Source: a virus
Length of the DNA stretch: 45,446 bases
Reading direction: 5' to 3' (one strand)
Virus record (IMG/VR): IMGVR_UViG_3300032783_000004
Location: 1 to 45,446 of that record
Both the position numbers and the translations under genes were made by a program. The notes under the pieces were generated by a model. That model did no database searches and was not told the DNA's origin. It worked only from the letters and a program-made list of their open reading frames with translations. Shown piece after piece: positions 1-45,446 of this stretch. Positions within the stretch are counted from its first letter, which is position 1. Every line of letters begins with the position of its first letter.

Positions 1-2
1 TA

Positions 3-3000
3 TTCAATAAAGTTACCATAGAACACCTGGATGCCGTTACCGCTGAACAGATTCTACCCTTAATTCTGAAAGAGATGGCTGCAAAACCTAAAGGCTCTGA
101 GCAACCATTAGAAATTGGACAACGTGTAAAAGATAGTAGGGGCAATGTGGGTATCGTTGCTGATGTGAAATTCAAAAACGGAAAGCCTATGTTCGGTGTC
201 CGGTGGGAAGGTATCCGTACAAAAGGTAAACTACCTGAGAATATCACAGCCGACAAATTAGAAGTGGTGCCGGAAGGTGCAATAGTACCTTCTCGAAAAT
301 TGAAAACTCAAAAGGAAGAGACCAGCAAAATTCAATCTGCTGCCGGTTATATTGAGAAAACAGGCATTGACCTTTCGCAAGATTATAACCTTCGTGAATT
401 AAAACAGGAAAGCTCGTTTGTTGCACGTTTGCATAAAGCTGGTGCTGATCTTCCCGATGTGTGGGCGCAAAGGTTAATTGACGAAGGATGGGTTGGTCCG
501 GATTTCACCGGCGATGAACTTGTTAAAATGATAAAAAATGGCAGTATCCGTGAATTATACCCGCCTGAAAAACGGGATGCCATGATCGAACAATCACAAC
601 AGGAGGCATTATATGAACACCTCAAAGGGCAAGCAGCAGACGCAGGTATCGACCTTAACACCGGAGAAGCGATCCAGGCTACAGGAGATATTAAGGACGA
701 ATTTGAACAAGAGATTAGAGGCCTCGGGCTTGACGCAGCTAGCGAAGAAGCCAATCTTGGAATCCTCAATGAATTTTTCGATGAGTTAAAAGCACAGCAG
801 GAAAAGGTCAAAACTCCTAAAGGTGCATTTGAAAATGCAGAAATTGAAGGCGCTGAATTCCATAAAACCTTTAATCTTGCAAATCCCGAAGGTGAGTTTG
901 AAAAGTCTGTAGGTGAAAACCTGTCACCCAATGAAGAGATGTTCCCCAAAGGTCATTCAGATGATGATATCCGTTTTATGCGTAAGCGAATTCTTCCTGC
1001 ACAAATGGAAGAGGGTTACGCAAAAGAACAGGCAGACATCTATGGTGTGAGATTTGATGGCATGTATGGGGGATATGGTGGGAAAAAGTATCCTTCCTTT
1101 ACTGACCCGGTTACAGACGGTTCTTTTATCCCACAAGAAGGTGAAACTGTGGGCGAGGCTTTAGAAAGAATCAGAAATTCATGGCAAATGGCAAAAAAGA
1201 TAAGACTGCAACGAGAAAGCAAAGCTCCTCGGGGTACAGACGTTGTTTACGGTGAAGGTTTCTATGATGCCAAATATAAAGATATGAAAATTGGCAAAGA
1301 ACCTAAAAATATTATTAAGAAGGAAGATAGCCCATTAGGATTAAAAGAAATTACCAGCAAGCCAGATAAAAATACCGACGTTATCAATCTTTTTGAAGGT
1401 GATAAAAACATAGGAGGGATTTCTAAAGTTACAAATCCTATTTCTGGGGAAGAGCGTATTGGTGAAATCTATCTTGACCCTCAGTATAGAGGTATAGGTC
1501 TTGCTCAATATCTCTATAATAAATTTCCGGCTACACCTTTAGGGAAGGCTGCAACTGATGCAGCAATCCAAGCAAAGATTAAAGCAGATACGATGCAAGC
1601 CCGTTGGATGAGGGGCCCCGGCTATGGTGCCAACTACGGCAGACAGGCAGAAGAGTTTAAGCCTTTGGTGAAAGATGTTGTTGATAATTATATGCCAGGT
1701 CTTGATGGACATTACGAAGTTCTCCAGACTGCAAATGAAATACCCAACATCGGTCTTCGTGTCAGAGTGATGGCCGAAGCTGATCCTCGGCAGGTGAAGG
1801 CTTATTATGATCCCGCTGAAGATAAATTCTATTTAATAGCTGACCATCTTAAGAATCCTAAAGAAGCTATCGAAGCGGTTCTAGAAGAGGGTTTCCATAA
1901 AGGTATCCGTACAGTCTTCAATAAAAGTGAAGAAATGGATAACTTCCTCAAGAGGGTTTATGGCTTTTATGGAGAAGATAAAATTAAAGCAGCTTTGGAA
2001 GAGCACGGTTATGATTTCGACTGGACCAAGCCCGAAGATCAAATCGCAGCTGCTGAAGAAATGCTTCCAAAATTGCAATTCGATAATCCTTCTTTGTGGC
2101 AGAAGTTTGTCGATTACGTTACAAACCTTGTAAAGGATATTGGGCAAAAATTGGGATTTGAAGTTCGGTTTGATGAAGATGATATCAGGCGAGTGATGAA
2201 TAAAATTGATGCCAACTTGGGCAAACCTGCTGAAGCCAGATTGATGGTTGGACGTGATGATGTACCGTTACAACTTAGAATTGCTGATTATCCCAATGAA
2301 CTTAAAAAAATGCTCTTAGGTGCCAAGGATATAATCCGCAATCCGGAGCTTACACCAGAAGCCAAGGGTATTGTTGCAGAACTGGATAAGCAGGTCAAAG
2401 CCTTTGATGAAAAGGCATATTCACGATGGCGTACCGTTGGGTCTAGGCCATTCTGGGATGCCCTTGCACATCCAAAAACTTGGGGACCGGCATGGAAGAT
2501 TTTTGGTGAACAACGACCTGAAAATCGTTCTAGGGTGAACCATGAATTATTCAGATTACAGCAACACTACATGAACTTGAAGGACCCGGAAGCCTTCAAA
2601 CGGGTTAACCTTGCTTTGGTGGCCGCTGATGCATATCGGGAAAAGATCCCTGGGTTGACCGATGCAGAACGTGAAGAAATGAGCAAGATAAATCGCATTC
2701 CTGACAGCGCCTTAAAACGTGGCTTAAGGTTATATGGTGAAACTGTGCAGATGGATGATGCTCAACTTCAGGCTTATGCAACCCAACGTGAAGCGCTGGA
2801 TTATATGTTTGAGAAGAACCTGGAACACATTGAAGACCAGATCGTCAGGGATTTCAAAAAGTCTGCCTGGTATAACATGCTTCTGGCTGCTCACGGGATT
2901 GTTGATAAAGAAGCCTATATGCGGCTTGGCGCTCAAGACCTGCCGATGATAAGCCAGGCAAATGCAAAAGATATGCGTATTAAGGTTGGCCAGGTGTTCA

Positions 3001-5480
3001 AGAATCTGGATAAGCAAATTGAAGGGTTGACTTCCGATCAGCTGAACCGCTTGACTAAAACATATCAAGACACATATGCGTTACTTGAGACCGGTATCAA
3101 AGGCGTGAAGGAGGTTGTGAAAGAACAAACAGGTTTAGAAGGGGAAGATCTTACTAAATTCTCTCAAGAGCTTGTGACCGCATACCTGCGCACACGACCA
3201 CATATGAAAGCTATATCCGATGCCCGTAAGAATTTTCGTGAAAATCCTTTCTATATGCCCAGGGTTAGATCGAAAGGTGATTGGGCTGTGCAATTATGGA
3301 AAGATGATGAGAACCCGGAGACTGGAGCCATCACATCAAATAAGGTATGGGAAGATTTTCATCCCGGTGGGCAAGCTGCCAAGCTGATCAATCGCATCTA
3401 TAATGAAAAAGACATCCATGGTATGCCCGAGTACACCGAAAATGGCAAACTAAAAGAAGGCTATCGCATTGTTCAGGATAAGCAAAAACGTACCCCTGAG
3501 TGGGCGTATGAGCATACCAATGACGTTAACACTTTCACCATAGTAAATAATGCCATCGACAGGATACGTCTCGAAGGGGCTGCTCCTGAAGAGGTAGACA
3601 GATTGAAAGATCAGTTGGTACAAACTATTGGAGAAGAGATCCTTGCAAGGGGATGGGGCCATGGCGTTGCTCGTCTTGGTACGCTGGTGAAAGGTTATGA
3701 AACTAATGACCTCGTCAATGTGTTTAAGGGTTATACTTCTGGACTGTCTGGTAAGATGACCAAGCAGATTGCAGCCAGGGATTTTATTGAACATATGCAA
3801 TGGGTAAAAAAGAACTATAACGATCCATTATTGTATGAATCCCTTGCAAAGTATGGACGTGACAATCTCCGGAATCCGTCTGAGGCTGATCGAGCAGTTA
3901 ATTGGTATCGGCATTTGAGTTTTCTCTGGTATTTGGGTGGGTTGATCCGAGCTCCGTTGCTACATTTTTCAGCCAACTACACGTGGGCTATGCCAGAGTT
4001 GAATAGCTATATCAGAGAACAAAATAAAGAATTGAAGAAAGCTGGTTTTGGAGCTGCTGATCTTAGCGGGTTTAGCGCCTATCATAAATCCATGGGTGAC
4101 ATTGCACGGTTTGTGGGCACTAAGACATTCTTGAAAGGTGAACAAGCTCTAGTAGATATCGACTTTAGCAAACTACCAGCTGATGGACCTATTACAGGAG
4201 ATTTGCGTTCTGCCTTCCTGCATGATCTGATGATTAGTGGTATCGGAAGAGCGCAGTTTGTTGACGATATTATTCGGCCCACGATGGCAAATGCTCCAAA
4301 AGCATTTAAGACTTTTTCTGATTTTATGGTAAGGCCGTTTCAATCCATTATAACATTTAACCGTTTAGCTGCCGGTGATGCAATGTTCAGGACTGCCTAT
4401 AAAATAAATGAAAAAAGAGGTATGGCACCTGAAAAAAATCTTCAGGAATCGGCAAGGGAGGCTATCAGTTATGTTTACCGTACCCAAGGGGCTTTCCACA
4501 GGGCTAATTATTCTCCACTTGAAAGTGGCGGAGGCCTTCCGTCAGCGTTTATCCGGGGAGCTCTCACATTTAGAAGTTTTATGCACCAATACGTGCTCTG
4601 GATGCAAAGAGCTATCGGCAAAAAAGACTTTAGAGCTGTTGGTGAATCCCTTGCCTGGACAATCGGATGGGGTGGACTTATGGCTTTCCCGTTTGCCAAA
4701 GATATTCTTGATGTCATCACCAAACACATGGGGTACAACCCCACTGAAGCTATAAGAAAAAAGCTGAAAGAATATGGTGGGGACACCATGGAACAGGTTG
4801 GTATGACAGGATTGCCATCATTGATGGGATTTAAGGCTTTGTCCCATCCAGCTATCGGTATACCATTTGTCGGGGAGAACCCTTTCCAGAGTATCACTGG
4901 ATCAGGCGGCAGTCTTGTGCAAGGCGAAGGTCGGGCATGGCAAGCTATGTTACGTGGAGATTGGGCTGGAGCAGCCGGCTATGGGGCTCCTCAGTTTGTA
5001 TCTGCACCATTTACGGCTTTACGTCAATCTGAATTGGGTAAAGATGTTTTTGGTATGCAAGGGTTTGCTACTACACCTCACGGAAAACCTATTTTTGGAC
5101 CAGATGGAAGGCCCATGCAATACACCGCGGGTGAAACAGCAGCCAAAATGATCGGTCTATATCCAACAAGACCCACGGAAGAAGCTGCTCGCCATCATGA
5201 GGTTACTGAGATTGAAACACACTTTGTGCAAAAGCGTCAAGAGATTGCAGATGCTTATCGGGTAGCAAAAAATTCAGGCAAAAAAGATGCAATGTCCACG
5301 CTAATGAAAGACATCAAAGAATTCAACGAAGATCTTAAGCAAAAAGGCGCTGATACTTTAATCCCAAAGTTAAATTTATCTAGCGTACTGAAATCTAGTA
5401 CACTTACGCCTACTTCAAAGCAGAAAAAGGAGCAAAAATATTTGGAAGGAAATTTCATATCTGAGGCTAAGGGAGGCTAA
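3..5480 (+). CDS. giant polyvalent ejection-type internal virion protein (5' partial)
   Basis: The frame is open to the left edge, and the first ATG (75) has no good ribosome site, so the gene very likely starts upstream. Counting from that Met there are about 1801 residues. An SH3/KOW-like segment (about 13-50) is followed by a GNAT-like segment with 'YRGIGLAQYLY' (near 471). Next comes a metallopeptidase-like stretch around 'VLEEGFHKGI' (near 600) and the 'AAEEMLPKL' region that usually follows such domains in phage large polyvalent proteins. The C-terminal half has long helices, 'PFYMPRVR' (near 1057), and hydrophobic segments near 1300 and 1500. Size and domain mixture fit proteins ejected with podovirus DNA to form a conduit or modify the host. 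The HExxH-type site looks degenerate (first His replaced), so protease activity is doubtful. Confidence 0.75.
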   Translation, partial: FNKVTIEHLDAVTAEQILPLILKEMAAKPKGSEQPLEIGQRVKDSRGNVGIVADVKFKNGKPMFGVRWEGIRTKGKLPENITADKLEVVPEGAIVPSRKLKTQKEETSKIQSAAGYIEKTGIDLSQDYNLRELKQESSFVARLHKAGADLPDVWAQRLIDEGWVGPDFTGDELVKMIKNGSIRELYPPEKRDAMIEQSQQEALYEHLKGQAADAGIDLNTGEAIQATGDIKDEFEQEIRGLGLDAASEEANLGILNEFFDELKAQQEKVKTPKGAFENAEIEGAEFHKTFNLANPEGEFEKSVGENLSPNEEMFPKGHSDDDIRFMRKRILPAQMEEGYAKEQADIYGVRFDGMYGGYGGKKYPSFTDPVTDGSFIPQEGETVGEALERIRNSWQMAKKIRLQRESKAPRGTDVVYGEGFYDAKYKDMKIGKEPKNIIKKEDSPLGLKEITSKPDKNTDVINLFEGDKNIGGISKVTNPISGEERIGEIYLDPQYRGIGLAQYLYNKFPATPLGKAATDAAIQAKIKADTMQARWMRGPGYGANYGRQAEEFKPLVKDVVDNYMPGLDGHYEVLQTANEIPNIGLRVRVMAEADPRQVKAYYDPAEDKFYLIADHLKNPKEAIEAVLEEGFHKGIRTVFNKSEEMDNFLKRVYGFYGEDKIKAALEEHGYDFDWTKPEDQIAAAEEMLPKLQFDNPSLWQKFVDYVTNLVKDIGQKLGFEVRFDEDDIRRVMNKIDANLGKPAEARLMVGRDDVPLQLRIADYPNELKKMLLGAKDIIRNPELTPEAKGIVAELDKQVKAFDEKAYSRWRTVGSRPFWDALAHPKTWGPAWKIFGEQRPENRSRVNHELFRLQQHYMNLKDPEAFKRVNLALVAADAYREKIPGLTDAEREEMSKINRIPDSALKRGLRLYGETVQMDDAQLQAYATQREALDYMFEKNLEHIEDQIVRDFKKSAWYNMLLAAHGIVDKEAYMRLGAQDLPMISQANAKDMRIKVGQVFKNLDKQIEGLTSDQLNRLTKTYQDTYALLETGIKGVKEVVKEQTGLEGEDLTKFSQELVTAYLRTRPHMKAISDARKNFRENPFYMPRVRSKGDWAVQLWKDDENPETGAITSNKVWEDFHPGGQAAKLINRIYNEKDIHGMPEYTENGKLKEGYRIVQDKQKRTPEWAYEHTNDVNTFTIVNNAIDRIRLEGAAPEEVDRLKDQLVQTIGEEILARGWGHGVARLGTLVKGYETNDLVNVFKGYTSGLSGKMTKQIAARDFIEHMQWVKKNYNDPLLYESLAKYGRDNLRNPSEADRAVNWYRHLSFLWYLGGLIRAPLLHFSANYTWAMPELNSYIREQNKELKKAGFGAADLSGFSAYHKSMGDIARFVGTKTFLKGEQALVDIDFSKLPADGPITGDLRSAFLHDLMISGIGRAQFVDDIIRPTMANAPKAFKTFSDFMVRPFQSIITFNRLAAGDAMFRTAYKINEKRGMAPEKNLQESAREAISYVYRTQGAFHRANYSPLESGGGLPSAFIRGALTFRSFMHQYVLWMQRAIGKKDFRAVGESLAWTIGWGGLMAFPFAKDILDVITKHMGYNPTEAIRKKLKEYGGDTMEQVGMTGLPSLMGFKALSHPAIGIPFVGENPFQSITGSGGSLVQGEGRAWQAMLRGDWAGAAGYGAPQFVSAPFTALRQSELGKDVFGMQGFATTPHGKPIFGPDGRPMQYTAGETAAKMIGLYPTRPTEEAARHHEVTEIETHFVQKRQEIADAYRVAKNSGKKDAMSTLMKDIKEFNEDLKQKGADTLIPKLNLSSVLKSSTLTPTSKQKKEQKYLEGNFISEAKGG

Positions 5481-5483
5481 CAT

Positions 5484-6761
5484 ATGGATAATCTTTCCAA
5501 GTTGACATTGGCAGTACGAGATTACGGTTTGTTTATGCATCTGGCACAGGACTGTGCAAGGGAATATAAGGAAATCCTTTACTATGTTCCGTGGGAAGGA
5601 TCTTATCCTACTACTGATAAAGCCAATATCGGTGTGGGGGTCCCGGGGCTGACTAGAGTCTATGACTGGCATGAAGCGGTCCGACAAGCTGATGAAGTTG
5701 CATTATTTGATGTTGGCATGGATAGTATCCGGCAATCTGTAATCAAGGAATTCAAGAAGCCCTGTATGGGCGGTACGGCCAGCATCATGGAATACAATCG
5801 CATATATTTCAAAGAAGAGTGTTTAAGAAAAATGGGATTACCCGTCATCCCCTATAAAGTCATTATCGGGTGGGATGCCCTTTGTCTGCATCTGAAAAGT
5901 AATCCTAATAAACATGTCAAAGTTAATACTTTCAGAGGTGTGCTTGAAACCTTTCATGCAAAAGACTATAAATTTGCTATTCCTAAGTTAGAAATGGCCG
6001 CAAAAAAACTTGGTTCGTGGAAAAATAAAATGCCCTTTATCGTTGAAGATCATGTTCCCGGATTCCAAGAACAGGCAGATGGTGCAGTAGAAACCGGCGA
6101 TGATGATTTCAAATTGCATGGAGACCCTTTATCTATCGGTACCTGGGGTTTTGAAATAAAAGACAATACCTATGTGTGTAAAGTCGATGATTTGGATAAT
6201 TTCCCAACACCGTTAAAAGAAATACGAAAAAAACTTAATTCCGTTTTCAGAGACCATGATGTATGCGGTATGGGTTCTTCCGAGATCAGAAGAAACACAC
6301 AGAAATCATTTTATTTAGATGATTGTAGGAGGGCCGGATCTCCACCTTCTGAAATCCAGGGTGAACTATTTACGAATTTCCCACGTATCGTGCATGCGAT
6401 AGCCAATAACCAAAGAATTGTGCCGGCATTCAAAGCTAAGTACGGCGCCATGATATTGATTAAAAGCGAAATGGCGCTTGAAACTCATGTGCCGATGGAT
6501 TTCAAAGATCAGGATTTGAAGGTTCTAAAAATGAGGAATCTTTATAAAGTAGATGACCAATATTACCACATCCCGCAAGATGGTTTATCATTCCTGGGAG
6601 CGGCCATTGGCTGGGGCAACGATAAGGAAACAGCTATGGACATGGCGCTTGAAAACTCCCAGAAGATACAATGTGACGAAGCCCACTGCGAAGTTGACGG
6701 GTTCGAGAAGCAAAAGGAAGTGTTTAAGGCTGCTGTGAAAGTGGGATTAGGGACATTTTAG
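5484..6761 (+). CDS. ATP-grasp superfamily ligase
   Basis: 425 residues, starting 3 nt after the giant protein's stop behind GGGAGG, so probably co-transcribed with it. The C-terminal half has the ATP-grasp metal/nucleotide pattern: an acidic strand 'PFIVEDHVPG', then 'GMGSSEIRR', then 'FYLDDCRRAGSPPSE', resembling the E-x-R and D-x-R elements of PurD/carbamoyl-phosphate-synthase-type ATP-grasp enzymes. These enzymes join a carboxylate to an amine or thiol through an acyl-phosphate. The substrate cannot be read from the sequence. Its place beside a virion protein gene would allow a role in modifying virion protein or a small molecule, but this is inference. It could also be a degenerate member. 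The family call is fairly sure, the function is not. Confidence 0.65.
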   Translation: MDNLSKLTLAVRDYGLFMHLAQDCAREYKEILYYVPWEGSYPTTDKANIGVGVPGLTRVYDWHEAVRQADEVALFDVGMDSIRQSVIKEFKKPCMGGTASIMEYNRIYFKEECLRKMGLPVIPYKVIIGWDALCLHLKSNPNKHVKVNTFRGVLETFHAKDYKFAIPKLEMAAKKLGSWKNKMPFIVEDHVPGFQEQADGAVETGDDDFKLHGDPLSIGTWGFEIKDNTYVCKVDDLDNFPTPLKEIRKKLNSVFRDHDVCGMGSSEIRRNTQKSFYLDDCRRAGSPPSEIQGELFTNFPRIVHAIANNQRIVPAFKAKYGAMILIKSEMALETHVPMDFKDQDLKVLKMRNLYKVDDQYYHIPQDGLSFLGAAIGWGNDKETAMDMALENSQKIQCDEAHCEVDGFEKQKEVFKAAVKVGLGTF

Positions 6762-6865
6762 TTATCCCATTCTTCCCACCATTGAATATCAACAGGGAAA
6801 TAGACATTACAAAAAGGCTTTAATGTTTCTAATTGCTGTTGGTTTTTAATTTGGAGCATCCACAT
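6758..6865 (-). CDS. small hypothetical protein (35 aa)
   Basis: Short minus-strand frame starting 'MWMLQIKNQQQLE' and ending 'IQWWEEWDN'. Its TAA overlaps the TAG of the convergent ATP-grasp gene, the tight packing typical of real phage genes. It starts just inside the flank of the inverted-repeat element at 6871-8222. With that element removed, it would directly follow the 8224-8565 gene and gain a possible ribosome site (GGATAGG). It may therefore be the last gene of the minus-strand operon, now separated from its leader. No family recognised. Confidence 0.45.
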   Translation of the reverse strand: MWMLQIKNQQQLETLKPFCNVYFPVDIQWWEEWDN

Positions 6866-6870
6866 ATCGG

Positions 6871-6886
6871 TAGTGGGTCAGTTTGA
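6871..6886 (+). repeat. left terminal inverted repeat
   Basis: TAGTGGGTCAGTTTGA, exact inverse of 8207-8222. Homology stops after 16 bp. Confidence 0.75.
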
Positions 6887-7008
6887 GATTTTCGACTATT
6901 GTTATACTTGCATGATTATGATAATCTACTATATTTCATGTATTATAATTTTTGCCGGATTCATCAGACATTAAGAGTAACCCCCGCAATGGAAGCAGGG
7001 ATTACAGA

Positions 7009-7212
7009 TCATGTATGGACGTTGGAAGAAATCCTAAAACTTACCTGAGCGCCACAATCTTCTGCTGGCTCTATCTTTAGTATTTCCTCTTTACTTGTCT
7101 TGAACGGGAGCTGCCTCGGCAGGGATTTCATCAGGTTTTTTACCAGCGGCGCATTCTTCCGAATGTTCTCCCGCCTTATCGTCTCCAGTCTTTTCATTAT
7201 TTCCTTGTTCAT
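7009..7212 (-). CDS. possible small gene overlapping the protease 3' end (67 aa)
   Basis: A basic protein beginning 'MNKEIMKRLETIRRENIRK', out of frame with the last 40 codons of the serine protease gene and extending 82 nt past its stop. In favour: AAAGAGGTG about 5 nt before the ATG, and a protein-like helical N-terminus. Against: the overlap of about 120 nt. The overlapped protease tail is low-complexity (Glu/Lys/Ala/Pro), which would leave room for a second frame. No family recognised. Confidence 0.35.
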   Translation of the reverse strand: MNKEIMKRLETIRRENIRKNAPLVKNLMKSLPRQLPFKTSKEEILKIEPAEDCGAQVSFRISSNVHT

Positions 7213-8077
7213 GGGGCACCTCTTTTTCTGCTTTCATCTTAAAATACCACTCACTAAGACTACATACATACGGTGTGTCTTCGTCAATATTGTCAACTAA
7301 AAGACTATTTATTTGCGTTACTAGAGATTTTTCTTTTTCATTTGGTTCACGTACATTCTTAAATAATTCAGCAGCCTCAGTCCGGTCGATCACAAACCCA
7401 TGATCTGGATACCCGGTAACAAGCCTTTCAAGTGCTTTATCTTTTAGGTTTTGTTTCCCAATGCGCTCACCATATTCCATTGAAACCATGACGGCGCGAT
7501 GAAGTTCTCCGACTCTTAATGGATCAATCTGACCATATATCGGCGCAAATAACCCAACGGTTAAATCGGCAGCTATATCCATGGCGCTTTTTGTGGTTAT
7601 TTGGAGTCCACTTCTTACTCGAATATTGAGAAAATATTCCTCGAACATGCTAAAGGCATGGTTCTGGAGCGACGCTAAGGCTTGTGTAATAGTTAGGCCA
7701 GAGCTCCTTTCCCCTATTTCGTCAGCCTTCCTTATTTGAACATCCAATGGTCCAATTTCAGCATGATCCGACATAATAATTTCATTTGCACCTAAAGCCA
7801 ATAATGTGCCGGCGCTCTTACATACAGTATGTATGAGTACAGAAAAATGTTCAAAATGCGTCTTGAAGCACCTGGCTATACGGTATGCGACATGAGCGTC
7901 TCCCCCGTTGGTTGCCAATAGCAACAAGACACGCTTTTTCTTCTTTCCACAATAGGAACGCACTAAAAGGTCATCATGGGGTCTTTCCAACGGTCCACTG
8001 TAAATAATAACCTCAGTCTGATCATCCTCTATAATAGAAGATAACGTGTCGAATAGTTTTTGCTCAAAAGAATCCAT
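7091..8077 (-). CDS. SDH-type serine proteinase (ClpP/crotonase fold, SppA-like)
   Basis: 328 residues. The core matches the serine dehydrogenase proteinase (SDH_sah) family of ClpP-fold, S49-like proteases: 'LATNGGDAHVAYRIA' (about 54-68), the nucleophile motif 'VCKSAGTLLALGA' with Ser88, and 'DHAEIGPLDVQI' after it. A Ser-Lys dyad would be expected; the Lys cannot be assigned with certainty. No signal peptide is seen, so it is probably cytoplasmic. The tail after about residue 285 is low-complexity and charged. It is the only clear gene inside the inverted-repeat element and runs against both neighbouring plus-strand blocks, which looks like acquisition as cargo. A weak promoter (TTGCTT, 18 nt, TATCTT) lies upstream on the minus strand. 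Substrate unknown. Confidence 0.8.
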   Translation of the reverse strand: MDSFEQKLFDTLSSIIEDDQTEVIIYSGPLERPHDDLLVRSYCGKKKKRVLLLLATNGGDAHVAYRIARCFKTHFEHFSVLIHTVCKSAGTLLALGANEIIMSDHAEIGPLDVQIRKADEIGERSSGLTITQALASLQNHAFSMFEEYFLNIRVRSGLQITTKSAMDIAADLTVGLFAPIYGQIDPLRVGELHRAVMVSMEYGERIGKQNLKDKALERLVTGYPDHGFVIDRTEAAELFKNVREPNEKEKSLVTQINSLLVDNIDEDTPYVCSLSEWYFKMKAEKEVPHEQGNNEKTGDDKAGEHSEECAAGKKPDEIPAEAAPVQDK

Positions 8078-8206
8078 GGCTTCAAATATGTGATTGGAAA
8101 GTTGCTATAAGTAATGACTTCATAAGATAGTCTAAGTATCGTGCAAAAAGCAAGTTTAAATTGCGTTACGCCAAAGGATGGTAATGATTAGTCAAAACCT
8201 TAGATA

Positions 8207-8222
8207 TCAAACTGACCCACTA
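8207..8222 (-). repeat. right terminal inverted repeat
   Basis: Read on the minus strand this is the same 16 bases as 6871-6886. It lies immediately before the stop codon (8224-8226) of the minus-strand gene at 8224-8565. Confidence 0.75.
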
Positions 8223-8223
8223 C

Positions 8224-8565
8224 CTATCCAGTAATGGCCTTGCTTAATACATCCTCACCCTTCTCTCTCGCTTTTACCTCAGCAGAAAGTCCATTGAGTA
8301 AATTGCCTATTTGGTCGTTATGCTTGTCAAGGATCCCATCAAACCGTTTATACCATATAAACCGAATACCCATAGCTGCTATCTGACAAGCCTCGTGACG
8401 CATCTGGAGGTAATCCCGTTGGACATGCTTTTTCTTAACCATATCCCACAACTCATCCATCTCTTCGAGTATGACCGCATAGCCTTCGTGTGCAGAAACA
8501 AAAGGGCCGTTGTTGTCAGTTGCAGATACCAGTTCTTATAGAACCTCAATAATTGCCTCTTCCAT
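8224..8565 (-). pseudogene. conserved phage protein with an in-frame TAA after codon 9
   Basis: From ATG 8565 the frame encodes MEEAIIEVL, then TAA (8538-8536), then continues without a break for 103 codons to TAG at 8224. The part after the stop, 'DNNGPFVSAHEGYAVILEE' followed by 'MDELWDMVKKK', resembles a common phage protein whose signature (GPF-x-SAHEGYAVI-x-EE-x-DELW) I recognise without a function. The conserved block starts before the next ATG (8460), so initiation there would lose it. Either a nonsense mutation broke the gene, or translation reads through or starts at a non-ATG codon near 8532. The inverted-repeat element sits directly after its 3' end. Confidence 0.65.
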
Positions 8566-8591
8566 CTTTCTGTCTTGGGTTGGTATAGAAA

Positions 8592-8921
8592 TTAACATAG
8601 CTTAAAAGGTGTCCTTTCTTTGAATTCTGCTTGTTTCCCGGGGTTATATTGTTTTACTGGCCTTAGATACCCACATACCCTGGAATATACTTCACAGGGC
8701 TGATAGTTGGCAAGGCGAGGTTCATGATCGAAGCATATGGGGCATTTAGAGAAGCCACCTACACCTTCAATCCACCAAAATGGCCCTGTACTGACTACTT
8801 TTCCGTCTTTTTGTATATCAACGGCTATTTCCACAGATGCTTTACAATCGTGACATGAGCCTTTTAAGAGGCCCTTTTTACCCTTTCCGATGAGTTGGAC
8901 AAGGTATTCAGTTGTGTTCAT
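8592..8921 (-). CDS. stand-alone glycyl-radical/zinc domain like the C-terminus of anaerobic ribonucleotide reductase (NrdD)
   Basis: 109 residues. It has two cysteine pairs (CHDC near 23-26 and CPIC near 61-64) and a C-terminal block 'CEVYSRVCGYLRPVKQ' followed by 'NPGKQAEFKER'. This matches the end of class III ribonucleotide reductases, where the Gly in the R-V-x-G-Y motif carries the radical and the Cys pairs bind zinc. The roughly 500-residue barrel of NrdD is absent. It might act like a YfiD/GrcA-type spare part for the host enzyme, or use the fold for something else. It ends 27 nt before the next minus-strand gene and its start overlaps the gene upstream. Domain likeness is clear, role is inference. 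Confidence 0.65.
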   Translation of the reverse strand: MNTTEYLVQLIGKGKKGLLKGSCHDCKASVEIAVDIQKDGKVVSTGPFWWIEGVGGFSKCPICFDHEPRLANYQPCEVYSRVCGYLRPVKQYNPGKQAEFKERTPFKLC

Positions 8922-9162
8922 AGGATGCTCCTTTTGGCAATTTTATGGCTTTGCCCTTCCTTACAAAGTAATGAATGCCCCGCTTCTCATATGATTTTTT
9001 TATGCCATGATACTGACGAGCTTTAACAACCCAAGATTCTGTAAGATGAGTGGCGTTCTGGGCATACATCCATTCCATGACATCTAGGCTGATAATTAAC
9101 GCAAGCCACCAGATACACACAGAAACAATGACTGCAATCACCCATGCTGCTACTTTTTGCAT
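8908..9162 (-). CDS. small membrane protein (84 aa)
   Basis: One long hydrophobic helix at about residues 5-28 (AAWVIAVIVSVCIWWL is part of it), then a polar, basic C-terminal part, so probably a single-span inner-membrane protein. It overlaps the start of the glycyl-radical gene by 14 nt and the end of the gene upstream by 13 nt, so it belongs to the same minus-strand operon. No family recognised. Confidence 0.6.
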   Translation of the reverse strand: MQKVAAWVIAVIVSVCIWWLALIISLDVMEWMYAQNATHLTESWVVKARQYHGIKKSYEKRGIHYFVRKGKAIKLPKGASYEHN

Positions 9163-9371
9163 GTTTTTAATTCCTCTGGTAATCGTTTCCGGTAGGAGAT
9201 TTTATAATAAGCGATATCATGGTCTAGCTTGATAAAATTGACCACCCGCACACCAAATTGCCCTACAAACCGAGGAAATTTGTCAAGTAACTCATAAAAA
9301 TCATTAAGTAAGTTCCAATAATCACATGCAATAATGGAAGGTTTATCTGATAAATGGGTAGATTTTTCCAT
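9150..9371 (-). CDS. hypothetical protein, first gene of the minus-strand operon (73 aa)
   Basis: Starts 'MEKSTHLSDKPSIIA' and ends in a Lys-rich tail. I chose ATG 9371 over an upstream in-frame ATG because that one (9455) lies upstream of the strong promoter at 9402-9430, so it would not be on the transcript. The body ('NLLNDFYELLDKFPRFV') looks helical. Function unknown. Confidence 0.55.
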   Translation of the reverse strand: MEKSTHLSDKPSIIACDYWNLLNDFYELLDKFPRFVGQFGVRVVNFIKLDHDIAYYKISYRKRLPEELKTCKK

Positions 9372-9401
9372 ACGTAACTTCTTTCGTTTTTTATGACTAT
9401 T

Positions 9402-9430
9402 AGTGTACCACGAAACCGTGACAATGTCAA
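9402..9430 (-). promoter_or_regulatory. strong sigma-70-like promoter, leftward
   Basis: Minus strand: TTGACA (9430-9425), 17-nt spacer, TACACT (9407-9402). It drives the operon 9371 to 6758. TGACAATGTCA, an 11-bp palindrome (9419-9429), covers the -35 and is a plausible operator. Confidence 0.7.
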
Positions 9431-9444
9431 GCTCGATTTTTTTA

Positions 9445-9473
9445 TTGACAAACAAAAATATACATGATATACT
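9445..9473 (+). promoter_or_regulatory. strong sigma-70-like promoter, rightward (distal)
   Basis: TTGACA (9445-9450), 17-nt spacer, TATACT (9468-9473). It is back to back with the leftward promoter, with 14 bp between the two -35 boxes, so the two could be co-regulated. Its leader would contain the hairpin at 9502-9535. Confidence 0.75.
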
Positions 9474-9501
9474 AATACCTCATTTTTCAATCTCCTTGTT
9501 C

Positions 9502-9535
9502 GGGGCAGCGGAACTTCGTCTACTCCGTCTGCCCC
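9502..9535 (+). terminator. leader hairpin between tandem promoters (attenuator-like or tRNA-minihelix-like)
   Basis: GGGGCAGCGGA (9502-9512) pairs with TCCGTCTGCCCC (9524-9535), an 11-bp stem with one bulged T and an 11-nt loop. Five nt later comes TTTTT, so it could attenuate the distal promoter's transcript. The 7-bp base followed by A-CCA also looks like a tRNA acceptor end. Confidence 0.45.
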
Positions 9536-9547
9536 ACCAAATTTTTC

Positions 9548-9576
9548 TTGACTTTGCTTTGAACATATGATTTAAT
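9548..9576 (+). promoter_or_regulatory. sigma-70-like promoter, rightward (proximal)
   Basis: TTGACT (9548-9553), 17-nt spacer, TTTAAT (9571-9576), just downstream of the leader hairpin and 40 nt before the nuclease gene. It would transcribe that gene without the hairpin. Confidence 0.65.
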
Positions 9577-9615
9577 AATAGTATAAAAATTGAGGGTACC
9601 AAGAAAGGAAAATGA

Positions 9616-10662
9616 ATGGAACGCACGTTATTTTTAGACAAATGTCCAGTTGCGGAGCCCACCTTTACAGAACTTCAATGCTTATATTATGACCAAAACG
9701 AAAATCCTAAACTATGCGGACATTGTAAACGTCCAGAGTATTATCGTTGTCTAGCGGACCTCAGAGGTTTGATACCTCTTTCTTATTCGACTGTCCAGGA
9801 TTTTATGACATGCCATCAGTTATATTATCTGAACAGCATCCGGGGTATTCGCGTTAAGAACGCAGCCGCCTCTTCTCCTCTCAAAATGGGCAAGTTGTGG
9901 GACGTCGTGCTGGGCAAGCATTTGGGCGGAGTGGATAAAGATGGCCAGCCAACTGATATTGCCAAGGTCATCGAAGAGTATGAAATAGAAAACAAGGAAA
10001 TCGCCAAAGTCAAGGCGCTTTTCCGTGCTTACAAACAGCTGGAAATCGAAGTAGAACCCGGAGGTCTGATCCAGCCCAAAATAGATATAACCCTAACTTT
10101 TGATAAGGTGTGGGGGAACGATTGCCCGGTAGAAATGGCTGTCACGGGATTTTATGATCGAAAGTATCCTGACCACTTTGTTGAAAATAAACTTTCTGGT
10201 AGGCCTGACAATTACGAGGACATCTTTTTTATCCAATCCCAGATCGGTACGTATTTCTTGGCTGATCCTTCTTTGGAATATGTTGTTATGGAAATTGTCC
10301 GTACTCCCGACTTGAAACAAATGCGAAAGAAGGGTCAGGAAGAATCAGATGTAGCATACATGGAAAGGACTTATGACGATATCCTTACTCGGCCTAGTCA
10401 TTATTTCCAGGGGTATGTTAACGATAAACACACCTATGGAAGAAAGTTTTTCCGCAAAGAATTTGACCTAGATGAAATCCGGAATCGTTACCTTTACATC
10501 TTTAAGGAAATGTATGCCGCCCGGATGTGCGATGGCTGGTATAAAAATGATCGTGCCTGTAAGAATGTTTTGCCAGGTATTCAATGCGATAAGTTAAACA
10601 TTTGCCGGTACAATAACTGGTCTGAGACAGTATATGAAATCAGGCAGAAAGTAGGTTTCTAA
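9616..10662 (+). CDS. PD-(D/E)XK nuclease, Cas4/RecB-like with Fe-S cysteines
   Basis: 348 residues, ATG behind AAAGGA. 'LSYSTVQDFMTCHQLYYL' (about 55-73) is the N-terminal helix seen in RecB/Cas4 nucleases. The active-site pattern is 'VTGFYDRKYP', then 'FVENKLSGRP' (Asp and E-x-K), then 'FIQSQIGTYFLA' (the usual Q-x-x-x-Y helix). The C-terminal cysteines (CKNVLPGIQCDKLNICRY), with the Cys in the N-terminal helix, fit a 4Fe-4S cluster as in Cas4 and AddB. Extra Cys lie at the N-terminus (CGHC). It is the first gene of the rightward DNA-metabolism operon, a few genes before a Sak4-like ATPase, so a recombination exonuclease is likely. There are no other cas genes, so it is not a CRISPR gene. 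Confidence 0.75.
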   Translation: MERTLFLDKCPVAEPTFTELQCLYYDQNENPKLCGHCKRPEYYRCLADLRGLIPLSYSTVQDFMTCHQLYYLNSIRGIRVKNAAASSPLKMGKLWDVVLGKHLGGVDKDGQPTDIAKVIEEYEIENKEIAKVKALFRAYKQLEIEVEPGGLIQPKIDITLTFDKVWGNDCPVEMAVTGFYDRKYPDHFVENKLSGRPDNYEDIFFIQSQIGTYFLADPSLEYVVMEIVRTPDLKQMRKKGQEESDVAYMERTYDDILTRPSHYFQGYVNDKHTYGRKFFRKEFDLDEIRNRYLYIFKEMYAARMCDGWYKNDRACKNVLPGIQCDKLNICRYNNWSETVYEIRQKVGF

Positions 10663-11066
10663 TGGACGAGCCTTTGCGCATTTTTGTAGCGGGTCCTTAC
10701 TGTGCTTATAATTGTGATCCACATCTCGCCACTCAAGTTACACAGAGAAATTTAGACACAGCAATCTGGATTGCAAACCGCATCATCGACAGAGGGCACT
10801 ATGCTTTTGTTCCTCACCTCACCCATTATTTACATATTCATAATTCATGCAGAGTAGACAGAAAAGATTGGTATTGTGAATATGACAATACCTTCCTTGA
10901 TCTATGGGCTAATGCGCTTTTTCTTATTGCTCCAAGTCCCGGGTCAAACAAAGAATTAGAAAGGGCGGTACAACGAGGTTATCTTATCTTTAATCATGTG
11001 GATGATATTCCGAAGTCCCATAGCGCAAACAGATTTAGCGAAGCGTCCACGATGGTTATTAAATAA
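10662..11066 (+). CDS. nucleoside 2-deoxyribosyltransferase-like protein (DUF4406-type)
   Basis: 134 residues. Start overlaps the preceding stop (TAATG), so translation is coupled. 'LRIFVAGPY' at the N-terminus, 'RGHYAFVPHLTHYL' in the middle, 'DLWANALFLIAPSPGSNKE' and 'LERAVQRG' near the end follow the order of the nucleoside 2-deoxyribosyltransferase/DUF4406 fold, which binds nucleotide-like ligands. In phages such proteins may act in nucleotide salvage. The exact substrate is unknown. Confidence 0.7.
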   Translation: MDEPLRIFVAGPYCAYNCDPHLATQVTQRNLDTAIWIANRIIDRGHYAFVPHLTHYLHIHNSCRVDRKDWYCEYDNTFLDLWANALFLIAPSPGSNKELERAVQRGYLIFNHVDDIPKSHSANRFSEASTMVIK

Positions 11067-11076
11067 GGGGGATACA

Positions 11077-11307
11077 ATGGAATTGAAAGCCAGATTTGAC
11101 CAAATTGTAGGACTATTTAAGGGACACAATGATCTCACTGATCCGGATTATATGCCGCCAGCTCCGGCTAAACGATATTTTCACTTTACCTTTGGGAAAC
11201 CCGGAGAAGAAATTGTTGGTGGAATCTATATCAAATCAACTGGTGAAGAATTTCCAAAAACATTCCCCAAAACAATCACTATCCATGTTCCAGATCCGTG
11301 GAGTTGA
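11077..11307 (+). CDS. hypothetical protein (76 aa)
   Basis: I chose ATG 11077 because AAGGGGG lies just upstream; a longer in-frame start would run through the previous gene. Starts 'MELKARFDQIVGLFKG'. The middle contains 'FHFTFGKPGEEIVGGIYI', beta-rich and acidic. No family recognised. Part of the rightward operon. Confidence 0.6.
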   Translation: MELKARFDQIVGLFKGHNDLTDPDYMPPAPAKRYFHFTFGKPGEEIVGGIYIKSTGEEFPKTFPKTITIHVPDPWS

Positions 11308-11311
11308 TCCT

Positions 11312-11485
11312 ATGTCCAGACTATCAAAAAGTGGAAGGGAAATGGTTCTGTTGGAAGCAGCGATAGAATATTGTCTACAAAATCACATACCTATTCAAGT
11401 GTTTTTGGCAGCTGTCAGGCTTGGAGACATCCGTGTATATGATCAAGACGGTAATGAGATAGCACCATTGGATGTAAAGGCTTAG
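11312..11485 (+). CDS. small hypothetical protein (57 aa)
   Basis: Begins 'MSRLSKSGREMVLLEAA' and ends 'GNEIAPLDVKA'. ATG 11312 follows GTGGAG and lies 5 nt after the previous stop. The longer version of this frame would overlap the previous gene almost entirely. The 'IPIQVFLAAVRLGDIRVYD' part reads like a small helix-turn-helix or nucleotide-associated fold, but I cannot assign it. Confidence 0.55.
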   Translation: MSRLSKSGREMVLLEAAIEYCLQNHIPIQVFLAAVRLGDIRVYDQDGNEIAPLDVKA

Positions 11486-11563
11486 ATACTGCTGTATGGA
11501 ATTATCAAGACTTAAAAAACATTGATACTACAAATTTATTTTAATAAAGAAAGGGAGGAAGGA

Positions 11564-12358
11564 ATGCAACTATTCAAACCAAAAGAACTTATGGCATCAG
11601 CGGGTGATATGATGATGCTCTACTCCGATAGTGGGGTAGGCAAATCGGTTACTACAATTCAAACAGCGCCAGACCCTATCATTTACATTATGGCGGAAGG
11701 TAGAGACGTCACTAAGATGTTGGCCGCGGCCCAACGTCCAGACGTGAAAATTGCATTTGGCTTCTACTCTACTTTCGATGATCTAATTGAAACAGTTCTC
11801 ACAGATCACTTCTTTGAGGGAGCAAAATCCGTTGTTCTTGATTCGCTTACGCACATTATGGGCATCAATCTATCTGATGAAATCGTTGAAGAATCCTATG
11901 AAGCAATGGATAAAAACAAGATTGACAAAACCCTTACCATGCGGGTTAAAATGTCCCAGGAAGGCTACGGTACTTTAGGTGGACAGATGCTTCGTTTGAC
12001 CAATGCCTTAACCAAATTATCATCGCAGGGTATGGTGGTTATCTGCACGGCCCGAGCAGAATCAGCCCCGAAATTTAATCGTTCTCTGGCAGCAGCCCCT
12101 GCACTTAAAGGCCGAGAGTATCTTAAATACTTTGCCGGCTTTTTTGATTTCATCGGTTATTGTGAACCACGTATCATAGATGGCAAAGTCATCTACCCGC
12201 CTTATGTCTCATTCCAAGATGATGGTTCGTTCATGTCTAAATGGACAGGTATTATGCCTGAAGGTGGGGTGTTTAAGCGTATACTTAATATCCAGAAGAT
12301 ATTACAGGTTGCACACGGAAAGGGGGTGATAAAGAGTGAAGAAGAAAAAAGTCAATAA
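11564..12358 (+). CDS. RecA-like AAA ATPase, Sak4-type
   Basis: 264 residues. ATG 11564 was preferred over 11522 because GGGAGGAAGG stands right before it. Walker A is 'SDSGVGKS' (about 24-31) and the Walker B region is 'AKSVVLDSLTHIM' (about 88-100). 'GMVVICTARAES' gives a sensor-like strand. The short length, the RecA-like core and the position two to four genes before an SSB/DUF669-like protein fit the Sak4 group of phage ATPases that help single-strand annealing and recombination. Fe-S nuclease, Sak4 and the SSB-like protein together form a coherent recombination module. The exact family needs a profile search. Confidence 0.7.
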   Translation: MQLFKPKELMASAGDMMMLYSDSGVGKSVTTIQTAPDPIIYIMAEGRDVTKMLAAAQRPDVKIAFGFYSTFDDLIETVLTDHFFEGAKSVVLDSLTHIMGINLSDEIVEESYEAMDKNKIDKTLTMRVKMSQEGYGTLGGQMLRLTNALTKLSSQGMVVICTARAESAPKFNRSLAAAPALKGREYLKYFAGFFDFIGYCEPRIIDGKVIYPPYVSFQDDGSFMSKWTGIMPEGGVFKRILNIQKILQVAHGKGVIKSEEEKSQ

Positions 12359-12623
12359 ACCAAAGGCCCGGGCGGTTGAACCAGAAATACCGTTACCTTT
12401 GCCCTTCTTCGGTATTATGAAATATAGATGGGTCAGGAATTATTTGCAAGCCGATTACTTGAGGGCTACCTTCCTTGTGGCTGAAGCATTTCCTGGATAC
12501 CATATCCGGAAAGACCGGAGTGACAAGGGCACTAAGAAAAAGGATCTTCTAACCCCGGCGGAAAAAAGAATTAAAGATGCACAAACAAATTTATCCCTCA
12601 CGGAAGGAGACGGTTTATCATGA
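12336..12623 (+). CDS. basic hypothetical protein (95 aa), GTG start
   Basis: GTG start at 12336 preceded by AAGGGGGTGAT; it overlaps the ATPase by 23 nt. Starts with a run of Lys (MKKKKVNKPK) and contains 'YRWVRNYLQADYLRATF'. The basic composition suits nucleic-acid binding, but no domain is recognised. Confidence 0.6.
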   Translation: MKKKKVNKPKARAVEPEIPLPLPFFGIMKYRWVRNYLQADYLRATFLVAEAFPGYHIRKDRSDKGTKKKDLLTPAEKRIKDAQTNLSLTEGDGLS

Positions 12624-13093
12624 CAAAAAATTCATCAAAAGGGTTACTCGAAACATTAGGTAAATTTCCTCTACAAGAAGGACAAAAGGGAGTGGGTACG
12701 GTAGAGGTTATTAAATTACGCATGCCCCAGGCTAATAATGCAGATGATGTTGCCTGGGTGAACGATACCTACAAGGCTTATCTGGACACATTGAAAGAAC
12801 GTATCCAAGGCATTAAAGACACGGCATTCGACCAGGCGAAAGTGCCACCTGAATTGGCTAATGAGTTTTGGGCAGCGCATAATGAATTCTTGGGTTTTGT
12901 TACGGAGATTATTACATTCTTGGAGCCCCACATAACGTGTGGCATGTGTCCAAAATCGGTTTTGCTCATGGAAATCATGTGTATGTTAAGTGAATACCTA
13001 CGTGGCGATGGTGGATATTTTTCTGAACTTTTTCCTGAACTCATCCAGGAACTACACGGCCTCACCAAAGGCATAGATCCAAGCACACTATAA
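12620..13093 (+). CDS. hypothetical helical protein (157 aa)
   Basis: ATG overlaps the preceding stop (ATGA), with GGAAGGAG upstream. Mostly helical, with 'AWVNDTYKAYLDTLKERIQ' near 50 and 'CGMCPKSVLLMEIMCMLSE' near 110. Operon context is DNA recombination. No family recognised. Confidence 0.6.
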   Translation: MTKNSSKGLLETLGKFPLQEGQKGVGTVEVIKLRMPQANNADDVAWVNDTYKAYLDTLKERIQGIKDTAFDQAKVPPELANEFWAAHNEFLGFVTEIITFLEPHITCGMCPKSVLLMEIMCMLSEYLRGDGGYFSELFPELIQELHGLTKGIDPSTL

Positions 13094-13103
13094 TAAGGGG
13101 GTG

Positions 13104-13160
13104 ATGCACACTGGTCGAAATAAGTCGAAAGGAGGACCGTTGTGTCGAATGAAGAAGTAA
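13104..13160 (+). CDS. possible 18-aa leader peptide
   Basis: ATG behind AAGGGGGTG encodes 'MHTGRNKSKGGPLCRMKK', ending inside the next gene. It spans that gene's ribosome site, so its translation could affect the next start. It may be no more than the ribosome-site region read by chance. Confidence 0.25.
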   Translation: MHTGRNKSKGGPLCRMKK

Positions 13161-13423
13161 CCTTATTAGAAGATACTGCACTTGTGGCTTACCTATCTTA
13201 CTGTGGCCATAGAATTGTTCCCGTTCGTTCCAGGGATGTCACACCTGAAGATCCTCATCCACGCATTGCGTTCGAGGTCTACGGTGAACTGGACATTGAC
13301 GTGGAAAACTTCTATGCAAACATTCCGGTAGGTATTGCCGACTATGTGAAGCATCTGAAAGCGGTCAGAGGTTCAATGTTTAATCTTAAAAAACTAAATC
13401 CAAAAAGGGAGGTATCAACTTGA
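13142..13423 (+). CDS. DUF5659-like small protein (93 aa), GTG start
   Basis: GTG start behind AAAGGAGG. The pattern 'TALVAYLSYCGHRIVPV', a beta segment 'RIAFEVYGELDID' and a C-terminal helix resemble the small DUF5659 proteins of phages and mobile elements (family from memory, moderate). Function unknown. It overlaps the next gene by 4 nt. Confidence 0.5.
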   Translation: MSNEEVTLLEDTALVAYLSYCGHRIVPVRSRDVTPEDPHPRIAFEVYGELDIDVENFYANIPVGIADYVKHLKAVRGSMFNLKKLNPKREVST

Positions 13424-13929
13424 AGAATTACAAAGATAATACAAGTGGTGAATGGGACTTCCGCAAGCCAACTGATGGATGGCATTTAATCCAGTTTGGC
13501 GACGGTATTGATTACCTGAAAAACAAGAAAGGAGAAGTGTGGGAAGACGAGAAGACCGGCCAGAAGGCCCTGAAGCTGCCGGCGCTTGTGGCAGATGAGA
13601 AAGACGAAAGCAATGGTCTTGACGCTTCTATCATTGTTCCGGTAACTGAAGGCGGAGAGCAGAGGATGGCCAATATTCTGGCCGCATGTGGGCTTTACAA
13701 AAAGTTCGCTGAACGCTTCCCTGGTGATATCGGTATGTTCAATAAAGACGTGCTGGATGCCATTAAAGTGAAGCTGCCTGGTCAAACCATGAAGGTCAGA
13801 CTTGAAACTAATAAGAAAGGTAAGCAGAATTTTGTTGAATACACCACGGCTGATGCTAAGGTAGAAAACAAGAACCCGGCACCATTGGGCTCTTCGGCAC
13901 CACCGGCACAAGCGGGGATGGATTGGTAG
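13420..13929 (+). CDS. ssDNA-binding-like / DUF669-like protein, TTG start
   Basis: 169 residues, TTG start behind AGGGAGG. The N-terminal part has beta strands ('GWHLIQFGDGIDYL', 'QKALKLPALVA'). 'VKLPGQTMKVRLETNKKG' lies near 125, and an Ala/Pro-rich tail ends in Met-Asp-Trp, reminiscent of the acidic/aromatic tips of SSB-like proteins. DUF669-type proteins commonly sit beside Sak4-like ATPases in phages, as here. A single-strand DNA-binding or annealing helper is the best guess. Confidence 0.5.
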   Translation: MKNYKDNTSGEWDFRKPTDGWHLIQFGDGIDYLKNKKGEVWEDEKTGQKALKLPALVADEKDESNGLDASIIVPVTEGGEQRMANILAACGLYKKFAERFPGDIGMFNKDVLDAIKVKLPGQTMKVRLETNKKGKQNFVEYTTADAKVENKNPAPLGSSAPPAQAGMDW

Positions 13930-13957
13930 ACGTTAACTAATTCACCATCATATTGAA

Positions 13958-14076
13958 ATGGTGGGGAGGCGATTACATGCTAAGGGCTACCTGAAGGGCA
14001 TCAGGAAAACGCGCTGTCTTTGGGCCAAGTGCCCAACGGTGCTGCCCCCACAGGCTGCCAACCTGCTCCCCACCAT
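13958..14076 (+). ncRNA. candidate structured RNA, cloverleaf-like, about 119 nt
   Basis: In a 168-nt gap between genes, ATGGTGGGGAG (13958-13968) pairs perfectly with CTCCCCACCAT (14066-14076). Inside are three arms: CCTGA/TCAGG (13990-14005, 6-nt loop); GCGCTG plus TTGGGC pairing with GCCCAA plus CGGTGC (14011-14042, 5-nt loop, 3-nt bulge); and CAGG/CCTG (14051-14065), stacked on the closing helix. Upstream CACCAT (13943-13948) can compete for the 5' strand, which would permit a switch. It matches no class I recognise. It could be a small RNA, a riboswitch-like leader of 14098 or a processing signal. Confidence 0.55.
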
Positions 14077-14097
14077 GTTTTATGAAAGGAATGTGAT

Positions 14098-14463
14098 ATG
14101 TCTTTATTTAGCTGGTTTAAGAAGAAAAAGAAGCCTGAGCCGATCACCCTTTTGAAGCAACATGATCCTCCACCTCCAATGCGAACTTACCGTGAGGGTT
14201 ATCGGGAACACACTATCATAAATGAGCGTGAACCGGACAACACCGTTATGCATACTCTAATGGGCATGGTTCTCGCTGACAAACTTTTATCTGGTGATAA
14301 ATCAGAAGCCGTAGACGGATTCCAGCCCAGCATAGAATCATTCCATGGTGGCGAATCGGGCGGTGGAGGGGCCTCGGGTAGTTTTGATTCCAATGATGAC
14401 GCATCATCTTCAGACGATTTTTCCAGTTCTTCAGACTTCGGTGGGAGTGGAGGGGATGACTAA
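14098..14463 (+). CDS. hypothetical protein with acidic Gly/Ser/Asp-rich tail (121 aa)
   Basis: ATG behind AAAGGA, directly after the structured RNA. An N-terminal amphipathic basic segment (MSLFSWFKKKKKPEP) could touch the membrane. A short ordered middle ('NTVMHTLMGMVLADKLLSG') is followed by a low-complexity Gly, Ser and Asp tail from about residue 85. Such tails are common in small phage and prophage proteins of unknown role. It overlaps the next start (TAATG). Confidence 0.55.
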   Translation: MSLFSWFKKKKKPEPITLLKQHDPPPPMRTYREGYREHTIINEREPDNTVMHTLMGMVLADKLLSGDKSEAVDGFQPSIESFHGGESGGGGASGSFDSNDDASSSDDFSSSSDFGGSGGDD

Positions 14464-14672
14464 TGCGAGTGAAGCCAAACTTAAATGCTGTACGCAAAAC
14501 TCAGTTTGTTGTGAGCATTGAAGAAGAAGAATTTACTACCTGGGCAAGTGACGAGCATGCTGCCATGTCAAATGCAGCCTTTCGATACGCGGAAGAACAT
14601 GATGAAGGGGTGGCGCTTGTCATGTGGAAAATGAAGAACGATGAACTGTATTGTGAGGTTAATGAAGTATGA
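14463..14672 (+). CDS. small acidic hypothetical protein (69 aa)
   Basis: Coupled to the gene before (TAATG) and after (ATGA). Contains 'FVVSIEEEEFTTWASDEHAA' followed by a helix and a beta strand; a compact alpha/beta fold. No family recognised. Confidence 0.6.
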   Translation: MRVKPNLNAVRKTQFVVSIEEEEFTTWASDEHAAMSNAAFRYAEEHDEGVALVMWKMKNDELYCEVNEV

Positions 14673-15160
14673 GGGTCAAACCACGAGAATTCCAACCCTA
14701 CACCCCTAAAGCGCTGACCTTCCCCGAGGGCTTTGTTCTTTTACAAGACACCAGAGAGCAGCATCCATTATTTACCCGGCTGCCCAAAGGTCTCATCATC
14801 CAATCTGCAACACTTAAAGACGGGGACTATTCAGTCCGTGGGTTTGAGAACAAAATAGCTTTTGAGCGCAAGGGCATCACGGATCTTTTTCCATATTGCA
14901 GCACAGAGCGTGATAAAACTGTGGCCAAGATGACACGCTTAAAGACTTTCGATTTCGCAGCACTTATCATTGAAGCAAAAGAATCAGAAGTATTGCAACA
15001 TCAAGTATTCACCAAAGTACATCCTGAAACAATTAAAGGCGCCCTTATCAGCTTCCAGGTGCGGTATGGCGTCCATTTGCAATTCGGAAATAGAGAATAC
15101 CTGGGACGGTGGCTATTGGAGAGGGCATTGAAGTTTTGGAATATTCAACATGAGGTATAG
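14669..15160 (+). CDS. ERCC4-type (XPF/Mus81-like) nuclease
   Basis: 163 residues, ATGA overlap with the gene upstream. The ERCC4 active site is clear: 'LLQDTREQHPLF' (about 24-35), 'LKDGDYSVRG' (about 48-57) and 'IAFERKGITDLF' (about 62-73), giving the GD...ERK...D signature, followed by 'FAALIIEAKES'. Such nucleases cut branched or flapped DNA. The missing HhH domain and small size are usual for phage versions. It belongs to the recombination/replication operon. Confidence 0.85.
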   Translation: MRVKPREFQPYTPKALTFPEGFVLLQDTREQHPLFTRLPKGLIIQSATLKDGDYSVRGFENKIAFERKGITDLFPYCSTERDKTVAKMTRLKTFDFAALIIEAKESEVLQHQVFTKVHPETIKGALISFQVRYGVHLQFGNREYLGRWLLERALKFWNIQHEV

Positions 15161-15163
15161 ACT

Positions 15164-15805
15164 ATGAAGAAAGTAGGCCAAGAATCAGGCAAATTTGAAG
15201 AAGGACACCCTGCGGAAGACTTCGAGCCCAAAGATGCAAAAGGTAAAAAATGGTGGCATTATATCAATATTGACAAAATGAAACCTTTGCTGCCCACGTT
15301 ACGTAACCCCCAGGGCACGAAGCGGGAGGTCCGGTACCACACCTTCCTCGAAACATGGACAGCTTGCCAAGAGCTTTTTGAACGTAATCGCTTTATCTTT
15401 CGTACCCGGAACCAGGTAGACTTTCTGGCTCACTACATTGGCACCAAGATCCTCGTAGAGGCCTGGGGGCAGTCTGGTATCCCCAAATCGGGTTTATACA
15501 CCCTCCTGGAGAAACATGAGCGTAAAAGAAGCCTATACGATGACATGAAGAACGTCAAGGTGATCGTTATAGACCTTGTTGAGAAGTTCGTTGAAGGCTT
15601 TGTAACCCAGGAAGAGCTGGATAAACGGTGTGAAGAATTTGTTGATGCCTTTTCCACCTTCAAAGAAAAAGAAATGATGGCCAAAATTATCGACAGTTTA
15701 ATGGAAACCGAAGAGCTGAAGAAGATGAAAGACCGTCTACGCCAACGCAAACATCGAGAGCAAGAGAAGCGGTTGAAGGGCCTAGAAAGCACTTCAGCTA
15801 AGTAA
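15164..15805 (+). CDS. hypothetical charged helical protein (213 aa)
   Basis: Four nt after the ERCC4 nuclease. 'LAHYIGTKILVEAW' near 88 could be part of a helix-turn-helix. The C-terminal third is highly charged and likely coiled coil ('MKDRLRQRKHREQEKRLKG'). It sits just before the iteron-like region, so an origin- or operator-binding role is possible, but no family is recognised. Confidence 0.6.
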   Translation: MKKVGQESGKFEEGHPAEDFEPKDAKGKKWWHYINIDKMKPLLPTLRNPQGTKREVRYHTFLETWTACQELFERNRFIFRTRNQVDFLAHYIGTKILVEAWGQSGIPKSGLYTLLEKHERKRSLYDDMKNVKVIVIDLVEKFVEGFVTQEELDKRCEEFVDAFSTFKEKEMMAKIIDSLMETEELKKMKDRLRQRKHREQEKRLKGLESTSAK

Positions 15806-16164
15806 ATGTCACAGAAAACGTGACAAAAAAAGGGCCTGTCACACGGCTTTTTTTGAACAAAACGTCAATTTTTGAGATTTTTCAAAAAAAAGGTAACTGA
15901 GATTTGATAATGCTCAAATATAAAAAATCTCATCAAAATAAAGCTGGACAAAGCAAAATCAATATGTTATACTATTGGTACAGTTATGCAGGAATCTGTC
16001 ACGCTATAGGGGTATGGTCACGCGGGTATACGGTTACACGGGAGCTTGTCACAAGGGTGTGACAGTTTCCCTATATTTATATTATTTATAATTAACATAA
16101 TCTACGGAAAGGGCTGCAAAATGGAAAAAATTAACGGGCACACAGGCATACGGGGTAGTGTCAC
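15806..16164 (+). promoter_or_regulatory. iteron-like control region, possible replication origin
   Basis: A 359-nt gap. TGTCAC or its complement occurs at 15807, 15820, 15837, 15997, 16047, 16059 and 16159, with variants GGTCAC (16016) and GGTTAC (16032), spaced mostly 12-19 bp. Two sets form palindromes: TGTCAC-N7-GTGACA (15807-15825) and TGTCAC-N6-GTGACA (16047-16064). Between the two clusters lies an A/T-rich stretch (about 15850-15960). Repeats beside an A/T-rich block upstream of a helicase gene are typical of origins, but operators for the internal promoter explain them equally well. Confidence 0.5.
15945..15973 (+). promoter_or_regulatory. sigma-70-like promoter upstream of the helicase
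   Basis: TGGACA (15945-15950), 17-nt spacer, TATACT (15968-15973). The leader would carry most of the TGTCAC boxes, the 17-codon frame at 16121 and the helicase start. Confidence 0.65.
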
Positions 16165-16174
16165 ATGGATTTAA
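16121..16174 (+). CDS. possible 17-aa leader peptide overlapping the helicase start
   Basis: ATG behind GGAAAGGG, reading 'MEKINGHTGIRGSVTWI', with its TAA 10 nt inside the helicase gene. The helicase ATG has only a weak ribosome site of its own, so coupling through this leader is plausible. Confidence 0.35.
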   Translation: MEKINGHTGIRGSVTWI

Positions 16175-17727
16175 TCCAAATCAAAAATAGCTTCGAGGGT
16201 TTCCGGGATATACCTTATCGTCCCCATCAGCAGGAATCGGTCGAATACATTCTGGATTCCGAAAAGCGGTTCACAATCCTTGAGGCGCCAACCGGCTCCG
16301 GAAAAACCTTGATTGCCATGGTAGCCGGTAAAGCCGAAAACGGATTGACCTATATGGTCCATTCCAAAATTCTCCAACATCAAGTCACAGAAGATTTTCC
16401 AGAGGCCCGTTCCTTGTTCGGGAGATCGAATTATACCTGCACGGCCATGGTGGACGCCACATGCGAAGAATGCATTCACACGAAGTACAGTCCTTGTGAA
16501 TATAAACAATCCTGTCCATATGAGGTCAGAAAGCGAGAAGTGTTGGCATCCCGGCTCAAGATACTCAATTACGATTATTTCCTTTCTGAGGCGAATTACG
16601 TAGGTCGTTTTTCCGGAGCCGACTTCTGTATCATAGACGAAGCCGACAACCTAGAAAACACCTTGATCAACTTCTGTACTTTAACCTTTTCTAATTATGC
16701 TATCAACCGTCTGGGCTTAGGAGAGCCGGCAAGAAAGACCGCGAAATCGAAAGAAGGCATTGAACCCTGGAAGGACTTTGCGGAAATGGCCAAAGTAAGG
16801 GTTATCAACATTATCGCTAAGCTCGATCATGAAATCAAAGACCTGGGTGAGGGTGGTGGCCAGTGGAAACTTACAAAACTGAAAGAACGTACCAGGGTGG
16901 TCCGGTTGCTGGAGAAGATACAGCTGTTCATCCATAACGTAGACAGCACTTGGATCTTTGATGATCGAGATGAAAGTAAATACACCTTCCGCCCTCTGTG
17001 GCTTAATGAAGACCTTGCAGAAGCATTCCTATGGAAGCATGCACATAAATGGGTGTTGATGTCGGCTAGTTTTTTACCATTGCATATCGTTTGCAAAACA
17101 TTGGGGATACCGCCAACTGAAGTAAATTATAAATGCACACCCTCAACTTTTCCTATTGAACGTAGGCCGATACACATAGAGCCGGTTGCAAATCTTACTG
17201 CTAAAACAATGGAAGCCGAGATTCCCAAACTGATTACTCGAATCAAGGAAATTGTTAACGAACACCCACATGAAAAGGGCCTGATCCATGCCGTTTCTTA
17301 TAAATTAGCAAATCAAATAGTAGAGGGACTTCAAAATGACCGCATAATTACCCATAATTCTGACGACAGGCAGTCCAGGTTGGATTATTTCATGGAAAGC
17401 GACTTACCACTCGTTATGGTGTCCCCGAGCATGGAAAGAGGCGTTAATTTAGAGCAAGATTTGTGTCGTTTTATCATCGTTGCTAAAGCCCCGTTTCTTA
17501 ATTTAGGAGATAAGATAGTGAGTTCAAGGGTTTGGAGCAATGGTCGTATGGGCAATGAGTGGTATGCAGCTATTATGTTGTTGAATACCCTTCAAATGTG
17601 TGGCCGGGCCATGCGGTCGGAGGACGATTATTGTGTAACCTACATCCTTGACGAGCAATTTAAGAGGGTGCTTGAGAAAAAACCCTCATTACTACCCGGA
17701 TGGTGGAAGGAGGCAATCGTATGGTAA
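16165..17727 (+). CDS. XPD/DinG-like Fe-S superfamily 2 helicase
   Basis: 520 residues. 'RPHQQESVEYIL' (Q-like motif, about 19-30), Walker A 'APTGSGKT' (41-48), DEAD box 'CIIDEADNLENTL' (about 154-166), and the C-terminal 'MCGRAMRSEDDYC' (motif VI-like) with 'TYILDEQF'. Between Walker A and DEAD several Cys (from about residue 92 to 118, including TCEEC and SPCEYKQSC) match the 4Fe-4S domain of XPD/DinG 5'-3' helicases. It probably unwinds DNA during phage replication or repair. It follows the iteron region. Confidence 0.85.
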   Translation: MDLIQIKNSFEGFRDIPYRPHQQESVEYILDSEKRFTILEAPTGSGKTLIAMVAGKAENGLTYMVHSKILQHQVTEDFPEARSLFGRSNYTCTAMVDATCEECIHTKYSPCEYKQSCPYEVRKREVLASRLKILNYDYFLSEANYVGRFSGADFCIIDEADNLENTLINFCTLTFSNYAINRLGLGEPARKTAKSKEGIEPWKDFAEMAKVRVINIIAKLDHEIKDLGEGGGQWKLTKLKERTRVVRLLEKIQLFIHNVDSTWIFDDRDESKYTFRPLWLNEDLAEAFLWKHAHKWVLMSASFLPLHIVCKTLGIPPTEVNYKCTPSTFPIERRPIHIEPVANLTAKTMEAEIPKLITRIKEIVNEHPHEKGLIHAVSYKLANQIVEGLQNDRIITHNSDDRQSRLDYFMESDLPLVMVSPSMERGVNLEQDLCRFIIVAKAPFLNLGDKIVSSRVWSNGRMGNEWYAAIMLLNTLQMCGRAMRSEDDYCVTYILDEQFKRVLEKKPSLLPGWWKEAIVW

Positions 17728-17957
17728 GGTGGTTTAAGGAATTTCTATGTTGTCATATTTACAACGATGAAGACATAAAACTGTTACAAATTCAACAAGA
17801 GATGTTCGGAGATATAGTATTACGAACATTCCACGTGGAGGCGGTCTACAAGCGTTGTATTAAATGCGATAAAAAAATAATCATAACTCAGAAAATTGAC
17901 GTTTCAAAGGATTATGATTTAGATGGCAACCCGAGGGATGATGGTGGGCGGCGGTAG
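17721..17957 (+). CDS. small CxxC protein (78 aa)
   Basis: ATG 17721 (GGAAGGAGG before it) overlaps the helicase stop. N-terminus 'MVRWFKEFLCCHIYNDED'; a cysteine pair in 'YKRCIKCDKKIII' suggests half a zinc ribbon. No family recognised. Confidence 0.6.
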   Translation: MVRWFKEFLCCHIYNDEDIKLLQIQQEMFGDIVLRTFHVEAVYKRCIKCDKKIIITQKIDVSKDYDLDGNPRDDGGRR

Positions 17958-17978
17958 ATCAACGGGAGGATAAACGAT

Positions 17979-18098
17979 ATGAGTATCCTATACACATGTA
18001 ACTATTGCGGAGCACTGCACAAACTTGGGGAACTTATAGCATGCATGAAGAAACATAAAAAGAAAAAGAGGCGGAAAAAGAAAAACGGAAATAGCTAA
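17979..18098 (+). CDS. tiny zinc-finger-like protein with Lys/Arg tail (39 aa)
   Basis: Behind GGGAGG. 'YTCNYCGALHKLGEL' carries a CxxC, with another Cys at 22, followed by about 13 mostly basic residues. A tiny nucleic-acid-binding protein is plausible. It lies in the same operon as the helicase. Confidence 0.5.
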   Translation: MSILYTCNYCGALHKLGELIACMKKHKKKKRRKKKNGNS

Positions 18099-18132
18099 CC
18101 CTTTGATTGTTTCACTTTCAGATAAAGGAAAC

Positions 18133-18477
18133 ATGATGACCGATTTAGAATTAACTGAGACTGCGGCGAAGTGGTTGGGATGTGGATATAAGAAAGAGGA
18201 GCATCTTACGGGTATGGGACATTATATTAGACTTAATGGCATCAGTAAGTGGTTTGACCCCCTCCACGATATGAATGACCTCATGCTCAAGGTCGTGCCG
18301 AAGTTGCTAGAAGAAAATTGGCTTCTGTCCATCAATATAACAAAAGACGAGGATAAGGTATGGGCTGAGATAGTAAATGTTATGACTTTCTCTGTTGTCA
18401 AGGAGGCTGTATTCCCCACCGACTTCCCCCGCGCTGTACTCAAACTGGTAAAGGAGATATATGATGGACGCAAATGA
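18133..18477 (+). CDS. phage ABA-sandwich-like protein (114 aa)
   Basis: ATG 18133 chosen for its AAAGGAAA site; a TTG further upstream is less likely. 'DLELTETAAKWLGCGYKKEE', 'WFDPLHDMNDLMLKVVPKLL' and 'WLLSINITKDEDKVWAEIV' give an order resembling the phage ABA sandwich domain found in many small phage proteins. Function unknown. Confidence 0.55.
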   Translation: MMTDLELTETAAKWLGCGYKKEEHLTGMGHYIRLNGISKWFDPLHDMNDLMLKVVPKLLEENWLLSINITKDEDKVWAEIVNVMTFSVVKEAVFPTDFPRAVLKLVKEIYDGRK

Positions 18478-18730
18478 ATTTCTGCACGAAAAGTTGAAAG
18501 GCTGGCCGGAGAAGGAGTGGCATCAACCAGATGTTTCTGACTTTATGGATTGTGAATGTGGAGATAAATTACACACTATTGAGAAGTTAAATTCTCATAT
18601 AAAAGAACATAACCCCATCTACTCCACCATGCCCATCCAAGACCTGATTGCAAGGCTGGTCGAGATAGGGGAGTGGGAGAAGTTTTTACATTGGGCGCAT
18701 CAACCTCCGACATCATTTCTAAACTATTGA
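18461..18730 (+). CDS. C2H2-like small protein (89 aa)
   Basis: AAGGAGATAT precedes two adjacent ATGs (18461, 18464). It overlaps the gene upstream by 17 nt. 'CECGDKLHTIEKLNSHIKEH' looks like a zinc finger (C-x-C then H-x4-H). The C-terminal half has 'LIARLVEIGEWEKFLHWA'. Function unknown. Confidence 0.6.
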   Translation: MMDANEFLHEKLKGWPEKEWHQPDVSDFMDCECGDKLHTIEKLNSHIKEHNPIYSTMPIQDLIARLVEIGEWEKFLHWAHQPPTSFLNY

Positions 18731-18781
18731 ATATGATAGCGGATTCTACAACAAAATTAGTTCAGAGACTAGTGGGGGGCT

Positions 18782-19348
18782 ATGAGAGTATTAGTTGCCT
18801 GTGAAGAAAGCCAAGTCGTGACGATTGCGTTTAGAGCAAGAGGGCAGGAAGCATACTCTTGTGATATTCAGCCCTGTTCGGGCGGTCATCCTGAATGGCA
18901 TTTACAATGTGATGTGCTGACTGTTTTAGATAGGGGGTGGGATTTGATGATTGCTCACCCTGAATGCACAAGGCTTTGTAATTCCGGTGTGCGGTGGCTC
19001 ACTGAACGGGATTTGTGGGAAGACATGAGAAAGGCGGCAGACTTTTTTAACAAACTTAAAAATGCCGAACAGATACCGAAGCGGTGTGTTGAAAATCCTA
19101 TTCCTCATAGATATGCAAGAGAAATCATAGGCGGATATACTCAGATTATTCAACCAAATCAATTCGGGCATCCAGAAAGCAAAGCAACCTGCTTGTGGCT
19201 CTTTAATCTGCCTGTGTTAATTCCGACAAATATTGTCGGGGTAGCAGAACAACGGATATGGAAAATGCCGCCATCACCTGAAAGGGCAAAGCTACGAAGC
19301 AAAACCTTTCCAGGCATAGCGAAAGCAATGGCGGAGCAATGGGGATAA
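18782..19348 (+). CDS. DNA cytosine methyltransferase-like phage protein
   Basis: 188 residues, behind GGGGGG. 'MRVLVACEESQVVTIAFRA' is a Rossmann-type start. 'WDLMIAHPECTRLCNSGVRW' stands where C5-methyltransferases have P-P-C-x. 'VENPIPHRYA' (the ENV-like motif), 'FGHPESKATCLWL' and 'KMPPSPERAKLRSKTFPGI' are strong signatures of a widespread phage protein usually annotated as a DNA methyltransferase. The catalytic PPC is changed to HPEC-T and the target-recognition domain is missing, so activity is uncertain. It could protect phage DNA or be a repurposed fold. Confidence 0.8.
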   Translation: MRVLVACEESQVVTIAFRARGQEAYSCDIQPCSGGHPEWHLQCDVLTVLDRGWDLMIAHPECTRLCNSGVRWLTERDLWEDMRKAADFFNKLKNAEQIPKRCVENPIPHRYAREIIGGYTQIIQPNQFGHPESKATCLWLFNLPVLIPTNIVGVAEQRIWKMPPSPERAKLRSKTFPGIAKAMAEQWG

Positions 19349-19400
19349 CTTACAACGCGATATTTAGTTTCGCGGCTAAGTGGGGGCTAAGGAGGTCGAG

Positions 19401-19616
19401 ATGAACGAAAAAGAAGCGTTTTCAAAGTGGTGTCCAATGGCGAGAATCGCGGGGGTTAGAACTACGTTTAATAGATTTTATGAGGGAAACTATCTAAACA
19501 TTCCCGATAATGCCAAGTGCGTCGGCTCTGGTTGCATGATGTGGCGTTGGAATTAGCCTAAAGACACTTGTATGTTTGATGGTACTGGTTACTGCGGACT
19601 TGAAGGGAAACCATGA
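19401..19616 (+). pseudogene. conserved Cys/Trp-rich phage protein interrupted by an in-frame TAG
   Basis: From ATG 19401 (GGAGG before it) 51 codons run to TAG (19554-19556). They include 'FSKWCPMARIAG' and end 'VGSGCMMWRWN'. The same frame continues for 19 codons, ending 'GTGYCGLEGKP' at TGA (19614-19616). I recognise both blocks as parts of one small phage/prophage protein family (KWCPM...C-x-GS-x-CM-x-WRW...GYCGL-x-GKP). The next gene's ATG overlaps the distal TGA, so the whole frame was recently one gene. Nonsense mutation, tolerated truncation and amber read-through are all possible. Confidence 0.65.
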
Positions 19617-19699
19617 CCGACATAACGGCTAACGGGGCAAGGAAATGTTGTCATGGCTGTGGTAAGTTAATCAAACAAGCTGACAAGGGAGGAAAATAG
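19613..19699 (+). CDS. tiny CxxC protein (28 aa)
   Basis: ATGA overlap with the distal stop of the preceding gene, and GAAGGGA as ribosome site. Contains 'KCCHGCGKLI', a single zinc knuckle-like cluster. The next gene starts 1 nt after its stop. Confidence 0.4.
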   Translation: MTDITANGARKCCHGCGKLIKQADKGGK

Positions 19700-19700
19700 C

Positions 19701-20525
19701 ATGAAACCTTATTACGTTTATAGTCCACCATTTGACCGTTCGTCTGGTGGCATTGTTGTGATGCACAAAATAGCTAAAGATCTATCATCCAAGGGTTGTG
19801 AGGTTCATCTAAAAGATGTTGTCCTCGATAAATTATATCAAACAGATTGGCCAAACATGGCACATGGCATTGCGATCTATCCCGAAATCGTACATCGTAA
19901 TCCGTTTGGTTGTAAGACTGTGGTGAGGATACTTTTAAGTATTCCCGGGATGTGGGGTGGACCAACGGATTTTTCACCTTATGATCTTTTATATGTCTAT
20001 TCCAAAATGTTTAATTCAAAAATCCATATGCCAGAAAATCGTATTTTGTACGTTCCGTGTCTTGATCTTAATGTATTCTATGACCAGGGAAAAAGCCGAT
20101 CTTGGGTAGGATACTATCGTGGCAAGGGTACGCAGCCTGATTTGCATGAAATATCGCACGCTTCACCTTTGGGAGGTAAAGAATCTTTCCGCGGGGAAGC
20201 AAGACAGGCAGCACTATGCGATCTCTTAAACCGTTGCCGGCTTTTATATGTATATGATTACTGCACCTGTATAACTGACATTGCTCGACTTTGTGGATGC
20301 CCAGTGGTGGTTATTCCTAACGACATCTTTTCTAAGGCAGATTACGAACAATCAGAATTTTGGGAATTTGGCGGTATCGGTTACGGACTAGAAGAAGCCG
20401 ATCTTGCCATAAACTCCATGGATAGCCAACATGCCCGAGACTGGTATTTGATGAAGGAAGAGGAATTCCAGGTTGCTCTAGACAGATTCATTGAGGTTAC
20501 ACAGGATGCCGACAACGTTATATGA
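19701..20525 (+). CDS. glycosyltransferase (GT4-like)
   Basis: 274 residues, behind GGGAGGAAAA. 'FDRSSGGIVVMHKIAKDLSS' is the N-terminal glycine-rich turn of GT-B glycosyltransferases. The C-terminal half has 'LLYVYDYCTCITDIARLCG' and 'PVVVIPNDIF', corresponding to the donor-binding domain, though without a strong E-x7-E. It starts a cassette followed by an aminotransferase, an acyltransferase and a methyltransferase, so sugar or cell-envelope modification is likely. Donor and acceptor are unknown. Confidence 0.65.
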   Translation: MKPYYVYSPPFDRSSGGIVVMHKIAKDLSSKGCEVHLKDVVLDKLYQTDWPNMAHGIAIYPEIVHRNPFGCKTVVRILLSIPGMWGGPTDFSPYDLLYVYSKMFNSKIHMPENRILYVPCLDLNVFYDQGKSRSWVGYYRGKGTQPDLHEISHASPLGGKESFRGEARQAALCDLLNRCRLLYVYDYCTCITDIARLCGCPVVVIPNDIFSKADYEQSEFWEFGGIGYGLEEADLAINSMDSQHARDWYLMKEEEFQVALDRFIEVTQDADNVI

Positions 20526-20718
20526 TATTTATAAACAAGCTGGCAACTGTATAATCTTAACAGAGGTCGAAAAGAAGAAGAAGCCATCGGTCTGGATCTT
20601 TCTTAACGATCCTCATTCCGTTACTAGCTTCCAGAGCATGGGACAGCATGGATACTTAACCGGTCAAGCAAAGAAAGTTTATGAGGTGATGCGAAATGGC
20701 GGCCAAAGGCGCACATAA
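20506..20718 (+). CDS. hypothetical protein within the sugar cassette (70 aa)
   Basis: ATG 20506 behind GAGG, overlapping the glycosyltransferase by 20 nt and the next gene by 23 nt. Begins 'MPTTLYDIYKQAGNCIIL'; later 'VWIFLNDPHSVTSFQSMG'. No family recognised; tight overlaps support it as real. Confidence 0.5.
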   Translation: MPTTLYDIYKQAGNCIILTEVEKKKKPSVWIFLNDPHSVTSFQSMGQHGYLTGQAKKVYEVMRNGGQRRT

Positions 20719-21349
20719 AGTTACGGCAGATTTTGAAAAAGCTCTGGCAGAATATACAGGGGCCCCATATGTGGTTTGTGTTGATAATTGCAGCAACGCT
20801 TTGTTTTTAGCATTGATGCACTATGGCATCAAAAACAAGGCAATATACATACCGGCCAACACCTATCCTTCTGTTCCCTGCGAGATAGTCCATGCAGGGG
20901 GGAAGGTCGATTTCTTTGCACCAAGGAAAGATGGTCTGTTAAGGGGGGCTTATCAATTATGGCCCACGCCCGTATATGACAGCGCATTAAGATTTACGTG
21001 GCAGATGTATAAGCCGAATACCTACATGTGCGTTTCGTTTACTGGCGCTAGAAAGATATTAAAGCTGGAAAAGGGTGGGGCTATTTTGACCGATGATAGA
21101 GTGGCTTATGAATGGTTCAAGAGAGCTCGATTCAGTGGTAGGCGTGAATGTTCATATCATGAGGACGTTTTCAATTTCGAGACATCTGGCTGGAACTTTT
21201 GGATGATGCCATCTATTGCAGCTCGCGGGTTGATGATGATGGAACAGTTATATGATTTTAATGGTACACCGCTAGACGTACCAGATCTTGAATTACCATA
21301 TCCGGATCTGTCACGAGCGGAACATACTATGTGGAGGGCAGCAAAATGA
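20696..21349 (+). CDS. short DegT/DnrJ/EryC1/StrS-type aminotransferase
   Basis: 217 residues, about half to two thirds of the usual 370-400. 'VVCVDNCSNALFLALMHYG' and 'YIPANTYPSVPCEIVHAGGK' match the PLP-binding region. 'CVSFTGARKIL' then 'KGGAILTDD' corresponds to the S-F-x-x-x-K-x-L...GGA strand that carries the PLP lysine. The C-terminal small domain is largely missing, and the stop overlaps the next ATG, so the truncation is built into the operon. These enzymes aminate nucleotide-linked keto-sugars. Next to a hexapeptide acyltransferase this recalls the FdtB/FdtC or VioA/VioB type pairs for N-acylated amino-sugars. Confidence 0.7.
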   Translation: MAAKGAHKVTADFEKALAEYTGAPYVVCVDNCSNALFLALMHYGIKNKAIYIPANTYPSVPCEIVHAGGKVDFFAPRKDGLLRGAYQLWPTPVYDSALRFTWQMYKPNTYMCVSFTGARKILKLEKGGAILTDDRVAYEWFKRARFSGRRECSYHEDVFNFETSGWNFWMMPSIAARGLMMMEQLYDFNGTPLDVPDLELPYPDLSRAEHTMWRAAK

Positions 21350-21882
21350 AAATAGGTAAAAATTGTAAAATTAGTGACAAGATCAGTGTGTATGGTGGAG
21401 ACAATATAGAAATAGGTGACAACACGCGCATTGATGATTTCTGTATTCTGTCAGGCGGTAGTGGTATCCAAATTGGATCTCATGTGCACCTGGCTCCATA
21501 CTGTTCTCTATTCGGTGGTTCTGGCATTATCTTTGAGGACTTTGTCGAAATCGCAGCCTATAACTATTTCACTTCTGAATCAGATGATTTTTATGGGCAC
21601 TCTTTGGTTGGCCCTACGATTCCGCGGCAATTCAAGCCCGAGGGATATAAACAGGGGCAGATCATATTACGCAAACATGTTCTTATGGGCGCCCGTTGCG
21701 TTGTTTTCCCGGGCGTGGAAATAGGCGAAGGAGTTTCGGTAGGCGCCTGTTCATTGGTGAATAAGGATCTTAGGCCTTGGACGATTTATGCCGGCATTCC
21801 TGTGCGGCCTCTCGGCAATCGCAGTAAAGACATGTTGAAATTGGAAGAAACGTTTTTGCAATGGTATAGTCAAAAAAAATAG
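21346..21882 (+). CDS. hexapeptide-repeat acyltransferase (LbH, WbbJ-like)
   Basis: 178 residues from ATG 21346 (ATGA overlap; a GTG at 21331 is less likely). Left-handed beta-helix hexapeptides run through about residues 3-70 ('IEIGDNTRIDDF', 'IQIGSHVHLAPY') and again near 120-150 ('LMGARCVVFPGVEIGEGV'). 'GIPVRPLG' near the end is the typical A-G-x-P-A-x-x-I/L-G closing motif. Such enzymes transfer acetyl groups from acetyl-CoA to sugars. It probably works on the product of the preceding aminotransferase. Confidence 0.8.
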   Translation: MKIGKNCKISDKISVYGGDNIEIGDNTRIDDFCILSGGSGIQIGSHVHLAPYCSLFGGSGIIFEDFVEIAAYNYFTSESDDFYGHSLVGPTIPRQFKPEGYKQGQIILRKHVLMGARCVVFPGVEIGEGVSVGACSLVNKDLRPWTIYAGIPVRPLGNRSKDMLKLEETFLQWYSQKK

Positions 21883-21894
21883 GCGGTCTGAACA

Positions 21895-21972
21895 ATGGAT
21901 ATAGACATAGTACAGGGCCTTGCCATAGCAATTATCTTTTTCATCTGGGCGTTGCTTTGGATGGGCAATTAA
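21895..21972 (+). CDS. micro membrane protein (25 aa)
   Basis: ATG behind AGGCGG, then a single hydrophobic helix ('IAIIFFIWALLW') ending MGN. In operon order between the acyltransferase and methyltransferase. Evidence is position plus a membrane-like sequence only. Confidence 0.4.
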   Translation: MDIDIVQGLAIAIIFFIWALLWMGN

Positions 21973-21985
21973 CTAGGAGGACATA

Positions 21986-22591
21986 ATGATTCCAATACCT
22001 GCACATTTAGAAAAACAACGGTTGGCAATGCAATCTCAGACATCCGCAAACGAAGCTAAATTCCTTTACAACGCAGTCCTCGATACTCCTTGCGGTGATG
22101 TAGTAGAAATAGGTTCAGCTACCGGAGGCACCACATTGATCCTTATCGAAGCTGCCGCACAACGGATGAAACATGTCTATTCGGTAGATCCTTATCCCGT
22201 TGAACTTGAAAATAAGGTCGATAACTATAACGAAGGCACGCTGACCCATTATAAATCAACCTTCAAGGCCAATATCTTAAATGGCCAGTACAAGAACGTT
22301 ACTCAATTTAACGTCAACCTCAAAGACTGCATTGATAACCTCCCGCGGTTTATCTCTGTGGCTTTTATAGATGGTCTGCACGAACTGGATAATGCCGTGC
22401 GCGAGTTTCATCTAATTTATCCTCTTATCGCTCCGGAGGGTTGGCTTTGTGTGCACGACATAGGATGGGGAAAGGGCCAAGTGTCGAAAACTGAGGATAC
22501 TGGCCTTTGGAAACTAATCAGTATGATAGATGTTATACAACTCTTCAAAGAATTCATGAATGTGGACCAGATGTTTTGTGGGAGGAAGTAA
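21986..22591 (+). CDS. class I SAM-dependent methyltransferase (CmcI/Methyltransf_24-like)
   Basis: 201 residues, behind AGGAGG. 'DVVEIGSATGGTTLIL' is the SAM-binding motif I, 'HVYSVDPYP' the acidic strand 2, and 'VAFIDGLHELDNAVREF' with 'PEGWLCVHD' the metal/catalytic side typical of this group of O-methyltransferases. Its place at the end of the sugar cassette suggests methylation of a glycan, but the acceptor is unknown. Confidence 0.75.
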   Translation: MIPIPAHLEKQRLAMQSQTSANEAKFLYNAVLDTPCGDVVEIGSATGGTTLILIEAAAQRMKHVYSVDPYPVELENKVDNYNEGTLTHYKSTFKANILNGQYKNVTQFNVNLKDCIDNLPRFISVAFIDGLHELDNAVREFHLIYPLIAPEGWLCVHDIGWGKGQVSKTEDTGLWKLISMIDVIQLFKEFMNVDQMFCGRK

Positions 22592-22592
22592 A

Positions 22593-22745
22593 ATGGTGAT
22601 CCAGGAAGAGGTTACTGAAATAATACGGATTCATCGGTTTGATCAACGCGTCACTTCAGAGGAAATTGCTTTAATGATTTTGCAATACATCTATAACGCC
22701 AGTGTTCAGCATCGACAAGGAGGCAAGGCCAATGACCAGACATAA
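22593..22745 (+). CDS. small helical hypothetical protein (50 aa)
   Basis: ATG 22593 is 1 nt after the preceding stop, with GGGAGG upstream. 'FDQRVTSEEIALMILQYIY' is a predicted helix. It overlaps the next gene by 14 nt. No family recognised. Confidence 0.5.
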   Translation: MVIQEEVTEIIRIHRFDQRVTSEEIALMILQYIYNASVQHRQGGKANDQT

Positions 22746-23196
22746 AAGATTTGGGGAAAAAAGAGAAACTAGAAGTCGTAGAGTTTATGAGATGTCCGAG
22801 GACGAACGGAGGTTTTGGGCTCTACAAAAGGACAAACACGATCAGCCTTTCCGGGCAGGTGCAGCTGCAATACAAGCTGGCATTGATACCGTCCTGAAAG
22901 CTCTGGGGGTAGATGTCGATTCATCGGACGAAAAATTACTGGCGCAAATGATGAGCCTGGACATTTTTGTTAAATCCTATGACAACCAGCCGGACGTAGC
23001 GCCGCAGATCCAGGGATTTTATATTTTTCAGCTCCGTTATCCGAATTCTTTGTCTACACAAAAAGAACCGGTGGCTGTCGCATTTATTGGAAACCCAAAC
23101 GTCGATTCATCGGGGCAGATCAATGTGCAGATTCATTGGTTTGATAAAATGACTATGGATATTGTGAAAGGTGAAACCCTCAAGGAGCAAGTCTAA
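22732..23196 (+). CDS. hypothetical protein (154 aa)
   Basis: ATG 22732 (AGGAGG upstream) starts 'MTRHKRFGEKRETRSRR', a basic N-terminus. The rest is mixed alpha/beta with 'LLAQMMSLDIFVKSYDN' and 'IQGFYIFQLRYPNSL'. Coupled to the next gene by TAATG. No family recognised. Confidence 0.55.
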   Translation: MTRHKRFGEKRETRSRRVYEMSEDERRFWALQKDKHDQPFRAGAAAIQAGIDTVLKALGVDVDSSDEKLLAQMMSLDIFVKSYDNQPDVAPQIQGFYIFQLRYPNSLSTQKEPVAVAFIGNPNVDSSGQINVQIHWFDKMTMDIVKGETLKEQV

Positions 23197-23402
23197 TGCG
23201 GTGCGATTTTTGCGGTAAAGATTCCCTAGGAGTTAAGAGCAATCATACATCTGCCGTGATTTGCCATAAGTGCATTAAGTGGGCAACTCAGGCAATCAGC
23301 GATCCGCTAACTCAACAGTCAGGGTTTAAGGTTATCAATTTGAGGGCTTATCGAGCCTTTAAGGTGGGAACGAGGAAGGGCTTCTCCCCTACCCAGGATT
23401 AG
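23196..23402 (+). CDS. ClpX-type zinc-finger-like protein (68 aa)
   Basis: 'MRCDFCGKDSLGVKS' followed by 'VICHKCIKWATQAI' gives C-x2-C-x18-C-x2-C, as in the zinc-binding domain of ClpX. Last gene of the rightward operon; its 3' end overlaps the terminator stem. It might modulate a host AAA protease or bind nucleic acid (inference). Confidence 0.6.
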   Translation: MRCDFCGKDSLGVKSNHTSAVICHKCIKWATQAISDPLTQQSGFKVINLRAYRAFKVGTRKGFSPTQD

Positions 23403-23415
23403 CCCTCCCTTTTTT
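23374..23415 (+). terminator. intrinsic terminator of the rightward operon
   Basis: GGAAGGGCT (23374-23382) pairs with AGCCCTCCC (23401-23409) with one mismatch, followed directly by six T (23410-23415). It separates the convergent plus and minus gene blocks. Confidence 0.75.
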
Positions 23416-23420
23416 GTCTG

Positions 23421-23708
23421 TTATGCTTTGGCAAGCTGTTCTTTTTTCAGTTTCTGCAAACCAATGTGTAAAGTAAACGCCGATTCCCTTACTGAGTACG
23501 GATGTTGTAACGGTTTATCCACTACACGATACAAAGCGCCAGAGGTATAAATAACATATTCAGCCTGGCATTCATTACATAAAATCTGGATACCAGGAGT
23601 GGACTTAAAAAAATCTGTCAGTATTGTAGTTTCGTCCTGTTCAATGTCTGGGCTTTGGCAATACTGGCAGCGTTTCACCACATGTTCATGTTCTTGACGT
23701 TGCTCCAT
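23421..23708 (-). CDS. zinc-ribbon-like protein (95 aa)
   Basis: AAAGGA precedes the ATG. C-x2-C in 'KRCQYCQSPDIEQDE' and again in 'ILCNECQAEYVIY' form a likely zinc ribbon. The C-terminus is helical ('FTLHIGLQKLKKEQLAKA'). Last gene of the minus-strand accessory block. No function known. Confidence 0.6.
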   Translation of the reverse strand: MEQRQEHEHVVKRCQYCQSPDIEQDETTILTDFFKSTPGIQILCNECQAEYVIYTSGALYRVVDKPLQHPYSVRESAFTLHIGLQKLKKEQLAKA

Positions 23709-23723
23709 CGGATCAGTCCTTTC

Positions 23724-24041
23724 TTAAAGTTTATCCCAATTCCACAAACTAACATCTTCATTGCTGTCATAGGCATGTTCCCTTACGGAGATCAGCGCAA
23801 AGTCGGCGCGGGTCGTTTCCTGTAATGAATCTTGACGAAGGATGATTTCGCCATTGCAGCATTCATAGGCGCCATCATCGCCTTCCATTGTTTTGGTATC
23901 GGGGTAAAAGTTGCGTAAATATTTATCGGCCTTTCTGTCTGCCTGGTGGATGTCTTTAGCAGCAATGAGCTGGACATAAGAATATTCACGCTCACCATTG
24001 ATTTCTGTAAAACTTAACAAGTATAAATTCTTTTTGCTCAT
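23724..24041 (-). CDS. hypothetical protein (105 aa)
   Basis: Behind AAAGGA. 'LYLLSFTEINGEREYSYVQL' and 'AAKDIHQADRKADKYLRNF' give an alpha/beta fold, ending in the Trp/Asp-rich 'DVSLWNWDKL'. No family recognised. Confidence 0.6.
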   Translation of the reverse strand: MSKKNLYLLSFTEINGEREYSYVQLIAAKDIHQADRKADKYLRNFYPDTKTMEGDDGAYECCNGEIILRQDSLQETTRADFALISVREHAYDSNEDVSLWNWDKL

Positions 24042-24063
24042 TATTCGATTTCCTTTTTATTAT

Positions 24064-24336
24064 CTACCACATACCGCCGAAATTCCAATCTTTAATAGGG
24101 ACGCAGCCATCTATTTCAATTGGTAGGGTTGTAAAGAAATGGCCGCAAAAATTTATCAAGACATATTTTTCCAGGGAACAGAATTCCCCTGGGTCGTTAC
24201 GCCTTTCCCCTCGGATTGCATACCGGTAAGGATAGCCAGGAAGTTCGGCAGGAAGCCGGTCTTCGATAAATTGGCCGGTTATGATCCTGGTTTTTTTGCC
24301 TGTTCTCAATTCAAGCGTTAATATATCGGCCATCAT
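24064..24336 (-). CDS. hypothetical protein (90 aa)
   Basis: Start placed at the ATGATG pair (24336/24333) behind AAAGGGG, since the longer frame would run into the preceding gene. 'DILTLELRTGKKTRIITG' then 'YVLINFCGHFFTTLPIEID', beta-rich. No family recognised. Confidence 0.55.
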   Translation of the reverse strand: MMADILTLELRTGKKTRIITGQFIEDRLPAELPGYPYRYAIRGERRNDPGEFCSLEKYVLINFCGHFFTTLPIEIDGCVPIKDWNFGGMW

Positions 24337-24346
24337 TACCCCTTTC

Positions 24347-24742
24347 TTATGGATTGCCCTTTTTAGCCTTGTCCATGATTGCGGATAAAGCATCTGCTAA
24401 TGTTTTGGTGTCGGCCTCGTTGTAGTTTCCTTCTAATATTATGTTCCGTTTTAACTTGGCAGCGAAATAGATTTCTGCTAGTTCCTCCATAGTAAATTGA
24501 ATAAAAGGTATACCCACATTTTGTTTTGTAAATTTGCCTAAGAAAATGGACGGTTGATTGTTATTAGAGCCGCTTGTCAGACAAATCCTTACTTCGTCTT
24601 CTTGGGTTGATTCATTGTAACTTACATCAACCTTTGCTCCCACGTTCCACCCTCTTAGGTGTCCGGTGATCCCACTTTGTTTGGTGCCCAGGCGCGTAGC
24701 CTGCCCCCTGCTGCCTTGTAAATCTCCATAAAAATGTGCCAT
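24347..24742 (-). CDS. conserved mobile-element protein with C-terminal domain shared with 25073-25477 (131 aa)
   Basis: The N-terminus 'MAHFYGDLQGSRGQATRLG' is the signature of a small protein widespread in phages and plasmids (function unknown to me). The C-terminal half, from 'TMEELAEIYFAAKLKRN' to 'ALSAIMDKAKK', matches the end of the protein at 25073-25477 in order and spacing, so the two share a module on different N-terminal parts. Confidence 0.6.
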   Translation of the reverse strand: MAHFYGDLQGSRGQATRLGTKQSGITGHLRGWNVGAKVDVSYNESTQEDEVRICLTSGSNNNQPSIFLGKFTKQNVGIPFIQFTMEELAEIYFAAKLKRNIILEGNYNEADTKTLADALSAIMDKAKKGNP

Positions 24743-24775
24743 GATTCAAGTCTCCTGTCGTTAGTGAATATGTGG

Positions 24776-25039
24776 TTAGTTAATACAAACAACCTCTGCA
24801 ACGTCTTTCCCCGTGGGGATATAAACGTCCCTGATGTCCTCTACCTTAATCATAGAAGGCGCATAAAACGAATTATAATATTGATTGCCTTCCTCATCGC
24901 AAGCATAGACAACCGTCTTGTCCCCGTGCCCGTCCGCTACCAGTTTGTTAATGTAGGCCGCATAGTCGCTAAGGGTTAAGGGCTTCGGTTTCAATATCGT
25001 GCAAACCGTGGTTTCTGGTTCCTTCTTTTTATTTGGCAT
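24776..25039 (-). CDS. hypothetical protein (87 aa)
   Basis: 'LTLSDYAAYINKLVADGHGD' then 'TVVYACDEEGNQYYNSFYAP' follows the pattern of small phage proteins whose helix and strand include 'VVYAxDxEGNxY'. Function unknown. The ribosome site is weak. Confidence 0.55.
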   Translation of the reverse strand: MPNKKKEPETTVCTILKPKPLTLSDYAAYINKLVADGHGDKTVVYACDEEGNQYYNSFYAPSMIKVEDIRDVYIPTGKDVAEVVCIN

Positions 25040-25072
25040 TGTTCAATTTTTTCTTTCGTTAAATGTGGTTGT

Positions 25073-25477
25073 TTATACAGATACCTTATCGCTTATCTTG
25101 TCCATGATACCACCAAGCTGTGCTGCCCATGCTGTATCAGTCTTGCCATCTATGTCATAAAAACCCTTTATTATGTGGTTATGTTTTAATTCAACAGCAT
25201 AATAAACCTCAGCCCATTCTTCGTTCGACAATTCTATCGGTATTGATACCTCCTCGTTTATCTTGTAGCCATCTAATGCTTCATCTAATCTTTCAAAAAA
25301 TTCTTGTTCATCGGAGACGATACCATATGGTTGCATCGCCTGTTTAGCGTTTAATAGGTCATGCTCCATGTCATCCGTTGCTTTCAAATCGTCGTGGTCA
25401 ATGAGATAAATAGATACTGCGTCAGTGGCTATAATATTAGTAATCAGCCCACCGCTTACCTCGATTATCATTTTCAT
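25073..25477 (-). CDS. hypothetical protein sharing the C-terminal domain of 24347-24742 (134 aa)
   Basis: Behind AGGAGG. The N-terminal part starts 'MKMIIEVSGGLITNIIATD'. The C-terminal part, 'SNEEWAEVYYAVELKHNHII' to 'LGGIMDKISDKV', parallels the neighbouring protein residue by residue at many positions. Function unknown. Confidence 0.6.
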   Translation of the reverse strand: MKMIIEVSGGLITNIIATDAVSIYLIDHDDLKATDDMEHDLLNAKQAMQPYGIVSDEQEFFERLDEALDGYKINEEVSIPIELSNEEWAEVYYAVELKHNHIIKGFYDIDGKTDTAWAAQLGGIMDKISDKVSV

Positions 25478-25561
25478 TTTTCAACCTCCTGGTTTTTGTT
25501 CATCAATTCATCGGTTCATTAGACGCCGGTTCATCGGGGCGGGGCGTGGTTCATGGTTCCT

Positions 25562-25726
25562 TTAGTTGCCCTCTCCGCTATCGGCGCTGGCTTTGGGTTT
25601 CCGGCTTTTGAGTATGGTTTCTTTAATATACATTAAAATATCATTTGCTATTACCTCTGGATGTGATCCTGTCTCGATTCCCTGTCGGATGATTTCTCCC
25701 AGGCTTTCTTTGGTTATGCTCGACAT
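25562..25726 (-). CDS. small hypothetical protein (54 aa)
   Basis: ATG 25726 behind AAGGAGG; a TTG further upstream would add a Pro/Glu repeat and is less likely. 'MSSITKESLGEIIRQGIETG' is helical; the tail is Lys/Ser/Gly-rich. No family recognised. Confidence 0.5.
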   Translation of the reverse strand: MSSITKESLGEIIRQGIETGSHPEVIANDILMYIKETILKSRKPKASADSGEGN

Positions 25727-25830
25727 GGCTCCTCCTTTCTGTTGTTCCGGTTCGGGTTCGGGGTTTGGCAGGTCTACTGCTGTTCCCCGTTCCCGTTCCG
25801 GTGCCCTTGTTATCGCCAAACAACAAAGGG

Positions 25831-26670
25831 TCAATCATCATTGAGTTCATCTTCAAACAATTCTGGCTCATAGTCTTTAATCTGTTCTTTGCAGGTATAA
25901 CACAACCTGCCTTTTTCTTGGTGTTCTTCGTGGCATAAATGGCAATGTTTAATGTCGGTGATCGGATCAATATTACACTCGTCCAGGTGCCCATACGATG
26001 TTGACAAATCAGCGCAATCCATGCCGATTGGATACATCTCGATTGTTTCTATTTTGCTGCGGTGGTTGTAATTGTCAAAAGTATACCAGGAGATCGTCTG
26101 TAAATAACTAATATTGGAATAATGACAACCATCGTCAATCGTCCAGGAGCCGCCGTACAACAATACTTGACCGGACTTGTGCATGATTGCCCATTTGCTA
26201 TTGGTGGCAAGTTCTATCAAGGCTTGGATTGCTGGTTGTTTTAAGCGCTTGAAAGAGAGGTCAGCCATAACCTCTTTAATAAATATCATTGTATCTGAGA
26301 GGTGTTTATGCCTGGGCAGATCAAGAATAATCCCGTTATGTGCTACTCCTGTGTCCCCAGCTATGTTCAAAGCAATCAACTTTTGTGGGTTTTTGCATAA
26401 TATAAAAGGGTGAGTGTTGCCAGCGGCCTTTTCCCCGTGGGTTGCTAATCTAAAGTGCAGGATCATAGCCGTGTCTTTAATATTGATCCGCTTTTCAAGG
26501 CTCCATAAAGCGGCCATAAGTTCGGGCAGTTTCATAAAACCTTTTTCGATCATAACATAGTTGCCATCTGCATACATAAAACCTGCCCCATCTCCATTGT
26601 TAGCAAAGCAAGTTTTTAATCGTCCGTATGGCATGTCTACGCCTTGTGGCTTATGGATTATTATGCACAT
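25831..26670 (-). CDS. class-II glutamine amidotransferase-like Ntn hydrolase
   Basis: 279 residues. 'MCIIIHKPQG' places Cys2 as the N-terminal nucleophile after Met removal. 'ILHFRLATHGEKAAGNTHPF' and 'DTGVAHNGIILDLP' are the R-x-A-T-H-G...H-P-F...HNG motifs of class-II glutaminase (GATase) domains, which release ammonia from glutamine. A C-terminal zinc ribbon (CHLCHEE...CYTCKEQ) is added. The start overlaps the end of the amidoligase by 10 nt with AGGGAGG inside that gene, so the two are translated together. Pairing of amidoligase and GATase-type proteins is known from comparative genomics. The product of this pair is unknown. Confidence 0.8.
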   Translation of the reverse strand: MCIIIHKPQGVDMPYGRLKTCFANNGDGAGFMYADGNYVMIEKGFMKLPELMAALWSLEKRINIKDTAMILHFRLATHGEKAAGNTHPFILCKNPQKLIALNIAGDTGVAHNGIILDLPRHKHLSDTMIFIKEVMADLSFKRLKQPAIQALIELATNSKWAIMHKSGQVLLYGGSWTIDDGCHYSNISYLQTISWYTFDNYNHRSKIETIEMYPIGMDCADLSTSYGHLDECNIDPITDIKHCHLCHEEHQEKGRLCYTCKEQIKDYEPELFEDELNDD

Positions 26671-28145
26671 GATGCTGCCTCCCTTCTCACTTCGGGTTGA
26701 ACCTGCGCTGGCTGGCGTGGCGGAATTAGGTTTTTACCTTCTGCATAAACGCGCAATGCAGGATATTTGTCTTGTGCTAATACCTTTTCCAAGAGTTCGG
26801 CAAAAGTCTCAATTTTTGCAATTTGTTGAATAGAATGATTCTTGATATACCTTACGAGGCCATCTACCCATTCCAAACAAGCGTATATAGTCGAGGTCTT
26901 CAATGTCCCCCTAAAGGCTCTAAATTCGATAGTTGCCCAGGGTGTTACGTTAACAGCCATATATCTGTCAGTGTGGTGTTTATAACCTTCAATGTAGGTT
27001 TGTTTAAGTTTCGGTTTCGCAAAACAAAGTACAGATTTGCAATATGTGTTATAATCTCGCCTGTTGAAAGTTACCAATTCGTCAACAAATTTGTCATAGA
27101 GGTATAAGAGTTTTAACACATGCAGATCAATAATCTTGTTTGAATCCCCTAAGAAATTCTTATTGACATGGATATGCAAACCACAATTATCGGTGCTATG
27201 GCTTTTATATCCCTGCTCTCTGCATAGGTTTGTAATTTTGTCCCAATTAAAATGTTCCCTGTGATAAGCAAGTGTCGCGGGATGGTTTTTAATTTCAAAC
27301 CCAACATCTGTCAGTGATCCGTCTGCGGTAAAAATCAAGTTTTGATCATCAACGTCTAATAGAGCATCAATAAGCTGCTTTGTATTTCTCCCCCCATCAA
27401 CTTCTAATTCTATACCAAGATATAAGGGTGCCCGTCCCGTCTGCATCATGTGTCTTGATTCGTTTGCCGTTTGCAAAAAATTGTAATATAAAGGTTTCCA
27501 ATTGTGATGATGGATGCAGTCATGTTGCCATTGTACCGGATCTCGTTCTTCTTCATTATCATCTTCATCATCTTCATCTTCGTTTCCGTCAATGCACTCT
27601 TCTTCATGTGTAGGAAGGCAACCAGCACATACATTAACATGGCATAAAGAACATGTACGTGCATCCTCAAGAAAATAATAGGTTTCGCACGAGTGACAGG
27701 AAAATGTCACATTTTCAAAGCAAGTAGGACACACGAGGGTGCCTTCAACCTCATAAAAATCATCACCTCTTATATGCAGGTTGCATATGCCGCATTTATA
27801 AAAAAATTGTTCAAGGCATGAAATGCATATGAGGGCGTAACCTTGCCTCCGTATATGAACATTCGTCATGTCTGCTTTCAGCATTTCAATTTGGCAAATG
27901 TCTTCTTTCAGCATTTCAATTTGGCAATTCTCACACATGCCGACATGGTGTGAAAAACAACTGTCACAAAAAACCTCTTTTTGGAACATTTTTCCGTTTG
28001 GTCGCTTACCGGAAGTCCTTGTTGTATCGCCGCAAACCGAGCAAACCTCCAAAGCCAAGTCAAGTTGTTGTGATATTTGCCACTTTGTGATGGTAATATC
28101 TAGGGTTTCCAAATCCGATAAGTCTGAGTGTTGTTCTTCTTCCAT
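26661..28145 (-). CDS. amidoligase (Amidoligase_2 / COOH-NH2 ligase) with N-terminal zinc-ribbon tandem
   Basis: 494 residues, behind AAAGGAG. Residues about 30-195 hold four or more C-x2-C clusters (CSVCGD, CDSCF, CENC, CISCLE, CGICN, CPTCFE, CHSCE, CSLC), followed by a very acidic linker. The C-terminal part starts 'APLYLGIELEVDGG', then 'ADGSLTDVGFEI', 'STDNCGLHIHVNK', 'HTDRYMAVNVTP' and 'TIEFRAFRGTLK', matching the amidoligase family related to gamma-glutamylcysteine and glutamine synthetases. It could join amino acids or modify a peptide or protein. It includes a recent 30-bp tandem duplication. First large gene of the minus block. Confidence 0.8.
   Translation of the reverse strand: MEEEQHSDLSDLETLDITITKWQISQQLDLALEVCSVCGDTTRTSGKRPNGKMFQKEVFCDSCFSHHVGMCENCQIEMLKEDICQIEMLKADMTNVHIRRQGYALICISCLEQFFYKCGICNLHIRGDDFYEVEGTLVCPTCFENVTFSCHSCETYYFLEDARTCSLCHVNVCAGCLPTHEEECIDGNEDEDDEDDNEEERDPVQWQHDCIHHHNWKPLYYNFLQTANESRHMMQTGRAPLYLGIELEVDGGRNTKQLIDALLDVDDQNLIFTADGSLTDVGFEIKNHPATLAYHREHFNWDKITNLCREQGYKSHSTDNCGLHIHVNKNFLGDSNKIIDLHVLKLLYLYDKFVDELVTFNRRDYNTYCKSVLCFAKPKLKQTYIEGYKHHTDRYMAVNVTPWATIEFRAFRGTLKTSTIYACLEWVDGLVRYIKNHSIQQIAKIETFAELLEKVLAQDKYPALRVYAEGKNLIPPRQPAQVQPEVRREAASCA
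27871..27930 (-). repeat. 30-bp tandem duplication in the amidoligase zinc region
   Basis: CTTTCAGCATTTCAATTTGG plus three more identical bases occurs at 27875 and 27905 with a period of 30, adding a 10-residue unit (CQIEMLK-x-D-x) and one extra Cys. Confidence 0.8.
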
Positions 28146-28182
28146 AATGTTTCATCTCCTTTCGATGTTTGGCGATATTAAG

Positions 28183-28290
28183 TTAATTGTGGGCGTCTAA
28201 GTATGCAGCGATTTTATTAGTAGTCTGGTGTAATGTGCCGCAAAGCTGTAAAATTTCTGCATCCGGAATATCCGCGTCATACACTTTCAT
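28183..28290 (-). CDS. small hypothetical protein (35 aa), first gene of the minus block
   Basis: AAAGGAG lies 8 nt before the ATG. Reads 'MKVYDADIPDAEILQLCG' and ends 'NKIAAYLDAHN'. Short helical protein of unknown role. Confidence 0.5.
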   Translation of the reverse strand: MKVYDADIPDAEILQLCGTLHQTTNKIAAYLDAHN

Positions 28291-28606
28291 CTTGTCTTCT
28301 CCTTTCGTCTTTTTTGTCGAATTGGTTAGTGATTTGATGGAATATAGAGCAATCGGCGTGCCAGCGTTAAGCGTTTGGCATCATCCAAGTCCTTATAATC
28401 ATTAACATAATAAATAAAGTTAAGCGTCAACCTGGCCTTATTTCATGCAAAACATCATTTTATGTAGCATTATCATCACGTTGTGGTATTTTTATAACAC
28501 AGTCGGACATCGTTCACCAGCTATCTTCCCAGTCCTATATTGATATCAGCCTGGGGCATGTCGGAAAGCGAATGCTGATATAGTTCAAGGGGTTAAATGA
28601 TGAACA

Positions 28607-28639
28607 TTGCAAATTGCAAGGTGGGATTGCATAATGCAA
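28607..28639. promoter_or_regulatory. pair of TTGCA-N3-TGCAA palindromes
   Basis: TTGCA-AAT-TGCAA (28607-28619) and TTGCA-TAA-TGCAA (28627-28639), 20 bp apart, so on the same DNA face: a typical dimer-repressor arrangement. Confidence 0.5.
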
Positions 28640-28661
28640 GGCTTGTTGTCATGTGTCCAAT

Positions 28662-28698
28662 GTGTCCCATTTTCGGACACTGTCCCATTTTAGGACAC
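28662..28698. promoter_or_regulatory. tandem operator-like palindromes GTGTCC-N7-GGACAC
   Basis: GTGTCC-CATTTTC-GGACAC (28662-28680) and CTGTCC-CATTTTA-GGACAC (28680-28698), 18 bp apart. The same 19-bp palindrome recurs at 39019-39037. Confidence 0.6.
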
Positions 28699-28716
28699 TG
28701 GATACTTTTTATCCAG
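28698..28716. promoter_or_regulatory. palindrome CTGGATA-CTTTT-TATCCAG
   Basis: Perfect 7-bp inverted repeat. The first 18 bases recur exactly at 38928-38945, again close to a GTGTCC-N7-GGACAC site. Confidence 0.6.
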
Positions 28717-28849
28717 GGGGTGTAGGAAAAACCATACAGTAGGGTCTCAGTACTGCCACGTGGTGTAATCTCGATCTACGTGCGCACCAAAGGTGTTCGC
28801 TATCGCTCAATCGCCGGATGTCGCTTGCCATGAAAGAATTCTTTTGGCC

Positions 28850-28896
28850 AAGGGGTGGGGTATGACACCGGAATGAATGGAAGGGGTGGGGTATGA
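28850..28896 (+). repeat. 16-bp direct repeat
   Basis: AAGGGGTGGGGTATGA at 28850-28865 and 28881-28896, 31 bp apart. G-rich; function unknown. Confidence 0.7.
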
Positions 28897-28964
28897 GCCT
28901 CTATCTCGCTTTTGCATCTGTATCTTCCATCTAAATCACAGGCATACAGGCATAATGGTATACT

Positions 28965-29024
28965 TGTCACAATGTCACAGATATAGAAAATCACTTGACA
29001 TTTGTTTGCGAAGCATGATACAAT
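28965..29024 (+). promoter_or_regulatory. late-region promoter with tandem TGTCAC boxes
   Basis: TTGACA (28995-29000), 18-nt spacer, TACAAT (29019-29024). Just upstream TGTCAC occurs twice (28965, 28973), the box that is abundant before the helicase. Confidence 0.7.
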
Positions 29025-29048
29025 AATGGTACAAAAAATGAGGGTAGT

Positions 29049-29630
29049 ATGAAAACGACCGACACTAAAGATAGATCCATCACACCAGCGCCGCCGCCCG
29101 GGGGCAAAAAAACACGTAAGCGTTATGCCACGAAAGAGGAGGCCCGAGAAGCTAAGCGTGTGCGGGATGCGGCAGCCGACAAACGACGTAGGGATCGCCA
29201 GCGGCAAGAACAGGAAGAGGGTGTACCGGTTTTGACTACCGAGCAAATGCTGAATTCTATGCGGCAGGTTTATCAGAAGATGGGGGGCGTGAAAAACCTA
29301 CTTCATCATATGAAAACACATCCCAGGGACTATGTGGCGATGGTCCAGAACTTAATGAAGATTGAAGCCTCGTTGATGGAAGCTAAAGCAAAGAAATCCG
29401 GGGGGGAAGAACCCCAAGGTGTTTTTGTAGTGATGAAGGGCCTGGCGGAGGGTACCATATGTCCACATTGCGGCAAAGATGCAAGTGCACCGGTTACCAC
29501 CACGTCGATACCTGGTGAAGAAGAGGATGAAGAAAAGAGTGAGGTAAAGGAGGTGTTTGAAATTGAGGGCATGAATAATATTCTAGATCCTGGAGCTGAA
29601 TCAGCAATTCAGGCAGGTGGAGAGTGGTGA
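29049..29630 (+). CDS. probable terminase small subunit
   Basis: 193 residues, behind GAGGG and 25 nt after the promoter -10. A basic, Arg/Lys-rich N-terminal part (about 20-57, helical) suits DNA recognition. 'GGVKNLLHHMKTHPRDYVAM' and 'MKIEASLMEAKAKKSG' follow; then a C-x2-C (ICPHCGKD) and an acidic tail. No sequence motif proves it. Position as first late gene, two small genes before the large terminase, is the main argument. Confidence 0.5.
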   Translation: MKTTDTKDRSITPAPPPGGKKTRKRYATKEEAREAKRVRDAAADKRRRDRQRQEQEEGVPVLTTEQMLNSMRQVYQKMGGVKNLLHHMKTHPRDYVAMVQNLMKIEASLMEAKAKKSGGEEPQGVFVVMKGLAEGTICPHCGKDASAPVTTTSIPGEEEDEEKSEVKEVFEIEGMNNILDPGAESAIQAGGEW

Positions 29631-30025
29631 TCGAATGGTGTTTCTTGTCTATTGCTGGGGTGGTAATAATAACTGGTATATTGATGATGACAGTTTTGTC
29701 TTTTGAAGCGTTGAACCAAAAGCGGTACCGTAGAAAAAGTGGGGGAAGTGGGGGCGGAAGGCGTCATCCCGGAGGAACACAAAAACCATTAGTTAATGAG
29801 GGCAATGCGATGTCAGAAACGATTATAGGGGAACAGAGAGGTTGGCAACCTATTGCGGCGCTCGCACTAGGGGGCGGAGGAGGAGGCGACATAGGTCAGA
29901 CAGGAACATCGGGTTTTGCATCGGGTTTTAGTGGAACATGTGTTTTGGGTGGAACATGTGGAACATCACCAACACATGTGGCAAAAACAAGTACGTTTAT
30001 CTGTGTCAGTGGACGGTGCATGTAA
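29624..30025 (+). CDS. membrane-anchored Gly-rich protein with GTS-type repeats (133 aa), GTG start
   Basis: GTG 29624 overlaps the preceding stop, with AGGTGG upstream. A transmembrane helix at about 5-28 ('SIAGVVIITGILMMTVL') is followed by basic residues. The second half is Gly-rich, with 'GQTGTSGFASGFSGTC' and 'LGGTCGTSPTHV', similar in style to the Gly-Thr-Ser repeats of the virion genes further right. Function unknown. Confidence 0.5.
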   Translation: MVIEWCFLSIAGVVIITGILMMTVLSFEALNQKRYRRKSGGSGGGRRHPGGTQKPLVNEGNAMSETIIGEQRGWQPIAALALGGGGGGDIGQTGTSGFASGFSGTCVLGGTCGTSPTHVAKTSTFICVSGRCM

Positions 30026-30068
30026 TTTATCTTGCTATCATCGCTCTGCTTGTAATACAGAGTTGGAC

Positions 30069-30296
30069 ATGCCGATGACAACTCCACGGGAAAAGTTACA
30101 ACGGATGCTACACCCTATGTGTGCAGAAGACTATGGGTTGTCGATCACCATTGAAGAATTGAATGGATTTCCTGAAGGTAAGGAATTTTTGGACACCCAT
30201 TTTGTCACATATGTAAAAGCCTTCGGGGAGTGTATGTTAAGGCACAAAAACAAACGAATTGAAAATACCGGGAGCGAACCCATGAAGATTGGCTGA
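30069..30296 (+). CDS. hypothetical protein (75 aa)
   Basis: Start at ATG 30069 (or 30075); the frame is open further upstream but would overlap the previous gene with unlikely sequence. 'TTPREKLQRMLHPMCAEDYG' and 'GFPEGKEFLDTHFVTYVKAF' are helical. It overlaps the large terminase start by 8 nt. No family recognised. Confidence 0.5.
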   Translation: MPMTTPREKLQRMLHPMCAEDYGLSITIEELNGFPEGKEFLDTHFVTYVKAFGECMLRHKNKRIENTGSEPMKIG

Positions 30297-31743
30297 GACA
30301 ACAATAAAAACCTACCGCATCGAATACGACTATCGTCACGTTCCTACTATCCGTGATTTTGCCTTGGATAATTCACGTATTCGTGGCATTATGGGACCAT
30401 TTGGTTCCGGGAAGTCTTCGGGCTGTGTCCACGAATTGATACGCAGGGGGCATGAGCAACTTCCGGATCGGGATGGCGTTAGGCGTACTCGATGGGCGGT
30501 GGTAAGAAACAGTTATCCGCAGCTTCGTGATTCCACCATCAAGACATTCCATTATTGGTACCCTCCCAAGGTATGCGGCGAGTACCGATCCACAACTCAT
30601 GATTATATCATTGATTGCTTTCCCCGGGTTCAGATTGAAATAGCCTTTCGGGCTCTTGATCGAGAAGAGCAAATATCAAACCTCCTCTCTGTTGAATACA
30701 CCGGCGCCTGGGTTAATGAAGCCCGGGAAGTTCCATATTCAATTATCGAAGCTCTTGATGGCCGTATTAACCGTTACCCACCCCGTCCCGAAGGCATAGG
30801 TGGTGCAACGTGGGCCGGCATCATTATGGATACGAACCCACCGACAAAAACCTCTTGGTGGTACCGTTACTTTGAACTCAATCGTCCAGGAAACGCCCAG
30901 ATTTTCAAACAGCCATCCGGTTTATCACCCAGGGCAGAAAATTTAGCAAACCTTGCGCCAGATTATTATCAAAACTTGGCAAAAGGTAAGGGCGAAATGT
31001 ATATTAGGGTTTATGTCCATGGTCAGTACGGATATACTCTCGAAGGCAAGCCGGTCTTTCCAAGTTTTAAGGACAATGTCCATTGTGCTACGCATAAACT
31101 CTCACCCCTTAAAGCTATTCCTCTTATCTGCGGAATGGATTTCGGGCTCAATCCGTCAGTTGTTATCGGTCAGATATCTCCCCGCGGACAACTGTTAATC
31201 TTGGACGAGCTCACATCTAACGGTATGGGGCTGAAGCAGTTCTGCCGGAATCAACTACTCCCCTTACTCCAATCTGATCGTTACCGTGGTTTCAAACTCA
31301 CTGGCTATGGCGATCCCTCTGGTTCCAACCGTTCACAGACTGACGAATCAACCTGCTATGACATCCTGCATTCCAACGACATCGGCCTCAACTATATTAT
31401 CGAAGCGCCAACGAATGCGATCATCCCTCGTATAGGGGCAGTGGAACATTTTCTCAACACTATGGTTGATGGGGCACCGGCGTTTGTCCTCAGCCCCCAT
31501 TGTGCAGATCTCCGTGAAGCGCTGAATGGCGGATACCATTACAAGAAGATAGCTGGTACTGAAGACAGTTATATGAATGAGCCGGATAAGCGTGGGTATC
31601 TGTCGCATATAGCTGATGCTTTAATGTATATGTGCATGTATGTCAGTCAAAAAAGAGAAGACGACGAGCGGTATAAACAGTTCAGGGCTCAGATGGCTGG
31701 CAAAACTGTCCATCAATCAGGTGATGGCATAACAGGAATGTAA
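30289..31743 (+). CDS. terminase large subunit (DNA packaging ATPase/nuclease), TTG start
   Basis: 484 residues. Walker A 'MGPFGSGKSSG' (about 35-45); Walker B 'YTGAWVNEAREV' (near 137-148) with the catalytic Glu; motor C-motif region 'GIIMDTNPPTKTSWW'. The nuclease domain has 'CGMDFGLNPSVVIGQ' (near 281), 'GYGDPSGSNRSQTDE' and 'GYLSHIADALMYM', giving the metal-binding acidic residues of the RNase H fold. TTG start follows a weak GAAG site and overlaps the previous gene, so it may rely on coupling. It drives headful or cos packaging into the portal encoded two genes later. Confidence 0.93.
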   Translation: MAETTIKTYRIEYDYRHVPTIRDFALDNSRIRGIMGPFGSGKSSGCVHELIRRGHEQLPDRDGVRRTRWAVVRNSYPQLRDSTIKTFHYWYPPKVCGEYRSTTHDYIIDCFPRVQIEIAFRALDREEQISNLLSVEYTGAWVNEAREVPYSIIEALDGRINRYPPRPEGIGGATWAGIIMDTNPPTKTSWWYRYFELNRPGNAQIFKQPSGLSPRAENLANLAPDYYQNLAKGKGEMYIRVYVHGQYGYTLEGKPVFPSFKDNVHCATHKLSPLKAIPLICGMDFGLNPSVVIGQISPRGQLLILDELTSNGMGLKQFCRNQLLPLLQSDRYRGFKLTGYGDPSGSNRSQTDESTCYDILHSNDIGLNYIIEAPTNAIIPRIGAVEHFLNTMVDGAPAFVLSPHCADLREALNGGYHYKKIAGTEDSYMNEPDKRGYLSHIADALMYMCMYVSQKREDDERYKQFRAQMAGKTVHQSGDGITGM

Positions 31744-31754
31744 GAGGTGTGACG

Positions 31755-31958
31755 ATGGATCTTATAGCAGCAATCCAAGGATATTTCTCAACAGGCGGCT
31801 TGCTTACCCTTTGCCCGGCAGGATCGGCATGCTGGCCGGCCATCACAGATCCGGTGGTTGAATACCGAGCCCAGGACAGCGATCTTTTAGAATATATAGG
31901 ACACGATATCGAGAACGTGAGCAATAATTATAAATTACCGAGAAGGGAGAGGGCTTAA
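31755..31958 (+). CDS. hypothetical protein (67 aa)
   Basis: ATG 31755 behind AAGAGGTG. Overlaps the next gene by 1 nt (TAATG). 'MDLIAAIQGYFSTGGLL' then 'LEYIGHDIENVSNNYKLP'. Similar in style to small tail-completion-like proteins but not assignable. Confidence 0.5.
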   Translation: MDLIAAIQGYFSTGGLLTLCPAGSACWPAITDPVVEYRAQDSDLLEYIGHDIENVSNNYKLPRRERA

Positions 31959-34846
31959 TGTTCAAATCAGTTTCCATTTATGGTTCATTTAATGCAGTAA
32001 CCGGCTATGGCATTCATCTCACCAATTTTGTCAGAGAATTGGAAAAACTCATTCCCGTCATCCGCAACAAGCCAGGCGGTGAAGTGAGTATCAGCCTTCT
32101 CGACAGTGTCAGTGTCCAATACGTTAAAACTGCATGCCCGTTTCCATCTATCCTTTACAACGTCTGGGAATCAACCCGGCAGCCAGACAAATTCATGGAG
32201 AATTGTAAGAAGTTTTATCATCAACTCTGGGTACCCTCCAAGTGGCAGAAAAAATATAGCGTTGAGCAGGGGTTAGAGGATTCGTTTGTGAAGGTGGTGC
32301 CAGAGGGCGTTGACCCGGAGAAATACCAACCATTCTTATATGACAAGGATACTTCTGGACGTTTGCCAGAACCTATATTTAATTTCCTGATAGTGGGTAA
32401 ATGGGAAGACCGTAAGTACACCCGGGAAATGATTCGGGCGTGGCTTGATGCATTTCCAGAGGATAAATTCCCCTATCTTCGTTTGCATGTGAAGGCCGAC
32501 AACCCTTTTCCCGTGGACCAGTATAAAACCACAGAGCAGCGCCTTAAAGCCTATGGGTTAGAAGACAAGCGTATCATCCCCGTTCACTTCGAGAGCCAGG
32601 AATCACACATCAAGCGGCTTCAGGCAGCCGAAGTATATTTATCCTGTTCCCGTGCTGAGGGCTGGAATTTGCCATTGATTGAGGCTTTGGCTTGCGGCAT
32701 TCCTTCCATCGCACTCGATTGGTCCGGCTCTACAGAGTTCTACCATTTCACTAACCTTCTGGTCGGTGTGGAAAAGCTCATTAAGCCATTCAACGTTTAT
32801 GGCCAGCCTAATTGCCCTGGCCAATGGGCCGAGCCGAACTACCAAGATCTGAAAGACACCATCAGTGAAGTCTACGAGAAATATTCTTTTTATAAAAAGC
32901 AAGCCTTGGCGATTTCCACTGAAACCCGTGAGGAGTTCAGCTGGGCCCAGGCAGCGAAGAAAGCCTATGCGGAATTGGAAGAATTATACAAAACCATAGC
33001 TCCCAAAAAGATCATCTGTGAAATTTCCACAGAGGGTGTAAAAGAGACAACGGATGTTGTAAATAACACAATGTTCAGCCATGAAGGAAAGACACGCATT
33101 CTGCCAGATCAAGACATCTTTGTTGTCGGCGCATGGCCATCATCCCAGGACCGTATGCAGACCTTAATTGAAACAATCAGCCAGATCAAGGCGCTTGGTT
33201 ATCCTGTGATGGTATCATCTCATTATCCACTTCCCGCGCCGGTTACTGAATCCGTGGATTACTATATTTTTGACAAGGAAAATCCTTTGTCTGACGATTG
33301 GAAACTCACATACTACCGTCAAAATGAACAGGGAGAAATGGAAGCCCGTAAAGGTAACAAGCCGTACCATGCCGTTGCTTGCCTCACCGCCATGCGCAAT
33401 GCCATTGACTTCTGTAAAGGTAAATTCAGACGCATGTATTATATGGAATTCGACCTTGAGGTAGATCTTCCGGCTTGGTTGGAAAAAACAAAAGATGCAG
33501 ATGGGATTTGTTTGATAGATTATCAAGGGACTGGTTATCGTTCAGACTTTTTTGCAGGTCCTATAGATTTGTTGGATAAGGTCTTCCCGCGGATACGTAA
33601 TTGGAATGAATATTCCGCCTATTCAACTGAGAGCGGGTTTATTTTAGAAAATTGGATCAAGCAATACTGGTCAGATTATTACAAAGATGTCCCTATCACC
33701 ATGATTGAAGATATCTTACTTGGCAATCGTTTCGACCAAGTTGAGCGTGATGTCTGGGGCGATGATGTTTTTTTATGCCATTTTGTTGAGGGTCCATACT
33801 TACAGGTCAATGGAATGTCTAATCGTACATATCAAGTTTCTTTTACCACTCCTGAAGATGGCGTTATCTATCGTGCAGAAGCTAAATGCGGCACTTGGGT
33901 CCGGCCTTCAATTAAGTTCTTCCGTGAATGGCAAATTGAAGCCAAGCATGAAAATGAGGTGAAATTTTCTCATCAATTTGATGCAGAAAATCAGCGTGTC
34001 TTAATCTCTATGGGTTCCAAGGCTTTGGGCGATAATCTTGCCTGGGCGCCATATCTTGAAGAATTCCGTATGAAGCATAAATGCCATTTAATCGCTTCAA
34101 CATTTTTTAATGGCATGTTCGATTATCCTGAGTGGGAATTGGCTGAACCAGGGGATACTATTAAGAATCTCTATGCATCATTCGAGGTAGGCTGTTATGA
34201 TGGTCAGCTAAATAAAAATCCAACCGACTGGCGCTTAGTTACCCTTCAGCAAATAGCCACAGACATCTTAGGGCTTCCTTATGTTGTAAGAAAACCTAAG
34301 CTCAAGATCCCCGATACGCCCCGTAGAGTGGAAGGCAAGTATATTTGTTTTTCTGAGTTTTCAACCATGCAGCCCAAGCTCTGGAACAAGGAAAACGCAT
34401 GGCAAAGAACTATTGATTACCTTTGCTCATTAGGGTATAAATGTGTAGCTTTGGGAATGGAATCAAGCAAATTACAGAATATCATTAAACACCATGGCCA
34501 GACAATTGAAGAAAGCATTACCGACCTCCTCTACTGTGACTTTTATGTAGGCTTGGGTCACGGACCTTCTTGGCTCGCCTGGGCATTGGATAAGCCGGTT
34601 GTAATGATTTCCGGCTTCTCGTTGCCACTTGCGGAATTTGAAAATCCATATCGTGTCATTCGTACTAATGTTTGCCATGGATGTTTCAATGATCCAAAAG
34701 TAAAATTTGACCGCGGGTGGGAATGGTGTGAGAGAAAAATGTGGCAAGGTAAAAAGGTGCAGCGTTATGAATGCACCAGGAAAATCACCCCTGATATGGT
34801 GATAAAAACAATTGATCAGTTGAGGGCCGACTATAATCTGATATAA
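31958..34846 (+). CDS. three-part glycosyltransferase: GT4 domain plus TibC/BAHT-type O-heptosyltransferase domain
   Basis: 962 residues, between large terminase and portal. Residues 1-350 are a GT4 domain: 'GSFNAVTGYGIHLTNFVREL', 'WVPSKWQKKY', 'VVPEGVDPEKY', 'SRAEGWNLPLIEALACGIPS' (E-x7-E, near 232-251). A middle part (about 380-650, 'VVGAWPSSQDRMQTLIETI') I cannot name. From about 670, 'VLISMGSKALGDNLAWAPYL', 'RLVTLQQIATDILGLPYVVR', 'YVGLGHGPSWLAWALDKPV' and four cysteines (906, 909, 924, 939: VCHGC, EWCER, YECTR) match autotransporter strand-loop-strand O-heptosyltransferases (TibC/Aah), whose cysteines bind iron. Those enzymes glycosylate Ser in repeat proteins. A role on virion proteins is inference from context. 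Confidence 0.8.
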   Translation: MFKSVSIYGSFNAVTGYGIHLTNFVRELEKLIPVIRNKPGGEVSISLLDSVSVQYVKTACPFPSILYNVWESTRQPDKFMENCKKFYHQLWVPSKWQKKYSVEQGLEDSFVKVVPEGVDPEKYQPFLYDKDTSGRLPEPIFNFLIVGKWEDRKYTREMIRAWLDAFPEDKFPYLRLHVKADNPFPVDQYKTTEQRLKAYGLEDKRIIPVHFESQESHIKRLQAAEVYLSCSRAEGWNLPLIEALACGIPSIALDWSGSTEFYHFTNLLVGVEKLIKPFNVYGQPNCPGQWAEPNYQDLKDTISEVYEKYSFYKKQALAISTETREEFSWAQAAKKAYAELEELYKTIAPKKIICEISTEGVKETTDVVNNTMFSHEGKTRILPDQDIFVVGAWPSSQDRMQTLIETISQIKALGYPVMVSSHYPLPAPVTESVDYYIFDKENPLSDDWKLTYYRQNEQGEMEARKGNKPYHAVACLTAMRNAIDFCKGKFRRMYYMEFDLEVDLPAWLEKTKDADGICLIDYQGTGYRSDFFAGPIDLLDKVFPRIRNWNEYSAYSTESGFILENWIKQYWSDYYKDVPITMIEDILLGNRFDQVERDVWGDDVFLCHFVEGPYLQVNGMSNRTYQVSFTTPEDGVIYRAEAKCGTWVRPSIKFFREWQIEAKHENEVKFSHQFDAENQRVLISMGSKALGDNLAWAPYLEEFRMKHKCHLIASTFFNGMFDYPEWELAEPGDTIKNLYASFEVGCYDGQLNKNPTDWRLVTLQQIATDILGLPYVVRKPKLKIPDTPRRVEGKYICFSEFSTMQPKLWNKENAWQRTIDYLCSLGYKCVALGMESSKLQNIIKHHGQTIEESITDLLYCDFYVGLGHGPSWLAWALDKPVVMISGFSLPLAEFENPYRVIRTNVCHGCFNDPKVKFDRGWEWCERKMWQGKKVQRYECTRKITPDMVIKTIDQLRADYNLI

Positions 34847-34859
34847 GGAGGAATAAGGA

Positions 34860-37016
34860 ATGCAACCAGAAAAACCATCAGTAGATACTTTCATAGCTGG
34901 CAGAAGAGTTAGGCCCACAACACCCGACGAAAAAGATAAGATTAAGGAATTGTTTGCCGAATATGACAACCTTGAAAAACGAGATAAGGATGGCATGAGT
35001 GTTGACGAACGTCTGTCTACATTCGGTCAGCTTCTTTGGCAATATTGGGAAATCAACCGAGCTTTCAGGCGGCCAAAGGAACTTGAGTGGCTCGAATCGC
35101 TTCGTCAGTACAAGGGACTTTATGATCCTGAAATTAAGATAACTCCAGGTCTTTCCAGGGTTTATCCTAAGATCACCCGGTCAAAAGAAAATCAGATTTT
35201 GTCCCGTCTTATGGAGATGCTTTTCCCCGAGCAAGACAAAAATTGGGAAATTACTCCATCTCCTAATCCGCAGCTCCTCCCGGAAATTGTTGCAAAGATT
35301 GCGCTTTCCTTAATCACAAAAGATGAAAATGGCGAACCAGTTGTCCCCACCCGGGAAGAATTACAGCGTGCCATTATGAAATTTGCCGAAGCCCGTTGTG
35401 AACAAATGAGTATTGTCATTGATGGCCAGCTTGAGGAAATGAAGTATCAGGAAGAAGTTAAGAAAGTCCTCCGTTCCGGCATCCGTTATGGCACAGGGCT
35501 GATGAAAGGTCCGCTAATCCATAAGCGTGAATCCCGCGAATGGGTGCCCAACGTTCATAGCGGCGAGTACCGTGAAAACGTCAAATCTGAAGATGTACCC
35601 TATAAGGAACACACTCGCATTTGGGATTTTTATCCCGACATGTCCACCACGGAGCCTGAGCAGATGGATGGCTGCTTTGAACGTCACGTTTTTACCAAGC
35701 ATGATCTGCGACAATTGATGAAGCGCACGGATTTCAACGCTGACGTAATTCGTGACTATATGAAGGAGAACCCTGATGGTGATTATACACCAGAGGATTG
35801 GGAGGTCGATCTGCAAGCGATTGAGATCGAAGCCGGTACCGGAAAGGAAACTGCCGTATCTGGTTCCCCCGCATCCACCCGCCAGGCTTTTGGTTATCTT
35901 CGCAAACTCGGTAAAAAGTACATCGTCCTTGAATTCTGGGGATATGTCGATGGCGAAGATCTATCAGCTTGTGGCGAAACGGTAGACAATCCTGAACTTG
36001 AACATGGCGCCAATGTCTGGGTGATGGGTAAACGCATCATTAAAGCCAAGCTCTATGAACGTGCTTTGGAAATGTATAATTTCTTCTATTATGAAAAAGA
36101 CGAAACATCAATCTTTGGTGAAGGTCTTCCTCGTATCATTCGCCACAGCCAGTTGGCCATCGCTGCCGGCGCTCGTAAAGTACTCGATGATGCAGCAGTT
36201 ACCGGCCCACAGATCGAATGCAATTATAACCTCATGGTCCCCGGGTCAGATATCTCCGATGTCTATTCTCGTAAAATCTGGTACCGTGAAGGCCGCGGGG
36301 TTGAAGCCCAATATCCGGCAGTCCGCATTGTCAATATTGAACCTCACACACAAGAACTATTTACTATCGTCAAAGAGTTCAAAGGTTTTGCAGATGAAGA
36401 AAGCTGTCTACCTTCCTGGCTCTTAAATGACAAAAGCGCCAATGTTACAGCTCAGGCTGATTCCGGTGTACGCAGGGATATGATAATCCCCATCAAGGAC
36501 ATCGTTAAAAATTTCGATGCTTTCACCGAAAAAAATATTCGTGACCTTTATTATTGGAACATGGATTTCAACGATGACGAAAACATCAAAGGCGATTACT
36601 TAGTGAAGGCTCGTGGGGTAGGTTCTCTTGTAATGAAAGAAATCCGCATGCAAGCCCTTACACAAATGACCGGTACGCTCACAGACGAAGAACGCAAGTA
36701 CATTCCTTGGAGGGAATTCCTTGAGGAAAAAATGAAAGCCCACGACATCAATATCCAGCTCAAGACTGATGATGATGTTGCTAAAGAAGAACAGGCTAAA
36801 GTCGATCAGAGAGCTAAAGAACTTATGTATAAGGATGCGGAAGCCGAAATCGCCAAGAAGAACGCTCAGGCCCTTATTAACATAGCTAAGGCGAAAGAGA
36901 AAAACACGCAGGTCGGTCACATGGATGAATTGCACGATGTTGATATGGCCGGTAAGAAAATGGATGTTGCGCAAAAGATGGTTGATACAACCAGTAATGC
37001 ATATGGGGGTGAGTAA
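34860..37016 (+). CDS. portal protein (P22-like size)
   Basis: 718 residues, behind AGGAGG. The pattern of a helical N-terminus, 'ITPGLSRVYPKITRSKENQI', 'FPEQDKNWEITPSP', 'RSGIRYGTGLMKGP', 'TRIWDFYPDMSTTEPEQMDG', 'NFFYYEKDETSIFGEGLPR' and a long charged C-terminal coiled coil ('AKEEQAKVDQRAKELMYKDA') is typical of podovirus-type portals. Forms the dodecameric ring at the vertex through which DNA is packaged and ejected. Position after terminase and before scaffold and capsid supports it. Confidence 0.85.
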   Translation: MQPEKPSVDTFIAGRRVRPTTPDEKDKIKELFAEYDNLEKRDKDGMSVDERLSTFGQLLWQYWEINRAFRRPKELEWLESLRQYKGLYDPEIKITPGLSRVYPKITRSKENQILSRLMEMLFPEQDKNWEITPSPNPQLLPEIVAKIALSLITKDENGEPVVPTREELQRAIMKFAEARCEQMSIVIDGQLEEMKYQEEVKKVLRSGIRYGTGLMKGPLIHKRESREWVPNVHSGEYRENVKSEDVPYKEHTRIWDFYPDMSTTEPEQMDGCFERHVFTKHDLRQLMKRTDFNADVIRDYMKENPDGDYTPEDWEVDLQAIEIEAGTGKETAVSGSPASTRQAFGYLRKLGKKYIVLEFWGYVDGEDLSACGETVDNPELEHGANVWVMGKRIIKAKLYERALEMYNFFYYEKDETSIFGEGLPRIIRHSQLAIAAGARKVLDDAAVTGPQIECNYNLMVPGSDISDVYSRKIWYREGRGVEAQYPAVRIVNIEPHTQELFTIVKEFKGFADEESCLPSWLLNDKSANVTAQADSGVRRDMIIPIKDIVKNFDAFTEKNIRDLYYWNMDFNDDENIKGDYLVKARGVGSLVMKEIRMQALTQMTGTLTDEERKYIPWREFLEEKMKAHDINIQLKTDDDVAKEEQAKVDQRAKELMYKDAEAEIAKKNAQALINIAKAKEKNTQVGHMDELHDVDMAGKKMDVAQKMVDTTSNAYGGE

Positions 37017-37249
37017 TGGGAAAAGAAGACAGAGAGCGAATGCAGAAATTGGGGGAATATATCAGCGTCCTTCACGAAAACAGGGATACTCCTCTAATGT
37101 CGTATGTGCTTGCTACGCTTGAGGAGTTAGTGAACCGAGCCCGTGTAGAGAATGATGAAGCAGATCCAACTTATTTGCTCCATAATCAAGCGAAAATACG
37201 GGCCTGGAAACAAGTAATCGAATACATAGAAAAGGGGGTTCCTAAATAA
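37016..37249 (+). CDS. hypothetical helical protein (77 aa)
   Basis: TAATG coupling to the portal and to the next gene. Charged helices ('RERMQKLGEYISVLHENRD', 'IRAWKQVIEYIEKG'). Function unknown. Confidence 0.6.
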   Translation: MGKEDRERMQKLGEYISVLHENRDTPLMSYVLATLEELVNRARVENDEADPTYLLHNQAKIRAWKQVIEYIEKGVPK

Positions 37250-37494
37250 TGAAGAAAGATAAAGAGGGCATAAGCTGGGATGATATCAAACAGGGCGGTT
37301 CGCAGCATTATAAAACTGGCGGTGACGTAGAGCCGATTGATCTTATTAAAGCGTTGGGGATCTTAAAACCTTTCGCTATAGCATCTATCATCAAATATGC
37401 ATCACGTAATGCCAATAGGATAGATGTAAGTGATACTGACATCAACAAAATTATCCATTATGCACAGATGCTCAAATTCGCCAAGGAGATGTAA
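37249..37494 (+). CDS. DUF3310-like protein (81 aa)
   Basis: 'HYKTGGDVEPIDLIKALGI' and 'AIASIIKYASRNANR' then 'DINKIIHYAQMLKFA' match the DUF3310 (SaV-like) pattern of many phages. Function not established. Coupled to the upstream gene by TAATG. Confidence 0.7.
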   Translation: MKKDKEGISWDDIKQGGSQHYKTGGDVEPIDLIKALGILKPFAIASIIKYASRNANRIDVSDTDINKIIHYAQMLKFAKEM

Positions 37495-37593
37495 ATGATC
37501 GACATTTTAATCATGATAGCGTTAATGATTATAATATGTTGGTTGACTTTTGATCACGATAATGACGATCATCTTGGCGGAGGGTTTGTGTAG
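37495..37593 (+). CDS. micro membrane protein (32 aa)
   Basis: AAGGAG 7 nt before the ATG. 'MIDILIMIALMIIICWLTF' is a single hydrophobic helix, followed by an Asp/His tail (DHDNDDHLGGG). Its TAG overlaps the next GTG. Function unknown. Confidence 0.5.
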   Translation: MIDILIMIALMIIICWLTFDHDNDDHLGGGFV

Positions 37594-38039
37594 TGGGCAA
37601 TAAGGCATATCGAGACAGACATCAGGCTATGGGTTTATGCACTAAGTGTCCAAAGCCTTTAGCGCCAAATAGCATCAGTCTTTGTGTATCATGTCTTACA
37701 AATAAATTAGTACTGCAACGTACAGCACATTATCACGAAATGCAGAGGGCGAATCGTCGTCGAAGACTTAATAAGGGACAATGCCCAAGATGTGCCAATC
37801 CGGTTATCCCCGGGATGACATCTTGCAAGTCTTGCCTAAAGAAGTATAAACAAGGGAAAGTTGGATACAATCGTACAGCCCGGGCAAAATATAAATCAGA
37901 AGGACGCTGTATCGTATGCGGTCGATTTTTAGAGGGTCCAGAAAACGTAGTTTGTACTATGTGTAAAGAAAATCACCAGAAGTTAGAATATACATCACTT
38001 ATTATCAAAGGGGGCAAACGAAATGCAACGAATAGTTAG
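37593..38039 (+). CDS. triple zinc-ribbon protein (148 aa), GTG start
   Basis: Three spaced repeats of C-x2-C-x(11-12)-C-x2-C: 'GLCTKCPKP' with 'LCVSCL', 'GQCPRCANP' with 'SCKSCL', and 'GRCIVCGRF' with 'VCTMC'. Basic linkers (RANRRRRLNKG) suggest nucleic-acid binding. Similar proteins in phages lie near HNH genes, but no HNH motif is present here. GTG overlaps the previous TAG. Confidence 0.6.
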   Translation: MGNKAYRDRHQAMGLCTKCPKPLAPNSISLCVSCLTNKLVLQRTAHYHEMQRANRRRRLNKGQCPRCANPVIPGMTSCKSCLKKYKQGKVGYNRTARAKYKSEGRCIVCGRFLEGPENVVCTMCKENHQKLEYTSLIIKGGKRNATNS

Positions 38040-38859
38040 TGTAATACCAAGAGACTGTAACATACTTTTTGTAGGCGATACACATGAAGGCACTGTTTTT
38101 TTTCACGATAAGGGTTTGCGGAAGATCGTTAACCACGTCGAAAAGGACCGTGCGCACAGAAGAGTATTCCATATGGGTGATTGGATAGAAGCTATTCCAT
38201 CAGATGACAGACGCTATGACAATTCCGCGGCTTTATATAATAACCCCGGGGAACAGGCAGAAGCTATTGTCAAGCGTTTCAAATCCATTAAAAACCAGAT
38301 GCTTGGCGGGTTACATGGCAACCACGAGCGAGCTTTATATCGTATCAAAAACTTTGCCGATCAAATCTGTAAAGATCTCAACATCCCATATGGTACCGGC
38401 ATGTGTCGGCTTATATTCAATGATGACAAGGGCCGGCATTTGTTTAATGTCTTCGCTTGCCATGGCTATTGGCTTTTCAAATCCCAGGCCAAAGATCCTG
38501 AACAAGAAATGGCTAACAAAAAAGCCTCCATGAAAATGCGGCTAAAAAAACTCATGGGTGATGCAGCAGTCATGTTATGTGGCCATGCACATGAGCTGAT
38601 TGTAGCTGAACCTGTGGAGCAGCTTTATCTTACAGACGAGCCGTATGGCGTCAAACAACACTATCTGGGGCTTCCAAATAACCTATCCGGCTACATTCCC
38701 GTTGACCAACGCTTTTATGGCTGTACGGGGTCTTTACGCAAGAACCAAATGGATGGGTTTACAGACTATGCAGAAGGCTTTCCCCCTGCTGAACTGGGTT
38801 GTCTTGATTTGGCCGTAAGAGATGGCAGACCAGCAACTTTAATACCGATGAAGGTTTAA
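38023..38859 (+). CDS. calcineurin-like metallophosphoesterase
   Basis: 278 residues, overlapping the preceding gene by 17 nt, behind AAAGGGGG. Motifs in order: 'ILFVGDTHEG' (about 14-23), 'VFHMGDWIEA' (about 48-57), 'GLHGNHERAL' (about 96-105), 'ACHGYWLF', 'VMLCGHAHEL' (near 187-196). These supply the two-metal site. Substrate (DNA, nucleotide or protein phosphate) unknown. Its place between portal and scaffold is unusual. Confidence 0.8.
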   Translation: MQRIVSVIPRDCNILFVGDTHEGTVFFHDKGLRKIVNHVEKDRAHRRVFHMGDWIEAIPSDDRRYDNSAALYNNPGEQAEAIVKRFKSIKNQMLGGLHGNHERALYRIKNFADQICKDLNIPYGTGMCRLIFNDDKGRHLFNVFACHGYWLFKSQAKDPEQEMANKKASMKMRLKKLMGDAAVMLCGHAHELIVAEPVEQLYLTDEPYGVKQHYLGLPNNLSGYIPVDQRFYGCTGSLRKNQMDGFTDYAEGFPPAELGCLDLAVRDGRPATLIPMKV

Positions 38860-39058
38860 TCCATACACCCCCTAAAGCAACCCCTGATTGTGATATTTCG
38901 CAGTTGGGGGTTGTGACATCTCACAAACTGGATACTTTTTATCCACCTTCCTTGCGATATTTCACAATTTTCTTGACTTTTTCACAAAAACGTGCTATAT
39001 GACCGCCATAAAATAGTCGTGTCCTATTTCGGGACACACTTGTTCTTTGGAGGTTTTT
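38860..39058 (+). promoter_or_regulatory. control region before the capsid genes, with promoter and operators
   Basis: Contains CAACCCC/GGGGTTG (38878-38913, possible weak hairpin), GTGACA (38913-38918), the palindrome CTGGATACTTTTTATCCA (38928-38945), the promoter TTGACT (38973-38978), 17 nt, TATATG (38996-39001), and GTGTCC-N7-GGACAC (39019-39037) just past the expected start site. 'GATATTTC' also occurs twice (38892, 38956). A regulated second late promoter for scaffold and capsid is likely. Confidence 0.65.
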
Positions 39059-40069
39059 ATGGCGAATCCTACTGACAGAGGGGCGGCAGGTGAAGACAAT
39101 AGTTCTTTGGAAAGTATCGAAATCTTTAGTAATGCGTTTGATGAAGCTACGGGAGAGGGCACATCTGGGACAGACGGAACATCCGGGGTAGCGACCGGAG
39201 ATGTTTCTGATTTCAAAGGTGAGCTTCCCGAGAATTCAGACACTACGCAGTCCACTATGGGGACCCAGGCAGTATCCGGCACGGCTGGAACTTCTGGGAC
39301 GGTGTCAGCTGACGATGAGAAGGCTGAACAGAAGTACCGAACACTTCAGGGTATCCTCAAAGCGGAAAAAGATAAGTGGGAGCAAGAAAAGGCTGTACGC
39401 GATGCTGAAATAGAAAGGCTAAGGGCAGCAGGAACAGCTGGCAGGGCAACTCAAACTCAGACCTTTGACGATCCTTATATGAATTTGTCGGAAGAGGACA
39501 AGAAGGCCTTAAAAGAATACGATACGGAATATGACACGGTATCCAAGTTTGAGGCAATCAAGCGCAAAGCTGAATTAGCTGCTTTAGAAGGTAAACTGAC
39601 AACCAGCATCCGTAAAGAGTTTCAGGAGGCTTTTAATTTCCTTATTCAGTCAATGGCCCCTGTTCTTTCCACCACAGAGCAAATTTCTGATGAACGACAT
39701 TTTGGCGCCATCAAAAACAAGCATGCAGACTTTGAAAAATATCGTGACGATGGATCTATTGAAACCTGGATCAACAGCAAGCCGAAGTACCTTCGGGACG
39801 CATACGTTAGTGTTTATAACGATGGTTCTGCCCAGGACATCATAGATTTGCTCGACACGTTCAAAAAAGAAAATAACATCGGCCCCCCGGTTGTGACTGA
39901 CGCGGCTGGAACGGCTGGTACTTCTGCTGACCTCAAGCATGACAAGGAGAAAAAGAAAGAAGCCCTAGCTGGCGTACATTCTAAGAGAACTCCTACGAAT
40001 TATAGCCAGCTTGACAAAGACGATTATGCTGGGGCATTCGATGAGGCAGCGAAGAAATTATCAACTTAA
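39059..40069 (+). CDS. scaffolding-like protein with Gly-Thr-Ser repeats
   Basis: 336 residues from ATG 39059 (TGGAGG; an upstream TTG is less likely). Acidic N-terminus with repeats at about 33-43 (GEGTSGTDGTSG), 73-82 (SGTAGTSGT) and near 281-289 (AGTAGTS). A charged coiled-coil middle ('LKAEKDKWEQEKAVRDAEI') and helical C-terminal part are typical of phage scaffolds encoded just before the capsid. Repeats use different synonymous codons each time, which points to selection at the protein level. Confidence 0.65.
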   Translation: MANPTDRGAAGEDNSSLESIEIFSNAFDEATGEGTSGTDGTSGVATGDVSDFKGELPENSDTTQSTMGTQAVSGTAGTSGTVSADDEKAEQKYRTLQGILKAEKDKWEQEKAVRDAEIERLRAAGTAGRATQTQTFDDPYMNLSEEDKKALKEYDTEYDTVSKFEAIKRKAELAALEGKLTTSIRKEFQEAFNFLIQSMAPVLSTTEQISDERHFGAIKNKHADFEKYRDDGSIETWINSKPKYLRDAYVSVYNDGSAQDIIDLLDTFKKENNIGPPVVTDAAGTAGTSADLKHDKEKKKEALAGVHSKRTPTNYSQLDKDDYAGAFDEAAKKLST

Positions 40070-40086
40070 TTTAGGAGGTATTCCCC

Positions 40087-41091
40087 ATGCCAATGACCAC
40101 ATACGGTGATATTCAACCAAGAACTGCTGCATTTGTAGCAGCTGACCTTTTGAAGCGTGCCATGCCTTATCTCTGTCTGGAGAAATTTGGACAGTCACAT
40201 CCGCTTCCGGAACATAAAACAACGTCTATGATTTTTAGACGTTATAATGCTCTTGCCCTGGCAACCACAGCGCTGACCGAAGGCGTTACCCCTGCTGGCA
40301 AGAAACTAACCAAAACAGACGTACCCGTTACGCTTGCTCAGTATGGCGATTTTGTGGAGATTACTGACGTTGTTCAGGATACCCACGAAGACCCGGTTCT
40401 TCAGGAAGCCTCTGCGGTTATTTCTGAACAGGCAGCCAAGACCGTTGAAACCATCCGGTACAATGTTCTCAAAGCCTGTTCCAATGTCTTTTACGCAAAT
40501 TCGGTTGCGGCCAGAACTTCTATCGCTACCGCTCTTGTAAGAGCTGATCAGCGAAAGATAGTTCGAGCCTTGGAGCGCCAGGATGCCAACAGGTTGGTGT
40601 CCATTGTTCGTTCAACCCCCAATTTCAATACTGAAAATATTCTACCTGCTTTCGTTGGTGTTACTCATGTCGATATGACTACGGACATCCGTTCGATGAC
40701 AGGGTTTATCAATGTGGCAGATTATGGGAAGGTTTCTCCTTTCGAGACAGAAATCGGTTCCTGCGAAGATGTTCGGTACTTGAAATCCACAATATTCACT
40801 CCTTACGGTGGAGCTGGCCTTGCTGGCACAACCACTTATCTGTACTCTTTGAGTTCAGGTGGAACGAATAGCTACGATGTCTACCCGGTCATGTTCTTTG
40901 GCAAAGACGCTTATGGTCTTGTCGCCCTTAAAGGTCGATACGCCATTACCCCGATGGTTCTCAATCCTGGTATTCCCAGGGGCGGTGATCCGTTAGGACA
41001 GCGTGGTACGGTGTCATGGAAAACCATGCAGACAGCTATCATTCTGAACGATGCGTGGATGGCAATTGGCGAATTTGCTTGTACAGCTTAA
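40087..41091 (+). CDS. major capsid protein, N4-gp56 type
   Basis: 334 residues, behind AGGAGG. 'LTEGVTPAGKKLTKTDVPVT' then 'QYGDFVEITDVVQDTHEDPV' then 'EQAAKTVETIRYNVLKA' is the hallmark of the N4 gp56 capsid family (HK97 fold). 'KDAYGLVALKG' and 'DPLGQRGTVSWKT' near the end also fit. It has only a short 'GLAGTTTY' instead of the repeats of its neighbours. Confidence 0.9.
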   Translation: MPMTTYGDIQPRTAAFVAADLLKRAMPYLCLEKFGQSHPLPEHKTTSMIFRRYNALALATTALTEGVTPAGKKLTKTDVPVTLAQYGDFVEITDVVQDTHEDPVLQEASAVISEQAAKTVETIRYNVLKACSNVFYANSVAARTSIATALVRADQRKIVRALERQDANRLVSIVRSTPNFNTENILPAFVGVTHVDMTTDIRSMTGFINVADYGKVSPFETEIGSCEDVRYLKSTIFTPYGGAGLAGTTTYLYSLSSGGTNSYDVYPVMFFGKDAYGLVALKGRYAITPMVLNPGIPRGGDPLGQRGTVSWKTMQTAIILNDAWMAIGEFACTA

Positions 41092-41120
41092 CATTGACCA
41101 CATTAAGGAGGTAACAAACC

Positions 41121-41771
41121 ATGACGGATACTTTACTGTATAGCAACACAAAGAAATTTGACGATCCGGCAGTAACTCAGGATGCTGCTGTGAAACGGGT
41201 CGATAAAGGTTTTGAGATGGAGGCAATGCGAAGAGCACTTGCCAGCATCACAAACAGGGTCATTCCTACCTCAGCGGGTGGGACGACAGGCACCGGGTAT
41301 GAGCTCACCGCAGGTTTGGCAGCTGGTTCCGCAGTTGGTTCCATTAAAGCGGCCAACACCTTCAAATATACTATTGATGGCGTGATGTATCAGTACACCG
41401 GAAATACCGACATTGCCATCGCAGGTTCTCTCGGAAACGGTACACAGGGTACAGCCACCACCTGTTATTACCTTGTCAGCGTTGGCACCAATGGCACCAG
41501 CGGGACAGCACTTGCCGGCAATGGCGGTCTGTACGTAACAAAGGGCAATGAAGGGACTTCGGGGACCGGCGTGTTTGCTTATGCGCTCAATTCCACCCCG
41601 TATCTACCGGATTGTCCTGATGGGCAGTGTCCGATAGGGTATTTTTCGGTGATCACAAAAACCACCACACCTTTTGTTCCCGGTACTTCAACGATGGGAG
41701 ATTCGACAAACTTTACCATCGCCTATGGCGATTTGATAGGGATGCCGATTTTCAAGTACGCTGAAGACTAA
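41121..41771 (+). CDS. capsid-associated protein with Gly-Thr-Ser repeats (possible decoration protein)
   Basis: 216 residues, behind AGGAGG, directly after the capsid gene. A helical N-terminus ('EMEAMRRALASITNRVIP') leads into a beta-rich body with 'GGTTGTGYEL', 'VGTNGTSGTALAGNGG' (about 121-136) and 'GNEGTSGTGVFAY' (about 142-154). Position after the major capsid protein and the beta-rich, Gly/Thr-rich composition suggest a head-surface or head-fibre protein. Confidence 0.5.
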   Translation: MTDTLLYSNTKKFDDPAVTQDAAVKRVDKGFEMEAMRRALASITNRVIPTSAGGTTGTGYELTAGLAAGSAVGSIKAANTFKYTIDGVMYQYTGNTDIAIAGSLGNGTQGTATTCYYLVSVGTNGTSGTALAGNGGLYVTKGNEGTSGTGVFAYALNSTPYLPDCPDGQCPIGYFSVITKTTTPFVPGTSTMGDSTNFTIAYGDLIGMPIFKYAED

Positions 41772-41792
41772 TAGTTAAATAGTGCAAAATCA

Positions 41793-41827
41793 TACCAGTA
41801 GGTCGGGACATTCTCGACTTACTGGTA
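41793..41827 (+). terminator. strong hairpin after the capsid genes
   Basis: 16 bp stem with two G-T pairs and a 3-nt loop (TACCAGTAGGTCG... pairing to 41812-41827), then CCTTTAT. The short U-tract suggests partial termination, or an RNA-processing or stability element that raises capsid over tail expression. Confidence 0.6.
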
Positions 41828-41854
41828 CCTTTATAAACCAATGGAGGCAACACA

Positions 41855-42238
41855 ATGGCTAAAGATGCAAAAGAGGGCGTAAAGCCAGAAGAAAAACCAA
41901 AGGTCGAAAAGTTTATCAATCCGCAGGGGCACATCCGGGATAGGATTATTATGCACCAGACAGCTGATATCCCTAAACAGGGTGCATTTATTTCACTCAA
42001 TGGTTATGCTTTCCAAGCGAAGCCCGGGGAGGCAATCGACATCCCTCGTCCTGTGCGAAAGATGATTGATCTTTGTGTCATCACGGAAATTATTCAGGGT
42101 ACTGATGAAAAAGGTAACTCTGAAGAATATACTCGTAACCGGCCCCGTTATCCCTATACTCTTGTCGCTGAAGATATAGAGCATCCGGATTCTCCATGGG
42201 CAGGTGCTAAACAAGCAGAAGTGGAGGCTCAGGCATAA
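41855..42238 (+). CDS. hypothetical structural-region protein (127 aa)
   Basis: Behind GGAGG. N-terminus charged; 'INPQGHIRDRIIMHQTADIP' and 'FISLNGYAFQAKPGEAIDIP' form a beta-rich middle; C-terminal helix. In N4-gp56-type phages a small protein of this kind follows the capsid. Function unknown. Confidence 0.55.
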   Translation: MAKDAKEGVKPEEKPKVEKFINPQGHIRDRIIMHQTADIPKQGAFISLNGYAFQAKPGEAIDIPRPVRKMIDLCVITEIIQGTDEKGNSEEYTRNRPRYPYTLVAEDIEHPDSPWAGAKQAEVEAQA

Positions 42239-42239
42239 A

Positions 42240-42980
42240 ATGATAGGCCAGGATCTCGTAGACGAACTGCGGGAAAGTTATCTTGACGATAAACAGATTC
42301 CATATCGCTGGCAGGACCTTGAGCTTCTAAAAAATTGTATTCGTGCTGAAGTACAGGCATGTAGACGAGCATATCTTATCATTGACAAGACCACCGTCGC
42401 TGATGGGACTGACGGTACATCTGGTGATCCTATATGCCAGTTGACTGTTGTTCCTAATCAAGCAGCTTATACGCTCAGCAAAAAAGTCCTGCAAGTTGAA
42501 CGGGTAAAACTCGATGGCATGAGTACACCATTGCGTCCACGTACCCGCGATGAACTCGATGCTCTTACGTATCAATGGGATGTTACCCTTGGGACGTCCG
42601 GCACTTTTGGAACTGCCGGTGGTGACATTGTTGTATGGCCACAATGGTTTATACACGAAGCCAATAAAGAGTTAGTTTTAGTCAAGACGCCTACCGTTAA
42701 TAGCGTTGCAAGATTAGTCGTATCCAGGCTGCCGCTTCAAGAATTTACATTAAAAACTGAACCAGAAATAGAGGAACAGCACCATGACGGATTGCTTTTA
42801 TGGGCCGCTCATCTTGCTTTTCTCAAACCTGATTCTGACACTCAAAACATAGACCTGGCAGCAGTTTATGATAAGGCATTTACAGACAGATTCGGACCAA
42901 TGCCTGATGCTTATTCCGAAAAGATGAGGAAGATGCTTCCTCGTCAACAGCGAATGAGACCCAGGCCATTTGGTAGTTAA
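42240..42980 (+). CDS. head-tail adaptor-like protein (DUF6682-type) with Gly-Thr-Ser insertions
   Basis: 246 residues from ATG 42240. N-terminal helices ('DLELLKNCIRAEVQACRRAY'), a beta region ('QAAYTLSKKVLQVERVKLDG'), and 'EFTLKTEPEIEEQHHDGLLLW' with 'LAFLKPDSDTQN' match adaptor proteins of podovirus-like phages. Two short repeats sit at likely loops: DGTDGTSGD (about 55-63) and LGTSGTFGTAGG (about 117-128). Confidence 0.6.
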   Translation: MIGQDLVDELRESYLDDKQIPYRWQDLELLKNCIRAEVQACRRAYLIIDKTTVADGTDGTSGDPICQLTVVPNQAAYTLSKKVLQVERVKLDGMSTPLRPRTRDELDALTYQWDVTLGTSGTFGTAGGDIVVWPQWFIHEANKELVLVKTPTVNSVARLVVSRLPLQEFTLKTEPEIEEQHHDGLLLWAAHLAFLKPDSDTQNIDLAAVYDKAFTDRFGPMPDAYSEKMRKMLPRQQRMRPRPFGS

Positions 42981-42994
42981 TAGGAGAAAATCAC

Positions 42995-43174
42995 ATGGCT
43001 ATCGTAAGACAAAGAAGATTAGAAGAAGACCTTATCTATCGTAGAACTACTGAGTTGCCCAGAAAATTTGGTTCGGATGGTACTTCAGCAGCTGCCGGCA
43101 AAAGCGGTACAAGTGCGGTATCGGGGTCATCTGGGTCATCCGGCTCGTCCGGTAGTTCAGGCACAGGCGCATAA
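42995..43174 (+). CDS. small Gly-Ser-repeat protein, paralogue of the next gene (59 aa)
   Basis: TAGGAG before the ATG. 'MAIVRQRRLEEDLIYRRTTE' resembles the N-terminus of the next gene (I-x-R-x-R-x-L-E-E-D-L...T-x-E-L). After residue 27 come 'SDGTSAAAGKSGTSAVSG' and SGSSGSSGSS-type repeats. The two lie 14 nt apart, a tandem duplication. Probably virion-associated by context. Confidence 0.65.
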   Translation: MAIVRQRRLEEDLIYRRTTELPRKFGSDGTSAAAGKSGTSAVSGSSGSSGSSGSSGTGA

Positions 43175-43188
43175 GGAGGAAATACATA

Positions 43189-43371
43189 ATGGTTATTAAA
43201 AGAATAAGACAACTTGAGGAAGATTTGCTTAACCAGACTACAATTGAGTTATCCGCGGTTGCCGGTACGTCGGGGACTTCTGGCAGCTCCAGCACCTCCG
43301 GATCGTCAGGGACAGCAGGATCATCCGGTACTTCGGGTTCATCTGGAACAAGCGGAACTTCACATCCATAA
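43189..43371 (+). CDS. small Gly-Thr-Ser-repeat protein (60 aa)
   Basis: Behind AAGGAGG. 'MVIKRIRQLEEDLLNQTTIE' (helical, probable docking part), then 35 residues of Gly-Thr-Ser, Gly-Ser-Ser and Gly-Thr-Ala triplets, e.g. 'AGTSGTSGSSSTSGSSGT'. The triplets are spelled with many different codons. The Gly-x-y periodicity is collagen-like. Ser/Thr density would make it a good O-glycan acceptor. Confidence 0.7.
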   Translation: MVIKRIRQLEEDLLNQTTIELSAVAGTSGTSGSSSTSGSSGTAGSSGTSGSSGTSGTSHP

Positions 43372-43416
43372 TAGCGTATGAGTTACGCCACTGAGCCGGC
43401 TAAAATAGGAGGCAGT

Positions 43417-43653
43417 ATGTGCAGTATTCGGATAGAAATATTGGGTGATGAAACTTATACGGTTGAAGTCACCCTTGAAAAACCTGCCGATGGAAATAAA
43501 AAAGAAGATTACCCCCGACATGTGTCTAAGGAATTTTCTGCTCAAGACATCGAGGAAGTCAAAAGTCTTATAGACGAGTATCTTCCTCATCTAAAACCAC
43601 GGGCAGAAGTTGCAGAGTTTGATGAGGCTTTCAGTCAGGCCACCAAAGATTAA
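43417..43653 (+). CDS. hypothetical protein (78 aa)
   Basis: ATG 43417 behind TAGGAGG; an upstream ATG (43378) lacks such a site. 'MCSIRIEILGDETYTVEVTL' is a beta hairpin; helix 'SAQDIEEVKSLIDEYLPHL'. No family recognised. Confidence 0.55.
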   Translation: MCSIRIEILGDETYTVEVTLEKPADGNKKEDYPRHVSKEFSAQDIEEVKSLIDEYLPHLKPRAEVAEFDEAFSQATKD

Positions 43654-43670
43654 AATGGGGGACATCGGCT

Positions 43671-44057
43671 ATGTTAAAAAACTTTGCCCTTACTCGGGGG
43701 GATGTCGGTAACTATACCATCACCATTACGGATGGCAACACTCCGTATGATATTTCCAATTGGTATGTCATATTCACATTAAAGACATCCTACGATCTGC
43801 CTGACACTGATTTAACTTTTCAGAGAATCATTGGTCCAGGGCAACACTCAGATCCCGTCCATGGGATTACTACTCTAACTCTTCACCCTATTGATACGGC
43901 TTTGCTTGCATCCAGAATTTATGATTACGATCTTGTGGTCATTACAGATGCTGGTGATCCGTACACCATTTTGAAGGGCAAGTTCGATTTGCAATATGAC
44001 GTTAATTGGGATCATACCACATCCGGTACAGCTGGAACTGCTGCTACGATTCCATAA
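43671..44057 (+). CDS. baseplate/tail-like beta-sandwich protein with C-terminal GTA repeat (128 aa)
   Basis: 'LTRGDVGNYTITITDG' and 'YDISNWYVIFTLKTSYD' then 'YDYDLVVITDAGDPYTILKG' recall the N-terminal Ig-like domain of upper baseplate (BppU-type) proteins. The last 13 residues are 'TTSGTAGTAATIP'. Tail or adhesin attachment is likely but not certain. Confidence 0.5.
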   Translation: MLKNFALTRGDVGNYTITITDGNTPYDISNWYVIFTLKTSYDLPDTDLTFQRIIGPGQHSDPVHGITTLTLHPIDTALLASRIYDYDLVVITDAGDPYTILKGKFDLQYDVNWDHTTSGTAGTAATIP

Positions 44058-44068
44058 GGAGGATAGAT

Positions 44069-44470
44069 ATGGCAAACCATACTTTAACATCTAACTCGGG
44101 AGTTGTAACTGGCTCCGCTGGAAGTGCCGGTACGGGTGTTATAACTATTACATTTCCGGCCATCTATAATAAAAAACTTGGTGGATTTTTATATGTTCAG
44201 ATGTACGGTACCTGCGCCTTAGTGTTGACCCCGAACGTTATCAATAAAAGGCTAAGTGGCACAGCTCAGTACAATGTTGGTTTTGGAACAGCTGGTGTCT
44301 TAGGCAGTTTCGGGACATCAAACATTACCATCGGAGGAGGCAATTGGAATACTCGAATTCCTCTTCAGGTTACACCAAATGAAAATTCAATCGTTATTAG
44401 CGCTGCTTTTGGAGCAGGGTCTGGTGGTGTAGCTGTTATAGATTACGAGGCCCAGGGAGATTTCCAATAA
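44069..44470 (+). CDS. Gly/Thr/Ser-rich beta protein (133 aa)
   Basis: ATG 44069 behind AAGGAGG. Repeats near the N-terminus (VVTGSAGSAGTGVITI) and mid ('FGTAGVLGSFGTSNITI'). All-beta appearance; likely a virion surface protein (tail spike or fibre accessory). No family recognised. Confidence 0.55.
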   Translation: MANHTLTSNSGVVTGSAGSAGTGVITITFPAIYNKKLGGFLYVQMYGTCALVLTPNVINKRLSGTAQYNVGFGTAGVLGSFGTSNITIGGGNWNTRIPLQVTPNENSIVISAAFGAGSGGVAVIDYEAQGDFQ

Positions 44471-44488
44471 ACCCGAAAGGAGGGCAGG

Positions 44489-44746
44489 ATGTATCCAGCA
44501 TTTGTTCGTGTACGAGTGTGGACGAAGGCACAGTTGGTTCGGGTGTTCGGTCCTCATTGGAGAAATTCAGTATGGGCTTGCCTTGCTGCGTTACCACAGG
44601 TTTCTCCATATATCACCCAATATTTAACATCGGTCCAGGTTCCGCAAAAATATCTTAACCTCATAACTTTAGTATGCGGCTTATGTTGTGTTTTTTCATC
44701 GGCATCAAGCAAAGTTGATGTTTCGGTAGAAACTGGAGGGCATTAA
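44489..44746 (+). CDS. small membrane protein, holin candidate (85 aa)
   Basis: Behind AAAGGAGG. One or two hydrophobic stretches ('VWACLAALPQVSPYI' and 'LITLVCGLCCVFSSASS'). It directly precedes the spanin genes, where holins are often found. Assignment rests on size, hydrophobicity and place. Confidence 0.45.
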   Translation: MYPAFVRVRVWTKAQLVRVFGPHWRNSVWACLAALPQVSPYITQYLTSVQVPQKYLNLITLVCGLCCVFSSASSKVDVSVETGGH

Positions 44747-44747
44747 G

Positions 44748-45254
44748 ATGTTGGCTTTTTATAACCTTATTCCCAAATGGCTGCTTCTTATTATGATAGC
44801 GGCTCTTTTAGTGTCTGGTATTTTTGTTGGCATTAAGATGGAGTATTACAAAATTGATAATGCCAAACTGACCAACGATAATAAGATTTACGCTGACAAC
44901 GAAAAAGTATACCAGGCTGAATTATTAACGTGTCAGCAAAGTCTTCAGGCTGAAGCGAACAATGCTCAACGGACTGAAGCAATTCACAAGGATACATCTC
45001 AGTATAATGATGAAATTAAACAGATTTGCGTGAAGGAGGAGGGCAATGAAAAAACAGATATTAAGGATGCAATTGCTGAGAGCAATAAGTTGTCTGTTCG
45101 TTTTAATTCTGCTGGGCTGCGGGGCGCCGACCAAAGTGATCAAAACGGAGCAAGTGGTAAATTGTACGTGGCCCCTTCCACCTACTCTGACTATGACCCC
45201 GGACACGGCAACAGTGGCGCAAACGATCCAGGACCTATTAAAAGACAAAAATAA
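44748..45254 (+). CDS. inner-membrane spanin (Rz-like)
   Basis: 168 residues. An N-terminal membrane anchor ('PKWLLLIMIAALLVSGIFVG', about 9-28), then a charged coiled-coil periplasmic part ('LTNDNKIYADNEKVYQAELL'). The o-spanin gene starts inside it in another frame, the classic Rz/Rz1 layout. It spans the periplasm and fuses the membranes at lysis. The C-terminal 60 residues are Gly/Ser/Pro-rich, as expected where two frames overlap. Confidence 0.7.
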   Translation: MLAFYNLIPKWLLLIMIAALLVSGIFVGIKMEYYKIDNAKLTNDNKIYADNEKVYQAELLTCQQSLQAEANNAQRTEAIHKDTSQYNDEIKQICVKEEGNEKTDIKDAIAESNKLSVRFNSAGLRGADQSDQNGASGKLYVAPSTYSDYDPGHGNSGANDPGPIKRQK

Positions 45255-45333
45255 TTTAATTGATTATGCCTTGGCAGTGCAGTCCACCAAAAAGTGTTAC
45301 GATGAAAGTCTAAAAAAGGGTCAAGGTAAATAG
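45046..45333 (+). CDS. outer-membrane lipoprotein spanin (Rz1-like)
   Basis: 95 residues, behind AAGGAGGAGGG, overlapping the inner spanin by 209 nt in a different frame. Signal peptide with lipobox 'LFVLILLGCGAPTK' (Cys25), then a Pro-containing stretch ('CTWPLPPTLTMTPD') and a helix. Standard features of an o-spanin; implies a host with an outer membrane. Confidence 0.75.
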   Translation: MKKQILRMQLLRAISCLFVLILLGCGAPTKVIKTEQVVNCTWPLPPTLTMTPDTATVAQTIQDLLKDKNNLIDYALAVQSTKKCYDESLKKGQGK

Positions 45334-45335
45334 TT

Positions 45336-45446
45336 ATGGATTCAGCAACCGTGGCTAACGGAGCTACTCAAATTGTAAATGGTACAGTCGCTTTTCATCC
45401 TCTAATGACATGGAATTTATTTCTAACCATTATACTCGTTCCTGCC
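45336..45446 (+). CDS. start of a further membrane protein (3' partial)
   Basis: ATG 45336 with AAGG upstream; 37 codons then the window ends. Begins 'MDSATVANGATQIVNGTVAF' and enters a hydrophobic segment ('WNLFLTIILVPA'). Could be a second holin-type or tail-assembly membrane protein; too short to tell. Confidence 0.5.
   Translation, partial: MDSATVANGATQIVNGTVAFHPLMTWNLFLTIILVPA

Follow-up and report, generated by a model that had tools for sequence, protein, structure and literature searches.

A perfect 11-bp helix behind an SSB-like gene of an environmental virus, and structured gaps at the same position in distant relatives

SSB is required in amounts stoichiometric with ssDNA. Among the structures that act between genes of one operon, the malE–malF REP is an intercistronic stabilizing stem-loop. 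Stem-loops of selective RNA processing and stabilization (SRPS) are known in the cip-cel operon (PMC4423207). Leaky internal intrinsic terminators located behind a bacterial gene that is needed in excess set subunit ratios, and a stem-loop deprived of its U tract failed to terminate (PMC9045158). In phage T4, the mRNA of the SSB gene, gene 32, is the most stable of all (PMC3014915). Additionally, sak4 genes are known to adjoin DUF669-type SSB genes (PMC5928155).

Here we analyse a virus record from an environmental source, 45,446 bases long (the window, meaning the whole stretch of DNA) in which a long-range helix lies in the gap behind an SSB-like gene. As in SRPS, a stable stem-loop lies between two cistrons, where a gene that is probably needed in excess ends; the window element differs in that its helix closes about 97 nt over a long range and in having no sequence conservation. 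With leaky internal terminators it shares the place behind a gene needed in excess, and the hairpins of some relatives carry weak or strong U tracts, but the window element has a 97-nt loop and GTTTTATG as its U tract. The likeness to T4 gene 32 is that of a phage SSB message under special post-transcriptional control, although in T4 the control lies in a 5′ pseudoknot to which gp32 binds, together with RNase E sites, whereas the window structure lies 3′ of the gene (PMC3014915). Riboswitches and the phage RNA motifs of Rfam are likewise structured intergenic RNAs, but the window element has no Rfam match, no conserved core and no clear expression platform.

The early operon and its SSB-like gene

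No near relative of this virus was found in the collections searched. The genes of its early operon and the features of the gap are listed in Table 1. The first-pass annotation had described this gap as the only sizeable one in an otherwise overlapping operon, which is true of the stretch from 9616 to 15805; beyond it, a larger gap precedes the helicase gene. The pre-helicase gap contains arrays of short sites, whose motif varies between phages: TGTCAC/GTGACA in the window (7 sites in 359 nt), TGTAACG/CGTTACA in the relative L094 (7261–7615, minus strand; 10 CGTTAC), GGGACA and TACATTG-type sites in L114 and TGTCCG/CGGACA in L131. These arrays are possibly an origin or a regulator array with a fast-changing recognition motif. 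At 9402–9535, strong sigma-70-like promoters point away from each other (plus strand, TTGACA-17-TATACT with TG; minus strand, TTGACA-17-TACACT), and a leader hairpin, GGGGCAG..CTGCCCC, follows; this is likely the early control region. A 65-aa ORF at 13958–14155 was rejected as a gene, as it has no Shine–Dalgarno site in view and no counterpart among the relatives.

Table 1. Features of the early operon and of the gap behind the SSB-like gene in the window
Feature	Position	Strand	Remarks
Early operon	start near 9,480	+	rightward
RecB-like nuclease gene (recB)	9616		early operon
Sak4-type ATPase gene (sak4)	11522		early operon; followed by small genes before the SSB-like gene
SSB-like gene	13420–13929	+	directly 5′ of the gap
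Gap after the SSB-like gene	13930–14097		168 nt
CACCAT	13943–13948	+	competitor of the helix 5′ strand
TCATA	13948–13952	+	partner TATGA at 14081–14085; their pairing can lengthen the closing helix in the direction of the following ribosome-binding site
Closing helix, 5′ strand	13958–13968	+	ATGGTGGGGAG; perfect 11 bp
Interior	13969–14065	+	97 nt; predicted rod, arms within chance
12-bp arm	14011–14042	+	7+5 pairs, 3-nt bulge, G-U pairs; around GGGC CAAGT GCCC
Closing helix, 3′ strand	14066–14076	+	CTCCCCACCAT; then GTTTTATG, a weak U tract
AAAGGA	14085–14090	+	Shine–Dalgarno-like site of the 121-aa gene, from sequence
3′-flanking gene	14098–14463	+	121 aa; no family match
ERCC4 nuclease gene (ercc4)	14669		early operon
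213-aa gene (p15164)	15164		early operon
XPD/DinG-like helicase gene	16165		after a 359-nt gap (15806–16164)

The AlphaFold model of the product of 13420–13929 is an OB fold (pLDDT 77), and its best match among solved structures is PrgE, the SSB of pCF10 (Z 9.5, 113 residues). Foldseek also returned toxin B subunits and chains like them, which we discounted as weak OB-fold resemblances. Searched by sequence against Pfam, the protein gave no match; its family also matches DUF669 viral proteins. The acidic tail of the window protein ends in DW, and an acidic tail, usually with W or another aromatic residue last, is found in the family. The gene lies close to sak4, within the sak4 module. From fold and context only, namely the OB fold, the acidic C-terminal tail and the sak4 neighbour, we regard the product as SSB-like and as a putative phage SSB of the DUF669 type. 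None of the cultured phages in the collection had a recognizable homologue of the gene.

The closing helix and the fold of the gap

We found that ATGGTGGGGAG and CTCCCCACCAT are fully paired, which confirms the perfect 11-bp closing helix reported earlier. The helix starts 29 nt 3′ of the ssb stop, and the next gene is co-directional. Its pairs have a probability of 0.85–1.0, with 0.63 for the outermost pair when the flanks were left out. No fold of lower energy than the 130-nt fold of the gap (−56 kcal/mol) was found in the window. Owing to the high GC content of the stretch, however, this corresponds to a z-score of only about −3, and several other sites were more extreme in the window-wide scan, which was coarse.

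The most extreme folding z-score of the window (−6.5) belongs to a hairpin around TACCAGTAGGTCGGGACATTCTCGACTTACTGGTA between two late genes (41776–41850). At 25676–25870 (z about −5), TTCCGGTTCGGGTTCGGGG lies opposite GTTCCCCGTTCCCGTTCCGG, and only a minus-strand ORF overlaps. Tandem TGTCCCATTTTCGGACAC/TGTCCCATTTTAGGACAC palindromes are present at 28663–28698; a similar sequence 10 kb distant, at 39020–39037, is the third copy. A dispersed coding repeat was also observed: Gly-Thr-x repeats (GTSGT, GTAGTSGT and similar) occur in at least five unrelated late-region proteins (39047–44470, also 29624–30025), and short ORFs near 43080–43370 contain stretches rich in Gly, Ser and Thr.

Shuffled windows led us to expect 2.4 perfect 11-bp inverted repeats within 150 nt, and one was seen, so the helix by itself proves nothing; for a helix this long inside the gap (about 160 nt), p was about 0.01. 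The 97-nt interior (MFE −36.0) folded no better than its shuffles (p = 0.12), and the interiors of the window and of seven relatives, compared with shuffles, gave a combined p of 0.12. The genome-wide count, the interior within chance and the lack of sequence conservation would all fit a gap in which nothing is functional in this phage, that is, a GC-rich spacer in which an inverted repeat arose by chance, some relatives having ordinary terminators; we weigh this reading below against the data from the relatives.

A cloverleaf of about 120 nt had been proposed for this region. In our calculations it is a minor state, making up about 5% of the ensemble, and the MFE structure is an elongated rod (−55.3 versus about −53.4 for the cloverleaf). 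Of the three interior arms described, the 12-bp arm was recovered, with pair probabilities of 0.98–1.0 in its inner hairpin, but the others, at 13990–14005 and 14051–14065, pair with a probability of about 0.05. Consistent with this, ARAGORN and Rfam found no tRNA or cloverleaf RNA in the window.

The annotation had further proposed that CACCAT pairs with the same 5′ strand, giving two exclusive states as in riboswitches. CACCAT can indeed pair with ATGGTG (13958–13963) at −4.6 kcal/mol, but this pairing has zero equilibrium probability when the 3′ strand is present. The hairpin is at most a co-transcriptional intermediate, existing only before the 3′ strand is made. We therefore do not retain the two-state model: the alternative hairpin is far weaker than the full closing helix, the cloverleaf is rare and there is no shared aptamer sequence.

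A riboswitch or translational switch could, on paper, draw on such alternative pairings, either of CACCAT against the closing helix or of an upstream strand around the next ribosome-binding site. The two folds are far from balanced, however, and in no other fold of the gap did we find a clear terminator or a platform at the ribosome site. Nor did a common aptamer core emerge, as the window element showed no similarity to the relatives beyond shuffles and had no match in Rfam. Extension of the closing helix by TCATA and TATGA brings the full-gap fold to −62.9 kcal/mol, but these weak pairs around the next start are absent from the relatives, and the extension is uncertain. A switch of either kind is extremely improbable.

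The same position in distant relatives

Single-protein scans of a viral contig collection found no close relatives, and a search for the exact closing-helix pattern gave no match. A helicase alignment scan returned 600 pattern stretches and zero confirmed relatives, and the ERCC4 pattern revealed no prophage with the module in bacterial genomes. Terminase relatives were rejected as a comparison set, their early module being missing. A helicase motif led to a 56-kb virus record (G032, L094) that has recB, sak4, p13142, p13420, ercc4, p15164 and the helicase in common with the window, at 25–57% identity, and an ERCC4 motif led to about 20 further records with the same module. The recB–sak4–SSB–ERCC4–helicase module is common to about 22 distant phages, a count that rests on one conserved peptide pattern, with L143 and L101 assigned by synteny and weak profile matches.

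The sequence of the window element was unrelated to that of every relative, with nothing beyond shuffles; a candidate homology to L196 ('GAGGCGATTA') fell within the shuffle range and was dismissed. The elements of the relatives were also mutually unrelated, except for the near-duplicate pair L108/L195, pairs that overlap within the next gene and a small number of borderline scores. Unrelated sequence in homologous gaps had been named in advance as an outcome that would count against the element. The gaps are unrelated in their letters, but helices are still formed in them.

Across the module loci, the 150 nt after the SSB stop had a mean z of −2.1, compared with −0.1 after recB, +0.3 after sak4 and −0.2 after ercc4 (Mann–Whitney p = 3e-5 against the other module genes). 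Gaps with z below −2 made up 60% of those behind the SSB gene and 15% of 68 other co-directional gaps in the same loci (p = 3e-4), the controls being taken from crude gene calling by longest non-overlapping ORFs. The longest perfect helix behind the SSB gene was 8.7 bp, versus 6.7 bp in shuffles. Perfect helices of at least 9 bp were present at this position in 8 of 22 loci and were never seen after recB or sak4. For the longest helices the combined p was 2.7e-6, or 1.7e-5 leaving out the window. This enrichment without the window, together with the low p for a helix of this length in the gap, argues against a spacer with a chance repeat, which we consider unlikely.

The structures themselves were diverse. 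Six of the eight longest helices enclose loops of 38–97 nt, which ordinary terminators do not have, and several have no U tract. A closing helix follows the SSB gene in L144 (16 bp), L143 (12 bp) and L113 (10 bp), and in L177 a 15-bp helix is accompanied by a U7 run and an outer helix. The stem of L094 comprises 15 pairs with interruptions, L170 has three closed hairpins in a row, and long simple hairpins are found in L169 and L153. Classic U-tailed terminators, which are canonical intrinsic terminators, follow the gene in L131 and L137; U-tailed hairpins follow it in L138 and L169, and long stems are succeeded by U runs in L177 and L196. About one-third of the relatives had no significant structure (for example L133, L149, L110, L168, L197, L198 and, by folding energy, L196), so the element is not obligatory. 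Of the earlier description, a structured element in the gap is supported, mainly since distant relatives are strongly structured at the same position; the cloverleaf and the switch are not.

Directly after the SSB-like gene, tRNA T-arm-like GGGGTTCGATTCCCC hairpins were seen in L108 (about 4540–4615), L195 and L101 (3243–3285, minus strand). The L108 element has a 7–8 bp acceptor-like helix, and ARAGORN calls no tRNA there. These hairpins could be degraded tRNAs or attachment-site remnants.

Comparison of the two strands gave a mean z of −1.65 for the minus and −1.83 for the plus strand (p = 0.38). As both strands fold alike, this test gives no sign of selection at the RNA rather than the DNA level. 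Action at the DNA level is possible given Watson–Crick arms, unconstrained interiors and equal folding of both strands: the inverted repeat could be a cruciform or hairpin site on which enzymes of the module, for instance its ERCC4 nuclease, act in replication or recombination, with only the symmetry of the repeat kept. The arms are perfect without wobble pairs, and the neighbouring genes handle DNA structures. By contrast, message-strand U tracts in L131, L137, L138, L169 and L177 point to RNA, and a location at the end of a gene is typical of terminators; we consider a DNA site very unlikely.

The slot might also hold a small RNA, if the closed domain were cut from the early message to give a separate product differing between phages. 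Domains of 60–120 nt with perfect closing helices resemble processing stems, the consecutive closed hairpins of L170 would suit such a slot, and so would the T-arm/tRNA-like element of L108 and L195 and the T-arm-like hairpin of L101. This proposal is distinctly unlikely, however, as ARAGORN and Rfam gave no match, the interiors have no conserved motif or significant fold and several relatives have just a simple terminator.

A possible boundary behind the SSB gene

No sigma-70-like promoter (at least 10 of 12 matches, 16–18 nt spacing; only this promoter type was sought) was found within 300 nt after ssb in any locus, so expression of the downstream genes probably relies on read-through. On visual inspection, L149 (7830–7950, minus strand) and L197 (after 2043) have AT-rich stretches with TTGACA behind the SSB gap, with no promoter at 10/12. 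An internal boundary behind the SSB gene is suggested by its position, by U-tailed hairpins in several relatives and by the missing promoter.

In the window, the helix stands behind an SSB-like gene of a sak4 module; its distant relatives have an excess of structure there, and some have U-tailed terminators. Our preferred reading, to which we assign an even chance, is that an intercistronic structure, read as RNA, sets SSB above the downstream genes by leaky termination and/or 3′-end protection. The relatives that have no significant structure, the long loops and missing U tracts among the longest helices and the equal folding of the two strands speak against it. The closing helix would be a stable end for the upstream recB–sak4–ssb message, and SSB would be made in larger amounts than the downstream gene products. 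By one route, the helix would halt 3′-to-5′ decay, as do intercistronic stem-loops in SRPS or malE-REP operons. By the other, it would be a leaky transcription terminator or attenuator, and the genes downstream would be expressed by read-through at a lower level. Everything beyond the structure, from transcription of the gap to altered transcript ratios and the mechanism at work in the window phage, is inferred.

The window element is not a canonical intrinsic terminator, a riboswitch, a tRNA or a member of a known Rfam family. Its loop of 97 nt and tail of GTTTTATG depart from the canonical terminator, and it is absent from the terminator-like sites listed. The weak U tract and long loop make protection or very leaky termination likelier here than efficient termination. 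As expected of a stabilizing or leaky-terminator element, a stable helix lies directly after a gene inside a co-directional operon. With moderate confidence, we place the element as a variant of intercistronic stem-loops that works like a stabilizer or attenuator.

A broader and more doubtful proposal is that phages with sak4, SSB and ERCC4 genes repeatedly re-invent, behind the SSB gene, a domain of about 60–120 nt closed by a long perfect helix, a class that is locked in position and free in sequence and that acts by closure alone. Its members may serve as a processing stem, a decay barrier or a DNA inverted repeat. Elements of this kind are invisible to homology searches and covariation tests. 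Should our preferred reading be right, regulatory structure would be kept by position and not by sequence and would be missed by Rfam-type and covariation searches, and there would be an easy route to learning how the level of SSB is adjusted in phages against that of the other replication proteins.

Follow-up and report, generated by a model that had tools for sequence, protein, structure and literature searches.

A TibC-type transferase fused to two further glycosyltransferase modules accompanies Gly-[Thr/Ser]-x repeat proteins in phages and suggests O-glycosylation of virion proteins

Enzymes of the BAHT family, such as TibC and AAH, act on the autotransporters TibA and AIDA-I, and the known substrates of TibC are modified on Ser and not on Thr (PMC4358343). 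Mycobacteriophage glycosyltransferases are thought to decorate the capsid and tail proteins of the phages that encode them, with glycans at the C-termini (Freeman et al. 2023, as cited in PMC12619734). Gly-x-y repeat proteins bear glycans on the surface of other particles, such as the Bacillus collagen-like glycoprotein BclA, whose glycans are tipped with anthrose, and the glycosylated collagen-like proteins of mimivirus, where modification is on hydroxylysine (PMC9614988).

The window studied here, a viral stretch of 45,446 nucleotides (IMG/VR record IMGVR_UViG_3300032783_000004), partly resembles each of these systems. The C-terminal module of a 962-amino-acid glycosyltransferase shares with TibC and AAH a family model match, a fold, and catalytic and iron-finger residues, and the candidate substrate is again a repeat protein encoded nearby. 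However, the window enzyme is fused to GT-A-like and GT4 modules and is phage-encoded among head-tail genes, and its partner motif is Gly-[Thr/Ser]-x with a preference for Thr, whereas TibC and AAH sites are Ser-only. The window proteins scanned include no strand-loop-strand autotransporter, and the partner candidates are the Gly-Thr/Ser-x proteins. As in mycobacteriophages, phage-encoded glycosyltransferases would decorate proteins of the same phage. The mycobacteriophage account as cited in PMC12619734 does not include BAHT enzymes with Gly-Thr/Ser (GTS) repeat acceptors, and the window differs further from it in having a motif-free capsid protein and motif-bearing adaptor, neck and fibre proteins. 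With BclA and mimivirus the window shares Gly-x-y repeat proteins that carry glycans, here putative, on the particle surface; the window also encodes an acyltransferase together with a DegT-type aminotransferase, enzymes of the kinds that occur in acylated amino-sugar pathways. Unlike those systems, it has Gly-Thr/Ser-x repeats without proline and a TibC-type enzyme, and the long proline-rich Gly-x-y runs typical of BclA are absent from the window.

The transferase gene (31958-34846, + strand) encodes three modules in one chain, as judged from ORF, family and structure evidence. Residues 1-345 (31958-32992) form a GT4 module of the GT-B fold (PF20706, 43 bits; PF00534 and PF13692 above cut-off; phrog_2170, 5e-28). 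The initial annotation had recognized a GT4 part, but had lumped with it residues 379-608 (33092-33781), which constitute a separate GT-A-like domain. This domain is predicted by AlphaFold with a pLDDT of 89 and a pTM of 0.86, its Foldseek matches are GT-A enzymes such as the GT6 enzyme BoGT6a (TM ~0.5), and a homologue is encoded as a standalone gene in the related phage L005. The remaining module (residues 604-958; 33767-34831) belongs to BAHT by HMM, fold and residues. Residues 623-954 score 243 bits with TIGR04414 (hepto_Aah_TibC), for which the curated cut-off is 200, and relatives mostly score 200-355 bits, with a few lower. TibC in the PDB is matched at 1e-46, and its fold, including the N-terminal barrel and the catalytic domain, is recovered with a TMt of 0.85 to 4rap (378 alignment columns, 381 residues). 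In the alignment, D692 corresponds to the catalytic D110 of TibC (the residue mutated to Ala in 4rb4), K807 to the sugar-binding K230, and C906, C909, C924 and C939 to the four iron-finger cysteines (reference residues from PMC4358343). All of these positions are invariant among 15-16 phage homologues.

The gene is flanked by those for TerL (30289-31743; phrog_2, 5e-29) and portal (34860-37016; phrog_332, 3e-18), confirming the earlier placement of a TibC-like transferase between terminase and portal. It lies within or beside the structural block in relatives as well, occupying the TerL-portal gap in L005 and a position 3' of tail genes in L264, L266 and L278.

Of the 22 genes between 29.0 and 45.3 kb, 7 have in-phase Gly-[Thr/Ser]-x triplets by a strict criterion, an excess over 2000 residue shuffles, which gave a mean of 0.27 and a maximum of 3. 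At least eight repeat-bearing late proteins had been reported previously; seven of them stand, and the only ORF that could provide an eighth, a doubtful one at 29624-30025, fails the criterion. All seven genes are on the + strand, and their runs are short (2-7 triplets each). The first encodes a putative scaffold (39047-40069) with GTSGTDGTSG at 39158-39184, GTAGTSG at 39278-39295 and GTAGTS at 39908-39925. A 216-aa protein encoded 3' of the capsid gene (41121-41771) contains GTTGTG, GTNGTSGTA and GTSGTG. The tail adaptor (SU10_adaptor, PF24175, 3e-16; 42204-42980) has the loop inserts GTDGTSG and GTSGTFGTAG (42591-42617). Proteins of 59 aa (42995-43174) and 60 aa (43189-43371) each have a basic N-terminus, followed by a GSS/GTS tail in the former and a GTS/GSS tail in the latter. 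A 128-aa protein (phrog_1084; 43671-44057) ends in a C-terminal GTAGTA tag (44025-44042), and a 133-aa protein (44069-44470) carries GSAGSAGTG near its N-terminus (44111-44137). The motif was not found in the major capsid protein, which is of the N4-gp56 family (40087-41091).

Within the window's own lineage, motif richness is restricted to relatives that carry a BAHT gene. At two loops of the tail adaptor, GTS inserts are present in 5/5 phages with BAHT and in 0/3 relatives lacking it. Homologues of the 216-aa protein in BAHT-containing relatives have GT-rich sites at shifted positions, and those of the 128-aa protein terminate in GTAGTA or GTAGTG and have an internal TSGTSGSA insert. L266 and L278 encode counterparts of the 60-aa protein 3' of their adaptor genes, and the 133-aa gene occupies the position of long GTS-stalk fibre genes in L263, L266 and L278. 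Outside the window, no N-terminal anchor shared by all GTS proteins was detected. These observations support the conclusion that motif inserts track the presence of the transferase in this lineage. The initial annotation had envisaged decoration of scaffold, head, adaptor and tail proteins. The adaptor motif does follow the transferase, but the capsid protein is motif-free. The scaffold is not part of the mature virion, and it is rich in motifs in the window and in L005, which also has BAHT, whereas other relatives have few motifs there or none.

The repeats are not tandem repeats at the level of DNA. In a six-frame scan, all motif runs but one, which lies within a 26-aa frame at 13.9 kb, are in the frame of late + strand genes. 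Synonymous codons are mixed across the window's motif runs, which indicates that selection works on the protein, and TRF found nothing notable over the GTS genes. A DNA-level repeat element is thus ruled out. So is an antisense reading (Asp/Glu-Val-Pro), since the sense frame corresponds to the adaptor fold in phages and to a lipobox signal peptide in bacteria; GGN-ACN-TCN read in reverse contains no stop in that frame, which keeps the antisense frame open throughout. Among 8096 repeat triplets, 88% have Thr or Ser at position 2, while Pro makes up about 1% of the residues there and less than 1% of those at position 3.

The initial annotation proposed that co-occurrence of the transferase and the repeats be examined across phage genomes. 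Relatives were recovered with a four-sequence alignment, a single-protein scan having given none. TibC-type enzymes are encoded on at least 587 stretches of phage contigs, and in most cases examined a large Gly-Thr/Ser repeat protein is encoded nearby. After dereplication, a GTS-repeat protein is present in 33/54 phage BAHT loci, compared with 0/113 random viral loci (Fisher 6e-21) and with 3/66 glycan-cluster loci without BAHT (5.5e-12); the other 21 BAHT loci have no long GTS protein within the locus DNA covered. The two genes are at most 1 kb apart in 22 of 35 loci, whereas random placement gave a mean of 6.4 and a maximum of 14 in 2000 trials. GTS neighbours occur on every deep branch of the BAHT tree, forcing at least 11 changes. 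In the reciprocal direction, 21 of 48 GTS-repeat contigs, each of at least 27 kb and some perhaps incomplete, carry BAHT, versus 0/71 controls. Both gammaproteobacterial BAHT genes above cut-off (2/2) adjoin a gene for a small GTS-repeat lipoprotein. An association far above chance, usually between immediate neighbours, is therefore supported.

The remaining 27 contigs have no detectable BAHT, so repeats can occur without it, and 25 of these also lack GT4. Their repeats are as long as those accompanied by BAHT, as would be expected if Gly-Thr/Ser repeats were purely structural, serving as flexible linkers or as polyglycine-II or collagen-like stalks of fibres and necks, while the enzyme's target lay elsewhere. 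BAHT and fibre genes might then be adjacent because both are host-interaction modules, and the strict three-residue glycine period does recall collagen-like or polyglycine helices. However, the rarity of Pro in the triplets is unlike collagen, and a structural role leaves unexplained why loops of the adaptor, a folded protein, bear GTS inserts only where the phage has BAHT, why GTAGTA tags stand at C-termini, why bacteria pair BAHT with GTS lipoproteins without a fibre context, and why GTS proteins are scarce in BAHT-less glycan clusters. We regard this explanation as unlikely.

Phage glycosyltransferases frequently modify host LPS or DNA. The window enzyme could accordingly act on the host's LPS core, on a different surface glycan or on a host surface protein, blocking superinfection or altering a receptor, with virion proteins not being substrates. 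BAHT enzymes have a fold akin to that of GT9 LPS heptosyltransferases, and a GT4 module is part of the same chain. Nevertheless, the match to TIGR04414 is specific over GT9 families, the conserved iron finger is required for the protein-modifying dodecamer, BAHT is genomically linked to repeat proteins, and the window gene lies inside the head-tail block, which together make a host target quite improbable. Slightly less probable still is that a host enzyme or another phage enzyme mainly glycosylates the repeats, BAHT being one of several interchangeable transferases: the many GTS-repeat phages without BAHT, mostly also without GT4, would fit, but BAHT usually adjoins the repeat gene where both occur, and no alternative enzyme family was found to recur beside GTS genes in BAHT-less loci.

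Phage-encoded O-glycosylation of virion proteins is the best reading, and we consider it likely. The three-module product would be a protein O-glycosyltransferase in which the TibC-type module adds the first sugar, probably heptose from host ADP-heptose, to a hydroxyl residue within Gly-[Thr/Ser]-x of newly synthesized structural proteins of the phage itself. Candidate substrates are the tail adaptor, neck and tail proteins, small tailed peptides and fibre stalks. The motif would constitute a portable acceptor that can sit as an insert in a surface loop, form a tag at a C-terminus or, when expanded, make up a long fibre stalk. Against this reading count the motif's preference for Thr, with some sites lacking Ser altogether (for example, GTAGTA), given that TibC transfers to Ser and not Thr, as well as the GTS-repeat contigs without BAHT and the BAHT loci without a long GTS protein. 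The GT-A-like and GT4 modules may lengthen the first sugar into a short glycan. This glycan might include an amino sugar completed by a possible sugar-modifying cassette (19701-22591, + strand), which encodes a 274-aa putative transferase, a short DegT-type aminotransferase, a hexapeptide acyltransferase related to PDB 3vbi-3vbp, and a methyltransferase. The short DegT gene is enriched in BAHT-containing records (9/28 versus 0/71), but BAHT is nearby in 14/80 DegT loci, ruling out DegT as an obligate partner. The transfer itself, the modified residue, the sugars, the presence of glycans on virions and their purpose, be it shielding, stability or adsorption, are what we infer from these gene-level data.

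The window proteins examined include no product of a heptose-donor gene. ADP-heptose would thus have to come from the host, and the initial description of the system as self-contained is not supported, although the cassette at 19.7-22.6 kb may serve for amino sugars. A spanin-like gene pair at 44748-45333 suggests that this host is Gram-negative. An HldE-type ADP-heptose synthase domain (HldE-II) scores above its curated cut-off in one phage that has both BAHT and GTS repeats. The Microcystis phage Mel-JY01, the one named phage with a known host among those recovered here, has a GTS protein gene next to its BAHT gene. It infects a cyanobacterium, and cyanobacterial LPS often lacks heptose; the donor may therefore differ there.

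We found no open-access paper describing the pairing of BAHT with GTS repeats. Its recurrence in many unrelated viruses and in two bacteria suggests an undescribed sugar-coating route for virus particles. On balance we lean somewhat towards the broader proposal that Gly-[Thr/Ser]-x motifs and dedicated multi-step BAHT-fusion transferases make up a widespread O-glycosylation system, coating fibres, necks and lipoproteins in numerous unrelated phages and a small number of bacteria, with some phages supplying the heptose-donor enzyme. If the pair are enzyme and substrate, a function would be named for both together, including GTS-repeat proteins that so far have had no known role. Protein heptosylation would then reach beyond bacterial adhesins to virus particles, a simple sequence rule would predict which virion proteins are glycosylated, and the fused transferase would represent a compact, one-gene glycosylation tool.

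The late gene block of the window, which is the entire IMG/VR virus record (45,446 bases) and possibly a genome fragment, runs in the order TerL (30289-31743), a fused glycosyltransferase of 962 amino acids (31958-34846, plus strand), portal (34860-37016), scaffold, capsid, SU10-type tail adaptor, and further neck and tail genes. The capsid protein (40087-41091) is of the N4-gp56 type (304 bits against a cut-off of 60). A spanin-like overlapping pair (44748-45254 and 45046-45333), whose second frame carries a lipobox-like LILLGC, follows the neck and tail genes and suggests a Gram-negative host. Elsewhere, on the minus strand at 25831-28145, an Amidoligase_2-type protein adjoins a class-II glutamine amidotransferase-like protein, possibly forming a peptide-bond-forming pair.

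Residues 623-954 of the 962-aa protein match TIGR04414, the family of autotransporter O-heptosyltransferases (BAHT) such as TibC, at 243 bits (curated cut-off 200). This part also matches TibC crystal structures (1e-46), and TibC is the top structural match of an AlphaFold model (TM 0.85 over 378 columns). In TibC, D110A is catalytically inactive, K230A is deficient in sugar binding, and Cys339, Cys342, Cys358 and Cys370 form an iron finger (PMC4358343). The counterparts of these residues, D692, K807, C906, C909, C924 and C939, are unchanged throughout 15-16 phage homologues. A GT4 glycosyltransferase forms the N-terminus, and residues 379-608, for which a family search gave no match, yield a confident separate model (pLDDT 89, pTM 0.86) with a likeness to GT-A enzymes (TM about 0.5). 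The presence of three transferase modules in a single chain points to an assembly line, in which a first sugar would be attached and then extended.

In-phase Gly-[Ser/Thr]-x runs occur in 7 of the 22 late-block genes, compared with a mean of 0.27 and a maximum of 3 in 2000 shuffles. The carriers are the scaffold, a 216-aa protein (41121-41771), the adaptor, proteins of 59 and 60 aa, a 128-aa protein tagged with GTAGTA at its C-terminus, and the protein encoded from 44069; the capsid protein has no such motif. The initial annotation, which had noted a TibC-like transferase together with motif-bearing late proteins, was correct. Codons within the runs are mixed and a scan for DNA tandem repeats over them found none of note, so selection operates at the protein level.

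Relatives of the window were located via the capsid protein. Structural genes bear motifs in the whole BAHT-containing records (L263, L264, L266, L278 and L280/L005), and long stalk proteins with Gly-[Thr/Ser]-x triplet repeats (GTS) are encoded in these relatives, except in the truncated L005/L280. Neither motif-bearing structural genes nor GTS stalk proteins were found in more distant portal and capsid relatives that lack BAHT (L272 and L274-L277). The adaptor comparison is the most informative of this evidence: Gly-Thr-rich inserts occupy the same two loops in 5/5 homologues from BAHT-containing phages, and the residues are missing in 3/3 homologues from phages without it. L262, whose contig stops after the capsid gene, was left out. 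The position of the enzyme gene varies, from the TerL-portal gap (window and L005) to downstream of the tail genes (L264, L266 and L278).

The pairing of enzyme and repeats proposed in the initial annotation is also real at the genome level. A search of IMG/VR with four aligned phage BAHT domains gave at least 587 related stretches; 80 loci were fetched, and 54 remained after near-copies were removed at 80% identity. Proteins with five or more G[ST][STA] triplets are encoded in 33 of these 54 loci and in none of 113 control loci retrieved by two arbitrary DNA words (Fisher 6e-21), or in 33/51 versus 0/57 among loci of at least 8 kb. With three phage-record loci added, 35 of 57 are positive, and in 22 of these 35 no more than 1 kb separates the enzyme gene from the repeat gene (random placement 6.4, maximum 14 in 2000 trials). 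A closer control is provided by phages in which a short DegT aminotransferase marks a glycan gene cluster and no BAHT lies nearby; GTS proteins are present in 3 of 66 such cases (Fisher 5.5e-12 versus BAHT loci).

For the reverse direction, 48 contigs, each 27 kb or longer, were picked solely by a GTS-coding DNA pattern; TIGR04414 is present in 21 of them and in 0/71 random records (Fisher 3.5e-9, counting only 57 controls). The other 27 contigs show no BAHT and their repeats are equally long, which counts against phage-encoded O-glycosylation of the repeats; these therefore either play an independent structural role or are acted on by different enzymes. GT4 was also not seen in 25 of these 27 contigs; some contigs may be incomplete, but several are longer than 60 kb. 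Repeated counting of a single lineage does not account for the association, since in a tree of 60 BAHT domains GTS neighbours occur on every deep branch and at least 11 changes are forced.

Bacterial genes also pair the enzyme with repeats. TIGR04414 exceeds its cut-off in only 2 of 369 gammaproteobacterial genomes, a rate slightly inflated because one genome was the search centre, found by a BAHT scan; the pairing is unaffected. In both cases (L304/L434 and L439), a standalone BAHT gene adjoins a small signal-peptide protein with a lipobox-like cysteine (L304 9135-9563; L439 2084-2422), which continues almost wholly as GTSGTA or GTSGTT repeats. This pairing is independent of fibre-gene context.

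In the GTS proteins encoded at BAHT loci, which together contain 8096 triplets, Thr occupies position 2 in 58% and Ser in 30%, and position 3 is Ser in 64%, Asn in 21% and Asp in 4%. The hydroxyl residue is therefore concentrated at position 2 with Thr favoured, whereas Ser-only sites are reported for TibC. The donor would presumably be host ADP-heptose. HldE domain II (heptose-1-phosphate adenylyltransferase) is encoded in one phage with both BAHT and GTS proteins (L553 9226-9714, the record of L104; 183 bits versus a curated cut-off of 181.5), and the window proteins examined included no such gene. A putative sugar cassette in the window (19701-22591) encodes a 274-aa putative transferase without a family match, a short DegT-type aminotransferase, a hexapeptide acyltransferase and a methyltransferase. 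The acyltransferase is close to PDB 3vbi-3vbp (1e-47), which we take to be AntD, an acyltransferase in anthrose synthesis. Because short DegT accompanies BAHT in 9 of 28 records, a putative acylated amino sugar is plausible as the outer sugar. In the window's DegT-type protein the usual lysine position appears shifted. Such short phage aminotransferases (L468-L547) are ~215 aa long and often occur with a hexapeptide acyltransferase; IMG/VR contains at least 566 stretches related to them.

In the record of Microcystis phage Mel-JY01 (PP395634.1, L002), a GTS-repeat protein at 1-3049 apparently spans the record start, continuing from an open frame at the record end. The deposited annotation places an antisense CDS over this protein and names the BAHT fusion 'methyltransferase FkbM'. 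A second GTS-repeat gene (9143-9983) is apparently split into two overlapping frames, possibly by a frameshift or sequencing error.

A search of the open-access literature, outside which most subscription journals and preprints lie, found no paper describing O-glycosylation of virion proteins on Gly-[Thr/Ser]-x sites. The best explanation for these observations, and one we consider probable, is that the phages encode O-glycosylation of their virion proteins at portable Gly-[Thr/Ser]-x sites.

What the first reader, a model, noticed from the sequence alone, without database searches (positions are those of the whole stretch)
31958..34846. Heptosyltransferase-type domain fused to a GT4 inside a phage packaging operon
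The C-terminal 300 residues carry the four Cys (906, 909, 924, 939) and flanking motifs of the autotransporter O-heptosyltransferase family. Those enzymes are normally encoded next to bacterial adhesins, not between phage terminase and portal. The central roughly 270 residues match nothing I recognise.
Basis: partly seen in the sequence, partly recalled or inferred. Interest (0 to 1): 0.7.

Follow-up and report, generated by a model that had tools for sequence, protein, structure and literature searches.

The report
Phage triple glycosyltransferase with TibC-like end
This virus gene joins three sugar-attaching enzymes in one protein, the last a relative of the enzyme that puts heptose on bacterial adhesins; relatives in many phages and some bacteria sit next to proteins made of glycine-serine/threonine repeats, which suggests that it coats the phage's own repeat-rich virion parts with sugar.

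Summary
Confirmed and extended. The 962-aa ORF at 31958-34846 lies between TerL and the portal gene. It is GT4 + a GT-A-fold domain + a TibC-type domain. The C-terminus passes TIGR04414 (243 bits, cut-off 200), and its model matches TibC (Z 41.0, 351 residues) far better than WaaC-type GT9 (Z about 19). D110, T226, K230, W305 and the four Cys are kept. It is not a canonical dodecameric BAHT: the beta-hairpin thumb is missing, the adenine-contact Arg286 is Ser, and no autotransporter partner was found. The 'unrecognised' centre is a GT-A domain shared by dozens of phage glycosyltransferase loci.

The gene is not a stray. At least 587 IMG/VR stretches encode relatives; in this phage lineage it usually sits beside fibre genes, and only the window and L005 have it next to TerL.

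A new link emerged: relatives sit near (Gly-Ser/Thr-Ser)n repeat proteins in 41/80 viral loci (1/49 random contigs). In 10 of 11 bacterial genomes the repeats cluster near the TibC-like gene. The window has two such mini-proteins, and GTxGT motifs occur only in its structural block.

Best reading: late O-glycosylation of virion G-S/T-S repeats; sugar and acceptor untested.

The parts
31958..34846 (+). Three-domain glycosyltransferase gene, 962 aa (GT4 - GT-A-like - TibC-like)
31958..33052 (+). GT4 (GT-B fold) domain, residues about 1-365, EX7E at 234-242
   Evidence: PF20706, PF00534, PF13692; phrog_2170 glycosyltransferase 4.7e-28
33083..33787 (+). Middle GT-A-fold domain, residues about 376-610, invariant D499 and E564
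   Evidence: AF2 pLDDT 87, GT-A structural matches Z about 13, homologues in about 50 ORFs of related loci; alignment
33794..34846 (+). TibC/Aah-type domain, residues about 613-962 (beta-barrel + GT-B catalytic domain)
   Evidence: TIGR04414 243 bits; AF2 pLDDT 92.7; VIA Z 41.0 to 4rb4/4rap
34673..34774 (+). Iron-finger cysteines C906, C909, C924, C939
   Evidence: invariant in 49 aligned relatives
30289..31743 (+). Terminase large subunit (context)
   Evidence: phrog_2, PF04466 weak
31749..31958 (+). 69-aa ORF whose stop overlaps the GT start; conserved in L005
34860..37016 (+). Portal / head-tail connector (context)
   Evidence: phrog_332; 71% identical in L005
40087..41091 (+). Major capsid protein (context)
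   Evidence: phrog_1357 1e-54
42995..43174 (+). 59-aa ORF with C-terminal (G-S/T-S)n tail, candidate acceptor
43189..43371 (+). 60-aa ORF, similar to the one before, with (G-S/T-S)n tail, candidate acceptor
39047..40069 (+). Scaffold-region structural ORF with GTSGT-type motifs, candidate acceptor
   Evidence: 5 motifs, 0.015 expected from shuffles
41121..41771 (+). Structural-block ORF with GTSGT-type motifs
   Evidence: 3 motifs
42204..42980 (+). Structural protein (phrog_399) with GT-rich segments at positions that vary between relatives

Best explanation
A phage-encoded, modular protein-O-glycosylation enzyme made with the structural block. The TibC-type domain transfers a sugar (heptose or a related sugar, from a nucleotide donor made by the host) to Ser/Thr in Gly-Ser/Thr-Ser (collagen-like) segments of the phage's own virion proteins; the GT4 and GT-A domains probably extend or diversify that glycan. 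Shown here: the three-domain make-up, the kept catalytic and Cys residues, the shared module in many phages, and the gene-neighbour association with G-S/T-S repeat proteins in phages and, independently, in bacteria. Inferred: the acceptor, the donor sugar, which domain acts first, and the purpose (stiffening or stabilising fibres, masking the particle, or adhesion).
For: Family and fold. D692, T803, K807, W872 and Cys4 kept. GT4 EX7E; GT-A fold of the middle. Late structural setting, conserved in L005 and recurring in the lineage. Repeat association: 41/80 viral TibC loci against 1/49 random-contig loci, 16 with the repeat ORF within 170 bp; reverse test 11/50 against 0/49; permuted-codon control pattern 0 hits against at least 120. 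Bacteria: in 11 whole genomes found only by the TibC motif, G-S/T-S tracts cluster near the TibC-like gene in 10 (9 within about 2.2 kb, one 5.7 kb), in proteins with export-signal-like starts. Window: GTxGT motifs 12 in 1,901 aa of the structural block, 0 in 10,322 aa elsewhere. One relative (L018) fuses the TibC domain to a PLOD collagen-type GT domain, 1 bp before a repeat ORF.
Against: No biochemistry. Arg286 (adenine contact) is Ser, so the donor may not be ADP-heptose; no rfaE/HldE domain II match in the records of this lineage. About 78% of repeat-bearing viral contigs, many of them fragments, show no TibC-like gene, so the repeats do not always go with it. The window's repeat proteins are short and lie 8 kb downstream. 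Random control contigs include many isolate prophages, so the ecology is not matched.
Confidence: 0.6

Rival explanations
1. Host-surface modification: the enzyme adds sugars to the host's LPS, capsule or surface protein during infection, blocking superinfection or re-adsorption. GT clusters in jumbo cyanophages have been read this way.
For: Phage GT clusters are read as outer-polysaccharide modifiers in a published review (PMC7824862); the TibC fold is related to the LPS heptosyltransferases WaaC/WaaF.
Against: Setting in the head/tail block, as in L005 and relatives; beta-barrel and iron-finger of the protein-acting TibC branch, Z 41 against about 19 for WaaC; strong link to repeat proteins.
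Confidence: 0.2
2. A true BAHT captured from a bacterium that still heptosylates a host autotransporter adhesin.
For: Passes the TIGR04414 equivalog cut-off.
Against: Thumb and Arg286 lost; lies in a starred clade (100/100) of this phage lineage with its own GT4-middle fusion; bacterial relatives found here sit by repeat proteins with export-signal-like starts.
Confidence: 0.06
3. Nucleotide or DNA modification: one of the GT domains glycosylates phage DNA against restriction.
For: Proposed generically for phage GTs (PMC10202952); the best Pfam hit is 'GT4-conflict'.
Against: The C-terminal domain belongs to a protein-O-glycosyltransferase family; gene in the late structural block; no modified-nucleotide synthesis genes seen among the ORFs scanned.
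Confidence: 0.05
4. The repeat link is real but indirect: both genes belong to a variable tail-fibre island exchanged between phages, and the enzyme's acceptor is another virion protein.
For: Fibre islands are hypervariable (PMC10202952); many repeat-bearing contigs lack the enzyme.
Against: The same pairing recurs on bacterial contigs that look chromosomal, in several gammaproteobacterial lineages and a Schekmanbacteria MAG.
Confidence: 0.09

Closest known systems
TibC / AAH bacterial autotransporter heptosyltransferases (BAHT; PDB 4RAP, 4RB4; TIGR04414)
   Same: Beta-barrel plus GT-B fold (Z 41.0, 31% identity over 351 residues), D110/T226/K230/W305 and all four iron-finger Cys kept
   Different: No beta-hairpin thumb, Arg286 to Ser, Pro300 to Gly, fused behind GT4 and GT-A domains, viral, no autotransporter partner found; neighbours of relatives are G-S/T-S repeat proteins
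WaaC/WaaF GT9 LPS heptosyltransferases
   Same: Catalytic GT-B fold (Z 18.6-19.4)
   Different: Alignment covers only the catalytic part (model from residue 80 on); lack the beta-barrel and iron finger; act on the LPS core
Phage GT4 glycosyltransferases such as phrog_2170 and those of Streptomyces phages; virion glycosylation in mycobacteriophages (Freeman 2023, cited in PMC11256854)
   Same: GT4 domain 24-26% identical to the Streptomyces phage proteins; phage-encoded GTs linked to glycans on capsid proteins
   Different: The matches cover only the GT4 part; the acceptor reported for mycobacteriophages is the major capsid protein, not collagen-like repeats
PLOD/LH3 collagen glycosyltransferases (PF25342)
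   Same: GT-A fold like the middle domain (6tez, 6fxm among Foldseek matches); one phage relative carries a PF25342 domain in the same protein (L018)
   Different: LH3 acts on hydroxylysine in animal collagen; the window protein itself has no PF25342 hit
Microcystis phage Mel-JY01 protein WWT39291.1 (annotated 'methyltransferase FkbM')
   Same: GT4 + middle domain + TibC domain in one 1226-aa protein, in a gene region with S/T-G repeat proteins
   Different: Extra methyltransferase-like stretch before the TibC part; different phage kind (190 kb)

Membership tests
BAHT (TibC/AAH) | Match above the curated TIGR04414 cut-off | tested here: met
   243 bits, cut-off 200, profile 27-373/374
BAHT (TibC/AAH) | N-terminal beta-barrel plus GT-B catalytic fold | tested here: met
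   AF2 pLDDT 92.7; model 3-363 aligned to TibC 21-393, Z 41.0, rmsd 2.1-2.2
BAHT (TibC/AAH) | Catalytic base D110 and donor contacts T226, K230, W305 | tested here: met
   D692, T803, K807, W872 (roles from PMC4358343)
BAHT (TibC/AAH) | Arg286, adenine contact | tested here: not met
   S853 in the window, S/T in its clade
BAHT (TibC/AAH) | Four iron-finger Cys | tested here: met
   906/909/924/939, invariant in 49 relatives; iron itself not testable
BAHT (TibC/AAH) | Beta-hairpin thumb with hydrophobic tip (F265, V266) | tested here: not met
   Deletion of about 9-10 residues in the alignment; the model has one short strand there, not a hairpin
BAHT (TibC/AAH) | Dodecameric ring | not testable with these tools
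   Needs purified protein; unlikely given the missing thumb, since F265D and V266D TibC are dimers (PMC4358343)
BAHT (TibC/AAH) | Autotransporter partner gene nearby | tested here: not met
   No autotransporter family among the window ORFs scanned with Pfam; small ORFs not scanned
BAHT (TibC/AAH) | Transfer of heptose from ADP-heptose | not testable with these tools
   Needs an enzyme assay
GT4 | Glycos_transf_1 profile and EX7E motif | tested here: met
   PF00534 35 bits over cut-off 26.4; E234-E242
GT-A glycosyltransferase (middle domain) | GT-A (nucleotide-diphospho-sugar transferase) fold | tested here: met
   Z 13.5 to mannosylglycerate synthase 2bo7, rmsd 3.6, 173 aligned; some matches are nucleotidyltransferases of the same fold
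GT-A glycosyltransferase (middle domain) | DXD metal-binding motif | tested here: inconclusive
   D499 invariant in 29 sequences, in a D-L-E context in the window; second acid not conserved

The most novel reading that the evidence does not exclude
TibC-type enzymes form a broad O-glycosylation system for Gly-Ser/Thr-Ser (collagen-like) repeats, used by many phages to sugar-coat their fibres and other virion proteins and by bacteria on exported repeat proteins, of which autotransporter heptosylation is only one thumb-bearing branch.
Probability: 0.5. Interest if true: 0.85.

Novelty: new variant of a known kind. Interest (0 to 1): 0.66.

Why it matters
If true, it gives an acceptor and a purpose to a large unassigned class of phage glycosyltransferases, suggests how collagen-like stalks made of glycine, serine and threonine in phages could be kept stiff or soluble, and widens the TibC family from virulence adhesins to a general repeat-glycosylation system. 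It is directly testable: a cultured phage (Mel-JY01) and named bacterial strains (Methylobacter sp. BlB1, Methylomicrobium sp. RS1) carry the genes.

Tried and rejected
Single-protein scan of viral contigs with the full protein found nothing; the alignment query did. The permuted-codon control pattern gave no contigs, so a random 16-mer was used for control contigs. 'Isolated host gene captured by one phage' was rejected by the number of viral relatives and the clade of this phage lineage. 'Assembly chimera' was rejected by L005 synteny. Phage-encoded ADP-heptose synthesis was looked for with rfaE domain II: none in this lineage, one sub-cut-off match in a 343-kb record of another relative. 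No paper held mentions TIGR04414, and none pairs O-heptosyltransferase with virus; a phage protein is already named 'Glycosyltransferase Aah/TibC' in BFVD/UniProt, so the family has been auto-annotated. Freeman 2023 itself was not held.

Full report
OBSERVATION. The ORF at 31958-34846 (+) is intact, 962 aa, with a ribosome-binding-like GGGAG upstream. It sits between a terminase large subunit (30289-31743, phrog_2) and a portal-type connector (34860-37016, phrog_332); the major capsid protein follows at 40087-41091 (phrog_1357). The window is an IMG/VR virus record of 45,446 bp, probably a fragment, since relatives reach 66-73 kb.

DOMAINS. Residues about 1-365 are GT4 (EX7E at 234-242). Residues about 613-962 pass TIGR04414 with 243 bits against a cut-off of 200 and match PDB TibC at 1e-46. 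AF2 on 49 sequences gives pLDDT 92.7; the best solved match is TibC (Z 41.0, 2.1 A, 351 residues), well above GT9 proteins including WaaC and WaaF (Z 18.6-21.1). Residues about 376-610 have no Pfam or PHROG hit but fold with pLDDT 87 into a GT-A fold (Z about 13 to mannosylglycerate synthase, cellulose synthase, B4GALNT1 and WrtF). Homologues of this middle domain occur, fused or alone, in about 50 ORFs of related loci, and the two invariant positions are D499 and E564.

TIBC FEATURES. Using the residue roles of PMC4358343 and the alignments: catalytic base D110 is D692; T226 and K230 are T803 and K807; W305 is W872; Cys339/342/358/370 are C906/909/924/939, invariant in 49 aligned sequences. 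Arg286 is S853 and Pro300 is G867. The beta-hairpin thumb is deleted by about 9-10 residues and the model has a single short strand there. TibC F265D and V266D are dimers inactive on TibA, so the phage enzyme must work with another assembly, or the loss reflects a different acceptor. The loop is longer in some relatives (for example L020, L092, L098), so it is variable in the wider family.

HOW COMMON. An alignment query found at least 587 viral stretches. Of 36 full-length examples, 29 carry GT4, 30 reach PF01075 and 8 carry FkbM-type methyltransferase domains. Within this phage lineage, the window and L005 have the gene between TerL and portal; L007, L009 and L010 have it after head and tail genes. 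A whole-record search of twelve lineage members found it in six, among them all five records longer than 40 kb; the six without a match are 12-38 kb fragments. The window clade, with GT4-middle-TibC order, is a starred group (100/100). Two of its members, L085 and L086, are titled as Deltaproteobacteria and Nitrosotalea MAG contigs, but L085 and L086 carry phage structural genes of this lineage.

REPEAT PARTNERS. The phage relatives often lie near proteins with long (Gly-Ser/Thr-Ser)n tracts: 41 of 80 viral loci against 1 of 49 random-contig loci (Fisher 4e-10), 16 of them within 170 bp. Contigs chosen only for a (GTS)4 DNA pattern carry TIGR04414 in 11 of 50 cases against 0 of 49 random contigs (p 5e-4). 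The pattern itself is not a composition effect: a permuted-codon version found nothing in the same collection. Caveats: the 80 loci are the best-scoring ones, some are near-duplicates, the random-contig loci are shorter on average, and the random contigs include many isolate prophages.

BACTERIA. A genome scan with only the TibC alignment gave fifteen contigs, eleven of them with a stand-alone TibC-like gene on contigs that look bacterial. In those eleven whole genomes (2.3-9.2 Mb), G-S/T-S tracts are few and concentrated: in ten they lie near the gene (about 0.06-2.2 kb in nine, 5.7 kb in G121), in G114 17.5 kb away on what the coordinates show to be the same contig (contig identity was inferred from coordinates and checked against the loci; part of the match list was cut). 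The proteins have lipoprotein or signal-peptide-like starts followed by GTS or GSS tracts (judged by eye). The loci were chosen without regard to repeats, so this is the strongest evidence on the acceptor.

THE WINDOW'S OWN CANDIDATE ACCEPTORS. Two adjacent mini-ORFs (42995-43174, 43189-43371) end in (G-S/T-S)n tails. GTxGT motifs occur 12 times in 1,901 aa of the structural block and never in 10,322 aa elsewhere (for shuffles). In the structural protein at 42204-42980 the GT-rich segments vary in length and position between relatives, as expected of surface loops (inference).

MECHANISM. Most likely a virion-protein O-glycosylation enzyme: the TibC domain primes Ser/Thr in G-S/T-S tracts, and the GT4 and GT-A domains add further sugars. 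The alternative orders of action are not distinguished. The donor is uncertain (Arg286 lost; no rfaE domain II in the lineage). One relative, L018, joins GT4, methyltransferases, a PLOD collagen-type GT, DUF6625 and TibC in 2,255 aa, 1 bp before a repeat ORF, which fits the collagen-like acceptor idea.

NOVELTY. Phage virion glycosylation is known (Freeman 2023, as cited in PMC11256854), phage collagen-like proteins are known (PMC3368898, abstract only), and a TibC-like phage protein is already auto-named in UniProt. I found no held paper linking the three. New here are the domain make-up, the loss of the thumb, and the statistical pairing with G-S/T-S repeats across phages and bacteria. I file it as a new variant of a known kind.

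Noticed in passing
window 25831-28145 (-): Amidoligase_2 protein (26661-28145) overlapping a weakly matching class-II glutamine-amidotransferase-like protein (25831-26670), possibly a peptide or cell-wall modification pair on the opposite strand.
   Followed up: no
window 20696-21882 (+): Short DegT/DnrJ aminotransferase-like ORF and the following ORF; the first is 63% identical in L060, L063, L064, L071 and L084, other phages that carry a TibC-like gene, and the second is 37% identical in L060 and L071.
   Followed up: partly
L005 11366-12481: Stand-alone copy of the middle GT-A domain (371 aa) downstream of the portal gene in the closest relative.
   Followed up: partly
L018 4244-11011: 2,255-aa protein with GT4, methyltransferase, GT_PLOD, DUF6625, FkbM and TibC domains, ending 1 bp before a repeat ORF.
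   Followed up: partly
L085, L086, L087, L096: Contigs titled as bacterial or archaeal MAGs (Deltaproteobacteria, Nitrosotalea, Thermoplasmatales, Pacearchaeota); L085 and L086 carry structural genes of this phage lineage, and L087 and L096 look phage-like, probably binning errors.
   Followed up: partly
L089, L091, L094: A conserved protein of about 280 aa (N-terminus with the stretch HLIxALxRLLRPLxRxLLxxGFTY) precedes the TibC-like gene in these gammaproteobacterial loci.
   Followed up: no
window 7091-8077 (-): ClpP-like SDH-type serine protease (PF01972; phrog_21683) on the minus strand, next to plus-strand genes.
   Followed up: no

Follow-up and report, generated by a model that had tools for sequence, protein, structure and literature searches.

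Dispersed Gly-Thr-x triplets in phage structural proteins as possible acceptor tags for a co-encoded TibC-type glycosyltransferase

Why should short triplets such as Gly-Thr-Ser and Gly-Thr-Ala recur in several unrelated structural proteins of a single phage? The question is raised by the viral record IMGVR_UViG_3300032783_000004, the whole 45,446 nucleotides of which were analysed and are referred to here as the window. The answer that we favour, and hold to be rather probable with no glycan shown so far, is that an O-glycosylation system encoded by the phage uses the dispersed triplets as short acceptor tags on its virion proteins.

The tagged genes all lie on the plus strand. Namely, the scaffold-like protein (39047..40069) carries triplets at four sites (GTSGTDGTSG at 39158-39187, GTAGTSGT at 39278-39301, GTAG at 39431-39442 and GTAGTS at 39908-39925), and a small structural-module protein encoded between the capsid and the adaptor (41121..41771) carries GTTGTG at 41280, GTQGTA at 41439, GTNGTSGTA at 41484 and GTSGTG at 41553; since the AF2 model of the latter is weak (pLDDT 59.6) and its top Foldseek match, Mtd, has an E-value of 0.028, no fold is claimed for it. 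Two short proteins end in arrays: one of 59 aa (42995..43174), in which a short N-terminal part precedes a Gly-Ser-Ser array, and one of 60 aa (43189..43371) with a Gly-Thr-Ser array and an N-terminus resembling that of the former. The phrog_1084 protein (43671..44057; 1.6e-11) ends in SGTAGTA (44022-44042), and a C-terminal GTAG tag is present in 9 of 9 displayed homologues. The 44069 protein (44069..44470) has GSAGSAGTG near its N-terminus (44111-44137) together with single GTA and GTS motifs. A sequence-only reading of this DNA had listed runs in all of these proteins and in the adaptor, which we can confirm, and also in the 29624 gene, where only weak, non-tandem fragments occur (TGTSG, GTC..GTCGTS).

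Could such runs simply be expected in proteins of this composition? When the residues of each protein were shuffled 4000 times, leaving the two array proteins of about 60 aa out of the totals, the structural genes at 39047-44467 contained 8 adjacent Gly-[Thr/Ser]-x pairs against 0.11 expected (largest shuffle 3), and 26 single triplets against a mean of 6.2 (largest shuffle 18). Chance in Gly/Thr/Ser-rich proteins is thereby ruled out. In the other 11,298 aa of the window's gene set there were no adjacent pairs (0.09 expected by shuffling) and no excess of single triplets (9 against 13.4 expected), and no triplet enrichment was found in the major capsid, portal and terminase proteins. A six-frame search gave 11 matches, 10 of them in frame with the tagged structural genes; the match at 13896 is out of frame with the gene at that position.

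The placement of the triplets is clearest in the head-tail adaptor (42240..42980, with its start set at the ATG at 42240, the listed open reading frame starting at the GTG at 42204). Its identity as an SU10-type adaptor is met both by sequence (SU10_adaptor, 60.7 bits against a cut-off of 27) and by Foldseek matches to portal-tail complexes (8jov, 2.0e-08). In an alignment to homologues without the repeats, two loop sites carry its triplets as clean insertions: GTDGTSG (42405..42425) falls in a gap in three outgroups (L011, L012, L014), and GTSGTFGTAGG (42591..42623) in an 8-residue gap in the same three. What is more, these are the sole two internal stretches of the adaptor model with pLDDT below 50 (residues 58-61 and 117-128, respectively). 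Together with the C-terminal tag of the 43671 protein, the homologue gaps and low-pLDDT stretches bear out a location at loops or ends. The triplets of the scaffold-like protein are common at most to L055, other displayed homologues having different linkers.

The sequence-only reading offered no mechanism for the triplets and overlooked a glycosyltransferase gene upstream. This gene (31958..34846, plus strand), recognised by profile matches, lies between the terminase and the portal and encodes a 962-aa fusion of a GT4-type glycosyltransferase (aa ~62-343), a middle domain without any Pfam match (aa ~380-600) and a TibC/BAHT-type O-heptosyltransferase (aa ~623-954). It matches phrog_2170 (4.7e-28), Pfam GT4-conflict (4.2e-11) and the TibC structure 4rap (1.2e-46), and exceeds the curated TIGR04414 cut-off (243 bits against 200). 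Asp692 (34031..34033), aligned with the catalytic Asp110 of TibC, is present in every one of the 7 rows of the enzyme alignment A2, its TibC counterpart being Ala in the D110A crystal; the iron-finger residues Cys906, Cys909, Cys924 and Cys939 (34673..34774) align with the TibC cysteines and are likewise invariant in 7 of 7 rows. By score and conserved residues, the C-terminal domain is a TIGR04414-family O-heptosyltransferase, its activity being inferred. TibC itself is a demonstrated protein heptosyltransferase and, in the peptides tested, modified Ser and not Thr; both statements, and the TibC numbering, follow PMC4358343. Relatives of the enzyme were found by alignment-based queries, a scan with the window's enzyme alone having found none. 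Among the titles listed by paper searches on the triplets, on collagen-like phage proteins and on TibC-type enzymes, none dealt with a phage TibC-type enzyme or with Gly-Thr-Ser arrays in phage virions.

Does the enzyme keep company with such repeats elsewhere? At 52 of 80 and 7 of 14 loci a G[TS]x array is found no more than 10 kb from the domain, as opposed to none of 30 control loci; the domain of Microcystis phage Mel-JY01, like that of a 735-kb phage, has long G-[TS]-[SN] arrays nearby. Among T4-like phages (36 of 80 loci, records of at least 20 kb), records that encode the domain hold GT/S arrays in 5 of 8 cases, those that lack it in 2 of 28 (Fisher 0.0026). The latter count excludes two of the nine array-positive records, which hold Gly-Ser-Pro runs; with any array counted, it becomes 4 of 28 (p 0.013). 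Starting from arrays instead (30 of 80 loci, records of at least 50 kb, leaving out L349, which sits in the window clade's own record), the domain scores over the cut-off in 13 of 30 array-bearing records, as against 17 of 30 in which it does not. A scan of a genome collection gave 12 loci with the domain, two of them array-bearing: one (L237) is the window clade's phage sequence within an archaeal assembly, and at the other (L246) the array protein adjoins the enzyme. None of the remaining 10, among them that of a Paraburkholderia isolate, showed a G[TS]x array of at least 4 triplets. In the arrays, position 2 is Thr or Ser in about 72-93% of triplets and position 3 is Ser in 51-77%, while proline is rare.

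And where are the dispersed triplets found? The TibC-type domain occurs in 4 of 27 capsid-family records, and all four have 3-5 genes with triplet runs, whereas none of the 23 records without it has two or more such genes and five have one; no triplet runs were found in the 44 genes from the records of four named phages that lack the enzyme. These 27 records, out of 80 loci, were picked by length, omitting some of similar length (L272, 17.9 kb) as well as L266 (21.6 kb, the locus ending at the capsid gene), and the Gly-Thr ratios computed in this comparison exclude capsid and large array open reading frames. In a six-frame search, three of the four clade records fall below the TIGR04414 cut-off (168-195 bits). 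Dispersed triplets were not found in relatives outside one capsid clade, and since the dispersal-positive records all belong to it, the co-occurrence within the capsid family could reflect a single event. Nor is dispersal a general outcome of having the enzyme: T4-like phages with the domain show neither triplet dispersal nor a Gly-Thr excess near the capsid gene (one-sided p 0.68; 9 regions with the domain against 11 without, taken from 8 of 8 records with the enzyme, Mel-JY01 as the ninth, and 11 of 28 records without), so that dispersal does not follow from enzyme possession.

The latter result lends some weight to the idea that the triplets are merely linkers or turns, flexible and without sugar, that this clade favours, and that the enzyme acts only on the long array proteins. 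The sites are indeed loops and ends, and the dispersed GTA/GTS composition is unlike that of the mostly Ser-ending arrays: the residue after a dispersed Gly-Thr is Ala in 33% and Ser in 19% of cases, and Ser lies within 3 residues for only 111 of 209. That said, a plain linker would hardly prefer Gly-Thr over Thr-Gly, and in the small structural genes of the window, L005, L002, L003, L139 and L017 the former is enriched 2.6-3.2x and the latter only 0.4-1.1x, with Gly-Thr reaching just 0.4-1.5x in the four named relatives without the enzyme. Among capsid-family records, moreover, dispersal is seen only where the enzyme is encoded. We regard the linker explanation as unlikely, yet not negligible.

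Two further explanations deserve little credence, and about equally so. The G-x-y runs, with Gly at every third residue, could form collagen-like or polyglycine-II helices that oligomerise fibres or virion proteins without any sugar, and both proteins of about 60 aa do give Collagen (PF01391) matches; at 16.4 and 22.0 bits, however, these stay under the gathering cut-off of 27.2, for which reason ordinary collagen was rejected. The arrays also contain few prolines, the dispersed runs, with 2-4 triplets each, offer little length for a helix, and the enzyme is left unexplained. Alternatively, the enzyme could alter host lipopolysaccharide or another surface and lie near fibre genes as part of a shared host-interaction module, since modification of the O-antigen is a role frequently given to phage glycosyltransferases (PMC7029224); against this, its C-terminal domain matches a protein-acceptor family, TIGR04414, over the cut-off, and tracks arrays of one composition across unrelated phages.

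Finally, the array genes in the same genomes could have served as donors for triplets spreading as DNA repeats by copying, slippage or conversion, which we deem barely conceivable: the runs follow the reading frame and mostly lie on the coding strand, 38 of 41 triplets from 7 genes are distinct 9-mers, and adjacent triplets with the same peptide share 5.86 of 9 bases, as against 5.88 under random codon choice. The codon test rejects recent spread, ancient copying followed by drift remaining possible, and agrees with the earlier observation that each copy is spelled with different synonymous codons. The suggestion that the peptide is under selection, as opposed to a spread by DNA copying, is thus supported, as judged from the codon test, the preference for Gly-Thr over Thr-Gly, and the in-frame insertions, which are specific to the lineage and sit at loops and ends.

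Returning to acceptor tags, the presence of tags in many unrelated particle proteins, together with an enzyme related to one that links sugars to proteins, makes it probable that the particles of these phages bear a sugar decoration. The phage would make its own protein O-glycosyltransferase, encoded in the packaging and structural region. G-[TS]-x triplets, seen as such in the sequence, would be exposed in the loops, linkers and tails of small virion proteins and in collagen-like arrays, exposure being inferred from the adaptor model; the TibC-type domain, to judge by its family and residues, may place a sugar on Ser/Thr hydroxyls, probably heptose, with ADP-heptose of the host as donor; the GT4 domain would, by inference, extend or diversify the glycan; and the glycan might, as a guess, protect or stabilise the particle or alter binding. 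In most enzyme-bearing lineages the substrate would be one or few long array proteins, the tag having additionally spread in the window's clade into several unrelated structural proteins. Two observations fit this poorly: scaffold proteins normally lie inside the prohead, so that triplets in the scaffold-like protein are not readily reconciled with surface decoration, and the Ser preference of TibC contrasts with the mostly Gly-Thr-Ala/Ser dispersed sites. The wider proposal, to which we give even chances, is of a virion-wide system in which a portable G-T-x acceptor motif, having entered loops and ends of several unrelated particle proteins in one phage clade, is read by one GT4-BAHT fusion encoded by the phage, the same enzyme family serving elsewhere nearly proline-free collagen-like arrays as undescribed, widespread phage glycoproteins; again, this is put forward without a demonstrated glycan. 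Should it hold, particle glycosylation in many uncultured phages would rely on a family of enzymes hitherto known from the adhesins of bacteria, and the presence of such an enzyme would allow a short motif to spread among the proteins of a virion. The Gly-Thr/Ser-Ser/Asn arrays of metagenomic phages would then be explained, and a compact pair of peptide tag and glycosyltransferase supplied. The idea can already be put to the test, since both parts occur in Mel-JY01, which has a name and whose host is stated.

How does this compare with known systems? The BAHT family (TibC, Aah), which acts on the autotransporters TibA and AIDA-I and counts a ring dodecamer and activity with ADP-heptose among its marks, is matched by the phage domain in its TIGR04414 score, catalytic Asp and four iron-finger Cys; the phage enzyme, however, is fused to a GT4 domain, no autotransporter was identified, and it would probably accept G-[TS]-x, often with Thr, instead of Ser in a beta-helix repeat. 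Collagen-like phage proteins share the Gly-x-y periodicity in structural proteins, but the repeats described here have Thr/Ser at position 2, Ser or Asn at position 3 and almost no Pro, score below the Pfam Collagen cut-off and come with a TibC-type enzyme alongside. The Bacillus exosporium protein BclA has glycosylated GPT repeats, that is, Gly-x-y repeats with O-glycans on hydroxyl residues, as proposed for the phage, whose repeats lack proline and whose enzyme is of another family. Ig-like domains, too, are single modules scattered among many unrelated virion genes, while the triplet module is 6-13 residues long, independently spelled and without a folded domain. In mycobacteriophages such as Che8, phage-encoded glycosyltransferases have likewise been proposed to modify virion proteins (PMC11256854); in those phages it is the major capsid protein that carries the modification, whereas that of the window is untagged and the tags lie in smaller proteins and arrays. 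The phage-encoded protein glycosyltransferase that virion glycosylation requires is present here as the 31958 protein (phrog_2170, TIGR04414).

In the 45,446-base window, an IMG/VR virus record, the structural region, its genes designated by their start positions, encodes a terminase (30289), a 962-aa glycosyltransferase (31958), a portal whose top PHROG description is 'head-tail adaptor' (34860), a scaffold-like protein (39047), the major capsid protein (40087), an unknown protein (41121), an SU10-type adaptor (42204), two 60-aa array proteins (42995 and 43189), a phrog_1084 protein (43671) and a small protein (44069). Separately, an Amidoligase_2-like protein (26661-28145, minus strand) is followed by a phrog_25883 protein (25831-26670), possibly forming a peptide-ligating pair.

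All of these structural genes from 39047 onward, the capsid gene excepted, carry Gly-[Thr/Ser]-x runs. The sequence-only reading had described such triplets as dispersed through unrelated structural genes, and this is upheld: adjacent-triplet pairs number 8 in the structural genes against 0.11 expected from shuffling (maximum 3 in 4000 shuffles, both 60-aa array proteins being left out of the totals) and none in the remaining window genes against 0.09, excluding a chance origin of the runs. Recent copying at the DNA level is likewise ruled out, as 38 of the 41 triplets are distinct 9-mers, bearing out the claim of differing synonymous codons without recent duplication, and neighbouring triplets share bases at the level predicted by random codon choice. 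What is more, Gly-Thr is enriched 2.7-fold in the window's small structural genes (Thr-Gly, 0.6-fold) and 2.6-3.2-fold in five clade relatives, but only 1.0-1.2-fold in the window's capsid, portal plus terminase, and non-structural genes; in four named relatives without the enzyme, the value is 0.4-1.5-fold. We regard selection on the triplet peptide itself as supported.

Are the repeats insertions that homologues lack? In the adaptor they are. At two sites, the alignment shows gaps in outgroups L011, L012 and L014, with sequence that still aligns on either side, opposite GTA/GTS-rich stretches that add some 7-20 residues to the clade members. In an AlphaFold model of the adaptor (11 sequences, mean pLDDT 75.7), whose fold matches the portal-tail adaptors of phages GP4, A4 and SU10, the triplet sites (residues 56-62 and 118-128) match the two internal stretches with pLDDT below 50. 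In the 43671 family, a GTAG tag is C-terminal, or nearly so, in the 9 homologues displayed (L141 ends in GTAGTL), and some homologues have an additional internal SGTSGSA or similar. The scaffold triplets, by homologue alignment, are restricted to the window and, partly, locus L055.

Among 36 records reached by capsid similarity, six encode a full-length homologue of the 962-aa enzyme or a large part of it, and all six carry triplet runs, namely in several structural genes in five and in one gene in L019, whose contig stops within the capsid gene. Of 80 loci found with a capsid alignment, 27 on longer records were tested. The enzyme's TibC/BAHT-type domain is encoded in four of these, each with 3-5 triplet-run genes; the 23 without it have at most one such gene each, and five of them have one. 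Capsid relatives at 68-71% identity with at least three downstream genes have runs in 2-4 genes (L008, with one of three, is the exception), L261 at 64% has no triplet runs, and 23 loci at 54-61% include five with one run-bearing gene and none with two. No runs occur in the 44 structural genes of four named phage records that lack the enzyme. The boundary is sharp, and it marks a single clade, therefore possibly one event. The position of the enzyme gene varies: the window has it between terminase and portal and L055 just upstream of the portal, but in L003, G005 and G017 it is downstream of the array gene, from which we infer its relocation within the clade. Contig L237 sits in a Candidatus Nitrosotalea assembly, probably through a binning error; its sequence belongs to a phage of this clade (48% in the adaptor, 46% in the enzyme).

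Of the causes considered for the dispersed triplets, glycosylation by the neighbouring enzyme has the best support and is, in our judgement, reasonably likely, the sugar, attachment and purpose all being inferred. That said, T4-like phages with the enzyme show no triplet dispersal, dispersed sites prefer Gly-Thr-Ala where arrays are instead Ser-rich, and the tagged proteins include a scaffold-like protein, which we count as limiting the glycosylation reading.

Elsewhere, an array of at least five G[TS]x triplets is present no more than 10 kb from the domain at 52 of 80 loci and at a further 7 of 14, compared with none of 30 control loci. Such arrays occur in 5 of 8 T4-like records with the domain versus 2 of 28 without, and a search begun from arrays found the domain above cut-off in 13 of 30 long records. 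Array composition is alike across lineages, with Thr or Ser at position 2 and Ser, or Ser and Asn, at position 3. The Asn variant, Gly-Thr-Asn/Gly-Thr-Ser, is found near the enzyme gene, on the opposite strand, in many enzyme-bearing phages (L071, L072, L083, L090, L104 and others).

As for the enzyme itself, residues 62-343 match GT4 glycosyltransferases, and residues 623-954 score 243 bits (cut-off 200) against TIGR04414, the autotransporter strand-loop-strand O-heptosyltransferase family. The enzyme gene of one relative (L060 1904-3010, record G002) is interrupted within the conserved GT4 motif by an intein that keeps the reading frame and includes a LAGLIDADG domain (Pfam Intein_splicing, 35.9 bits; cut-off 35.8). 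Between portal and exonuclease in record G019 (L047 1129-2166), a 346-aa gene product without a Pfam match resembles the enzyme's middle domain (31% over aa 380-586). A PDB search retrieved TibC (4rap, 1.2e-46), and all seven aligned phage proteins share both the residue opposite TibC Asp110 and the four iron-finger cysteines. Others have shown that TibC heptosylates TibA on Ser and not on Thr (PMC4358343). Metagenomic phages commonly encode the domain (at least 519 relatives among the 599 pattern matches listed); of 50,697 named phage records, just 4 do. Among the named phages is the Microcystis phage Mel-JY01 (L053, PP395634.1), where 4750-8430 is annotated 'methyltransferase FkbM' and is better described as a GT4-BAHT fusion with a methyltransferase-like middle segment; this fusion gene, too, adjoins Gly-Thr-Ser arrays.
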